Below are positions 1 to 64,000 of a DNA stretch of 64,000 nt, one piece after another; position 1 is the stretch's first letter; each line of letters starts with the position of its first letter. Origin of the DNA: Melastoma dodecandrum. Its lineage: Eukaryota > Streptophyta > Magnoliopsida > Myrtales > Melastomataceae. The translations under genes and the position numbers were made by a program. The notes under the pieces are model-generated. The model saw only the letters and a list, made by a program, of their open reading frames with translations, had not been told where the DNA came from and made no database searches. The stretch spans positions 5,580,001 through 5,644,000 of the forward strand of contig JARUPY010000397.1 in the NCBI GenBank assembly GCA_029817715.1, given 5' to 3'.

Positions 1-516
1 AACAGCTAGCCCTACACGCCTTCCAAAATCAGGCAATTGAAAATACACTCCAGATCAATCAAAAGATAAACGCAACACAACTAGACATCAATCACTCCAG
101 AATCAATCAAACAAGGCCGCCCCACATGCCCTACTCACTAATCAGCGATTCTGACCATCACTTCAATGGGGAGATTGAAACCACGACCCAGTCCCATCCG
201 TTCCAGAAACAGAACAGACACTCAATCATCCAACAAACACCAGCAGCCCCGCCAAACTCTCAACGGAAACCCCGGAGCCCTCACTGCTCGACGACAACGA
301 CCAACATGCAACGCCGGGAAACCAATCGGACACATCGAAATCACGGAACGCAGATCAGAAGACCAAACACAATCGCGAAGGACGGCGGGTCAAATGCGCA
401 AAACAACCCGATAACAGACGACGCGGATCTCGACGAAGGGACCGACAACAACCGGAGGGGAGGGGGGAGAGAGATCAGGGTTTGGAGATCGGGAGGGCAG
501 GGTTAGGGAGACTTAC

Positions 517-690
517 GAAGGTGTTGTTGGCTAGGGATCGAAGAGGAGGAGGAGGAGGAAGAGCGCAAATCTGTTTGTGGCTGAGATTCAGAGAGGAAAA
601 GGAAAAAACAGGCGGAACCACAACCCAACAGCAAAGCGCTCACGCGATTAATCAGACCTTCCAGCCTACCCCCCTCAAAAACGCTGCGTT
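517..690 (-). other. possible 5' UTR exon of a leftward gene
   Basis: Read on the minus strand, a pyrimidine-rich stretch with CTC repeats ends in a good splice donor (exon end CTTC, intron GTAAGT at complement 511-516). It is followed by a T/G-rich sequence that looks like a plant leader intron running to base 1. No coding exon is visible in 1-516, so the coding part would lie left of the window. The upstream limit near 690 is only an estimate. The product cannot be inferred. Confidence 0.35.
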
Positions 691-699
691 TTCACGATG

Positions 700-1812
700 C
701 CACATGCAATGCAAACGACCTTTCACCCTAGAAGAATTTATGTCGTGTTTGGTTGACGGAATTTTAGTAAAATACGAATTCGGATTAAACTGAGTTTTGC
801 CCCCGTAGAATTGAGAATTACATTTCCTTAAGAAAAAAAAAAGAATGGAAGCATTCTTCATTTGTTCTAGATCATTCTAAATATATTTTCTACCACATTA
901 TTCCTTCTGCATTTTGATTTGGCTATAATATATTTTATTTTATTTTATGTTCTTACCACGATGGCCGGTGCATACAGGGTGGCTTATCCGAGGAACGAAA
1001 TTCGGAAGCGCTTGTCGATCCAACGGCTGGGAAATGGGCCTCGTCTCTCTTTTCCTATTTTGGGCCAGGCGAAGGATAATTGGACCGGCCCGGGAGAGAT
1101 AAATAATGCTTTCTCATTCATTCTCCTCCTTCTAGTTGTTGGGTTCGGGAGAGAGGGGGGGGGGGGTGTTATTTCATCATTACCTTAAAAAGGACGGGGC
1201 GAGGTCCGAACGCACGAAAAAGACAAAATACGGGGGGAAAAGGCGAAAACGATCGTGTAAGAACAGAATCTTCCGAGGTTCCATCGCGTTCACACCTAGG
1301 AAATGACGGATTTGGGTCCTGCTTTATCTAAAAAATTTTATGCAATCAACTCCCCCTTTGTCTCTGACAAACACGACAGATTGAATTGACGTTTGTTTAG
1401 CCGATGATGGCAATCCGGTCATTCCACTTTTCATCTTCTTGCAGTAAATGATAAAATTTCAACCGAATCGTCAAGCCTTTATTAGGCCCCGAGAATTTCG
1501 ATTGGCGGAGGGGGGGGGGGGGGGGGGGTAATTCCAGTCGTTCCTACCACCCGCTGAGGTACGATCACCACCCTACACGTCGCCCACGGTCCCCCCATCT
1601 CATCCGTCTGTCAAGGAAAGGCTACGCTGACCACACGATTTGACGAGATGTCGGACGGTTAAGATCAGCTCCCGCCCTGTCTCTCCCTCACCTCCCGCCT
1701 ATATGTGAAAACTCTCCCCTCCCTGCGTGTGGCCGTCACAACACTCCAAAGCTCCGGCAAGTGCAGAGCAGCACTCCCCGTCGCCTCCCATTTCCTTCCA
1801 GGTGCCGCTTGG
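700..1812. other. intergenic / promoter-like DNA with two poly-G tracts
   Basis: I see no convincing coding sequence. There are two long G homopolymers, about 11 G near 1156-1166 and about 19 G near 1510-1528. The right end (about 1690-1812) is C/T-rich with a weak TATA-like CTATATG near 1699. It probably holds the promoter and first leader exon of the ascorbate peroxidase gene that resumes at 14726. Confidence 0.4.
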
Positions 1813-1817
1813 CTGCC

Positions 1818-2792
1818 TGTTGACATGGCAATTAATTTTGGGCCTGGGTTTAGAACAGGAACCCAGTACTCCCTCAAGTAATACTTCGAGCCCAAGACGT
1901 AATCGTCTAGGCCGACTCACGATGAAATCGACTAGGTCGATTTATGACAAAGTCGACTAGGTCGACTAATAAACGGGGTCGACTAAGTCGACTCACGATG
2001 AAGGAACATGGTGATCAAAGCCAATCAAGATGACTTAACAGTAGTTAGGTCTACTAGTAGAGTCGAATCGACGGAATCCTGGATAAAGTCGACCAAGTCG
2101 ATCGCAGTCCGTACAGGTCGGTCAAGTCGACGAGGTTGGAATAAATTTATTCATTTTTAATCACGTTTGCTAAAGATCGTAACTGATCTTAAATATCCAG
2201 GAACGTGATCCCATATAACAAGGGGGTTGTTGAGACACTCCCACGACATTAGGGATCACGATCTGTAACACCGTCTATAAAAGATTTATCTGTTACGCGT
2301 ACAAATCCTCTATAAATAGCAGAGGGATTTTCCAAAACAGGGGACGGATACACCCAGCCAAAACACTGAAGTTTGTTCGTCAACCTTAGGAAATTAGACA
2401 CCTTGACCCGGTTCATCGGTCAACCCCCCTTTCCACCAGCAGAGTGAGCTCGTAGGGCCTTTGCCGTCATCTCCCCACCAGCGACACCACCGACGGAGTG
2501 AGCTCGTAGGGCCTTCGTCACAGCCTCCCGCCAGCAACCACCACCGACGGAGCGAGCTTCCAAGGCCTTCGTCACAAGTTCCCCACCGTCACGGATTTCC
2601 ACGACGTTGTCAATACTTGCACTTGTTTTCCGTTTTTCAATGGCTGTAAGCCCTGTTTCCTTTACTCATTAAGATTGTAAGACTTGTATTTAATTTCAAT
2701 AAAATTGTACATCTTCTTACTGGCGACCACAATACAATTACTGTGAGTCCATTGCCAAATATTTCCGACGTGATCCGTTTCGTGCGCGAACA
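1818..2792 (+). repeat. 5' LTR of copy A
   Basis: This is a 975-bp LTR starting TGTTGACATGG and ending GCGCGAACA. A TATA box (TATAAAT, 2311-2317) and a polyadenylation signal (AATAAA, 2698-2703) set a plausible U3-R-U5 layout. The U3 part (about 1905-2135) contains six GTCGAC palindromes in about 230 bp, an unusual cluster that may be a binding-site array. The same LTR occurs at 13751-14725, 40669-41643 and 52603-53577. Confidence 0.95.
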
Positions 2793-2798
2793 CGTTTT

Positions 2799-2816
2799 TG
2801 GCGACCACAGTGGGAG
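2799..2816 (+). promoter_or_regulatory. primer-binding site of copy A
   Basis: Seven bases after the LTR lies TGGCGACCACAGTGGGAG. It begins with TGG, complementary to the CCA end of a tRNA, as expected for minus-strand priming. I have not assigned the tRNA. The gag start codon follows at 2820, so the untranslated leader beyond the LTR is only 27 nt. Confidence 0.7.
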
Positions 2817-2819
2817 CAC

Positions 2820-5800
2820 ATGCCGAGGAATACTCGAAGTACTACTACCCATGAGTCTCACAATCCCTTAGATGGGGAAAACCAGTCAGAACTTCCTCCG
2901 GGAATGAGCTTGCAAGCGCCGGCCCTAGGAGGCCAGGCAGCCACAAACCAGTCAGAACTTCCTCCGGGAATGAACTTGCCAGCGCCGGCCCTAGGAGGCC
3001 AGGCCGCTACAAACCAGTCCACCTTTGATTCGCATACCCCGTCCGAATTTATTTCGAGACTGGAGTTCCACAAGGAACTGGGGGATATGCGTCAGGAGTT
3101 GACTGATATGAAGGATATTCTAATGGACGTCCAAACTCTAATGGGGCGTCTTTCTGGCCCGAGAAATGAGGAAAGAGTAAGACCTCGTATGAGAGAAACC
3201 CCCTTTAGGGAGTCTACGTTCATGACGGACGCTCGACGAACTGCTCAAGGGCCACGTAACGTGACTTTTGAGCAATCTGAGATAAGGACAAATGCCCTTT
3301 TTGAACCTGGGAATCTGGTTCCCCCTAGTCGACCCTCTTCTTCACGTAATCGACCAACGAATACGCATTGGAATGAGGCAGGGGACTTTCCAGAGGAAAC
3401 AGATCAAGGGGAGGATTTTATCCCGACTCATCGCCCTGGCAAAGAACCTGTAATCGACGCGACTGGAGACCCTTATGAGCTCGGATCCCGAGGTGGAAAT
3501 TTCCGGGAGGAGCCTTCTTTCTACATGAGGAATCCAGCGAATCAGGCAATGAGGGATAGATCTCCGTATAGCCCGATAAGGTCGACTCGACCTCCAGCAC
3601 AGGCCCCAGTAGGCGGTGTACCCCCAGATTTGAGGGAGGCCATAACTCAGGTTATAGAGCAAGTCGTCCCCGGAATAGCTCGGCGAGACGATGCTTGTTT
3701 GTACAGGTCTCCCTATCCTGCGTATGTCGACAGGGATTTCCCTTTACCTAGAGGTTATAAAGTGCCCGACTTTACTCGTTTTTCGGGTGAAGACGAAATG
3801 ACCCCACTCGAGCATGTCGCTCGCTTCACTCACCAGCTTGGCGAGGCGGCTGGAAACGACTTTTGGAAACTGAAGCTCTTCCCTAACTCGTTAACAGGAG
3901 ATGCCTTTACGTGGTATGCGAGTTTGCCGCCAGGGTCAATAGCCTCGTGGACTCAGATGCAATCTATGTTCGTTAAGACCTTTGCTCGACTGGACACCCC
4001 CATGTCGATGTTTGAGGTAATGCGCCTTAAGCAGGCTAACGGAGAACACCCAGGGCAGTTTCTAATGAAACTCAGGAAAGCCCTACTACGGTGTAGTCCC
4101 CCCATACCGGAGAAGGATCAATCGCTTCTCGCATTAAATGCGTTGACTATCCCGTTCCGGAAAAAGCTGCAGGGCGAGCGCTTCGCTGACCTATATGACT
4201 TAGCGAGGAGGGCTACTGAGTATCATCAGCTCCTTACAGAGGAAGCCCACTTGACCCGAGCCTACCAAGTCGACACTTATGAAGTCGATGTGGCGGAATT
4301 TGTCAAGGGAGAGTCGACTATATGCGACCCCCTGACTAAGAAGAATTCCAAAGCTAAGGCATCTCAAAGGAATGCCGAAGAAAGAAAATACTCTTTCGAC
4401 ACAGATAAAGTCGACGCTATATTCGACTGGCTTCATCAAAGGAAAAGGATTAGACTTAAGCCCGGCCATCGAGCCCCTCAGACAGAGAGGGAAAAGACTA
4501 GGAATTACTGCAAGTGGCATGGGTCTTTCACCCATGCCACCAAGGACTGTTTGTCCTTTAGGAATATCATACAGGATTTAATAGAGTCTAAAGCGCTCCG
4601 TTTTCCAGAAGTCGACGAAGTCGCCGTGGTGGATAATAATCCATTCGGGGATGAAGTCGCTATTCATACGTTTGACATATTTGACGCTGAGGTTAATCTC
4701 TTAGAAGTTATTAACGACTCTGCTGTACCCTCGCAGGACGTACAAGCAACCGGCGAGACTTTGGTGGCTAATGCCCTCATGAAGCGACTGGCTGAACGAG
4801 GGGTCTTTATTCTGCCCAAAGGTAGGGAGAAGTGGCTATGCCACTGGCACCTGAACGACTCTCACACTACAGATCGGTGCCACACGTTCAAGAAGTACCT
4901 GCTGGACAGCAGGGCAGAGGAGTGGTACGACTTGACCCCATTCGAGGAAGCAGCAATGTCGCTGAACACTCCCCAAGGATCTTCTCACGCCCTCAAAAGC
5001 CCTCCTAGCGCAGATCGCCGAGTAGCCTTACGAGGAGGAAGAGGGGGCCCCCAGGGTCATAAGGGGAATGGAGAAACAGCCGCCCGGAGAACAGAACGCC
5101 CGGCACGACGACTGGAGTTCGTAGACTCATCTGGCCAAAGGGTCATCAAACAGGGGTACACTAGAACTACCCCTGTCAAGGAGATCAGGCCGGTAGAGGA
5201 ACACAAGGGAGCGGACCAACCTCAGCAGGCCATGAATCGCAGGCCCCGCTACGCGTCGCAGACGGTTGACCCTCAGGAACTGCGGAGGGGGCCACCTATC
5301 GCCCAATTCCTGGACGAAAAGCTGCTGTGCCAAAAGTGCAAGTTGATCGCTCATAACCGCATACTCATCACCCAGCTCTGCACAGCATGCTGCGTTAGCT
5401 ACTTCTTGCGCCTCGTCGACTTATCCGCAAAAGGGGAAATGCTGGTAAAGCCAGTCCGTCCTGAGGGTTCAGGTAACTCGAACCCTAACAAGCCCTCTTT
5501 GAATAGGCCGGCAGATAACCCTGTGCAGGTAGGATATGACCCAGCCGACGGAAGGTTTGTGGAGGTAAGTCGACTTCCTTCTGGTTCTAAGAAACCAAGG
5601 TTTGTCAAAGCGCTTAACCCCTCGTCTCAATGGCAGAAGGCAGAAAGGAAGGTTACGCTTCCCATAAGGGCTCAAAAGAGAAAAGAAAGGCGTCTAAGTC
5701 ACGCCCAGAAGAAGCCAAGAATGACCTCTGTGATGCCACCCGTGGGCGGGAACCACGCCACGGGGAAACAAGTCGCAGAACCCGAGCGGGTCGAGTCTAC

Positions 5801-6808
5801 TGACTACTCGGAAGACCCAGGCTCGAGCTTCGATTACACCCCTCTACGAGGAGATAAGCCCTGCGATTTCAACGCAGAACAAGGGCCCCTTGTGAGCTGT
5901 AACGCTCTCACCCTCCCTGCGGAATTCGCCCGCAACAACAAGTCGGAGACACCGGAAGGTAAAGCTCTCGACTCTAAAGTCACCACGTTTCCTTCTGGCT
6001 TCCCTCTACACTGGTTGAGGAAACCATCAGATCGCATGAAACAGCATATGCATTCGCTGTACATCTCAGCCACCTTTGATGGTGTCTTAGTAGGCCGAGT
6101 CTTAATAGACAACGGCGCCACTGTTAATGTTCTTCCCCTTGCCAAGTTTAGATTACTTGGGTACAAGCCTAGCGAGTTGGTGCAAACCGACGTAGCTGTA
6201 AGTGGCTTAATGGGAGAAAATCCGAGTGCCTGGGCATATGCTCCGTGCGCCTAGGCGTCGGGAGACACGAGCAGGAAACTGCTTTCTTTGTAATCGATAT
6301 AGCCCCCTCATTTAATGCGCTTTTAGGACGCGATTGGCTTCATAAGGCCGCTGCGATTCCATCTACTTTGCATAGGGAGTTGATCTTATGGCTTGACTCC
6401 GAAATAGAAATCGTTAAAGCCGATGAATACGCCTGTTGTGACAAGGGTATTTTGCATGCAGAAACGTGTAAGACAGTCAAGGACCTTACTCTGGACCAGC
6501 GCTACAAGCTGGGAGACCCCACAGTCGGACCCTTAGGTGAACCTTCTGGGAAGTTCGACTTCATCGTGAGCTACGGCACCTCTCATCCCAAGCCGGACGA
6601 AGGACCGATTGTGCCAACAGGATGGGGGCCCGACTTCACAGACAAAGACATGGACGAGGTCCTCCAGGAGGTAGTCACGGCCAAAGATGGGGGCGAGATG
6701 AACAACAGCCCGAGCGGCAACAAGGGAGAAGCGCCTAAGAGCCAAGAGAGCACTGCGACGGAGTTGGAGCCCGATAGACTCCTGCACGAAGGGATGTATG
6801 GACAGTGA
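2820..6808 (+). pseudogene. gag-protease of copy A, frameshifted
   Basis: The frame opens at ATG 2820. In order it has a duplicated 22-residue Pro/Gly/Ala-rich unit near the N-terminus (a 66-bp tandem repeat from about 2881), a retrotransposon gag domain (about residues 330-480), a Cys/His zinc-knuckle-like motif (YCKWHGSFTHATKDC, about residue 560), a second Cys/His-rich region, and an aspartic protease motif (LIDNGATVNVLP, about residue 1095). A single T is missing from a T run near 6207-6208 compared with copy B. The frame therefore runs out at 6254 and the rest (6245-6808) lies in another frame. The break falls in the protease region, so this copy should not make full-length Gag-Pro unless supplied in trans. 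Confidence 0.9.
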
Positions 6809-9800
6809 GGAAAGTCATGCGATCTCTGATATCCTACAGCGACTTCAGAAGCATGTTGGGATGACTAGGAAAGTAGGATGCCAGATAGGCAACATCGATT
6901 TCGAAATTAGGCCATGTAATAACGTGGACACCGATTTAGGTGGTGTCCAGAGTCGTGAGTCACTGATGATGCCATGTGACTCACTCGTAGGCGTCAATTT
7001 AGGCGAGGCATTGAGCCCTCGAATTGTTTTAATCAGTTCTTCGATGAATAAAGAACTTTTCCATTCTATTAAAGCTACTCTAGAAGAGTTTAAAGATTGT
7101 TTTGCTTGGGATTACACTGAGATGCCTGGCCTAGATCGCCGACTTGTGGAACACAAGTTACCAATCAAAACAGGATTTAAACCAGTCCAACAGGCGCCAA
7201 GGAGAATGACTCATGAGGTCACTCAAGCAGTATTCGAGGAAGTCAAAAAGCTCTTTAAAGCCGGATATATAAGGACATCGAGGTACACTGAATGGATATC
7301 CAGTATAGTTCCTGTTATTAAGAAGAATGGCAAGATTAGGGTTTGCATCGACTTTAGGGACCTGAATCGTGCCACTCCGAAGGATGAGTATCCTATGCCC
7401 ATCGCAGATGATTTAGTCGACAAGACTGCAGGGCACCAAATTATGTCCTTCATGGATGGTTTCTCAGGATATAACCAAATCTTCCTAGCCGAAGAGGATA
7501 TCCATAGAACTACGTTCAGATGTCCTTTAGGCATTTTTGAATGGGTAGTCATGCCATTCGGACTCAAAAATGCTGGGGCAACCTACCAACGGGCCATGAA
7601 CGCTATATTTGATGCCTTGATTAGCAAAACGGTCGAAGTATACATAGACGATATAGTGGTCAAGTCACAAGACGAGAAGTCACATGTTAATGACCTTAGA
7701 AATGCTTTCATTCAAATGAGAAAGCATCAGCTCAAACTAAATCCTCTCAAATGTGCCTTCGGAGTCAGAGCAGGACATTTCCTAGGTTTCTTAGTTCATC
7801 AACGTGGCATAGAAGTCGACCAGAACAAAGTGAACGCCATTCAAAGATTGAACCCTCCGAGTAATAAGAAACAGTTACAGGCTTTCTTAGGAAGGGTCAA
7901 TTACCTAAGGCGATTTATTGGTAACGTCGCTGGACGGACAGAAATTTTCTCGACTTTATTAAAGGCGAAGGGAAATTTTGTATGGAGCAACGAACACCAA
8001 AAAGCATTTGAAGGCTTAAAGGAGTACTTAATGAAACCGCCTGTGCTTGCCCCTCCTCGGATAGGAAAGCCCTATCTGCTTTACGTGGCAGCGACCGAAT
8101 CAGTCATCGGCGCCATGTTAGCCCAAGAGGCAGAGGACAAAACTGAGAGAGCAGTCTACTATCTGTCAAGACAACTGACTGCTACAGAAAAGCGCTATAC
8201 AATTAATGAGAAGTTGTGCCTGTCAGTCTTTTATGCTGTTAAGAAGCTGAGACATTATATCGGATCCCAAGAGGTTCATGTTATTGCCAAGTCTCCAATC
8301 ATAAAATACTTTTTCGAAAGTCCCCTATTGACTGGAAGAATTAGTAAATGGAGCTTGGTCCTGTCCGCATACGATCTGCGTTTCAAACCTCAACAGTCGG
8401 TGAAAGGGCAGGCCTTAGCCGACTTCTTAGTAAATCACGATCCATCTACATTAATCGATCAAGAGGAATCCCTTGAGGATGTCTGGCAAGCTTGGTTTGA
8501 TGGATCTTCGGCAAAATCCGGCGTAGGTATAGGCCTCCATATACTTTCGCCATTAGGAAAGGACGTTCGCCTAGCATATCGTTTGTCGGCGACTCATACA
8601 AACAACGCGACCGAGTATGAGGCGTTGATCACGCTCTTGAAGGAATTGTTAGCCTTGGGAGCCAGGAAAGCCAGAGTAATGGGAGACTCTCAACTGGTTA
8701 TTAACCAGGTGAACGGCGACTCTCTATGTCAGGAGAAACTCGCACCCTATCATCAAGTCGCTCAAAGGTTGGTTAAGCGGTTCGAAGCAATTACTTTCCT
8801 CTTTGTAGGCCGGGAGGAGAACACAATCGCTAACGACTTAGCCCAAAAAGCTTCAGGGTACAAGCCTAGAGGAGGAAGCGATTGTATCCCAGAAATAGCT
8901 TCCCACCTAGCTCCCCAAGGCGACGCGTTCACTCTGAACATAATGACAAACGATAAAGATTGGAGGAGGCCAATCACCGACTTCCTATCCAACCCAACGC
9001 AAAAGGCGAGCCAAAGAATCAAAACTCAGGCCTTGTCGTATACCCTTATGGATGGGGTACTTTACAGAAAGACCAAAGAAGGAGTCCTACTAAGGTGCGT
9101 CGACTTAGACGAAGCGACCCCAATTATGTTGGAGACTCACCAGGGTTTATGCGGGTCTCACCAATCTGGCACCAAAATGTCTTGGACCATCCAAAGACAT
9201 GGTTTTTACTGGCCATCAATGCTAAAGAACTGCATAGAAATGGCTAGGGGATGCCAAGAGTGTCAAAAACATGGTCCGGTGACAAGGGCCCCAGCGTCCA
9301 ACTTAGTCCCAGTCATAAAACCTTGGCCATTTAGAACTTGGGCCCTGGATATAATCGGAGAAATTCACCCACACTCGAGTAAAGGCGATGCCTACATTCT
9401 AGTCGCCACTGACTACTTTACTAAGTGGGTTGAGGCTCAAGTATATAAGAAAATTGACCACAAAGAGGTGATCGACTTTCTCAGATCTTCCATCATTTAC
9501 AGGTTTGGGATTCCCCAGAATATTGTAGTAGACAATGCCACCGTTTTCAATAATGAGAAGGTGCGTGAATTCGCTGCCGAGTTCAACTTTTCAATCACTA
9601 ATTCGACACCTTATTACCCCCAGTCGAATGGACAAGCCGAAGCTACTAATAAGCTCATAAAGAATAACATTCAGAAAATGGTTGGTGCACATCCAAGAGA
9701 ATGGCACAAACTATTACAAGACACCTTGTGGGCTCTAAGAGTCACCAAGAGAGGCAGCACAGGAGAAGCCCCTTTTTCGCTAGTATATGGGCAAGATGCT

Positions 9801-10253
9801 GTCCTACCTATTGAGATTCGATACAAGTCGCTCAGGGTAGCTCATCCTGATTTGCAAGACGAGGCAATGTACCTCGCTTTAGAAGAATTGGAAAAGAAGC
9901 GACTCGACGTAATAGATAGACTCGAGGTACACAAGCAGAGAATTGCTAGGCATTATAATAAAAAAGTTGTCCATAAGCGCTTCAAAGTGGGCGACTTAGT
10001 ATGGAAGATGATCCTACCCCTCAAATCAAAGGACCAAGTCCTGGGAAAGTGGTCTCCTAATTGGGAGGGCCCATATGAAGTGTGCGAAACATACTCATCT
10101 AATACGTATCGACTCATGACCAGAGAAGGGGATAGGCACCCATTGAAGGTCAATGGTAAATACCTTAAACCCTACCGCACGACTATCTGGGAAGCTCATC
10201 ATAAAATCCTAAGACAAAGGACTCCATTAATTTGGGAAGCGCTTAATTTCTAA
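6798..10253 (+). CDS. pol polyprotein of copy A (RT, RNase H x2, integrase)
   Basis: This is an open frame of 1151 residues. Reverse transcriptase spans about residues 125-310 with the YIDD box near 282-285. A first RNase H-like region follows (about 425-530); at its expected first catalytic aspartate it reads LYVAATES, so it looks degenerate. A second RNase H (about 565-690) keeps acidic residues in FDGSS, TEYEAL and GDSQL, the dual arrangement known from the Tat lineage. Integrase has an HHCC finger (about 780-825) and a DDE core (WALDIIGE, VVDNATVF, NGQAEATNK). The ATG at 6798 overlaps the gag-pro stop by 11 nt in a different frame, so translation needs reinitiation, frameshifting or a processed RNA. 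No stop interrupts it. Confidence 0.94.
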   Translation: MDSEESHAISDILQRLQKHVGMTRKVGCQIGNIDFEIRPCNNVDTDLGGVQSRESLMMPCDSLVGVNLGEALSPRIVLISSSMNKELFHSIKATLEEFKDCFAWDYTEMPGLDRRLVEHKLPIKTGFKPVQQAPRRMTHEVTQAVFEEVKKLFKAGYIRTSRYTEWISSIVPVIKKNGKIRVCIDFRDLNRATPKDEYPMPIADDLVDKTAGHQIMSFMDGFSGYNQIFLAEEDIHRTTFRCPLGIFEWVVMPFGLKNAGATYQRAMNAIFDALISKTVEVYIDDIVVKSQDEKSHVNDLRNAFIQMRKHQLKLNPLKCAFGVRAGHFLGFLVHQRGIEVDQNKVNAIQRLNPPSNKKQLQAFLGRVNYLRRFIGNVAGRTEIFSTLLKAKGNFVWSNEHQKAFEGLKEYLMKPPVLAPPRIGKPYLLYVAATESVIGAMLAQEAEDKTERAVYYLSRQLTATEKRYTINEKLCLSVFYAVKKLRHYIGSQEVHVIAKSPIIKYFFESPLLTGRISKWSLVLSAYDLRFKPQQSVKGQALADFLVNHDPSTLIDQEESLEDVWQAWFDGSSAKSGVGIGLHILSPLGKDVRLAYRLSATHTNNATEYEALITLLKELLALGARKARVMGDSQLVINQVNGDSLCQEKLAPYHQVAQRLVKRFEAITFLFVGREENTIANDLAQKASGYKPRGGSDCIPEIASHLAPQGDAFTLNIMTNDKDWRRPITDFLSNPTQKASQRIKTQALSYTLMDGVLYRKTKEGVLLRCVDLDEATPIMLETHQGLCGSHQSGTKMSWTIQRHGFYWPSMLKNCIEMARGCQECQKHGPVTRAPASNLVPVIKPWPFRTWALDIIGEIHPHSSKGDAYILVATDYFTKWVEAQVYKKIDHKEVIDFLRSSIIYRFGIPQNIVVDNATVFNNEKVREFAAEFNFSITNSTPYYPQSNGQAEATNKLIKNNIQKMVGAHPREWHKLLQDTLWALRVTKRGSTGEAPFSLVYGQDAVLPIEIRYKSLRVAHPDLQDEAMYLALEELEKKRLDVIDRLEVHKQRIARHYNKKVVHKRFKVGDLVWKMILPLKSKDQVLGKWSPNWEGPYEVCETYSSNTYRLMTREGDRHPLKVNGKYLKPYRTTIWEAHHKILRQRTPLIWEALNF

Positions 10254-10341
10254 GAAAATCGTGCTAGGCTTCAGTAACGCTGTTTGGAAGAATGAATTTA
10301 GCATAGTGGGCAGAAATTCATTCGAGAAACAAGATATTCGA

Positions 10342-10347
10342 TTTATT
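10342..10347 (-). terminator. polyadenylation signal of the antisense gene, copy A
   Basis: AATAAA on the minus strand, about 35 nt after the antisense stop codon at 10381. It lies in the 127-bp gap between the convergent ends of pol and the antisense gene. The position is right for a plant near-upstream element. Confidence 0.5.
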
Positions 10348-10380
10348 CAGTAAAGCAAAAATAACCGAATTGCGTCGTTC

Positions 10381-13300
10381 TTAGTCCAAGTTTAGCCTCC
10401 ATAACCCGCCAACGTCTCTAAAATCGAGGGCGAGGGATTTACGAGCTCGTCGCTTCGCGTTCACCCTGTTTCGCTGGGCATACAGGTCGACGACCTTCTC
10501 TCTGTCCTTCTCCGCGCTAGCCTCCAGCTCCTCGATTTCTTGGGTATTGATCGATGCAAGCTGCCGAGTCAGGTCATTCTTTAGGTTCGTGTAGAACTCT
10601 ATCTGTCTCTCTGCCTCGGTCAGCTTCTCTTGCACATCAACCAAACGTTGGCGGGCGTCCTGTGCAGCTTTAGAGGCCTGCTCTCGAGCGTCATTGATCG
10701 ATCGAATATTCGAGTCGGTCAAGTCGTAGGTGAGCAGGTCGGCGTAGTAATCCTTCCAATGGGTCCAATACGTCGACCTGAAGTTCTTGCAGGCCCCTAA
10801 TATTTCGTCTGTGACCCGAGGGGATGTCTCGATCTCCTTCAGCAGCTTCTGCATCTTCTCAAACTCGTCGACGTTTAAGGGGTCAGTGAGCAGAAGCTGG
10901 CAGAATTCTTCAATGTCTTGGTGAAGCTTCATCCATGGGTCGACAGTCGAGGTCGCTGCAGCAGGAGCCTGCAGAACAAGAAATGAAATGTTGCTAAGGC
11001 ACAATATCCCCGAACAGTCAACACCTCCATACAATCGAATACTTACTTCTGAAGGTAGTGAATCCTCGGAACTCTCGCCCGAAGAAGTGGGGGGAGTAGG
11101 AGCCTTTTTGCGACCAGCAGTCGCCTTCACTCTCTTCGGACGAGCCTGTGAAGTGTCGCGGTTAGAACCGCGATAACAACCCCATGCCTTGGGTAAAAGA
11201 AGAACACGTACCATTGGTGGCACAGGAGTGTGGACTGAAGAAGAAGGAACGCTCTGCTCTTCCTCCTCTCGCATCGACGGAGGGGGCGCTCCCTCTCGCG
11301 TCGACCGAATTGAAGGATCGACTACAACTGTAGTAGTTCCTTCTTGTAGCAGGGCCTCAGGAACCTGCTCCTCCTGGGGTAGAGTGTAATAAAACCAAAG
11401 TTCATATATGAACTAGAGTAATATATCCTAGCAGGAAGTCGAGCTCACCTCGACATTTGAGGTCGTTGCACCCGTCTCGACTACAACCGGAGTAGGCTGG
11501 TCAGCACCGCCGGTGGACGCGGCGGCCTAAGCAATATAGTGCGGGTTAGATACAGAAGTTCAAGATGAATTAGAACCAGTAGAGTCATACCTCTGTAGTC
11601 GCTCCTCGAGCGACACCGACCGTCATTAAGGTCGCAGGCACCGCAGCAGATGGTGAACTCACTGGGGCCGCCGCTGCTGGCGATCTCGAAGGAGAAGTCG
11701 CTGCTACGATAGTCGGCGACTTGGGAAGAGGGGCCGCCACTGAGGCTGGTACCTTCACCAATTTCCTCCTCTGGGATAAAGGCATCTCTTCGAGATCTCC
11801 TGCCTCGATCGCCTTGCGCTTTGGAGCGCTTTTGGGTCGAGCCTTAGAGGGTTCACCTACAGCTGTCTCCCCGGGGCTCGCCACCTTAGCTTTCCCCTTG
11901 CCAGTCGACTTAGGCCTAGAAGGAGCAGGAGCAAGGGGAGCCTTAGGCTTGGACTTTCCAGAGCCCTGAGGCATCGTCGATCCTGAAAAGAAGAAAGCTC
12001 GCGATTACTACTAAGAACCCAATACTCTTAAAGTAAAGCTAAAAGCCTTTACCTCTCGCTTTGATATGCGCGTCGCTGAGGTAAAAATCAGGCTCTTTGG
12101 AGACCTCCAAGAAATGCATCAAAGCCCGCAGCTCTTCATAAGTAGTCGACCACAGCACGGTGAAGAATTGTGTGGCGAAACAGGCGGAGGTACCAGACTG
12201 GAATGCTATATGGGAGAGCTGCGCCTTTCTGTTGAGCAAGTCGAGGGTCTTTGGGGAGATCGGCTTGCACGCAATTCTCTTCATTCTGTCCCCGCACAAG
12301 CCACCGGTAGGGTCGGCAAGTGGAACTGCTGCACCCTGGATGAACCCAAACTGCCTTGCACACAGCTGAGGATTATAAGCTTCAAAGGTTAGGAAGCCGT
12401 CGAAGATAACTGGTAAGTCCCTGCGGGTCAATACCCCATCCCAGAAACCATAAGCAGTTTGAAGTTTAACTTCCTGAGCAAACGTCTTGCCGCATGGTGC
12501 CCAGCTGCGTCGATCTGCCCTGCCGAGGTCGACGATGTGCTTCATGTGGCCGGTGATCGATGTCATAAGCCATTGATCCCTCCGCTGACAGCACTGCTCT
12601 AAGATAGTCTCCCCATAATAAGCAGACTCGAGGGGCGTCGAAGGGCCCTTGAACCCAGTCAATCCTGGCATCCACATAGCCGACCAGAGGTGAACTAACC
12701 AGAGCAACCCTCCTGCTGGATGTTTTGGAAACGGCTTGATCTGAGTCGTCGCTCTGTCCAGATCGTGGTAAAGAAGACCCAGAATGAAGGGGCCCCAAGA
12801 GATGTCTTCATTAGTCTCCCTCAGAAAGTTGGCCACTGGATAAGCAGTGTGGCTGACCTTCTTCCCTGGGAAGCAATAGACAAACTTGCTTAACCAGGTG
12901 CTGAGGAACTCGACCTCCTCCCGGGCGCCAAAACGCTCAGTCGACAGCTTTTCATCTGGCCCTTTGCCTACTGAGGCCATTTTTAAGTGCCTGTTTACCA
13001 CCTCCATGTACTGGAGGGCGCCCTTGGGATTAATATCGCCTGCCTGAGAATATTGACGAACAGGGAGGCTATTGACTTTGCACCTGGTCAAAATCTTCAC
13101 ATCTGCCAATGTAACAGACATGGGACCCTCCGGGAAATAGAAGCAATTGACGGCAGAATTCCAGAAAGGCAACATTGCCGAGCAAACTCTAGGATCACAG
13201 CTCTTATCTGCTACGGACATCCTAAAGAACCTCAGGATCTTCTGATTCCTAAACTTTTCTGTGAAGTGCTCCTCCCACATCTCGAGCCATTCCACCATCT

Positions 13301-13553
13301 CAGATTTAGACGCAGAAGGAAAACACAAGAAGGATCCCTGACCTTCCCAGTTGAGGGGATCGACAAAGTTGGGATGGCAAATCGGGATGGGCTTCTCAGT
13401 GATGAGATAGTTGAGCGGCACCGTCCCCGGGAAAAGATGCTCCGGCAGGATAGGTCCGAGAGCGACGCCAGATCCTTGTTCCTCCGCGACCGGAATGGGT
13501 CCGGCTGGTCCCGCACGCTGATTATGGAGCTCGAAAGACTCAAAAGTCGACAT
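10381..13553 (-). CDS. antisense six-exon plant mobile domain (PMD) gene carried by copy A
   Basis: The exons on the minus strand are 13553-12053, 11982-11591, 11526-11449, 11373-11212, 11145-11047 and 10968-10381. The five introns are 64-78 bp, all GT-AG with good sites (for example donors AG/GTAAAG and GAA/GTAAGT, acceptors CTTTTCAG and TTCTGCAG). Joined, the exons total 2820 nt and keep one frame for 939 residues. Exon 1 (residues 1-500) resembles the plant mobile domain (aminotransferase-like, PF10536), for example VTLADVKILTRC followed later by AYPVANFLRE and GPFILGLLYHDL. Exons 2-5 encode a Pro/Ala/Ser/Lys-rich, probably disordered, segment. Exon 6 ends in a coiled coil (about residues 835-925). 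I start at ATG 13553, which has A at -3 and follows a TATA box by about 135 bp. PMD proteins in plants include nuclear silencing-related factors and transposon-borne forms; a role for this one is unknown. Confidence 0.83.
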
Positions 13554-13687
13554 CTTTTCAAGGATCGGAGGATTTTTAAGGAGGGAGACGAAGAGTTTTC
13601 TCAGAAATGAGGGTTTCTGGTTTCGTGGAGAAGATGGAGAAGTGTTGAGCAAGGAAGGAAAGTGCGGGAAAAGGACGACGATTCTCC

Positions 13688-13695
13688 TTTATATA
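13688..13695 (-). promoter_or_regulatory. TATA box of the antisense gene, copy A
   Basis: TATATAAA on the minus strand within CCCTATATAAAGG, about 135 bp upstream of the antisense ATG. With the usual spacing, transcription would start near 13660. It lies outside the LTR, so the antisense gene appears to have its own promoter. The equivalent site in copy B (52540-52547) is identical. Confidence 0.6.
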
Positions 13696-13735
13696 GGGTA
13701 TGATTTTTGCTGAGTCGGCATAGCCAACCCAGCAT

Positions 13736-13746
13736 AAAAAGGGGGG
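13736..13746 (+). promoter_or_regulatory. polypurine tract of copy A
   Basis: AAAAAGGGGGG, four bases before the 3' LTR. This is the expected plus-strand primer for reverse transcription. Confidence 0.85.
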
Positions 13747-13750
13747 CTTA

Positions 13751-14725
13751 TGTTGACATGGCAATTAATTTTGGGCCTGGGTTTAGAACAGGAACCCAGT
13801 ACTCCCTCAAGTAATACTTCGAGCCCAAGACGTAATCGTCTAGGCCGACTCACGATGAAATCGACTAGGTCGATTTATGACAAAGTCGACTAGGTCGACT
13901 AATAAACGGGGTCGACTAAGTCGACTCACGATGAAGGAACATGGTGATCAAAGCCAATCAAGATGACTTAACAGTAGTTAGGTCTACTAGTAGAGTCGAA
14001 TCGACGGAATCCTGGATAAAGTCGACCAAGTCGATCGCAGTCCGTACAGGTCGGTCAAGTCGACGAGGTTGGAATAAATTTATTCATTTTTAATCACGTT
14101 TGCTAAAGATCGTAACTGATCTTAAATATCCAGGAACGTGATCCCATATAACAAGGGGGTTGTTGAGACACTCCCACGACATTAGGGATCACGATCTGTA
14201 ACACCATCTATAAAAGATTTATCTGTTACGCGTACAAATCATCTATAAATAGCAGAGGGATTTTCCAAAACAGGGGACGAATACACCCAGCCAAAACACT
14301 GAAGTTTGTTCGTCAACCTTAGGAAATTAGACACCTTGACCCGGTTCATCGGTCAACCCCCCTTTCCACCAGCAGAGTGAGCTCGTAGGGCCTTTGCCGT
14401 CATCTCCCCGCCAGCGACACCACCGACGGAGTGAGCTCGTAGGGCCTTCGTCACAGCCTCCCGCCAGCAACCACCACCGACGGAGCGAGCTTCCAAGGCC
14501 TTCGTCACAAGTTCCCCACCGTCACGGATTTCCACGACGTTGTCAATACTTGCACTTGTTTTCCGTTTTTCAATGGCTGTAAGCCCTGTTTCCTTTACTC
14601 ATTAAGATTGTAAGACTTGTATTTAATTTCAATAAAATTGTACATCTTCTTACTGGCGACCACAATACAATTACTGTGAGTCCATTGCCAAATATTTCCG
14701 ACGTGATCCGTTTCGTGCGCGAACA
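13751..14725 (+). repeat. 3' LTR of copy A
   Basis: 975 bp, differing from the 5' LTR at about four positions (around 14206, 14230, 14280 and 14409). Its TATA box (14244-14250) is intact and points toward the ascorbate peroxidase start codon at 14842, only 117 bp beyond the LTR end, so LTR-driven read-through into that gene is possible. Confidence 0.95.
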
Positions 14726-14841
14726 CTGCCCCTCTCGATGGATCGTCTCCGTTCGCGTCGCTCGTTTTTCTCCACGGTCCGTCGTCGTGGTCCTGATCAT
14801 GGACGTGGGACTTGTGTGTTGTGTAGGTTGTCGTTGCAATC

Positions 14842-16917
<2,076 letters not shown>

Positions 16918-17344
16918 CTGTAGGCGAGCAACTGGAGATGGTCGTGGGAAGAACTGTAGTTCGAGTTGGCTGCTTGGGTCACCCATCTTCAGAAACCTCT
17001 CTAGGCTCTCTCCTTTTGATTAGAAACTGGATTTGGAGAATTCCTGGAGCCATGTACTGTTCTATCGTTGCTTTTATCTTAGTGAATAGAACATTGCCTC
17101 CTGCTCGTTATCAGTCTCTTCTCTTTAAACATGACTGTTGTTCTGCCAAAGACGGAAGGCATGAACCCCGCCTGCCTGCTGTGTTTACATCAGCTCTTAA
17201 ATTTATTGATAATTTGCTATCGTTTTGATTGTTCCCCTGGCGACACAAGTCAACCCTTGTGATCTCTATCAAATTTTTCCCAATTCTCATCTCGCTAACA
17301 AGAAAACATTGTGTTTGGACTCTGTTTTCCAGATTTTTAATGCC
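16918..17344 (+). other. 3' UTR and downstream DNA of the APX gene
   Basis: There is no coding sequence I can support. T-rich sequence follows the APX stop codon. The APX 3' end is probably within the first few hundred bases, but I cannot fix a cleavage site. Confidence 0.4.
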
Positions 17345-17807
<463 letters not shown>

Positions 17808-17851
17808 ATGCACCTGGCTCGGAGGTAGCAAAAATAGTTCACTTACCCCGT

Positions 17852-19634
17852 CTTTTCGTCAAAAACCCGTGTAGAAGAAACCGTGCCTATAATCACTTGT
17901 TTACGCGTTGAAATTTTGGGCAATCGAGATGATATTATGGATTCGATAAAGGAGAGATTATTTATTACTAGTCGAGGAGCGAAGACAATCATGTTTTAAT
18001 AAATTAATTATTTTAAGAGAATTAATGAAATATCTTAATTTTATAGGAAAGAAAAATATGTAGCATGGAGATAAATAAGGATTCTGTTAAAAAATGTAAT
18101 CAAAATACGTGGGAAAATCCCTCAAGCAATCGAGTTCTACACCATTTCGATATCTGAGTTTCTAGCCTTCTACAACCTTTCGAGATCAAGTTTTTAACGC
18201 TCCACAGCAACTCGAGATCGTGATCGAGGCATTTTCATCTTGTTGAGTTCGAGGATAACGATTTAGGCATATTATTTTTCAACCCACGTTCGTGACGATT
18301 TCTCAAGTTCTCCCATAATCATTGACGATTGTTCTCCGAGAAACCTTGGTGGTTATGTTTATTTTAATATAAATAGGTGTTTTTATTTCCTGTAAAGGGA
18401 CAGACAAATCCACAACTCTGGCCTTTTGTCCTCACGAGCGGTAGCTTTCTCCATTTCGTGACTTCAGTAGTTTTTGTTTTCGTGTAAGTTTGTTTAATAA
18501 AAACGAATGCATTTCTTTTCTTTTTGTTGGAAAAATATGTCCATAAGCGACATTATTTATTTCTTTAATTGAAAGGATGCATCGTGAAAGGACACGATCC
18601 CTTGGCCTAGAGTTTTCTCATGAAAGGACATAACCATTTAGCTAAGAAGTTTTTCCAAGAGTTTTGTCATGAACGGACGCAACTCCTTAAGGATCTTATT
18701 TCCAAGAGACACTCTTTTGAGAGAAAACACTAAATGCATTAAACACTCGGATTTAAGAGAGCGTAACATCATGGAAACCTAATTGTGGTTCGTATAACGC
18801 GTGGTCACAATTATGATAAGCGACTCAACCAGATCGACATTCGTAATACAATTCATGCGGTAATTCGTCCTTAGTAATTTGTTGGACTTGTTCGAGGTAT
18901 ATTCTTCCGCTGTTTTACTGGGATGACATATGTTGGCATGACCCTTCACTTTTACTTTAATTGGCTACAACGTGACGCTCGGCGCTCCGAAGAATCACAG
19001 ATGAAGGATATGATAAACCAGTAGGGTCTGGAGCTCAATTCGGAATAAGCACGATGGCATTGACAGAACTTGAGCATATCGTAAACTAAACAATATGGGG
19101 TTGATCTAATCATATGTGAACCAAAGACAGAACAAGAGAAAGTGGGGGAAAGTGCAGACAGTGCCACCAGAATCACATTCGATGGTTGAGAAATGAGGAG
19201 AATTACATGGCACGATACCATCGTTGCACGAAAATTGGAATCTCCGAGTAGTGGACTCCGTACATCCGGACGAGAAATTCTTAAGCTGCTTAGCAGGGAG
19301 TGGAGGGCATCGCCATTTAGGGGGAAAAAAAAGCTTTCCAGTCGAATACAATACTTCCAACTCGATTCTAAAAACCATCTAATAAGGTTTGAATCCAATT
19401 CGGTCATTTCGCAAGTCCAAGCATTTCGCTCGTTGCGGTCCTATAGCCGAACAATAACAATGTTACGTCCAGATGTGGGCGCATAATGGCATGTACTGTA
19501 CAGAAGACTAGCACTAGGTGAAGCCCACTCCGCTATAAAATGAGGAATAGGTTCATCCGCTAGAGCCTGCAATTCCAGCACCCAAGAGTCATGGGAAGCT
19601 CCAAACCAGCAGCACCACTCGCGTGAAGCAACAA
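17852..19634. other. intergenic, AT-rich, no recognisable gene
   Basis: I see no supported gene. At about 18583-18690 three imperfect copies of a short motif (GTGAAAGGACACGA, ATGAAAGGACATAA, ATGAACGGACGCAA) follow each other every 45-60 bp, which suggests an old repeat. A TATAAAA-like element near 19533 lies left of the solo LTR. Confidence 0.4.
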
Positions 19635-20952
19635 TGTTGGTATAGGATTGCACTAAGAAGGGGTTGAATTAGTGTCTTAAGAGTTTTAATACTTTTTCGA
19701 TCACAGAAGCGTGGTTCTGTCATATTGCAGAAATTGGATCTGCTGAACAGATTCTTAGTTCTGAGATGAATTATCTTATGTGTGTGACACAAAGATTTAT
19801 AGTGGTTCGGCAAACAATGCATACGTCCACTCTCCCAGCGATCACCCTAATTAGGGCGTATTCACGATGTTTAGAATAAGGGACTTTACAGATGCACACT
19901 TCTGTCAGAAATGTGACTAACAAATTGCACGTACACACATGACTAACTCAACCCGCACGCAACGTGTCTGACTCCGGCTCCTCACTGAGCCCGTGGCTTG
20001 ACGGCTACCACCTGCCCCTGCAGACAACCTGTGTGACTAACAACCTGTACAAAACAGAATTAGCAACTACAACACCAACAGTTTACAGCTACAGAAGACG
20101 CTATCTCTCAGAGGTGATCGGCTCCGTGAATGCACGACGGACGCTCTCAGCTTTTGCAATGGTGAAGGCACAAGGATTCGGGTAAGCTTTCAGGTAGAAC
20201 GACAATTTCGAAGTGTTGCTTCACTCTTGCATTTAAGCTTGTCCGCAGAATGAAGTTTCCTAATCAATCACCAATGGCTAGTTGATCCACTTGCCATTTT
20301 CTCCATGATACGATCCTGTGGGAAAACTTCCAAGAACACAAAACATTATCCTTAGTAATATCAGATAATAATAAACCAGATTAATCACCCAATAAGAGAT
20401 AATGTCTTCTGCTCAGAAGCTGTTTTCTGCGACAGCAGAATCAACACTTTTCCTTATACGATTGTGGCCAAATTTCATAATTATGGGATCACGGTAGTTA
20501 AGGAAATAAATCTTTCCAAAACAACTCAAGGTCCACGGAATGAACCGGGACGTGATGCCAAAGTTAATTTAATAAGAATTAACTTAAGGACGTATGAGAT
20601 AAATATCTCACGTGTTCGCATATTGAACAATCTCCACTAAGGAAATCGTTATTCACAGAAATACCGTTCTGTAAACCGTAGTAAGTACTTCAACAAGGAG
20701 AGTTATAGAAACCGTGACACATATGCTCATCTCTGTAATAGGGATAGTGGACTCGATAGTAAATCGTCCTCAGAACACTATTTCTGATGGCTAGATCGTT
20801 TCCCCCATTGCAGTTCTCCACATAACTCTTTTACGTATTGCACAGATAACAGAGACAAGCTTCTACACCTGAAGACCTGTTCTTCTGTACACTTAAATAA
20901 CACATTAGCAATACATAACATTTGTCATCATCAAAACCAGATTATATCAACA
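19635..20952 (-). mobile_element. solo LTR, probably Ty1/copia SIRE-like
   Basis: 1318 bp bounded by TG and CA, with a perfect 5-bp target duplication AACAA at 19630-19634 and 20953-20957. On the minus strand it starts TGTTGATATAATCTGG, followed by GATGATGACAAATG, and ends with a CACTAATTCAACCCC-type sequence. Both features are familiar from SIRE/Maximus copia LTRs. No internal region or second LTR is present, so it is the product of recombination between the two LTRs of a full element. Confidence 0.85.
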
Positions 20953-21785
20953 AACAATGTCGAGGATGGCCTTCAAGAGTCCCGTGACAAAGCAAGAGCT
21001 TCCCAATTCTCGACAGGCCGCAGGGGAGCCCCTTCACGTCCCTGGTGCGCGTGGTGGTCGCAGAGCTGAGGAAGTGGAGGGTTGCGCTGCCACCGGCTTA
21101 TCACAGCAGGGGGATCACTTCGCCTTCTCCGACATTGCGGTAAAGTAATTAAGATTTTGTCACGTCACGACAAAACGTGTGCGTTAACTCGCTTATTTGT
21201 GTGTCGTCGACAGACATCGTGGTCCATTTGGTCGTTTTCTATTCTGGCTAGACAACTGCCACAAGTAAAAAATTCAGTCATTGAATAAGCTTCGGTTCCC
21301 GGCCAAACCTGTCCTGCTTTTTGTGTATCGAAAACGATTAGGTTTTGATTTGGACATTTCCAAATTATCAAACTAATTTTATTAATACGTGCGATTTCAT
21401 CAAATGTGCGTGCAGGTTCTTCATGCGTGTGCATTGACATTGGCAAATTGGGCCAGTTTCAATGAATTCTCCCACCACCAGCACAAACATAATTTTCCTA
21501 TTACCCTGCCCTATCTTCAAAGGAAAGTCAAAAGGTCGGACCAGTAATAAAAGGATGGAAGAATCATCATGCCCGACCCTAGTTCACAACTTGCAGTCCC
21601 CCACACACGAAAGCTAAGATCAGTCTTAGAGTCTCACTTATTAAGTCATTAAACAAATCCTAAATATCTCTCCCGTGCTGTATCCATGCTCGTGTTTCTA
21701 TTTAAAAAGACCAGGCTTCGCTCGCTTGTCGAACCACCATATACTCGAACTACCTCGTTTTCGTTCCTAAGTTTGCGATCTGAGG
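20953..21785. other. intergenic DNA upstream of the NPF gene
   Basis: No gene can be supported. A short open stretch at 20957-21148 has no recognisable product. The right end should hold the NPF promoter; I do not see a decisive TATA box. Confidence 0.35.
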
Positions 21786-23656
21786 ATGATGATGCTGGTT
21801 GCCGGCAACATAGAAGAAGGAAGATGCTTCCCCGGACGGAGGGACCGTGCTCGGGTTTCGTTCCTACTCATCTGCGGTACTGTGTTTCTGTACTTATACT
21901 TTCCTTTCATCTTGCTTTGGGGGGCCGGGGGGATGAATTTTTGAGATTGTTTTGTTCTTTGAGTTGGACAGTGGTTGTGGGCTTCATGGGGCTCGCAATG
22001 TCCGGATGGCAGGCGAACCTGATCGTCTATCTGATCGACGAGTTCAACTTCGAGCCCATCGTTGCTGCCCAGATTTATAATGTAGTCAACGGCTGCATGT
22101 GTTTTCTTCCTATAATAGCAGCCATAGTCTCCGATTCCTACTTCGGCTGCTTCCCTGTCGCGTCCGTATCTTCCTTGATCAGTTTCCTGGTAATCATCGT
22201 CTTTTGTGTCTTGGATTAAGTGGTTTGCTTCTCGATCTCAGGTTTTGTTGGGTTCGGTTGCATCTTGCAGGGAATAGTGATCATATCCTTGACCGCAACC
22301 CTGGTTTCCCTCAGGCCTCATCAGTGCACAGCTGGATCGAGCATATGCGATCCTCCATCAAAGATTCAGTCTGCTACCCTTTACTTTGGAATAACCCTTT
22401 CAGTCCTAGGAGTGGGCGGCGCACGATTCACAATGACCACTCTGGGTGCAAACCAATTCGACGACGAGAAACAGCAGGGGGCCTTCTTCAACTGGTCCTT
22501 CTTTTCTCAGTACGTGGGGACTGCCACAGGCCTCACGCTGCTTCTCTACATCGAGGACAGTGTGAATTGGAGGCTTGGATTCTGGATGTCCGCGGGGGCC
22601 AATCTCATTGGCTTCGCAGTTTTCCTGATCGGACACCGTTGCTATCGCCACATCAAGCCGCAGGGTAGCCCATTCACATCCTTGGCCTGTGTTCTGGTCG
22701 CTGCACTGAGGAAACGGAAGCTTCCGATTCCATCGGACAGTAATGCGTACTATTCCAGGATACAAGAGAAGTCCAAGGGGGAACTTGCCCTGATTCCTCG
22801 GGAAAAGTTTGGATTCTTGAACCGCGCGGCCATAAAAATGGAGGGAGATGTGAATTCTGACGGCGTGATAGTAAAGAGATGGAGGCTATGCACGGTTCAG
22901 CAAGTGGAAGATCTTAAGATGCTGATTGGAGTATCACCACTGTGGCTAAGCAGTATTCTGCTGAGCACCCCGATCGCGGTTCAGAACAGCATGACTGTCC
23001 TCCAGGCCCTGACGGTCAACCGCCGACTGGGATCCAGTTTCGAGATCCCAGCTGGTTCAGTCCTTGTACTGATCATGTTCTCGGCCACCATCTGGCTCAC
23101 ATTCATAGACCGTTTACTTTTCCCCGCCTGCCAAAAACTGTCCGGCTCACCCCCGACGTTCCTCCAGAGGGTTGGGGTCGGCCATGTCTTCATCATACTC
23201 GGGATGGTCGTGTCAGCACTGGTGGAGTCCAAGAGGCTCCACACATCAAGCCACTCAAATCCTGACTCCACCACCGTCTCAATGTCCGTCCTATGGCTGT
23301 TTCCGCAGCTAATCCTGGTGGGCATTGGGGAGGCGTTCCACTTCCCAGGGCAGTTATCCTTCTTCTACCGCGAGTTTCCCGAGTCGCTGAAGAGCAGCGC
23401 GACGGCAATAGTCGGGGCCATAATAGGGATCGCTTATTACGTAAGCATAGGATCAGTAGACATGTTCAGAACAAGAACGACATGGCTGCCGCAGGATCTT
23501 GACAAGGGGAGGCTGGACCTCGTGTACTGGGTACTCGCGGCCATAGGATTAACAAACTTTGGTTATTTCCTAGCATGTGCATGTCTGTACAAGTCCACTG
23601 AGAAGGCCGATGACGCGGTTGCGGAGTCCGGTGCCAATCTGGACGGAAAGAAGTAG
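21786..23656 (+). CDS. NPF (NRT1/PTR) family transporter, NPF2-like
   Basis: Three exons (21786-21876, 21972-22189, 22271-23656) joined by GT-AG introns give 564 residues, normal for the family. It is a 12-helix plasma-membrane or tonoplast carrier of the proton-coupled peptide/nitrate superfamily. Family hallmarks include GANQFD, FFNW, RRLG with EIPAGS in the middle helices, and FPGQLSFFYREFPESLKS near the end. In the first helices, where most members carry the ExxER/K proton-coupling motif, this protein reads GLAMSGWQANLIVYL. Such loss is seen in the nitrate-excretion (NAXT-like) NPF2 group, so I infer that group; the substrate is not proven. Three ATG codons lie in tandem at the start and the first is used here. 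Confidence 0.9.
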
Positions 23657-23923
23657 GAATAAGTCCAGGAAGCCTAAAAGTCGAAGAGATTTGTATTTTG
23701 ATCAATTGAAATCCATAATCTCTAGACAACCCCATTTAAGGGATGGAAGTGTCTCCTCATAATTGAGCTGCAATGCAACAACATCAGTAGACATTGAATG
23801 ATGATGCAAATGCAAGGTGTCCCCCCACACTGAATGTGACCCTTTATTTTAAATTGGCCATACCTTCCATATTATCATCACCACTGATAGAGAAGGCCCG
23901 TGACAAAGAAATAATAGAGACGG

Positions 23924-25835
23924 TGTTGATAGAGTTTTGACGATGAATCGTAGAGCAGATTAACTTGTTATGACTTTATAGAAGATATAACCTCTTGTAA
24001 CAATTATATACTTCCTAGTAAAAGAAAAATATCACGAAAATATTTTTTACATCGATCATTTCAAATCAAATGATATGATTAGAAAATATTTTCGTAATTA
24101 GATATTTTAATAATTAATTATCTTAATTAATTTATTAATTCAAAAGAAGAATACTCACGAGAATACTATTTGAATTAATATTAAACTAATTACCTGGTAA
24201 GACAAACCATTAAAAGTCAAAAATAAAATATTTTTCCTAATCAAATAAATTATCTTATCAATTTTGGAAATTTCTATCTAACCTGAGAGAGAACGGTATT
24301 CAGAAATCTCTTCCAATTAAACAATTTACATGAATTTCATCCAGATACAAGACAAACTATTTTTTCATTTTGGAAATAAATAATTAATTATTTCCTTATA
24401 TAGAAGGTTGATTGTCTATTCTGGTCGAACTTTCTGTAGTTCTCTATCGTGGGATTAAATTATTCAATTAATATAAAATTAATTTTGGATAGTCCCAAAC
24501 GGATATATGCACTAGCCCATGATCAAATTTCTCAGGTTGGGAATGAAATATTATTTCTTTCCAACTATAGAAGGCTATTGATCGAATCTAGCTCCAACCT
24601 TCAGTAATGCGATATCTTGAGAATGGTCCGATTGATTTTACTATGGGAATGCATATGGTCGCAATTTAAATTTGGTAAAATAAACTTCCTTAATAACAGA
24701 ACGTCAGAGCTGTTTTATAAAAGAAAAACTCAAAAATAATTTGAATGGTTGAAAAAAGTGAACCGTGGTAAGTTTTGACATTCTTGCAACGTTATTATGG
24801 TGTTTTAACGTGTGTGTGAGTGTGCAGGACAGATTCTTCAGGCGAACGTTTTCGTATGAGGTGACTACAGCAGGTTGAGCGTTGGTGAAGCCGCTTTGGT
24901 GACGCTGGTTGTTTCGGATCCGAGGGACTCGACCGGAACATTGTTCGTAACATCGGACTACGTGCAACAGGGTCTGGGGAGAAGGGTCGCTGGTTGGCGA
25001 GTCAGTGTACAGAGTTGGTCAGAGAGGGAGTCCGTAGCAGGCGTAAGTGGTTAGGAAAGAACAAACTTTTGTAATTAGTTATTTGGTTTTATGTTAGTTC
25101 GCAGCAAGTGTGCATTGATGAAGCCATTCCGCAGGCGTCGGTGACTGCAAATCTGAAGGACTTGGCTGAGGAAGCTGTCCGTAACATCGAGCTGGCGTAC
25201 AGTAGGTCCAGGAAAAGGAATCCATATCAGTGCAAGTGGTGATGGACTGCAGCCTCCTGTAGACGGTAATTTCTTTGTTTTGTAGGTTATATCGAAAATT
25301 CGAAAAGAGAAGCCCACCGGACAACGTCTGAACACGTGGGCATCTAGTCTGATCGTAAATCCATAGAAAGGACAGCCCGCTACTGAGTGACAGAAGGCTG
25401 AAGCTTCGAGTCAGGGTTCTGTGCCCGCCAAGTCTGGTTGATTTCCTTGTGATTCGACTTAGACGCATCTCAATCTCAGTAAAAGAGTTTCTTGCATTGG
25501 TTAAGTTAGTCTTACCGTCCCGTGGTTAAAGAAATTGTTTTCTTTCGTCGCAGAAGGTTTTACCTTCTACACTGTAATCACTATGTCAAAGTATTAGTGA
25601 AAACAGCCGAAAATAGACGTAGGGGTATTTGCCGAACCACTATAAAACTTTTGTGTTCCCCGAATTTATTTCGAAGTTTATTTCACACGTTCTGTAATTA
25701 CATAAGCCTGAACTAAATATTCTGTTTTACAGCAACTTTCTTCCGCCGTAAGAGTTGTGAAAAAGCGTTAAGGAAATCCTTAATTTGACTTAACACTAAT
25801 TCACCCCTCTCCTAATATAATATTTTGGGCCAACA
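23924..25835 (+). mobile_element. probable solo LTR, SIRE-like, older
   Basis: It starts TGTTGATAGAGTTTTGACGATGA and ends AATTCACCCCTC...TTTTGGGCCAACA, the typical ends of SIRE-type copia LTRs in plus orientation. Length is about 1912 bp. The flanking pentamers are GACGG and GATAG, not a perfect duplication, so the insertion is old or one boundary is off. It contains no coding sequence and a long AT-rich stretch (about 23940-24730). Confidence 0.6.
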
Positions 25836-27653
25836 GATAGCAAAATGTGGTGGACCATCTTGAGACAAAAGGGACGTGGCTTGCGCCATTCCTTTGACTC
25901 TAGATGCAAACATACAAATGCCTGGTGGCCCTACCCTAAGATTTCCTTATTGCCTTTGTTACAGTTCCGAAATCTGGAAGGGCGAAATCGAGAGGGAATG
26001 GCCGCGAAACTCAGTTGTCCTCGTCCATCGGTGAGGCGGACAAAAACGGGGTGATCTTGAAGCTGTCGTGGTGGTAGAACAGATAGCCCGGGGCTTTTCG
26101 ATTATTTGGAGGATGAAGGCCGTGTTGCATAGGCGAAAACAGATAGCCCCATGATCACTTTGTCGTGCCTACAACGATGATGGAGCAAATGCATTATATC
26201 ATGACAATGACAAGTCGGGCATCGTCTGCATAAAAGAAATCTAACACGTGCGATATCAGAAAATGAGAAAAGAACGGTGGCCACCGAAATATTAAATGAA
26301 AACAACAATGCGACAGAACAAAACACTTACTGCAATCGAATGCTTATTGAGTTAAACCAAAGGTGACAACAAGTGTCCGTAGGGTCTAAAGTGATTGTCC
26401 GTCTTATTACAACCTGAACTATCCTTATATATAAACGAACAAGAAGTAACCATCAAAATCCCGTCGCTCGGCTTTTCATCTCGTGTTCTCATCTTCTCCC
26501 AACCGCTATGTTCGACTAGACCATTCCTGACTTTACTGGCTGCTTCACTCGACTGTCGTTGTCGTTCGACGGGACCATTCCCGACTACTTCACTCGACTG
26601 TGCAGTCGTTCGACTAAAACATCTTTGTTCGACTGTGATTCCTGTTTAACATCCTTCGGCTGACCCTTGTAGCCCATAACATAGTCGGAAATTACAAGCC
26701 CAAACAGGTCCAAAATAATTTACGTGTAGACTTTACCTCCATCAAAGTGCAGGGAGCATGAGTGAAATGTATGTGGTTGACTTGATCGAAACAACGAAGG
26801 AAGGAGAAGAACTTGTTCAACCAGAGAGAGATGATTTTGGATATCGTTACTGATTGGCGAGTCGTCAAAACAGCACAAAGGATTAAGACACACCGCCATA
26901 AAAGTTCACACTTGCCTCCAAGCAAGGAGCAGGACTTTCTCCTAGAAAACGGCAGAAAATTCAGAATGAGCGAAGCTGCAGAGAAGGTATAAACAACAGC
27001 TGGGCATATGCAAGCCCGAATCGACACCAGGTAGTAAAATCCCAGGCAATGGGGGCATTTGTCCGACTGTAGATGCGATGATGGAAGTGAAGCTCTGTAA
27101 TAGAACTTCAGTTTTAAGCAAGAAGTGTCCCCATTTGGGCCATTCCAAGGATACCCCTTGATCTGCAAGTTTGGATAACATGAGGAGCAGTCCAGTTTTC
27201 TGGTGTTTGGGCTCTCAGCCTTATGATCATAAGTTGAAACCAAACCAAACCAAAAAAAAAAAAAAAAAATTACATTCTGGGATTGGTCAAACCCTGTTTC
27301 CAAGTGTAACATTCGCTCATTTAATTTGGGGTTGCAAATTCTGGGTGCTACTTTGACCTCCCTCCAATTCAAGTAATAGAATTCCCGGGTCAAAAATGTG
27401 TCCGGATGTCAATTCTGGATCAACAAAAAAACCGATGATGCCGTATCACTCCGGGCTCGTATCCACTTTTGGGGATTTAATGCACTCACTCTCATTTCAT
27501 CGTTGGGTCAAATTGACAAAAGCTCGGAGTTATGGTGGAAAGTCTTTGCTTAGCTGATTGATTCATCTCTCTGTGTTATGTGTAAGCCTACTTATATACC
27601 CTCTCCTCATTTGCCCTGAAGTGATCAAAGCTGTAGTCGAAACTGAGATCTCG
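25836..27653. other. intergenic DNA before the LBD gene
   Basis: There is no supported gene. A cluster of TTCGAC-type motifs with repeated CCATTCC-GACT-TTCACTCGACTG blocks lies at about 26505-26640 and may be a decayed LTR fragment. A run of about 18 A near 27252-27270 is present. The right end should carry the LBD promoter. Confidence 0.35.
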
Positions 27654-28302
27654 ATGGATGGTTTCGACACCATGACCCCTACTCCTTCTGGATCTTCTTC
27701 TTCCCCTCCTCCGCGCGCCGTCATCATCCCTTGCGCAGCTTGCAAGTCTCTGAGAAGGAGATGCGGCGAGAAGTGCATGCTCGCCCCATATTTCCCGCCT
27801 TCCGATCCTGCCATGTTTGCCGCCGCTCATCGAGTTTTCGGGGCCAGCAACATCATCAAGTTCTTACAGGTTTTCGTTTTGTCTTTGGGCATGGGATTGG
27901 TTGGGACCCTGGGGGAAAGTAATTCGTCATGTGAAGTTGCGCCATGGTTTGTTTCAGGAACTTCCGGAAGCGAAGAGGGCCGATGCAGTCAGCAGCATGG
28001 TGTATGAGGCAGGAATGAGGATCAGGGACCCGGTATATGGCTGCGCTGGGGTTGCTTCCCAGCTACAATCCCAGATTACTCTTCTCCAGGTGGAATTGGC
28101 CAATGCCAGGGCTGAGCTTGCTAAACTCCACCTCGAGAACACGAACCTCGTGGCCTTCCTCTGTGACCAGACTCCCCAGATGCCACAAGACTGTTGTTAC
28201 GTGGACGACCTCATTGATGAAGTGTGCGATTTTCCAGAAAATGTTATCGATTGGGACGTTGACAACAGCATCGGGTCCACATGGGAACCTCTCTGGATAT
28301 GA
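27654..28302 (+). CDS. LOB-domain (LBD) transcription factor, class I
   Basis: Two exons (27654-27869 and 27958-28302) give 186 residues. The LOB domain begins near residue 25 with CX2CX6CX3C (CAACKSLRRRCGEKC). It continues with the GAS block (FGASNIIKFL, split by the intron just after KFLQ, the usual LBD intron position), DPVYGCAG and a leucine-zipper-like helix (LQSQITLLQVEL). This DNA-binding factor acts in the nucleus in organ-boundary and lateral-organ development. It is closest by eye to the LBD1/LBD11 type. The frame is open upstream of 27654, but the family starts just before the LOB domain and this ATG fits. Confidence 0.92.
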
Positions 28303-29586
28303 TCAACTCGCAATCGTCAGCGAAGCTACATATATTCACATGATAGCTATGATTCCCGCAACTGAGCTCCCAGAGCAGAACAAATAGTAGGATCCCTCCT
28401 CAATTTTCGCCCGCGACAATTAGCAATGTCAAAAGCTGTTATGCAAAAGGTGAGATTCGATGAACAAAACGGACTAATCCCTTGGATACGAATGAAAACT
28501 TGGGAGGGGAAAAAATTTTGCCATAGTAGAGTCTGCTGCGACAGAGTATACGCCTTGATCATCCTCCTACTTTCACGGCAGCCATGGCTGTGACTTTATG
28601 CACCGAATCCTACCGCTGTTATCCATAACCTCTCCGACGACATATTTATACGGCGCTATTCACGAATCCAACGAAAGATGGGGATGGGGGCGAACAAAGA
28701 GCACGAAGTTAAGGCCCGTTGGTAACCAAAACATGATTCATTTTCTGTTTTCTTTTCCTATTTTGAAAAACAGAAGAGCAAAAAAAAACTGTTTTTACTT
28801 TAAAAACTAAAAAACTATTTTTTTATTTTTTAATAACATAAATATTTCCTTATTTTTTTGTAAAAAACCAAAATTTCTTATTTTCTCTCGCTAAACAAGA
28901 CCTAAGTGTTCAGAGAATCCACTTTTCGAAGGCCTCATATTCAAACAACATATTTCGATGCAATAATCTAAGCGAAACTAGTCAGTGTCATTTTAAGACA
29001 TCAAATTATTACATTATACGTGTATAATTTCGGAGCAAAGACTTTTTAAAAATAGTTTAATGTTTTAGTGTCATTTTAAGAGTTATAAAAAAAAAACGCG
29101 GTATTAGTTTGACCCCACGGCGAAATTTCGCTCGTGACCTTTTTTTTTTTAATGGGAACAATATATTTTTGTCAAACAGCTCCAGAAACAACAAAAAAGG
29201 CTAAATCCTAATAACAACTCCTCAGCTGAACACCCAAAACAACTGAGGGGAATCCAAAAACCTGTCGATTGGGGCGGCACTAAGAAACGCGAATCCCCGG
29301 CTCTCTCCATCGTCCCTAACTACAAATAGTAAGGCAAATGCGGATGTGATTCCCCTACCCAGCTGACTTTAACAATCTTGAGAAGAAGAAGAAGAAGAGA
29401 TGATGATCTCTTGTTGGGTTTTCTTCTGATCTGCTTTCTCAGCTGTTTCACAAAGATTTCATCTTTCTTTCCCCTCCCACCTCTCCTCCTCCTCCGGACC
29501 CCACCCATCACGTAAAGATCCGATCTTGACGCGTTCTTTACCCCAAAGGTGCTGAATTTGATCCCGATCTGCTTTTATCTGGGTCG
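28303..29586. other. intergenic, AT-rich, possible MITE remnant
   Basis: There is no gene. At about 28710-28905 a sequence begins AAGGCCCGTTGGTAACC and ends near CTCGCTAAACAAGACCTAAG around T/A-rich cores. It resembles the GGCC-GTTTGGTAAC type of plant MITE but its inverted ends are degraded. The right end contains GAAGAA repeats (about 29382-29400) in the likely leader of the next gene. Confidence 0.35.
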
Positions 29587-32500
29587 ATGTCAATGCCGGG
29601 GCGGCCAAATGCCGGCGACAACTCCGCCGTGTACCCCCTACATCCTCCCCCGCAGCGCCCCCTCGGCCACCCGAGGCCCGTCCTGCCACAGCCTTACTAC
29701 GTCGACGAGAGGGACGGGTTCATATCCTGGATGAGGGCGGAGTTCGCGGCTGCCAATGCGATCATCGACTCCCTAGCACACCACCTCATGGTGACCGGTG
29801 ATCCCGGGGAGTACGATGGCGTCCTCGCCAGCATTAACTTGAGGAGGTGCAACTGGACGTCGGTTTTGTATATGCAGCAGTTTTTCCCGATCTCTGATGT
29901 GGTTTGCGAGTTGAAGCGGGCAGCTTTGCGGCGGCAGCAGCGGCCGCAGCAGCAAATGCGACCCGGGAATAGTGGTAGGAAGGAGTACAGGAGATGGAAC
30001 TTTAATCAAGCCCATAATTACAATCACAGTCACAATAGCAATGACAGTTCTAGCTGTGGTAGTAATAGTTTAGGTTCGGGTAGGGTTAAGGAGAGTGGGA
30101 GAACGAACTCCGGGGAGAAATGGGGCGAGGCCCTCAGAAGGGACGAGGATGCCAAGGGATGTAATGTCGATGGCACGGGAGAAGCGGAAAAAGGTAATAT
30201 GAGTCTTCGTTTTTCGTTTTGGGTTCGCTTGTTTTGCTGCCAAAGCTTGATTCTTGAATTACTTGTGATTATGTGGTGAGAAGAATGCATTATCAGGTAG
30301 TTTTGAGATAAAGATGGGATTAATGCAATGATTGTCTACCGTTTGGAGTAAATACTTGGGTGTTGCTTAAACATGTTGTATTTGCAAGATTTCCTTCCTT
30401 ATATGCGGTAAATTCTTATTTCATCCCTTTGGAATCTGAATGATTAGATTCTAATATGAAACTTGGCCAAATTCTTTGCCCAAGAACAATAGATTATGTA
30501 TGCTGGATTCTTTGGTCAAGAACAGCAGACAAAATTGTCTGTGCTCGTGTCTTGTCATCGTGTTATATTGTTGGACTTGATGGCTGGACTACTTTACGGC
30601 TGAGTACCTGGCATATGGATGAACGGATGATGTTCTCGATGGAACATCAGTTTTCTGTGTAGTAAATTAATTAAGCATGTAGATCTTTTGTTCTTTGTTT
30701 CTTGGAAAGTTTGGAAATACTCTTATCTCAGAGAGGTTCTTCATGGAGGGGAAGCGGGGTTGGCTTTTCTGATTGCATATGTGCTTGTAACTTTCTCGGG
30801 CAGGTGGAGTCTCAAAACTGCTTGCAGATCTTACATTGAAGAATGCAGATGCTGTAGAGGAAACTGTTCATGATAACGGAAAGTCCGAATCTGATAAAGG
30901 CGAGGCATGCACACCAAATCCCAAAGGTGCTTTTATTGTTTATTCTTATTTTGCACTGTTTTCGTTTTAGATTAGGAAATTCCTTTACTTGAGATGGCTC
31001 AATGTAATAATGTCCATTTACCATTTTTTATTCCTGTATCTTGCTTCTCCCTCCAAACGGCCTACATTGTTCCATACGCTGACTGCATGAGTCCATGGGA
31101 ATGGTCATTTCTTTATGTGTACAGAGAAAAATCACGAAATGAAGCAGAGAGCAGGTGGAATTCCGAAAACATTCGTTGCAAATGAGTTGGTTGAAGGAAC
31201 AATGGTAGCTCCCTCGGGAGCCCTTTTGATCAAATTCCCATTGATCTTTTAAGGGATGAAGTTTATTTTAGTTCGACCCTAAACTTCAAAAAATAATGTG
31301 CAGGTTAATTCAGCGGATGGCCTCAAGTTATATGATCTGTTGGATGATGCTGAAGTGAGAAAGCTTCTCTCTCTGGTGAAAGATTTGAGGACAGCTGGGA
31401 AAAACGGCGAATTTCCAGGCAAGTTTAGAATAATTACTCACTTCATGATCTAATGTTGTCAATGACTTGCTACAACGAATGGACGCATATTCTTGTTCAT
31501 GAACAATAGACAACCTTTACATCCTCTCGCCCTGTATCGAAGTAATAGAGGATTTTTTTATATAGAATTAATAATATCTACCTCCTGAAAAAGTTTGTAC
31601 AATATCAAAAGAGCATCATACCCTAATAAGCCAAAGACTACAGCTTTCACATCTTAGTGAGCTGATGAATTGATTCAGAGATTTGAAGCCAGTTAAATAC
31701 TTCACATTTCAGGACCACGCTCGCGTATTCTTAATGCTGTGCATGTTTTCTGTCTCACATTTGTTCTCGAACTTTTTGGTGACTAAAACAGGTCAAACGT
31801 ATGTAACTTCAAAACGACCCATGAGGGGACATGGACGGGAAATAATCCAGTTGGGTGTTGCTGTAGCCGATTTGCCAGCTGAAGTTGAAAGCCTCGGGAT
31901 TCATAAAGGCAGGTTCTCATTCCCTCGTGCTTCTCATAGAAGTATCTTCAATGTCTTGTTTGGCATGCCTTTAATCCATGTCCATTTTGCAAATTCGTGC
32001 AGACAATAAGGTAGAACCTATACCCGCCTTACTGCAAGATGTCGTCATAGATCGTCTAGTGAGAATGCAAATCACGCCTGTCAAGCCTGATTCGTGCACT
32101 ATTGACTTCTATTACGAGGTCTCAACCACCAACTTACCTCTTATTTTTGAATCCTGTTGCATGTTTGTGCGGTTGTCTAAATCATGCTGCTCTTTGTAGG
32201 GTGACCATTCCCGCCCTCGTTCCTGGCCACGTTGGTATGGGCGTCCCATCTGTGTGCTATTTTTGACAGACTGTGATATGAGCTTCGGCAAGACCTTCTT
32301 CACCAACAGCCATCCCGGAGAATTCAGAGGGGCTCTCAACCTCTCCCTTCTGCCTGGGTAAACTTTGATAATCTCGATTCTCTGGCATCTCAGTGGAATT
32401 GTTAGGCTTAAACGTTGCACTGCTTGCAGTTTCTTATGTTTTGTTTGACTTGGTCATGATGCTGGCAGGTCGCTACTGGTGATGCAAGAACCAGTTGCGG

Positions 32501-33129
32501 ATTCTTCCAAGCACGCGATTCCTCATATAAGCAAGCAGCGGATACTCGTCACATTCACGAAATGCCAACCGAAAAAAATTATGCCCGTAGATGCCCGCCT
32601 CTCCTCTCCTCCCATAGCCCATACTCCTCATTGGGGCCCAGGGTCATCTCGTCCTCTCAACCAAGTTCCCCCTCATGTATCTAAGCAATTTTTGCCAGTT
32701 CCAGGAACAACCAGTTCTCAACCGGCACTGCCCCTTCACCCTCAAATATCAGCGGCGAACAGCATGGCGCCGCTTTTTGTACCTTCACTGCCATTCTCGG
32801 CTGCAGTTGCCATCCCAGCTGCCCCAACTGGATGGTCGGCGGTGCCTCCCCGGCATCCAGCCCCGCCTCACCTTGCCGGCCCAGGTACTGGCGTGTTTCT
32901 TCCACCTCAGGGCCCTGGCAATCCGTCTTCCCCCGAACAACATCCATCCAGCGAGCAGAGTTGCAGTGCCAGCACTTCTCCTACTGGGAAAAAATCAGAA
33001 CCAAAAAAGGCGAGGCCCGAAGCGAATGGAAGTGTACATGGAGAACACAAGGACTTGACGAAAGACGAGAAGAGCAACGGCGAGGGGGATCACGCGGCGG
33101 TGTCTGGCAAGCAGAATGGAACGGCCTAG
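29587..33129 (+). CDS. ALKBH10B: ALKBH10-like RNA demethylase (2-oxoglutarate/Fe(II) dioxygenase family)
   Basis: Eight exons (29587-30193, 30804-30926, 31125-31204, 31304-31418, 31792-31908, 32003-32118, 32200-32357, 32469-33129) total 1977 nt, or 658 residues. The N-terminal block ([34 protein letters not shown]) is typical of plant ALKBH10 proteins. The AlkB-like fold lies in exons 4-8, with [23 protein letters not shown] at the exon 6/7 joint, WYGRPICVL, and a terminal QRILVTF strand matching the Arg-rich cosubstrate site. A long Pro-rich, probably disordered tail follows. In Arabidopsis ALKBH10B removes m6A from mRNA; activity here is inferred. Introns 4 and 5 start with GC (CCAG/GCAAGT and AAAG/GCAGGT), and only those choices keep frame. 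Confidence 0.87.
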
Positions 33130-33375
33130 ACACCACGAAAGCAAGGAGTTTGAAGCGAGGAAGTGTGTAAAGCGCGGCCGCAGCCAAAATCCTGAGGACA
33201 TGAACATTCTTTTGCTCCGGATCCTCAATGTACAGTTACAGAAACTCCACTAGGAAATTGTCAAGGAACTCTCATCATTTGGGTTATTACTCGACTTTGA
33301 CAAATTTCTCCCACATTTGTCGACGCGATCGAATCGAATCCGAAGACAGGAAACCCTAGGGGCCATCCTTCAGGC

Positions 33376-33762
33376 CATGAAGAGGAATTCTTTTCGTCCG
33401 ATCTGCCTGGTGCTCTTGCCTCGGTCCGTCGATCCTAAGGTCATCGCCTTGACCGAGGACACCTTCTCTGGCAAGGTAAAACGGCCCCGCCGGAACCCTA
33501 ATTGCGGGGTCTTTTTCTCTGGATATGATCGTGTTGCTTGTAGGTGAAGGAGAGGGATACTGCGTGGATCGTGAAGTTGATTCTGTGTCCCGTGGCATAA
33601 TCAATGGTGAGTGGAAATTGATTATCGTGCAATTGTCGAGAACCAGTTTTACGGGGCGTAAGGCTGTCATGGTTTCTAGTAAGAATTTGAGGTCGTTATG
33701 GGAGGGCTTGGGAGAGAGATGGAAGGCTTTTAGACGACACAGAGATTGGGGAAGTTGATCGC
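33376..33762 (+). pseudogene. PDI-like (PDIL5-1-type) gene, left part, decayed
   Basis: Fragments of a small endoplasmic-reticulum thioredoxin-fold protein. VIALTEDTFSGK (to about 33476) is followed by a GT-AG intron and VKERDTAW (from about 33545). The CxxC region is damaged: a short insertion shifts frame and CVPW is followed by His instead of the second Cys. After a further intron come KNL..LWEGLGE and EIGEVD in shifted frames (about 33680-33760). The gene is then cut by the chromovirus LTR and resumes at 57147. I infer a dead gene that was probably decayed before or after the insertion. Confidence 0.7.
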
Positions 33763-34747
33763 GGGGCGACCGATACAAGCACGGTCGTTGGTTCGCCCAC
33801 ATCTTTCACTTCGCTCGCATCTCAACTAACATCACCTACTGGAGGCCTCAACTTGCTGGTCATCGAATAAGCGAGGCGACGAGAGGAGCACTCAGGCGAC
33901 AAAAGGCAACCAGGCGACGAGCAGACAAGTCCTTGACAGCATAGTAAAGCCAAGTCGATGGCAGGTTTCAAGTTGATTCGACCTTCCCAGAGGAAAAGAA
34001 GCAATTGGCTGGTTGATATCACAGAATTGAACTGCCCGTTCATCTAAGACTTTTCTCCTAAGTTGGTACCATGCTCCTCGAGCTTGAACCGAAAATAATC
34101 GTGTAGATATTTTTACAAAGCCCAAAGGACGGTTACGATCTGACGGCTCAAGTCTAACAACTTGCACCCCAAGAGTCGCGCCTACTCCATTAGCCTGCTC
34201 CATTATCTTTTCAGATCTTGTCAGAAGGAAATAATATATTTCCTTTCCTCGATATCCTTTATTTTATTTCCCTTATCTTTTATTTCGTTTCCTTTATTGT
34301 CTTTCCATGTGTGGCCTATATAAGCCCTTGCATTGTAAGAGTTACAGATGAATGCAGACTTTTAAATCCAAATTAGACTTTTATTTTTCTATTCGAAGGA
34401 GTGGATTCTCTTTCGACCTCGTTCTTCATTTAGTGGATTCCAAGTGTAGATTGAGTAGATTGTATAAACCGGTGGTGGTGTGCCTGTATCCTCCGTGTTG
34501 TTCCTCGCCCTCGTTCTTGTTCACGGTGGTGTGTCTGTGTTCATGTGATAGGCGAGTTCTATCCGAGTCTTCTTTCACGGTGGTGTATCTGTATCCATGG
34601 AGGTTGATCTCAACCTATCCTTATCTATTCAGCCATCTCGCTTCATCTTCTACCCTTCCGACCATTCCAACGTCACTCTATTCCGCATCCTTAGTGATGT
34701 CCCCATCGTTTTGGTATTGGATCATCTATTCCTTGCCAGACCCCGCA
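33763..34747 (+). repeat. left LTR of the outer chromovirus
   Basis: It aligns with 56506-57144 over both ends (TTCGCCCACATCTTTC near the start, CCTTGCCAGACCCCGCA at the end). It carries a TATA box (CCTATATAAGCCC, about 34313-34325). It holds about 370 bp (about 33925-34295) that the right LTR lacks. Confidence 0.8.
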
Positions 34748-34838
34748 TCCTCTTGGTATCAGAGCGAAAGGTTTTTTACTTTGTGCGCACAGTGCCATAC
34801 CCGTATCACACAAGGTTGCTGTACAATCCACGGTTGTC

Positions 34839-37800
34839 AATGGCCGGAAGATTCAAACGTGGTATGATTCTTGACGATGCACATGTTGCTTGGCTTGAGC
34901 AGCAAATCGCTGATCTTCAGCAACAACTTCAATCGTTGCGAACCCATAATGGATCGCCTTCCCGCAGTCGATTAGACAGCGACGAAGAAGAGAATCCATG
35001 CCGTGATGTTTCTCAACGAGGATCGTCACCAGAAAACCGGCGACCCAAAAGGAGAGCCCAAATGATCAGTGTCTAGATTTCGGAGTTTGAGGGAAACCTT
35101 GACCCCAAGGAATTCATCGATTGGATGTATACGGTCGAACGCATCTTCGATTACGAGGAGGTGCCGGAGGATTGAAAAGTTAAGATGGCAATGTTACGGT
35201 TGAAAAAGTATGCCAGCCTATGGTGGGAGAACACCAATAATCATCGCCGCAGAGAAGGATGTGATAAGATCCGGACGTGGTCAAAAATGAAAAGGGTTAT
35301 GACTATGAGATTTTTCCCTGAGCACTATCGGCGAGATCTCTACCTAAAGTTACAGTCGCTTCAACAGCTTTCTACGGTGTCGGAGTACACTAGGGAGTTT
35401 GAAAGACTCTTACTACAGTGCGATGTCAAAGAAGCCCCCCGAGCAAACCATTGCTAGGTATCTTCGAGAACTTAAGCCTCATATTACGAATGCTATAGAA
35501 CTTCAGCAGTATTGGACTTTCGATGACGTTCGAGCGCTTGCCCATAAGGTTGAGCAGCAACAAGCGAAGAGATCTAGTACCCGCCCATTTATGAAGGCTA
35601 CGCCTTTCAACATGGGGAGTAGTTCCCAGGCGAAACCCCCGTCGACTACGCCAAGAAGAACCCCATCGTCGACTGCCAGACCTGAAGTCAAAACGAACGA
35701 GCGTGACCCTGTTCGTTGTTGTTTCAAATGCCAAGGGATAGGACACATGGTGTCGGAGTGTCCCTCAAGGAGAAATGTTGTCATCAAAGAGTTGTCTGAT
35801 GAAGGAGAAGAGTTTGATGAGAACGTCGATCCTATTTGGGATCAAGAGGAAACTAAGGAGTATCCGAACGAAGGAGAGTTGCTAGTCGTCCATAAGGCCT
35901 TGAATGCAACACCAATTCGTGAGGAAAACCAACGTGAGTGCATCTTTCATACCAGGTGTACCGTTAAGGATAAAATTTATTTGGTGATTGTAGACAGCGG
36001 AAGTTGCACCAAAGCGGTCTCTAGAACCGTGATAGAAAAGCTCAAGTTGCCCGTAGCACCATATCCTCATCCTTATCGCCTACAATGGCTCAGCAAGGAC
36101 AGTGATGTTCATGTGACACAACAAGCGCGAGTCCCCTTCTCGATTGAGAAAAGCTACAAGGATGAAGTCGTTTGCGATGTGATTCCGATGGATGCGTGCC
36201 ATTTGCCCATAGGAAGACCATGGCAATTCAATCGACACGCACAACATGATGGGTACCGTAATACCTATTCCATCAGCATCGACGAGAAAAAAATTACCCT
36301 GATGCCTTTATCCGCCCAGCCAGGCGAAACTCCTATCAACCAGTCGCCCGCTCAAGTGATCAAGCGAATGGAGTTGATTCGGGCGATGAGCAAAAGCGAG
36401 GATGTTTACTTTTTGGTTCTTTTTGGAGCATCCACGTGCGGAAGCTTTGATCAAGGATGTGTTCCCGGAGGAGTTACTGGTCGAACTACCACCATTGCGA
36501 AGTATCCAACACCAGATTGATTTGGTTCCAGGAGCTTCCTCACCCAACCGACCAGCTTATCGACCGAGGAAGAGAAAGAACTTGAAAGGCAGGTCGATGA
36601 GTTACTTGATAAGGGTTTGGTACGAGAGAGCCTAAGCCATTGCTCAGTTCCAGCTATATTGGTACCAAAGAAGGATGGCACATGGAGGATGTGCATGGAC
36701 AATCGAGCGATCAACAAGATAACGGTGAAGTATCGTTTTCCTATTTCTTGCCCAGATGACATGTTAGATGAGTTGCATGGAGCGCAGGTATTTTCAAAAG
36801 TAGACTCGTGAAGTGGCTACCACCAGATCCGAATGAAGGAAGGTGACGAGTAGAAGACGGCCTTCAAAACCAAGTGCGGGCTGTACGAATGGTTGGTGAT
36901 GCCCTTTGGATTGTCGAACGCGCCCAGCACGTTCATGCGACTAATGACCCATGTCTTGCGACCATTCATGGGGAAGTTCGTGGTTGTCTACTTCGACGAC
37001 ATCCTCATCTACAGCTGCAGTCTCGACGAGCATGTTGAGCACCTTCGCACAGTGTTTCACACGCTTCGCGATGAGAAGCTATATGGGAATCTCAAGAAGT
37101 GTGAGTTCTTCCAACCCAGTGTAGTATTCCTTGATTTTGTAGTGTCAAGCGAAGGAATCAAGGTTGATGAAAACAAGATCGAAGCGATCAAGGAATGGCC
37201 AGTACCAAGGAGTTTCCACGACGTTCGTAGCTTCCATGGCTTAGCGTCGTTCTACAGGAGATTCATCCGTGGTTTTAGCTTGATCAGAGCCCCTCTCACT
37301 GAGTGTCTTAAAGGAGAGAAATTTGAATGGACTTCAGCCGCACAAGCTAGCTTCGAGCGACTGAAAGAGTGTTTAAGCGAAGCACCCGTTCTCGCCTTAC
37401 CCGACTTTGCGAGGATGTTCGAAGTCGAATGCGACGCATCCGGAGTTGGACTAGGAGGAGTGCTGATGCAGGAAGGGAGACCCATCGCTTACATTAGCGA
37501 GAAGCTCAGTGGAGTGAAACTCAACTACTTGACGTACGACTAGGAGTTCCTAGCTATCGTTCTAGTATTGGAAATGTGGAGCCACTACCTGCTGCCTAGA
37601 GAGTTCGTGCTACACACCGACCGTGAAGCTCTCAAATACATCAATGGTCAGCACAAGCTCAGCCGGCGACATGCCAAATGGGTAGAGTTCCTTCAATCTT
37701 TCATTTTTGTGCTCAAGCATAAGCCCGGAAAGAAGAACATGGTTGCGGATGCCCTTTCAAGGAAGATGGTTTTGTTTTCTGTAATGGAGACCAAGCTCAT

Positions 37801-38008
37801 TGGTTTCGAGTACCTGAAGGATCTATATAAGGGCGACGGAGATTTTGGAGGAGTATTCGCCCAATGCACTACCCAGGCGATTGACTGATTCCACTAGGTG
37901 AATGGATTTCTCTTTCGCGACTCTAAATTGTGCATTTCCAGGAGTTCGACGCGAGAGCTACTCATTCGAGAAGTCTATGGAAGAGGAATGATCGAACATT
38001 TTGGAGTT
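34839..38008 (+). pseudogene. gag-pro-RT-RNase H of the outer chromovirus
   Basis: Gag starts at ATG 34839 and is soon interrupted (stop near 35074 and a frameshift near 35420). A zinc knuckle CFKCQGIGHMVSEC (about 35730) and a protease motif (IVDSGSCTKAVS, about 35988) follow. RT carries YFDDILIYS (about 36990-37016) but has a TGA at 36809-36811 just before SGYHQI, another stop near 36851 and a TAG near 37541. RNase H runs to about 37770. The integrase N-terminus is cut at 38008 by the inner insertion. Confidence 0.85.
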
Positions 38009-38094
38009 TGTAATACCTCAAATAGGCTATGAATTGCAACTCTTAAAAAGTACAATACATTGTCTTTTCTGGTTACAATTATCCCCTCCTCGCC

Positions 38095-39055
38095 CAAATC
38101 GAGCAGCATCGATGGCAGGCCCTCCACAATTCAAAATGACCCAATTGAATTCTCCATAATCCCCCCAACTGTCAATGGCTTTTTCCCTTTTCTCCACTCT
38201 GCAGCAAACCTCATCTCTGTTTGCCCAACCACAGCAGTAGCAAAGCAGTCCCTTTTGGCCTCAGCAACAGCAGCAGCAGTCGTTGTTCCAGCCCCCTCAA
38301 CAATCGCAGCCTCAACAGTTTCAACTACTATAGCAGTAGCAGCGGCCACAAAGCAGATGCAGATGCATCAGGACAAACACCAGATTCAGTATAGGCAGTT
38401 GCAGGAAACTAAGCAACGGCAGTTGCATGTGCAGCAATAGAAACAGCAGGAAACTAAGCAAATCCAGAAGCAGCTGCTTCCTGCACAATTGATGGCACAT
38501 CAAAAGGGTATCACTGCATCAGATGAGTGATGGAAATAACCATAAAATGAGACCAGGTTTGGGTGTTCATCCTGCAAACCAGTGTATGAATTATCCCCAT
38601 CAACAATGGAAACCAGTCTTTATTTCCATCGTCTTCTCCTCATCCACTCCAGGCACTCCACCGGCTCCATCTCCTATGCTTGGGGGGATCTTGAGTAAAC
38701 CTATTTCTGCTGTTTCCTCTCTGCCGAATGTTGGAAATTTTGAGCATCAAGTGATTTTGGCAACTTCACACGCAGCGCCCTCTCTGGCCATTGTTTCGCA
38801 TCAGCGACAATCAAGAGGCCTCCTGCTCCAGATGATAGAAAACATAGCAAATCCAGCAAATGCATCTCATATCACAGGCCCCTGGAAGCCATGTATTCTG
38901 CTGATCATAGGCCCATGGTGCAACCCAAAATTCGAGCCCAAAGCTCATTCTTTGATAGAGCCCAAGCCCAAATGCATTTTTTCTGATTCCCCGACAAGGA
39001 TCTTGCCAAAGGACGATTTCAATGCCGATTCCCCCCCTCTGACGGTTGCAGGCTG
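38095..39055 (+). pseudogene. glutamine-rich gene fragment, frame-broken
   Basis: A CAG/CAA-rich stretch (about 38215-38480) encodes runs of Gln in one frame, with several in-frame TAG stops. It is followed by Pro/Ser-rich coding-like sequence to about 39055. It looks like a captured piece of a host gene for a Q-rich protein. I cannot assign the parent. Confidence 0.4.
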
Positions 39056-39785
39056 AAACTTCCCCCTTAATCCTTGGCCCCTGTCTGTCTTCGAAAGAAA
39101 GAAGATTTCGGATGTCCAAGGACGATTGTGTCCCCTAACGGTTTGGGTACCCTAACCAGAAATCAACCAGAAGCCAACTAAATCAAAGGAGGATGCGAAC
39201 GAAATTGAGAGAATCAGAAGAATTTCAAAGAAAAAAAAGGCAAACCAGATAGTTGGCCGGTGGAGGAGGGGGAGATAAGAAAAATTACCTGAAGGAAGAG
39301 GGCCTTCATCAACTTGGACCATCTTCCTGAGAGCGGAGAGGATTCTCCAGAGCCAGCTTCTTTCCCACAGCTCCTCCCCTTCGAGACTCTCCAGTTTTCT
39401 CACCTTTCTTCGGCTGTCTTCACCACCAGGGATTCTTCAACAACTACTAGCCAAGGTAAGAGGGGTCAACAATGTAGAACTTCCCCACGACGGCCCAAAC
39501 TCAGCATCAACAATAGAAGAGGACGATACTGGCGGTCTACTCACCTTCAACCTACCTCGGCATGAGTGACGAAGGCATCAGTGGCAGCCAGGAAGAAACA
39601 ACGACGACTCAACGAAACTTCGGCGTGCTCCTTCTCCCTTCCCAGCGGCTGCCTCTAGGATGATCCGTGTCCATCCACCTCCGGAGAACAGGGGATCTCT
39701 AGAAGATACCTCCCGAAGTCTCTTGGCTTCAAAGAGAGGGCTCCTTTATCACTAATGTATTTCTTTTACCTACGCAGGTTCTCAG

Positions 39786-40668
39786 ATGACCTCTAATTCC
39801 AGTAACAAAGCCTCACGAACAACACCAAAATCAAACCGCCGATCTACGCCCAGGACATATCCGGATCTGATAAGCCAAGTACTGCGACGCAGTCGACGAG
39901 TAGTTTGCGGTCTCCTCTCCCGGCACTGCATCGGTCTCGGCTCGCTTAGATCAGGCCTTCAGAAGCACTCCTTAGTTCATCCGACCGCGATATCCCCGGG
40001 CGGCCGACACCAACTTGCTCCAGTCTGCAGTGGCCCCTCGACAACAACCGCAGGGATCTCAGCTAACCCAAACATCAGCCTCCAATTAATCCAGCTTAGG
40101 AGCCCCGTGAGCACAAAGTTGGAGACGTATCCAAGGAGTTGCCGGGCGGTTGATTTCTTTCACAGCGGCGAACATCCTCTCTTCTCAGCACCTTCGACAC
40201 CCTCGCCATGGTCTCTAGCAACAACTCCATCTCCGACGGGAACACGTCGTCACTCAGCGCCAGCCTCAGTCCTTCTCCTGGTGATCCCTCCCCGAAGAGA
40301 AGTGCGGCTCCACTCTCTGCAAGGAAGAAGGACAAGCCCCCCCCCCCTGGTGCTCGATTCCTACTTCGATTACATCATGGAAAAGGCCAACGACATCCGG
40401 CGGAGGAACCAAGGAAGGCTCTTGTACACCGATTCTCGTGGCGGATCCTTCGATTCCAGAGGGCATCCCTGAGAATCTGTCCCCTTCAAGCACCCTAGTC
40501 ACGTTGCAACCCACGGCGTCTCTCCTCAGCGTTCTCAGCTTCAACGGCCGTGCCTCCTTCACCCACCAGCGGCAACGCATCCCCCGGCGGCTTCGAAGTT
40601 CGCAGCCTCCCTCCTCAAAAACCGGCAGCGGTGACGGTTTGCCTTGGCCGTGACTGATGGGGGCGACC
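39786..40668 (+). other. coding-like Ser/Pro-rich debris left of copy B
   Basis: There is an open stretch to 40472 (no stop for about 228 codons) ending in MEKANDIRRRNQGRLLY. It has no recognisable domain and an extreme Ser/Pro/Arg content. Composition matches 53583-54100 on the other side of copy B, so both are halves of one GC-rich region split by that insertion (target CGACC). Confidence 0.35.
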
Positions 40669-41643
40669 TGTTGACATGGCAATTAATTTTGGGCCTGGGT
40701 TTAGAACAGGAACCCAGTACTCCCTCAAGTAATACTTCGAGCCCAAGACGTAATCGTCTAGGCCGACTCACGATGAAATCGACTAGGTCGATTTATGACA
40801 AAGTCGACTAGGTCGACTAATAAACGGGGTCGACTAAGTCGACTCACGATGAAGGAACATGGTGATCAAAGCCAATCAAGATGACTTAACAGTAGTTAGG
40901 TCTACTAGTAGAGTCGAATCGACGGAATCCTGGATAAAGTCGACCAAGTCGATCGCAGTCCGTACAGGTCGGTCAAGTCGACGAGGTTGGAATAAATTTA
41001 TTCATTTTTAATCACGTTTGCTAAAGATCGTAACTGATCTTAAATATCCAGGAACGTGATCCCATATAACAAGGGGGTTGTTGAGACACTCCCACGACAT
41101 TAGGGATCACGATCTGTAACACCATCTATAAAAGATTTATCTGTTACGCGTACAAATCCTCTATAAATAGCAGAGGGATTTTCCAAAACAGGGGACGGAT
41201 ACACCCAGCCAAAACACTGAAGTTTGTTCGTCAACCTTAGGAAATTAGACACCTTGACCCGGTTCATCGGTCAACCCCCCTTTCCACCAGCAGAGTGAGC
41301 TCGTAGGGCCTTTGCCGTCATCTCCCCGCCAGCGACACCACCGACGGAGTGAGCTCGTAGGGCCTTCGTCACAGCCTCCCGCCAGCAACCACCACCGACG
41401 GAGCGAGCTTCCAAGGCCTTCGTCACAAGTTCCCCACCGTCACGGATTTCCACGACGTTGTCAATACTTGCACTTGTTTTCCGTTTTTCAATGGCTGTAA
41501 GCCCTGTTTCCTTTACTCATTAAGATTGTAAGACTTGTATTTAATTTCAATAAAATTGTACATCTTCTTACTGGCGACCACAATACAATTACTGTGAGTC
41601 CATTGCCAAATATTTCCGACGTGATCCGTTTCGTGCGCGAACA
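40669..41643 (+). repeat. 5' LTR of copy B
   Basis: 975 bp, same signals as in copy A: TATA box at 41162-41168, AATAAA at 41549-41554, and six GTCGAC motifs in U3. Confidence 0.95.
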
Positions 41644-41649
41644 CGTTTT

Positions 41650-41667
41650 TGGCGACCACAGTGGGAG
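41650..41667 (+). promoter_or_regulatory. primer-binding site of copy B
   Basis: TGGCGACCACAGTGGGAG, seven bases after the LTR, identical to copy A. Confidence 0.7.
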
Positions 41668-41670
41668 CAC

Positions 41671-44600
41671 ATGCCGAGGAATACTCGAAGTACTACTACC
41701 CATGAGTCTCACAATCCCTTAGATGGGGAAAACCAGTCAGAACTTCCTCCGGGAATGAGCTTGCAAGCGCCGGCCTTAGGAGGCCAGGCAGCCACAAACC
41801 AGTCAGAACTTCCTCCGGGAATGAACTTGCCAGCGCCGGCCCTAGGAGGCCAGGCCGCTACAAACCAGTCCACCTTTGATTCGCATACCCCGTCCGAATT
41901 TATTTCGAGACTGGAGTTCCACAAGGAACTGGGGGATATGCGTCAGGAGTTGACTGATATGAAGGATATTCTAATGGACGTCCAAACTCTAATGGGGCGT
42001 CTTTCTGGCCCGAGAAATGAGGAAAGAGTAAGACCTCGTATGAGAGAAACCCCCTTTAGGGAGTCTACGTTCATGACGGACGCTCGACGAACTGCTCAAG
42101 GGCCACGTAACGTGACTTTTGAGCAATCTGAGATAAGGACAAATGCCCTTTTTGAACCTGGGAATCTGGTTCCCCCTAGTCGACCCTCTTCTTCACGTAA
42201 TCGACCAACGAATACGCATTGGAATGAGGCAGGGGACTTTCCAGAGGAAACAGATCAAGGGGAGGATTTTATCCCGACTCATCGCCCTGGCAAAGAACCT
42301 GTAATCGACGCGACTGGAGACCCTTATGAGCTCGGATCCCGAGGTGGAAATTTCCGGGAGGAGCCTTCTTTCTACATGAGGAATCCAGCGAATCAGGCAA
42401 TGAGGGATAGATCTCCGTATAGCCCGATAAGGTCGACTCGACCTCCAGCACAGGCCCCAGTAGGCGGTGTACCCCCAGATTTGAGGGAGGCCATAACTCA
42501 GGTTATAGAGCAAGTCGTCCCCGGAATAGCTCGGCGAGACGATGCTTGTTTGTACAGGTCTCCCTATCCTGCGTATGTCGACAGGGATTTCCCTTTACCT
42601 AGAGGTTATAAAGTGCCCGACTTTACTCGTTTTTCGGGTGAAGACGAAATGACCCCACTCGAGCATGTCGCTCGCTTCACTCACCAGCTTGGCGAGGCGG
42701 CTGGAAACGACTTTTGGAAACTGAAGCTCTTCCCTAACTCGTTAACAGGAGATGCCTTTACGTGGTATGCGAGTTTGCCGCCAGGGTCAATAGCCTCGTG
42801 GACTCAGATGCAATCTATGTTCGTTAAGACCTTTGCTCGACTGGACACCCCCATGTCGATGTTTGAGGTAATGCGCCTTAAGCAGGCTAACGGAGAACAC
42901 CCAGGGCAGTTTCTAATGAAACTCAGGAAAGCCCTACTACGGTGTAGTCCCCCCATACCGGAGAAGGATCAATCGCTTCTCGCATTAAATGCGTTGACTA
43001 TCCCGTTCCGGAAAAAGCTGCAGGGCGAGCGCTTCGCTGACCTATATGACTTAGCGAGGAGGGCTACTGAGTATCATCAGCTCCTTACAGAGGAAGCCCA
43101 CTTGACCCGAGCCTACCAAGTCGACACTTATGAAGTCGATGTGGCGGAATTTGTCAAGGGAGAGTCGACTATATGCGACCCCCTGACTAAGAAGAATTCC
43201 AAAGCTAAGGCATCTCAAAGGAATGCCGAAGAAAGAAAATACTCTTTCGACACAGATAAAGTCGACGCTATATTCGACTGGCTTCATCAAAGGAAAAGGA
43301 TTAGACTTAAGCCCGGCCATCGAGCCCCTCAGACAGAGAGGGAAAAGACTAGGAATTACTGCAAGTGGCATGGGTCTTTCACCCATGCCACCAAGGACTG
43401 TTTGTCCTTTAGGAATATCATACAGGATTTAATAGAGTCTAAAGAGCTCCGTTTTCCAGAAGTCGACGAAGTCGCCGTGGTGGATAATAATCCATTCGGG
43501 GATGAAGTCGCTATTCATACGTTTGACATATTTGACGCTGAGGTTAATCTCTTAGAAGTTATTAACGACTCTGCTGTACCCTCGCAGGACGTACAAGCAA
43601 CCGGCGAGACTTTGGTGGCTAATGCCCTCATGAAGCGACTGGCTGAACGAGGGGTCTTTATTCTGCCCAAAGGTAGGGAGAAGTGGATATGCCACTGGCA
43701 CCTGAACGACTCTCACACTACAGATCGGTGCCACACGTTCAAGAAGTACCTGCTGGACAGCAGGGCAGAGGAGTGGTACGACTTGACCCCATTCGAGGAA
43801 GCAGCAATGTCGCTGAACACTCCCCAAGGATCTTCTCACGCCCTCAAAAGCCCTCCTAGCGCAGATCGCCGAGTAGCCTTACGAGGAGGAAGAGGGGGCC
43901 CCCAGGGTCATAAGGGGAATGGAGAAACAGCCGCCCGGAGAACAGAACGCCCGGCACGACGACTGGAGTTCGTAGACTCATCTGGCCAAAGGGTCATCAA
44001 ACAGGGGTACACTAGAACTACCCCTGTCAAGGAGATCAGGCCGGTAGAGGAACACAAGGGAGCGGACCAACCTCAGCAGGCCATGAATCGCAGGCCCCGC
44101 TACGCGTCGCAGACGGTTGACCCTCAGGAACTGCGGAGGGGGCCACCTATCGCCCAATTCCTGGACGAAAAGCTGCTGTGCCAAAAGTGCAAGTTGATCG
44201 CTCATAACCGCATACTCATCACCCAGCTCTGCACAGCATGCTGCGTTAGCTACTTCTTGCGCCTCGTCGACTTATCCGCAAAAGGGGAAATGCTGGTAAA
44301 GCCAGTCCGTCCTGAGGGTTCAGGTAACTCGAACCCTAACAAGCCCTCTTTGAATAGGCCGGCAGATAACCCTGTGCAGGTAGGATATGACCCAGCCGAC
44401 GGAAGGTTTGTGGAGGTAAGTCGACTTCCTTCTGGTTCTAAGAAACCAAGGTTTGTCAAAGCGCTTAACCCCTCGTCTCAATGGCAGAAGGCAGAAAGGA
44501 AGGTTACGCTTCCCATAAGGGCTCAAAAGAGAAAAGAAAGGCGTCTAAGTCACGCCCAGAAGAAGCCAAGAATGACCTCTGTGATGCCACCCGTGGGCGG

Positions 44601-45660
44601 GAACCACGCCACGGGGAAACAAGTCGCAGAACCCGAGCGGGTCGAGTCTACTGACTACTCGGAAGACCCAGGCTCGAACTTCGATTACACCCCTCTACGA
44701 GGAGATAAGCCCTGCGACTTCAATGCAGAACAAGGGCCCCTTGTGAGCTGTAACGCTCTCACCCTCCCTGCGGAATTCGCCCGCAACAACAAATTGGAGA
44801 CACCGGAAGGTAAAACTCTCGACTCTAAAGTCACTACATTTCCTTCTGGCTTCCCTCTACACTGGTTGAGGAAACCATCAGATCGCATGAAACAGCATAT
44901 GCATTCGCTGTACATCTCAGCCACCTTTGATGGTGTCTTAGTAGGCCGAGTCTTAATAGACAACGGCGCCACTGTTAATGTTCTTCCCCTTGCCAAGTTT
45001 AGATTACTTGGGTACAAGCCTAGCGAGTTGGTGCGAACCGACGTAGCTGTAAGTGGCTTTAATGGGAGAAAATCCGAGTGCCTGGGCATATGCTCCGTGC
45101 GCCTAGGCGTCGGGAGACACGAGCAGGAAACTGCTTTCTTTGTAATCGATATAGCCCCCTCATTTAATGCGCTTTTAGGACGCGATTGGCTTCATAAGGC
45201 CGCTGCGATTCCATCTACTTTGCATAGGGAGTTGATCTTATGGCTTGACTCCGAAATAGAAATCGTTAAAGCCGATGAATACGCCTGTTGTGACAAGGGT
45301 ATTTTGCATGCAGAAACGTGTAAGACAGTCAAGGACCTTACTCTGGACCAGCGCTACAAGCTGGGAGACCCCACAGTCGGACCCTTAGGTGAACCTTCTG
45401 GGAAGTTCGACTTCATCGTGAGCTACGGCACCTCTCATCCCAAGCCGGACGAAGGACCGATTGTGCCAACAGGATGGGGGCCCGACTTCACAGACAAAGA
45501 CATGGACGAGGTCCTCCAGGAGGTAGTCACGGCCAAAGATGGGGGCGAGATGAACAACAGCCCGAGCGGCAACAAGGGAGAAGCGCCTAAGAGCCAAGAG
45601 AGCACTGCGACGGAGTTGGAGCCCGATAGACTCCTGCACGAAGGGATGTATGGACAGTGA
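41671..45660 (+). CDS. Gag-protease polyprotein of copy B, intact
   Basis: This is an open frame of 1329 residues from ATG 41671. Features in order are the duplicated 22-residue N-terminal unit, gag domain (about residues 330-480), zinc-knuckle-like YCKWHGSFTHATKDC (about 560), a second Cys/His cluster (ICHWHLNDSHTTDRC, about 670), basic and Pro-rich linkers, and the aspartic protease motif LIDNGATVNVLP (about 1095). It overlaps the pol ATG by 11 nt (45650-45660). Gag should form the cytoplasmic particle and the protease should release the mature parts. Compared with copy A, the T run near 45058 has one more T, which keeps the frame. Confidence 0.95.
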   Translation: MPRNTRSTTTHESHNPLDGENQSELPPGMSLQAPALGGQAATNQSELPPGMNLPAPALGGQAATNQSTFDSHTPSEFISRLEFHKELGDMRQELTDMKDILMDVQTLMGRLSGPRNEERVRPRMRETPFRESTFMTDARRTAQGPRNVTFEQSEIRTNALFEPGNLVPPSRPSSSRNRPTNTHWNEAGDFPEETDQGEDFIPTHRPGKEPVIDATGDPYELGSRGGNFREEPSFYMRNPANQAMRDRSPYSPIRSTRPPAQAPVGGVPPDLREAITQVIEQVVPGIARRDDACLYRSPYPAYVDRDFPLPRGYKVPDFTRFSGEDEMTPLEHVARFTHQLGEAAGNDFWKLKLFPNSLTGDAFTWYASLPPGSIASWTQMQSMFVKTFARLDTPMSMFEVMRLKQANGEHPGQFLMKLRKALLRCSPPIPEKDQSLLALNALTIPFRKKLQGERFADLYDLARRATEYHQLLTEEAHLTRAYQVDTYEVDVAEFVKGESTICDPLTKKNSKAKASQRNAEERKYSFDTDKVDAIFDWLHQRKRIRLKPGHRAPQTEREKTRNYCKWHGSFTHATKDCLSFRNIIQDLIESKELRFPEVDEVAVVDNNPFGDEVAIHTFDIFDAEVNLLEVINDSAVPSQDVQATGETLVANALMKRLAERGVFILPKGREKWICHWHLNDSHTTDRCHTFKKYLLDSRAEEWYDLTPFEEAAMSLNTPQGSSHALKSPPSADRRVALRGGRGGPQGHKGNGETAARRTERPARRLEFVDSSGQRVIKQGYTRTTPVKEIRPVEEHKGADQPQQAMNRRPRYASQTVDPQELRRGPPIAQFLDEKLLCQKCKLIAHNRILITQLCTACCVSYFLRLVDLSAKGEMLVKPVRPEGSGNSNPNKPSLNRPADNPVQVGYDPADGRFVEVSRLPSGSKKPRFVKALNPSSQWQKAERKVTLPIRAQKRKERRLSHAQKKPRMTSVMPPVGGNHATGKQVAEPERVESTDYSEDPGSNFDYTPLRGDKPCDFNAEQGPLVSCNALTLPAEFARNNKLETPEGKTLDSKVTTFPSGFPLHWLRKPSDRMKQHMHSLYISATFDGVLVGRVLIDNGATVNVLPLAKFRLLGYKPSELVRTDVAVSGFNGRKSECLGICSVRLGVGRHEQETAFFVIDIAPSFNALLGRDWLHKAAAIPSTLHRELILWLDSEIEIVKADEYACCDKGILHAETCKTVKDLTLDQRYKLGDPTVGPLGEPSGKFDFIVSYGTSHPKPDEGPIVPTGWGPDFTDKDMDEVLQEVVTAKDGGEMNNSPSGNKGEAPKSQESTATELEPDRLLHEGMYGQ

Positions 45661-48600
45661 GGAAAGTCATGTGATCTCTGATATCCTACAGCGACTTCAG
45701 AAGCATGTTGGGATGACTAGGAAAGTAGGATGCCAGATAGGCAACATCGATTTCGAAATTAGGCCATGTAATAACGTGGACACCGATTTAGGTGGTGTCC
45801 AGAGTCGTGAGTCACTGATGATGCCATGTGACTCACTCGTAGGCGTCAATTTAGGCGAGGCATTGAGCCCTCGAATTGTTTTAATCAGTTCTTCGATGAA
45901 TAAAGAACTTTTCCATTCTGTTAAAGCTACTCTAGAAGAGTTTAAAGATTGTTTCGCTTGGGATTACACTGAGATGCCTGGCCTAGATCGCCGACTTGTG
46001 GAACACAAGTTACCAATCAAAACAGGATTTAAACCAGTCCAACAGGCGCCAAGGAGAATGACTCATGAGGTCACTCAAGCAGTATTCGAGGAAGTCAAAA
46101 AGCTCTTTAAAGCCGGATATATAAGGACATCGAGGTACACTGAATGGATATCCAGTATAGTTCCTGTTATTAAGAAGAATGGCAAGATTAGGGTTTGCAT
46201 CGACTTTAGGGACCTGAATCGTGCCACTCCGAAGGATGAGTATCCTATGCCCATCGCAGATGATTTAGTCGACAAGACTGCAGGGCACCAAATTATGTCC
46301 TTCATGGATGGTTTCTCAGGATATAACCAAATCTTCCTAGCCGAAGAGGATATCCATAAAACTGCGTTCAGATGTCCTTTAGGCATTTTTGAATGGGTAG
46401 TCATGCCATTCGGACTCAAAAATGCTGGGGCAACCTACCAACGGGCCATGAACGCTATATTTGATGCCTTGATTAGCAAAACGGTCGAAGTATACATAGA
46501 CGATATAGTGGTCAAGTCACAAGACGAGAAGTCACATGTTAATGACCTTAGAAATGCTTTCATTCAAATGAGAAAGCACCAGCTCAAACTAAATCCTCTC
46601 AAATGTGCCTTCGGAGTCAGAGCAGGACATTTCCTAGGTTTCTTAGTTCATCAACGTGGCATAGAAGTCGACCAGAACAAAGTGAACGCCATTCAAAGAT
46701 TGAACCCTCCGAGTAATAAGAAACAGTTACAGGCTTTCTTAGGAAGGGTCAATTACCTAAGGCGATTTATTGGTAACGTCGCTGGACGGACAAAAATTTT
46801 CTCGACTTTATTAAAGGCGAAGGGAAATTTTGTATGGAGCAACGAACACCAAAAAGCATTTGAAGGCTTAAAGGAGTACTTAATGAAACCGCCTGTGCTT
46901 GCCCCTCCTCGGATAGGAAAGCCCTATCTGCTTTACGTGGCAGCGACCGAATCAGTCATCGGCGCCATGTTAGCCCAAGAGGCAGAGGACAAAACTGAGA
47001 GAGCAGTCTACTATCTGTCAAGACAACTGACTGCTACAGAAAAGCGCTATACAATTAAGGAGAAGTTGTGCCTGTCAGTCTTTTATGCTGTTAAGAAGCT
47101 GAGACATTATATCGGAACCCAAGAGGTTCATGTTATTGCCAAGTCTCCAATCATAAAATACTTTTTCGAAAGTCCCCTATTGACTGGAAGAATTAGTAAA
47201 TGGAGCTTGGTCCTGTCCGCATACGATCTGCGTTTCAAACCTCAACAGTCGGTGAAAGGGCAGGCCTTAGCCGACTTCTTAGTAAATCACGATCCATCTA
47301 CATTAATCGATCAAGAGGAATCCCTTGAGGATGTCTGGCAAGCTTGGTTTGATGGATCTTCGGCAAAATCCGGCGTAGGTATAGGCCTCCATATACTTTC
47401 GCCATTAGGAAAGGACGTTCGCCTAGCATATCGTTTGTCGGCGACTCATACAAACAACGCGACCGAGTATGAGGCGTTGATCACGCTCTTGAAGGAATTG
47501 TTAGCCTTGGGAGCCAGGAAAGCCAGAGTAATGGGAGACTCTCAACTGGTTATTAACCAGGTGAACGGCGACTCTCTATGTCAGGAGAAACTCGCACCCT
47601 ATCATCAAGTCGCTCAAAGGTTGGTTAAGCGGTTCGAAGCAATTACTTTCCTCTTTGTAGGCCGGGAGGAGAACACAATCGCTAACGACTTAGCCCAAAA
47701 AGCTTCAGGGTACAAGCCTAGAGGAGGAAGCGATTGTATCCCAGAAATAGCTTCCCACCTAGCTCCCCAAGGCGACGCGTTCACTCTGAACATAATGACA
47801 AACGATAAAGATTGGAGGAGGCCAATCACCGACTTCCTATCCAACCCAACGCAAAAGGCGAGCCAAAGAATCAAAACTCAGGCCTTGTCGTATACCCTTA
47901 TGGATGGGGTACTTTACAGAAAGACCAAAGAAGGAGTCCTACTAAGGTGCGTCGACTTAGACGAAGCGACCCCAATTATGTTGGAGACTCACCAGGGTTT
48001 ATGCGGGTCTCACCAATCTGGCACCAAAATGTCTTGGACCATCCAAAGACATGGTTTTTACTGGCCATCAATGCTAAAGAACTGCATAGAAATGGCTAGG
48101 GGATGCCAAGAGTGTCAAAAACATGGTCCGGTGACAAGGGCCCCAGCGTCCAACTTAGTCCCAGTCATAAAACCTTGGCCATTTAGAACTTGGGCCCTGG
48201 ATATAATCGGAGAAATTCACCCACACTCGAGTAAAGGCGATGCCTACATTCTAGTCGCCACTGACTACTTTACTAAGTGGGTTGAGGCTCAAGTATATAA
48301 GAAAATTGACCACAAAGAGGTGATCGACTTTCTCAGATCTTCCATCATTTACAGGTTTGGGATTCCCCAGAATATTGTAGTAGACAATGCCACCGTTTTC
48401 AATAATGAGAAGGTGCGTGAATTCGCTGCCGAGTTCAACTTTTCAATCACTAATTCGACACCTTATTACCCCCAGTCGAATGGACAAGCCGAAGCTACTA
48501 ATAAGCTCATAAAGAATAACATTCAGAAAATGGTTGGTGCACATCCAAGAGAATGGCACAAACTATTACAAGACACCTTGTGGGCTCTAAGAGTCACCAA

Positions 48601-49105
48601 GAGAGGCAGCACAGGAGAAGCCCCTTTTTCGCTAGTATATGGGCAAGATGCTGTCCTACCTATTGAGATTCGATACAAGTCGCTCAGGGTAGCTCATCCT
48701 GATTTGCAAGACGAGGCAATGTACCTCGCTTTAGAAGAATTGGAAAAGAAGCGACTCGACGTAATAGATAGACTCGAGGTACACAAGCAGAGAATTGCTA
48801 GGCATTATAATAAAAAAGTTGTCCATAAGCGCTTCAAAGTGGGCGACTTAGTATGGAAGATGATCCTACCTCTCAAATCAAAGGACCAAGTCCTGGGAAA
48901 GTGGTCTCCTAATTGGGAGGGCCCATATGAAGTGTGCGAAACATACTCATCTAATACGTATCGACTCATGACCAGAGAAGGGGATAGGCACCCATTGAAG
49001 GTCAATGGTAAATACCTTAAACCCTACCGCACGACTATCTGGGAAGCTCATCATAAAATCCTAAGACAAAGGACTCCATTAATTTGGGAAGCGCTTAATT
49101 TCTAA
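45650..49105 (+). CDS. pol polyprotein of copy B (RT, RNase H x2, integrase)
   Basis: 1151 residues with no stop, and the same domains as in copy A: RT with YIDD, a degenerate first RNase H, an archaeal-type second RNase H with FDGSS/TEYEAL/GDSQL, and integrase with HHCC and DDE residues. It differs from copy A at a handful of residues, none of them catalytic as far as I can see. The start is set by the ATG overlapping the gag-pro stop. Confidence 0.95.
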   Translation: MDSEESHVISDILQRLQKHVGMTRKVGCQIGNIDFEIRPCNNVDTDLGGVQSRESLMMPCDSLVGVNLGEALSPRIVLISSSMNKELFHSVKATLEEFKDCFAWDYTEMPGLDRRLVEHKLPIKTGFKPVQQAPRRMTHEVTQAVFEEVKKLFKAGYIRTSRYTEWISSIVPVIKKNGKIRVCIDFRDLNRATPKDEYPMPIADDLVDKTAGHQIMSFMDGFSGYNQIFLAEEDIHKTAFRCPLGIFEWVVMPFGLKNAGATYQRAMNAIFDALISKTVEVYIDDIVVKSQDEKSHVNDLRNAFIQMRKHQLKLNPLKCAFGVRAGHFLGFLVHQRGIEVDQNKVNAIQRLNPPSNKKQLQAFLGRVNYLRRFIGNVAGRTKIFSTLLKAKGNFVWSNEHQKAFEGLKEYLMKPPVLAPPRIGKPYLLYVAATESVIGAMLAQEAEDKTERAVYYLSRQLTATEKRYTIKEKLCLSVFYAVKKLRHYIGTQEVHVIAKSPIIKYFFESPLLTGRISKWSLVLSAYDLRFKPQQSVKGQALADFLVNHDPSTLIDQEESLEDVWQAWFDGSSAKSGVGIGLHILSPLGKDVRLAYRLSATHTNNATEYEALITLLKELLALGARKARVMGDSQLVINQVNGDSLCQEKLAPYHQVAQRLVKRFEAITFLFVGREENTIANDLAQKASGYKPRGGSDCIPEIASHLAPQGDAFTLNIMTNDKDWRRPITDFLSNPTQKASQRIKTQALSYTLMDGVLYRKTKEGVLLRCVDLDEATPIMLETHQGLCGSHQSGTKMSWTIQRHGFYWPSMLKNCIEMARGCQECQKHGPVTRAPASNLVPVIKPWPFRTWALDIIGEIHPHSSKGDAYILVATDYFTKWVEAQVYKKIDHKEVIDFLRSSIIYRFGIPQNIVVDNATVFNNEKVREFAAEFNFSITNSTPYYPQSNGQAEATNKLIKNNIQKMVGAHPREWHKLLQDTLWALRVTKRGSTGEAPFSLVYGQDAVLPIEIRYKSLRVAHPDLQDEAMYLALEELEKKRLDVIDRLEVHKQRIARHYNKKVVHKRFKVGDLVWKMILPLKSKDQVLGKWSPNWEGPYEVCETYSSNTYRLMTREGDRHPLKVNGKYLKPYRTTIWEAHHKILRQRTPLIWEALNF

Positions 49106-49193
49106 GAAAATCGTGCTAGGCTTCAGTAACGCTGTTTGGAAGAATGAATTTAGCATAGTGGGCAGAAATTCATTCGAGAAACAAGATATTCGA

Positions 49194-49199
49194 TTTATT
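49194..49199 (-). terminator. polyadenylation signal of the antisense gene, copy B
   Basis: AATAAA on the minus strand, about 35 nt after the antisense stop at 49233, identical to copy A. Confidence 0.5.
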
Positions 49200-49232
49200 C
49201 AGTAAAGCAAAAATAACCGAATTGCGTCGTTC

Positions 49233-52200
49233 TTAGTCCAAGTTTAGCCTCCATAACCCGCCAACGTCTCTAAAATCGCGGGCGAGGGATTTACGAGCTC
49301 GTCGCTTCGCGTTCACCCTGTTTCGCTGGGCATACAGGTCGACGACCTTCTCTCTGTCCTTCTCCGCGCTGGCCTCCAGCTCCTCGATTTCTTGGGTATT
49401 GATCGATGCAAGCTGCCGAGTCAGGTCATTCTTTAGGTTCGTGTAGAACTCTATCTGTCTCTCTGCCTCGGTCAGCTTCTCTTGCACATCAACCAAACGT
49501 TGGCGGGCGTCCTGTGCAGCTTTAGAGGCCTGCTCTCGAGCGTCATTGATCGATCGAATATTCGAGTCGGTCAAGTCGTAGGTGAGCAGGTCGGCGTAGT
49601 AATCCTTCCAATGGGTCCAATACGTCGACCTGAAGTTCTTGCAGGCCCCTAATATTTCGTCTGTGACCCGAGGGGATGTCTCGATCTCCTTCAGCAGCTT
49701 CTGCATCTTCTCAAACTCGTCGACGTTTAAGGGGTCAGTGAGCAGAAGCTGGCAGAATTCCTCAATGTCTTGGTGAAGCTTCATCCATGGGTCGACAGTC
49801 GAGGTCGCTGCAGCAGGAGCCTGCAGAACAAGAAATGAAATGTTGCTAAGGCACAATATCCCCGAACAGTCAACACCTCCATACAATCGAATACTTACTT
49901 CTGAAGGTAGTGAATCCTCGGAACTCTCGCCCGAAGAAGTGGGGGGAGTAGGAGCCTTTTTGCGACCAGCAGTCGCCTTCACTCTCTTCGGACGAGCCTG
50001 TGAAGTGTCGCGGTTAGAACCGCGATAACAACCCCATGCCTTGGGTAAAAGAAGAACACGTACCATTGGTGGCACAGGAGTGGGGACTGAAGAAGAAGGA
50101 ACGCTCTGCTCTTCCTCCTCTCGCATCGACGGAGGGGGCGCTCCCTCTCGCGTCGACCGAATTGAAGGATCGACTACAACTGTAGTAGTTCCTTCTTGTA
50201 GCAGGGCCTCAGGAACCTGCTCCTCCTGGGGTAGAGTGTAATAAAACCAAAGTTCATATATGAACTAGAGTAATATATCCTAGCAGGAAGTCGAGCTCAC
50301 CTCGACATTTGAGGTCGTTGCACCCGTCTCGACTACAACCGGAGTAGGCTGGTCATCACCTCCGGTGGACGCTTCGCCCTAAGCAATATAGTGCGGGTTA
50401 GATACAAAAGTTCAAGATGAAGTAGAACCAGTAGAGTCATACCTCTGTAGTCGCGCCTCGAGCGACACCGACCGTCATTAAGGTCGCAGGCACCGCAGCA
50501 GATGGTGAACTCACTGGGGCCGCCGCTGCTGGCGATCTCGAAGGAGAAGTCGCTGCTACGATAGTCGGCGACTTGGGAAGAGGGGCCGCCACTGAGGCTG
50601 GTACCTTCACCAATTTCCTCCTCTGGGATAAAGGCATCTCTTCGAGATCTCCTGCCTCGATCGCCTTGCGCTTTGGAGCGCTTTTGGGTCGAGCCTTAGA
50701 GGGTTCACCTACAGCTGTCTCCCCGGGGCTCGCCACCTTAGCTTTCCCCTTGCCAGTCGACTTAGGCCTAGAAGGAGCAGGAGCAAGGGGAGCCTTAGGC
50801 TTGGACTTTCCAGAGCCCTGAGGCATCGTCGATCCTGAAAAGAAGAAAGCTCGCGATTACTACTAAGAACCCAATACTCTTAAAGTAAAGCTAAAAGCCT
50901 TTACCTCTCGCTTTGATATGCGCGTCGCTGAGGTAAAAATCAGGCTCTTTGGAGACCTCCAAGAAATGCATCAAAGCCCGCAGCGCTTCATAAGTAGTCG
51001 ACCACAGCACGGTGAAGAATTGTGTGGCGAAACAGGCGGAGGTACCAGACGGGAATTCTATATGGGAGAGCTGCGCCTTTCTGTTGAGCAAGTCGAGGGT
51101 CTTCGGGGAGATCGGCTTGCACACAATTCTCTTCATTCTGTCCCCGCACAAGCCACCGGTAGGGTCGGCAAGTGGAACTGCTGCACCCTGGATGAACCCA
51201 AACTGCCTTGCACACAGCTGAGGATTATAAGCTTCAAAGGTTAGGAAGCCGTCGAAGATAACTGGTAAGTCCCTGCGGGTCAATACCCCATCCCAGAAAC
51301 CATAAGCAGTTTGAAGTTTAACTTCCTGAGCAAACGTCTTGCCGCATGGTGCCCAGCTGCGTCGATCTGCCCTGCCGAGGTCGACGATGTGCTTCATGTG
51401 GCCGGTGATCGATGTCATAAGCCATTGATCCCTCCGCTGACAGCACTGCTCTAAGATAGTCTCCCCATAATAAGCAGACTCGAGGGGCGTCGAAGGGCCC
51501 TTGAACCCAGTCAATCCTGGCATCCACATAGCCGACCAGAGGTGAACTAACCAGAGCAACCCTCCTGCTGGATGTTTTGGAAACGGCTTGATCTGAGTCG
51601 TCGCTCTGTCCAGATCGTGGTAAAGAAGACCCAGAATGAAGGGGCCCCAAGAGATGTCTTCATTAGTCTCCCTCAGAAAGTTGGCCACTGGATAAGCAGT
51701 GTGGCTGACCTTCTTCCCTGGGAAGCAATAGACAAACTTGCTTAACCAGGTGCTGAGGAACTCGACCTCCTCCCGGGCGCCAAAACGCTCAGTCGACAGC
51801 TTTTCATCTGGCCCTTTGCCTACTGAGGCCATTTTTAAGTGCCTGTTTACCACCTCCATGTACTGGAGGGCGCCCTTGGGATTAATATCGCCTGCCTGAG
51901 AATATTGACGAACAGGGAGGCTATTGACTTTGCACCTGGTCAAAATCTTCACATCTGCCAATGTAACAGACATGGGACCCTCCGGGAAATAGAAGCAATT
52001 GACGGCAGAATTCCAGAAAGGCAACATTGCCGAGCAAACTCTAGGATCACAGCTCTTATCTGCTACGGACATCCTAAAGAACCTCAGGATCTTCTGATTC
52101 CTAAACTTTTCTGTGAAGTGCTCCTCCCACATCTCGAGCCATTCCACCATCTCAGATTTAGACGCAGAAGGAAAACACAAGAAGGATCCCTGACCTTCCC

Positions 52201-52405
52201 ATTTGAGGGGATCGACAAAGTTGGGATGGCAAATCGGGATGGGCTTCTCAGTGATGAGATAGTTGAGCGGCACCGTCCCCGGGAAAAGATGCTCCGGCAG
52301 GATAGGTCCGAGAGCGACGCCAGATCCTTGTTCCTCCGCGACCGGAATGGGTCCGGCTGGTCCCGCACGCTGATTATGGAGCTCGAAAGACTCAAAAGTC
52401 GACAT
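49233..52405 (-). CDS. antisense six-exon plant mobile domain (PMD) gene carried by copy B
   Basis: The exons on the minus strand are 52405-50905, 50834-50443, 50378-50301, 50225-50064, 49997-49899 and 49820-49233. All five GT-AG introns, splice sites, frame and stop are kept, again giving 939 residues. It differs from copy A by scattered substitutions concentrated in exon 3/intron 2 and the 3' part of exon 1, none creating a stop. Exon 3 begins Gly-Glu-Ala-Ser here versus Ala-Ala-Ala-Ser in copy A. Domain layout is PMD (exon 1), low-complexity Pro/Ala/Lys (exons 2-5) and coiled coil (exon 6). Survival of every splice site and the frame in two copies argues for a functional gene and not chance open frames. 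Confidence 0.83.
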
Positions 52406-52539
52406 CTTTTCAAGGATCGGAGTATTTTTAAGGAGGGAGACGAAGAGTTTTCTCAGAAATGAGGGTTTCTGGTTTCTTGGAGAAGATGGAGAAGTGTTGA
52501 GCAAGGAAGGAAAGTGCGGGAAAAGGACGACGATTCTCC

Positions 52540-52547
52540 TTTATATA
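52540..52547 (-). promoter_or_regulatory. TATA box of the antisense gene, copy B
   Basis: TATATAAA on the minus strand, 135 bp before the antisense ATG at 52405, identical to copy A. Confidence 0.6.
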
Positions 52548-52587
52548 GGGTATGATTTTTGCTGAGTCGGCATAGCCAACCCAGCAT

Positions 52588-52598
52588 AAAAAGGGGGG
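52588..52598 (+). promoter_or_regulatory. polypurine tract of copy B
   Basis: AAAAAGGGGGG, four bases before the 3' LTR at 52603. Confidence 0.85.
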
Positions 52599-52602
52599 CT
52601 TA

Positions 52603-53577
52603 TGTTGACATGGCAATTAATTTTGGGCCTGGGTTTAGAACAGGAACCCAGTACTCCCTCAAGTAATACTTCGAGCCCAAGACGTAATCGTCTAGGCCGA
52701 CTCACGATGAAATCGACTCGGTCGATTTATGACAAAGTCGACTAGGTCGACTAATAAACGGGGTCGACTAAGTCGACTCACGATGAAGGAACATGGTGAT
52801 CAAAGCCAATCAAGATGACTTAACAGTAGTTAGGTCTACTAGTAGAGTCGAATCGACGGAATCCTGGATAAAGTCGACCAAGTCGATCGCAGTCCGTACA
52901 GGTCGGTCAAGTCGACGAGGTTGGAATAAATTTATTCATTTTTAATCACGTTTGCTAAAGATCGTAACTGATCTTAAATATCCAGGAACGTGATCCCATA
53001 TAACAAGGGGGGTGTTGATACACTCCCACGACATTAGGGATCACGATCTGTAACACCGTCTATAAAAGATTTATCTGTTACGCGTACAAATCCTCTATAA
53101 ATAGCAGAGGGATTTTCCAAAACAGGGGACGGATACACCCAGCCAAAACACTGAAGTTTGTTCGTCAACCTTAGGAAATTAGACACCTTGACCCGGTTCA
53201 TCGGTCAACCCCCCTTTCCACCAGCAGAGTGAGCTCGTAGGGCCTTTGCCGTCATCTCCCCGCCAGCGACACCACCGACGGAGTGAGCTCGTAGGGCCTT
53301 CGTCACAGCCTCCCGCCAGCAACCACCACCGACGGAGCGAGCTTCCAAGGCCTTCGTCACAAGTTCCCCACCGTCACGGATTTCCACGACGTTGTCAATA
53401 CTTGCACTTGTTTTCCGTTTTTCAATGGCTGTAAGCCCTGTTTCCTTTACTCATTAAGATTGTAAGACTTGTATTTAATTTCAATAAAATTGTGCATCTT
53501 CTTACTGGCGACCACAATACAATTACTGTGAGTCCATTGCCAAATATTTCCGACGTGATCCGTTTCGTGCGCGAACA
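52603..53577 (+). repeat. 3' LTR of copy B
   Basis: 975 bp. It differs from its 5' partner at about five positions, including A to C in U3 (near 52718), two changes near 53010-53017, A/G at 53058 and A to G near 53494. Confidence 0.95.
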
Positions 53578-53582
53578 CGACC

Positions 53583-55459
53583 TGTCTAGAGATCGGCCGC
53601 CCAACCGAGCCCTCTTGCAGCAGACCTCCTCTGGCGACGACCCATCCAGATCTCGCAACGATGGACTTCCCCGTTTCCTCCGGTGCCCCTCAGACAACAC
53701 GGCAGCGATCCTTCCTCGCCGTCATCTTCAGATCCGGCCCAGCAACCGGCGGCAAGCAGACAACCCTCCTCCCCGGCGTTCCCAAGCTCGGCAACGTAGT
53801 TGGGCCCCCCCGACGACGGAACCCCCCCAGATCTTGACTTTGGTGGCCGCTATCCACCCAAATCCGGCCCAGCAACCCACCTCCCTCCTCTGGCAAACCC
53901 CGGTGCCATTCCGAGTCTGGGTTCCAAGGATGTCGCCCGCGTACCTCGACCAGTCGACCATCATCGCCATCCCAAGACGAGCCCATCTCCGGAGTCTTCT
54001 TTGAGCAGGCGGGTCTTCTCCAATGCCCGCTCCGACCGAGGCCGCATGGAAGGAATTGGGTCGCTACTTCGTCTGAATCATGGGTTTATCTGACAAAGTT
54101 TCGACAGCTATTGAAAGGTAATTTTTTTCATTTATTTATTATCATCGTTATTTTATTCAATCCGAATGATCCTATGCTAAATCTATAACTTTTACGATAG
54201 TTCACTTATTCTTCCAAAGATTGTTCATATTTGACATTTCAACCTTCAACAATCGCTAGACAATTTATTTAGGATTTTGGTTAAATGCGTTTATTTTCTT
54301 GTGTCCTTTGTTTGTCAAAATTTTAAATTCTTATGAACTTAGTATGACTTCATTCTTGTTTACCTACATAAAATTAATATGTTTCGAATATTATTAACCT
54401 CCGTCTTTCTTTTTGTTTTGCATGTAAAACACGGTGGAATTTCGAGAATGTTTACGATCATATATGCCAATTGAACATCTCCGGTCAGAACGGTAAGACA
54501 AGCCTTACTCTTCTCAATTCGATCGAATTTTATTCAAGTTTAACAATACTAAGCACACTCGTATTTTTCTTTGCATGTACACCGAGTATTTAATCTCGGA
54601 AGGATCAACTTCAACTCTTTTTCGAAGATTAACTCGAAGGCACGTGCATCAAACCGCGTGGATTTACCACGGCCTAAAAACCGCCGGTCCGAAGACTTAA
54701 AGCGGCCTCAACCTCAATCAAAGGTACAAAGGGGAGGTGCAGGCTTCCCCGAATTAAAATTTAAGCCCACTTGTAACGGATTGCTGGCCCAAGTGTATAG
54801 GTCCGCAATCATCGCCCTTCCCCGCCCCTTTTGTCTCAATACTTGCCTGTGATTGTGCGTTTGCTTAGGCTTTAGGATTGACGTCGCATGATTGAATTTT
54901 AATCAAACAAACCTAAATTCGGGTCCAACGCCCGTAAAATGTCGATAAGAGTCCGGCCTACTCCCGGATCGGGCCCAACACCCGTCAATCAAAAGTCAAA
55001 TTTTTTGGACAAATCACCACCTTTTTCGCATGTTTAATAATGTAAAAGTTAGTAAATATGAATCCCCGAACCCTACTCTGATTTTTCCGACTTAAATCAT
55101 ACTTTTAAAAATTAAGTCGGTGGCGACTCTGAACAGTTTACCTAAGTTAAACCACGCCCTTTTTTCGGAGCCATTTAGGATGGGTGGCGACAATACGAGC
55201 CGCTCCTTGAGCCTTCCCTAAAATTCACGAGCGAGGTCTTACGCAGTCTTTCGCCCGTCACCTTCAGGGAACTGAAGATGGTTGGCGAAATATTTCGCAG
55301 ATCCGTTCGTGAATCAAGGGAAGGCCCAACCCGATTCCCTTCCGCTGCGTCCGGCGTTCGAGCCATGACGTCGACCGGATTGGGCATCGGGGGAGCGAGC
55401 CCGGATCCTCGGGTTGCCCGAACCGCCGCGTGCGTGCTAGGCCGGAGGGCGCGCGTACA
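53583..55459. other. right part of the 38009-55459 insertion
   Basis: A GC-rich, coding-like but frame-broken stretch (to about 54100) is followed by AT-rich DNA. A final 600 bp follows with repeated phrases such as GGGTCCAACGCCCGT and GGGCCCAACACCCGT, and GGTGGCGACTCTG / GGTGGCGACAATA. The last part looks like LTR or leader sequence of a gypsy-type element. I see no intact gene. Confidence 0.4.
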
Positions 55460-55464
55460 GAGTT

Positions 55465-56500
55465 GACAAAATATTGTTGATGCTTTAGAAGAATTTCTAT
55501 TGGCCTCATATGGAGAAGCAAGTGAGAAGTCTTATCTCGAGATGTGCTATCTGCCTCCAAGGGAAGATCCGAGTCCAACCTCAAGGATTGTATACTCCAC
55601 TTTCAGTCCCTGAGTGACCATGGGAACATGTGAGTATGAATTTTGTGTTGGGTTTACCCAGGATGCAGCGAAGGAAGGATTCGATCATGGTTGTGGTCGA
55701 TAGATTCTCGAAGATGGCACACTTCATTCCATGCCAGAAAAAGGATGATGCAACCAACATAGCGGATTTATATTTTCAAGAAGTGCTAAGGCTGCATGGA
55801 GTACCCAAGTCGATCGTATCAGATCGCGACGTGAAGTTTCTAAGCTATTTCTAAAAGGCGTTGTGGCACAAGTTACGAACTAAGCTCGTTTTTAACACGA
55901 CGTATCATCCGCAGACCGACAGACAGACAGGGGTTGTTAATCGAACCATGACTGTAATTCTTCGAACTTTGATCTCGAAGAATCAGAAGGAGTGGGATGT
56001 GAAGCTTGCTCATGCTGAGTTCGCCTACAACAGAGTCCCGAGCTCAACAACCAAGTTCTCACCCTTTGAGGAAGTCTATGGCCTCAACCCTATAATTCCT
56101 GTCCATCTAATGCCATTATCAAGTGTGAAGACAGTCAACCGAGATGCCGAAGAGCGCGCTAAGGAGATAAGATTGCTTCATGAGAAGATTCGTGCTCAGA
56201 TCGAGAAAAATAATCTTCGATATCAGGAGAGAGCAAATCGCGGGAGGAGAGCGAAGGTTTTTCAGTTAGGAGACTTAGTATGGATTCACCTGAGGAATGA
56301 GTGATTTCCCGCAAAGAGGAAGAACAAGTTGATGCCTCGAGCCGATGAACCTTTCAAGATCATCGAGCGCATCGACGACAACGCCTACAAGGTTGATCTT
56401 CCTAGAAAGTATGGAGTTTCTGCTACTTTCAATGTAAAGGATCTCATTCCGTTCGAAGACGATGATCCAACGAGTTTGAGGACAAACTCTCTTCGATAAG
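55465..56500 (+). pseudogene. integrase part of the outer chromovirus
   Basis: It resumes exactly where 38008 breaks off, with the HHCC region (LISRCAICLQGK). The DDE core follows ([33 protein letters not shown]), then a C-terminal GDLVWIHLRNE and FNVKDLIPFEDDDP tail typical of chromoviruses. Stops interrupt it near 55612, 55852 and 56302. A polypurine stretch (AAGGGG, about 56498-56503) precedes the right LTR. Confidence 0.85.
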
Positions 56501-56505
56501 GGGAC

Positions 56506-57144
56506 GATAATACAAGGACGATCGTCGTTTCGCCCACATCTTTCGCTTCGCCCGCATCTCAACTAACGTCACCTACTGGAGGCCTCAACTTGCTGGTCAT
56601 CGAATAAGCGAGGCGACAAGAGGAGCACCGAGCGGCACGACTCTCAGGCAGTAAAAGGCAACCAGGCGACGAGCAGCCCAACTTTATTGTCATTCCATGG
56701 ACAGCCTATATAAGCCCTTACATTGTAAGAGTTACAGATGAATGCAGACTTTTAAATCTAGATTAAACTTTTGTTTTTTGTATCCAAAGGAGTGGATTCT
56801 CTTTCGACCTCGTTCTTCATTTGGTGGATTCCAAGTATAGATTGAGTAGATTGTATCAACCGGTGGTGGTGTGCCTGTATCCTCCATGTTGTTCCTCGCC
56901 CTCGTTATTGTTCACGGTTGTGCGTCTATTTCCGTGTGACAAGCGAGTTCTATCCGAGTCTTCTTTCACGGTGGTGTATCTATATCCGTGGAGGTTGATC
57001 TCAACCTATCCTTCATACCATCCATTCAGCCATCCGCTTCATTTTCTATCCTTCCGACCATTCCCATGTCACTCCATTCCGCATCCTTAGTGACGTCCTC
57101 ATCATTTTGGTATTGGAATCATCTATTCCTTGCCAGACCCCGCA
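56506..57144 (+). repeat. right LTR of the outer chromovirus
   Basis: It aligns with the left LTR except for a deletion of about 370 bp. It ends CCTTGCCAGACCCCGCA and is followed by host PDI-like sequence. Confidence 0.8.
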
Positions 57145-57146
57145 TC

Positions 57147-57851
57147 AGCAACTAAGCCGGATTGCTCGGATGCCGGTTTTCTACAACGGTGAAGAGGCCG
57201 CAAAGTATTAAGGTAACTGTTATATGTCCGATTTGTCGTTAGCTACATCAGAGACTGGAGGCATTCCTTTATCCATGGTTCGTGATGCCGGGCGAATGAG
57301 TGTCTGTTTCTGAAGTCGAGAGAAGTAGATGGGGAATCATAGTGTTAATTATTCTTACTCCCCTTGCTTCGTCAGGGGATGTCCTTCCAAATTTAGTAGC
57401 ATGGGATGGTGTTTACTGTGGTTGTATTTCCCATTGACAGAAATGGACTTCTTGATTATGAGCGTTGCTGTTACTGAGCTAAGGAATTTCCATGTTTTGG
57501 TCGACTTGAGAGGCATTAGAAAATTTTTTTAGCATGGGTTGATGTCATTAATCCCTCCAGATTTCTTCTCTTGTTGATTCACTGGCTTTAGAGGTCTATA
57601 TCTGGTCTTGGACAATATCTAACCTGTTTCAGCTTCTATTGCCGCCGGAGCTTCTTGCCCTAAGTGTAGAGAAATAGGTGTTTTTTTTTATTTTTGGCTA
57701 AGTGGAAAGACTGTATATGTAGGGGGTCAATCTAGTTCTCCTTGAAACTATGAATTTGTTGGGTCAGGTAGAATTGCCGACAGCATCCTTGTTGGAAGAG
57801 GGGGATAAGGCAGCTGGAAAGGCAAAATTCGGGAATGAGCAAGACTTGTGA
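57147..57851 (+). pseudogene. PDI-like (PDIL5-1-type) gene, right part, decayed
   Basis: Immediately after the LTR the sequence resumes the thioredoxin-fold protein (FYNGEEAAKY, about 57170-57199). A stop or damaged splice joint (TATTAAG/GTAACT) follows. The last exon (about 57768-57851) encodes an EEGDKAAGKAKFG-type tail ending in TGA. Together with 33376-33762 this is one small PDI-like gene split by 23 kb of nested insertions. Confidence 0.65.
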
Positions 57852-58596
57852 CTGACTGCAAGGCATGCTTCTTCTCCTCAGTCGTTGAATTTTTAGCATA
57901 TCCTTTGCTTCTTCTTCAACTTCAACATCTAAGCAACAAAGTTTTTCATTCGCCTCTTCCTAAGCAAACACTCTCTGATGGCCAAATTCTGCAACAGCCT
58001 GAGGATATGTTTGTAGCATTGATCCTTTGAAAAGGAGGATCCCCTCGCATCTGTTGATCCTTGTTTACCTTAGAGTTTGTGAAGAAGTAGTCAAGGGAGT
58101 GCCAGGCCTGGCCTGGGTCCAAGGAGGATAAAGATGTCCCTAGTGGGTTGTTCAAGACATTCATTCTCAGAATCTGTCCGAGGAGATTTAAAAGAAAAAG
58201 AAAAGAAAAAGAGAACCCAAGAAGTCAGCCAGAATATTTATGGCCTCAACTACGGGGAAACTGTTTCTTATTTACACTTAAATTTTATATATGCTTATTG
58301 TTAACAACCCAATTTTTGGCCTCTTTCTTATTCATACCGTCTTCAAATTAATATTTAGCAAAAGAAGTTTATTTTTTGTATTAATTTTGATCGAGAGGCG
58401 GTAGGTATCAATATCAACCCTAGTGCCTGTCGTTTTCCTCCACGATTTAATGGTAGTCGCCCTACCTGTACTTGGCCATTCGCCCAAAACGAAGGGATGA
58501 GATGCCAAAAGAAATGAAATTGGGGGGGTGGGCCGATCATCTTTCGACTGGCACTAATTTGGGAGCGGCTAACGTCCCGTGTGTGGGAAATCCCGT
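57852..58596. other. intergenic DNA
   Basis: It probably starts with the 3' UTR of the PDI-like gene. I see no other gene or RNA. Confidence 0.35.
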
Positions 58597-59420
58597 GCAA
58601 TGTACTAATTTCGACCCTGATTTAGTACATTGTACTAACAAAAATTAGTACACTTGTTATTACTAACAATGTACTAACTACAGTGTTAGTACATTGAAGT
58701 AATGGGTACTATTTTTTTACTAGTACAGTTAGTACAACGTACTAATAATCACTATTTTTGTACTAGTACAGTTAGTACATTGTACTAATTGTATTGTTTT
58801 TGTACTAGTACAGTTAGTACAATGTACTAAATTTTTTAGTACATTTTTAGTATATTACAGGTGTACTAATTGGTACGAAACAGTAACAGTGTTTTTTAGT
58901 ACAATGTACTAATGATACTGTTTTTGTACTAGTAATGGTTAGTACAATGTATAAAATTTGTTAGTACATTGTTAGTACATTAGAGGTTTACTAATTGGTA
59001 CAAAACAGTAACAGTGTTTTTTAGTACAATGTACTAATGATACTGTTTTTGTACTAGTACAGTTAGTACAATGTACTAATGGTCACTGTTTTTGTACTAG
59101 TACAGTTAGTACAATGTACTAATGGTCACTGTTTTTGTACTAGTACAGTTAGTACAATGTACTAATGGTTACTGTTTTTGTACTAGTACAGTTAGTACAA
59201 TGTACTAACTGTACTAGTACAAAAACAGTAACCATTAGTACAATGTACTAACTGTACTAGTACGAAAACAGTAACCATTAGTACATTGTACTAACTGTAC
59301 TAGTAGAAAAACAGTAACATTTAGTACATTGTACTAACACTGTAGTAAGTACAATGTTAGTAATAACAAAACGCTAAATATTTGACGGAACTAATTTCAT
59401 TGTGTACGTTTTTAGTATAT
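58597..59420. repeat. palindromic foldback array of TAGTAC-rich repeats
   Basis: A 43-bp unit (GTACTAGTACAGTTAGTACA...) is repeated head to tail in the left arm (clear copies from about 59050 to 59190). It then flips orientation at position 59200, inside GTTAGTACAATGTACTAAC. The two arms are near-perfect inverted copies for at least 100 bp, and the outer parts (GTTATTACTAACAATGTACT near 58655 and its complement near 59345) also pair. It would form a very long hairpin. It resembles a foldback element or MITE with internally amplified inverted repeats. Confidence 0.8.
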
Positions 59421-60095
59421 TACTAACAAAACCGAGCCTAAATCCGAACCCGGCGTTAAGGTGAAATTACAATTTTGGACAAACCCCCGTTCCCCAAAAT
59501 ACTTCGTCTGAGTGTTGGTCTTATTCCCAGGTGAGTTTCCCCCGGAAGGTCAGATTCTTCTCTTCGCGTTTTAGTTTGTTCTCCTCGACCGCGTTACCTC
59601 CCTTTGATGCTACTTCAGGAAATCAGGCCAGACAACGAAGGTACGTTCATGGGTAGGTACGGGATGGATGGGGCTTCCAATGGGGTAAATTACGGTTTAC
59701 CGATCTGTCGGGCCGTGGTTGCGTGGGGTGTGCTGATTCGTCGGGGCGGTGGCTGTGGGTATCGTCAGGTGCGGGATCGTCGTGGGTTCGTACGGGTGAA
59801 GTGGTCGGTGAAGTGGTTTCCCGTGGACGTGGGTAATTAGGGCACGGTCGTTCCTTCGGGGCTTTGGGTGTTTAGGGTTTAATCGTACACTGTGGGTGCC
59901 GTGGGTATTGTGGATGTTCGCTTGGGCGTATTTGGGGGGGCAGCGATTAATCCCATTCTTTGATAGTTGGAATGGATTGGTGTGGTTTCGTTCGCGTGGG
60001 TTTGTTATTATGTTGTTGCTTATGTGTGGGTGTGTTCGCCGTCGGGACGGATTAGAGTATTGATTGATACCCTCGATTGGTTAGGTATATCAATC
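59421..60095. other. upstream region of the Ulp1-type gene
   Basis: GC-rich, with a possible leader exon/intron (AGGTGAGTT near 59530). No coding sequence can be supported. A short open stretch from ATG 60096 (acidic, MDMEDINIREDQEMEDF) may be the true first coding exon of the next gene. Confidence 0.35.
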
Positions 60096-60379
60096 ATGGA
60101 TATGGAGGACATCAACATTCGTGAAGACCAAGAGATGGAAGATTTCAGAGAAGATCCGGCGGATCGGTCAGGCAGTAAACGGACCAAGTCATCTGGCCTT
60201 GAGAAGGTGAATTCCCGGTCGTCCGTCCTGCGTCCGAAGAAGTTGGAGCAATAAGGTTTTATGCTAACTCCATTTGGTATTGTGGTAGGATTACATATAC
60301 ACACGGTGTAGCCCGAAGAAGTTGTTGGCGCTTTTCAATTCATTCGACGAGGATAGTTGGGTTCGGGGGGCTACTGCAC

Positions 60380-63300
60380 ATGGCCAGCCACAACATGAAC
60401 CACAGAGCGTTGAGGCTCTGCTTGAGGATGTTCGACCCAACGAGACGAGTGATTGTCATAGACGACGTGGAACACAAGTTGAGACCTGCAGACGTAGAAG
60501 CGATTCTGGGTCTGACTTGTATGGGATCTCCCGTTCCAATGAAAGGCTCACTCGAATGTGTTCGACCCGAGTTACGGGAGCACATAAAACTTGGGCGGAT
60601 ATCAATGAAGTCTGTCGAGGAGAAGTTGCGCGATCGGCAAGCGGCGGATGAACTATTCAAGGCCGAGCTGGTGCTATTCATCCTGGGGTGCTACCTCTGT
60701 CCAGGCACTGCGTTAGACATCCCAAGGGGATATCTACTGTCAACAAGTGACGCGGGATCGATTGTGAATTTCGATTGGGCGAGTCACGTGTTGGATACAC
60801 TGTGCGATTATGTGAGGACGTGGAAATTGAGAAAGGCCGCACGTTACATAGGCGGATGCGTACACTTCCTAATCGTAAGTACTTCTGTTTGTAATGCATT
60901 TCCCTCCAAATACATAGGAATGGCAAAATTTGCGATCAACGTTTTTTATCGCTGCGTCATGTCAAGATGTTTTTCACAACAATGTTTGCAGGTATTTTTT
61001 GCCTGCAAGGTCAGTAAACCAGGATCACCGCTTTCAATATCTGGTCGGACGACCCCGTTATGTGCTGAGTGGGATGATGCCCGGTTGCACGCATGTTTGA
61101 AAATGTCCGACGAAATTTACCTTGAGAAGGTATGATGTGGCTTATTGAACTTTCTTTTTGCCACTGCCAGCTACGAACAATACCTATATTATTCGTACAG
61201 AACCAGGTTGAGGGGTGTTCTCAGCCGGGTAACGCTGATGCTCGCGCAGTGCCGGATGAGGTCGACGACATTCAGACGCTGCTACAGAACGTAAAGGTAA
61301 AACATAAACTAAGCTCCAACCGATTAAGTTGACAATGATTCAGGAACATGTTAAGCCCCAAACGTTGATATTGCTGAAGGCTGTTGATTTCCGTGTACGA
61401 TTTGTGGAGCACGGCATGGATGGCCTAAAGCGGCAAGTACGCACACTGTTACTTGAAGTCAGAGAGGTCCGGAGCATTGTTCGTGGCCTGGCAGACGCCA
61501 TAACTACCCGTGGAGCCGCACGTAACGAGAAATCGCCGATGGAAGATGTCGCGGCCCCAGGTCAATTCTTCAAAACCACGGCAGAGGTGGACCGAGCTTT
61601 GCCATGTGAGGACAATGAACAGCAGGACCCACTCCATGAAGCAGGCCCTTCTGCTGTTAACATGAAGAAGGTAGTAGTCGAAGTCGGGTCACTGCTGCAA
61701 TCCCAGGGCTTCGACGATTCCCAGCCCACACCTGATATCGGGCAGCATTCACCAAAATCTAATGAAGGCTCAGAAGCAATGGAAAGAAGGGTGATGGCTG
61801 TTCTCGACAAAATGACCCTACTACTAGGACAGTCGCAAGTCAATCCTGGGGCAGGGAACGATATCGTCGATTGCTTGTCACAGCCACAGGCAGTCGACGT
61901 GTTACAGAGGGTGGTGTCACCCGAGGAGCTGCATCGCATTGAAGACAGGATCGATGACATACACGCATCACCACCTGCGCAACACCACGCCGTTAACAAG
62001 GTCAGATCACACAGCATTTCAGTTTCGTCGATGTACTTCGTTAATTGTTAAACCCGGTTAATCCGGTTTCTTTATATTGACGTGTTATTGTTTAATACGG
62101 TTGTCATAGGAGAGTTTTTCTTCCACCAATCAGGTGAAGAATCCAGATAAAGTTCAGACCCGTCGTGCTTCCGCGCGTAAGCCGTCCGTCTACGCGACTT
62201 CTCCCTTCGTTACGGATAAGGCAGGGCCCCGGCGATCGAAGAGACTTCGTGAGAATATTCCGGAGGTATAGCATCACTCTTCACCCGTAGGTGTACGGTG
62301 TCGGCGTAGCATTCAGCGATATTAACCAACTAGTCTTACAGTAGTTTGTTAATATGTTAATTTATAGGACATTGATAAACTAATTCCGGAAGATGTTGAT
62401 TTAGGAGAGTTGAAATCTTTCAACGTGGGAGATTGGAATTTGTTGTCCTATGCTTGGAATGAACTGCTCGATCCCAGGTTGGATTTTCTTGTTATTGCTT
62501 GTATTTTATTATGTGCTCGAGAGTGTAGGGGTTTGTTATTCCGTCTGCACTGTGATTTCATCATGCTATGATATTTACGTTGTTGCAGCGAACTGCTTTG
62601 TTTGGGACATTCTGTCAGCATTTCAAGGCACGGAATGCTAACTCTGAAACCGAATAGGTGGATACAGAACGACGTACGGATGTGCTTCACCAGGAAATGC
62701 AATGCTTTACTAATTGTCCCTTGCAACGACATTCATAGCAATGATCTGTATTGCAGATCATCGACTACCACGGGGTCATGTTGAGCAGCGCCCAACCGGA
62801 CGACGGACCCACGCGATGGTATCTCTCTAGCTGGTTGGGGGTATGTCCTAATCATTGTAACATACAAATTACGATCATTGACAAATTGAATCTGAAGTTA
62901 TCGTCATTGAGCAGAACCTTGCATCCCGTAATTATAGCGCCGCAAAGATGCCAGTGATCACTATCGACGATCGACAGAATCTTCTAAAATTGTTCAAGCC
63001 CAACATCGGATCCAATGATTGCGTCCAGTTGGTAACTTAAATGTTTTCATGATGTACCACCAAATTGATCATTCATAGCATTTGTACATATAGATTTGCT
63101 TATAATTTTATTTACAGATATACATACCGGTGTGTCTATCGGAGTCACACTGGTGCCTACAGGTGGTGAACTTTCGCGCAGGCGAAGTACTAGTACTTGA
63201 CACGATGAATAAGGGAGCATCGAACATCCATGGGAGAATGGACCTGCATGTTCGAGTGCTGACCCTGCTGAAGGTTATTTTGGACGAGAATGCCCAGCAA

Positions 63301-63769
63301 TCGAGTGCGCGCACCGTTCCGGACATATGTTCATGGCCCGTTCGTTGCCCGACTTACGTCCCCCAACAGTTCATGTTGGGCAACGCGTAAGTACTGTTAA
63401 CCCACAAAAATGAATTAGAGACATGAAAACACCAATTTCTTTGTACTTTTTTTAGCGCTGATTGCGGAATTTTCGTCATGAAGTTCATGTCCATGTCGGA
63501 CCCAACAAAGGGTCTTGCAGACGTGGTGAGCAAACGCAGCGGGAAAAATAATTGTATAATAGGGACTTCATGTATAAGCATCTGATGAGAACCATTGCTA
63601 TTGCGGCTTGCAGCGTGTGCGCGATTTTGACAGGTTTCGTCTTGCGATAAGTCTGATCAAGTGGCCGAGAAACGGACTGAAGAGCATGGTGCTGGATAAG
63701 TTGAAGGATCGCCGAAAGCAGAGGGCACGCGTAGCGAAAGGATTACCCCAACCAAGAAAAGCTAGCTAA
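60380..63769 (+). CDS. Ulp1/C48 cysteine-protease-domain protein, transposon-related family
   Basis: Exons as I read them: 60380-60874, 60992-61129, 61201-61296, 61344-62000, 62134-62265, 62368-62477, 62589-62673, 62757-62840, 62948-63031, 63118-63386, 63456-63525, 63614-63769. Phases fit throughout. The N-terminal half (LRPADVEAILGL, AELVLFILGCYLCP, ARYIGGCVHFL) is the domain that precedes Ulp1 in many plant transposon-related proteins. A variable linker follows. The C-terminal Ulp1 domain has RWIQNDIIDYH, catalytic His in SESHWCLQVVN, Asp in VLDTMNK and Cys in DCGIFVMKF. The true start may be upstream: a run of six G at 60365-60370 appears to carry one extra base, separating a preceding frame (FNSFDEDSWVRG). 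It is probably a deSUMOylase-like protease, host or Mutator-related. Confidence 0.75.
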
Positions 63770-64000
63770 TATCTGTCACTGGCAGTGGTGTACATTGTAA
63801 CATTCTGTAAGTAACGGACTGCTGCCACAAAAAGGTGGGATGTCCGACAGGTTTTGTTAGTACTGTTCCGTAATAGGATCCCAGATATCAGTACCACAAA
63901 ATATTTTTGGTCGTTTAGCACACTGTACGGCAGACATTGTAAATACCTGGGGCTTATTATATATTCATCTGGCCCACAACGGACTTTCCCTCCTCCAGAC
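63770..64000 (+). other. 3' UTR and flank of the Ulp1-type gene
   Basis: There is no coding sequence. It presumably holds the 3' UTR of the preceding gene, and the window ends here. Confidence 0.4.

Follow-up and report, generated by a model that had tools for sequence, protein, structure and literature searches.

A Tat-clade retrotransposon of Melastoma dodecandrum carrying a predicted intron-split antisense gene for a plant mobile domain and coiled-coil protein

The window, meaning the whole 64,000-nt stretch of Melastoma dodecandrum DNA that was analysed, contains two copies, A and B, of a Ty3/gypsy retrotransposon that share 99.6% identity (Table 1). The 5-bp target duplications of the two copies are unlike, which indicates two separate insertions, and the small number of differences within each LTR pair (4 of 975 sites in copy A and 5 of 975 in copy B) indicates that both insertions are recent. 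The gag-pro frame of copy B (41671-45660) is open and overlaps pol (45650-49105) by 11 bases in a different frame, while that of copy A is broken.

Table 1. Positions in the window of the two element copies and of the features discussed in the text
Feature	Position	Strand	Remarks
Ty3/gypsy element, copy A	1818..14725	+	975-bp LTRs at 1818-2792 and 13751-14725; TG...CA ends; 5-bp target duplication CTGCC
gag and start of protease	2820..6254	+	gag-pro frame split in copy A
pol, copy A	6798..10253	+	RT, RNase H, second RNase H, integrase
AATAAA	10342..10347	-	putative polyadenylation signal
Exon 6	10381..10968	-	588 nt including stop; predicted long coiled-coil helix
Intron 5	10969..11046	-	78 bp; length divisible by three, frame open; missing from P0012
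Exon 5	11047..11145	-	99 nt
Intron 4	11146..11211	-	66 bp; length divisible by three, frame open; missing from P0012
Exon 4	11212..11373	-	162 nt
Intron 3	11374..11448	-	75 bp; in-frame stops inside
Exon 3	11449..11526	-	78 nt; lowest conservation of all parts
Intron 2	11527..11590	-	64 bp
Exon 2	11591..11982	-	392 nt; basic Pro/Ala/Ser-rich linker
Intron 1	11983..12052	-	70 bp; GTAAAG...TTTCAG; junction also in gene models P0003 and P0012
Exon 1	12053..13553	-	1501 nt; carries plant mobile domain (PMD)
TATA box TATATAAA	13688..13695	-	putative antisense core promoter; outside the LTR
Polypurine tract AAAAAGGGGGG	13736..13746	+	direct reading
Element copy B	40669..53577	+	975-bp LTRs; target duplication CGACC; 99.6% identity to copy A
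Antisense gene, copy B	49233..52405	-	six exons and five introns as in copy A; 939 aa

Re-reading and joining of the minus strand from 13553 to 10381, between pol and the 3' LTR of copy A, gave six exons and five GT-AG introns that form one frame of 939 residues (2820 nt when joined, with the sole stop at the end). A first-pass annotation, made from the letters of the DNA, had proposed this structure, with introns of 64-78 bp, and had described it as intact in copy B; both statements were borne out. In copy B, 38.85 kb away, the five introns have the same lengths and the 939-residue product differs at 10 positions, and no relative of the antisense gene other than these two copies was found in a search of the window. 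Introns 4 and 5 are open and multiples of three, so that their removal is not forced by stops; both have good GT-AG sites and a G+C content below that of the adjoining exons. On the antisense strand, a plain ORF scan returned two frames longer than 600 bp, of 537 and 297 residues.

Promoter-like and terminator-like signals flank the gene where the first-pass annotation had placed them. The TATA box TATATAAA lies approximately 135 bp upstream of the antisense ATG, and the 12.9-kb element has a single further TATAWAW match on its minus strand. It is located between the polypurine tract and the ATG, so that the putative promoter would be internal and not borne by the LTR; an antisense promoter within the LTR was considered and rejected because the sole minus-strand TATAWAW match near the ATG is outside the LTR. 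There is no upstream ATG between the TATA box and the start codon, and the assumed 111-nt leader is 66% pyrimidine. Downstream, an AATAAA, a motif that occurs seven times on the element's minus strand, starts 34 nt beyond the antisense stop. The antisense gene and pol converge, with 127 bases separating the pol stop (10253) from the antisense stop (10381).

The pol product has an RVT_3 match at residues 593-685, after the RNase H matches (which end at 525) and before rve (844-941). A second RNase H is the mark of the Tat clade and, in the Ogre and Retand subclades, is located between RH and INT (PMC6317226); the order of the pol domains thus places the element in the Tat clade, in either the Ogre or the Retand subclade. 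The element resembles Ogre in having a PMD-type extra ORF, a feature that is not defining alone as it is present in 57% of Ogre elements (PMC6317226). It differs from Ogre in having no intron-like gap between gag-pro and pol, which overlap in copy B, whereas the Ogre ORFs are approximately 274 bp apart and the gap is an intron in pea and Medicago (PMC6317226). In Retand elements, pol and the 3' LTR are described as lying 2.9-6.6 kb apart, with antisense coding in the interval (PMC11963269), and the corresponding region here is 3,497 bp with the two long antisense ORFs. The sizes of the LTR, the internal region and the pol-3' LTR region are all within the ranges published for Retand, where coiled-coil (Smc-type) antisense ORFs are also found (PMC11963269). 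However, an antisense TRP28 domain (PF04195) is reported in 97% of Retand clusters (PMC11963269), and exon 1 carries a PMD instead; a Pfam scan ruled out TRP28 as a domain of exons 1 and 6, with the PMD the only domain of exon 1. Judged by these domain and size marks, the element is a Tat-clade Ty3/gypsy retrotransposon with mixed Ogre and Retand features.

Exon 1 matched PF10536 over residues 111-407 with a score of 85 bits (E=7.2e-24), above the curated cut-off of 34.9, which makes it a true member of the PMD family, as the first-pass annotation had supposed. Exons 2-5 encode a linker that is net basic and rich in Pro, Ala and Ser. For exon 6, single-sequence AlphaFold2 predicted one long helix at residues 85-194 (mean pLDDT 79.1, pTM 0.37), with pLDDT block means of 88-97 across residues 91-180. 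Hydrophobicity in exon 6 peaked at a period of 3.5 residues, the top of eight periods (P=0.01 against 2000 shuffles, uncorrected for the eight), as is expected of a coiled coil, and helix and heptad signal together agree with the coiled-coil tail proposed earlier. The Pfam scan of exon 6 gave no domain over the cut-off. Sequences of solved structures gave no match to exon 1 at E values up to 1, and AlphaFold2 applied to the PMD with nine sequences had a mean pLDDT of 30.6, which is useless as a model. The antisense product is probably a nuclear, self-associating regulator, its location being suggested by short basic clusters in the protein and by analogy.

Relatives of the product were sought by three protein searches (E values up to 1e-3), all of which gave matches from Melastoma candidum only, in agreement with the Melastoma origin of the window. 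The exon 1 search, among 3318 candidates, gave nine matches; the tail search, in which the 7991 candidates with most shared words were scored, added P0012; and a profile search with exon 1 returned the same 10 proteins. Full exon 1 is covered by P0003-P0006 and P0012, at 76-96% identity, while the other five of the 10 (P0007-P0011) span 40-78% of it. P0012, an annotated protein of 918 residues, is the only relative that covers the whole product and is collinear with all six exons. Its identity to exons 1-6 is 88, 69, 24, 56, 79 and 81%, respectively, so that conservation is high at both protein ends and low in the linker. P0012 aligns flush at junctions 1, 4 and 5, even though introns 4 and 5 have no stop to block read-through. 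P0003, which is 96% identical, shares the exon 1/exon 2 junction and is spliced differently after exon 1; by our reading of the alignment it appears to be without part of exon 2 and to run into intron 3. The collinearity of a separately annotated 918-aa Melastoma protein with the joined product indicates, at the level of sequence comparison, that the gene model is more than chance.

Comparison of exon 1 with P0004, P0005, P0006 and P0012 showed that 66-75% of substitutions were conservative (BLOSUM62 at or above 0), in contrast to 47-50% expected of random single-base changes. This excess gave binomial P values of 6e-5 to 9e-4 (null of 0.5, with counts rebuilt from rounded fractions), although the tests are not independent because the copies share ancestry. 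Significance was not reached for P0003 (18 changes, P=0.41) or for exon 6 of P0012 (P=0.056). No constraint was seen between copies A and B, for which three of 10 residue changes were conservative (P=0.95), codon changes were 10 nonsynonymous and five synonymous versus 12.3 and 3.7 expected (P=0.15), and rates were equal in exons (16 of 2820 bases) and introns (2 of 353 bases). The spectrum of differences between the copies was uneven. Transversions of the G/T or A/C type made up 18 of 25 differences between 10427-14241 of copy A and 49279-53093 of copy B, whereas transitions predominated from 2273 to 10019 (20 of 24 substitutions). LTR comparison showed that, of these transversions, three occur in the 3' LTR of copy B alone and one in the 3' LTR of copy A alone. 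This excess in the 3' part hints at a local mutational process or at assembly errors, and some of the A/B differences may therefore be artefactual.

Grande (gene23), RIRE2, Retand and PvRetro13 are known to carry antisense ORFs in the region from pol to the 3' LTR, alike in position and orientation to the gene presented here (PMC7264820). The gene23 ORF is reported to have its own upstream promoter and to encode a nuclear protein, and the PvRetro13 ORF holds an SMC-type domain (PMC7264820). The present gene has the same antisense placement as gene23, and its putative promoter is a TATA box outside the LTR. It appears to be set apart from gene23-type ORFs, as these are described in PMC7264820, by its PMD head and five predicted introns. 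In a 2025 survey of Retand elements, every recently active cluster had antisense coding in the interval from pol to the 3' LTR, with function given as unknown (PMC11963269). PMDs are likewise documented in both mobile elements and silencing factors (PMC6317226, PMC8616336, PMC5418596), so that both precedents cited by the first-pass annotation are in the literature. The PMD is the commonest atypical domain in gypsy consensuses (PMC9289625), and gypsy PMDs group in separate clades (PMC5418596). MAIN and MAIL1 are host PMD proteins that act with PP7L in transposable element silencing (PMC8616336, PMC5418596, PMC7156037); they have their domain family in common with exon 1 but are host genes of clade PMD-C (PMC5418596). 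Plant LTR elements are generally without introns, Ogre and EVADE being exceptions (PMC12786077). The parts covered of a study of sunflower antisense ORFs (PMC11728184) and of a study of gypsy consensuses (PMC9289625) contain no gene structure like that of the present gene, and a multi-exon antisense PMD gene was not found in a search of an open-access literature collection that lacks three key papers, one of them the 2013 gene23 paper. Published work already covers PMDs encoded by gypsy elements, accessory genes in antisense orientation and promoters specific to such genes; the novelty seems to be the resolved multi-intron structure of the antisense gene.

The first-pass annotation had interpreted the locus as a host-interacting gene with its own antisense promoter. 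The structural part of this interpretation stood: there is a predicted antisense, intron-split PMD/coiled-coil gene flanked by promoter-like and terminator-like signals, present in both element copies and matched by one collinear, diverged annotated protein. That the gene is transcribed, spliced and translated and its product nuclear is reasonably probable, while a role in countering host silencing is a tentative suggestion. The most likely explanation is that the locus is an accessory gene that is expressed and spliced and encodes a nuclear regulator. Under this explanation, the region from pol to the 3' LTR of a recently inserted Tat-clade element would house an accessory gene in the orientation opposite to pol. 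Transcription by RNA polymerase II would begin at the TATA box, which lies just internal to the 3' LTR, and proceed towards pol; the five short introns would be removed, and the transcript would end in the 127-bp gap between the convergent genes. The sense genomic RNA, which is the template for reverse transcription, would carry the introns reversed and unrecognised, and the introns would thus survive rounds of copying because of their antisense placement. Standard retrotransposition reporters are the mirror image of such an antisense-intron design (PMC12786077). The PMD head, basic Pro/Ala/Ser-rich linker and coiled-coil tail would probably form dimers or larger assemblies in the nucleus. The likeliest job of the protein would be a trans effect on host chromatin or silencing, such as competition with MAIN/MAIL1, with the outcome that the element family stays transcribed. 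Interference with MAIN/MAIL1-type silencing is plausible and would be the most attractive specific role; counter-silencing has been proposed in general terms (PMC8616336) and for MULE elements (PMC5418596).

The antisense transcript itself might instead be what matters, pairing with genomic RNA to give dsRNA and small RNAs that limit or tune the element, with the protein secondary. RNA and protein roles have both been discussed for such antisense ORFs (PMC7264820), antisense transcripts of LTR elements can trigger silencing (PMC12786077), and the gene is convergent with pol and within the stretch copied into genomic RNA. An RNA-only role nevertheless leaves unexplained the 939-codon frame over preserved splice sites, the PMD and the conservative changes in diverged copies, and we consider this account improbable. 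Capture of a host PMD gene with its introns at the DNA level, followed by passive carriage and decay, is judged slightly less probable again. Introns would suggest an origin in DNA and not in a spliced mRNA, and the A/B comparison is without constraint, but five M. candidum relatives retain full exon 1, four of these show conservative substitutions, and gypsy PMDs fall in clades of their own (PMC5418596).

A further alternative concerns the gene model itself: exon 1 could be a real antisense PMD ORF and the downstream exons partly wrong, with introns 4 and 5 retained or with separate ORFs. The open frames of these two introns, the separate 537- and 297-aa entries in the plain ORF list and the apparent reading of P0003 into intron 3 are all consistent with this. 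Against it, introns 4 and 5 have good splice sites and a lower G+C than the exons beside them, and P0012 is without both segments and joined flush. This was the least probable of the accounts weighed, and an expressed, spliced gene for a nuclear regulator remains the preferred reading.

A resolved spliced model indicates what to clone and test and accounts for the persistence of introns in a retroelement. Single-ORF surveys may shorten such proteins, and an ORF-based survey would score as two genes what is probably one spliced gene. The Retand survey was built on ORFs of at least 600 bp, lists 104 antisense ORFs in 63 clusters and makes no mention in its text of intron, PMD or PF10536 (PMC11963269); its antisense ORFs may deserve re-reading for spliced pairs. 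If the PMD acts on host silencing, then gypsy PMD clades would be tied to host PMD silencing factors and counter-silencing would become directly testable. A bolder and rather unlikely proposal is that a full eukaryotic-style gene on the strand unseen by reverse transcription makes a PMD decoy that disarms MAIN/MAIL1-PP7L and, more widely, that paired Tat antisense ORFs (N-terminal TRP28/PMD and C-terminal Smc-like) are exons of one spliced gene split by ORF-based surveys.

Some other sequence features of the window were recorded. The hexamer GTCGAC is enriched in the element (1818-14725), with 34 occurrences in 12.9 kb versus 11 in the 38.2 kb outside both elements, and six of the 34 fall within copy A's 5' LTR. 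Outside both elements, a 460-bp sequence is repeated at 34292-34749 and 56682-57146 with 90% identity, and overlapping direct and inverted repeats, 76-93% alike, are clustered at 58654-59369.
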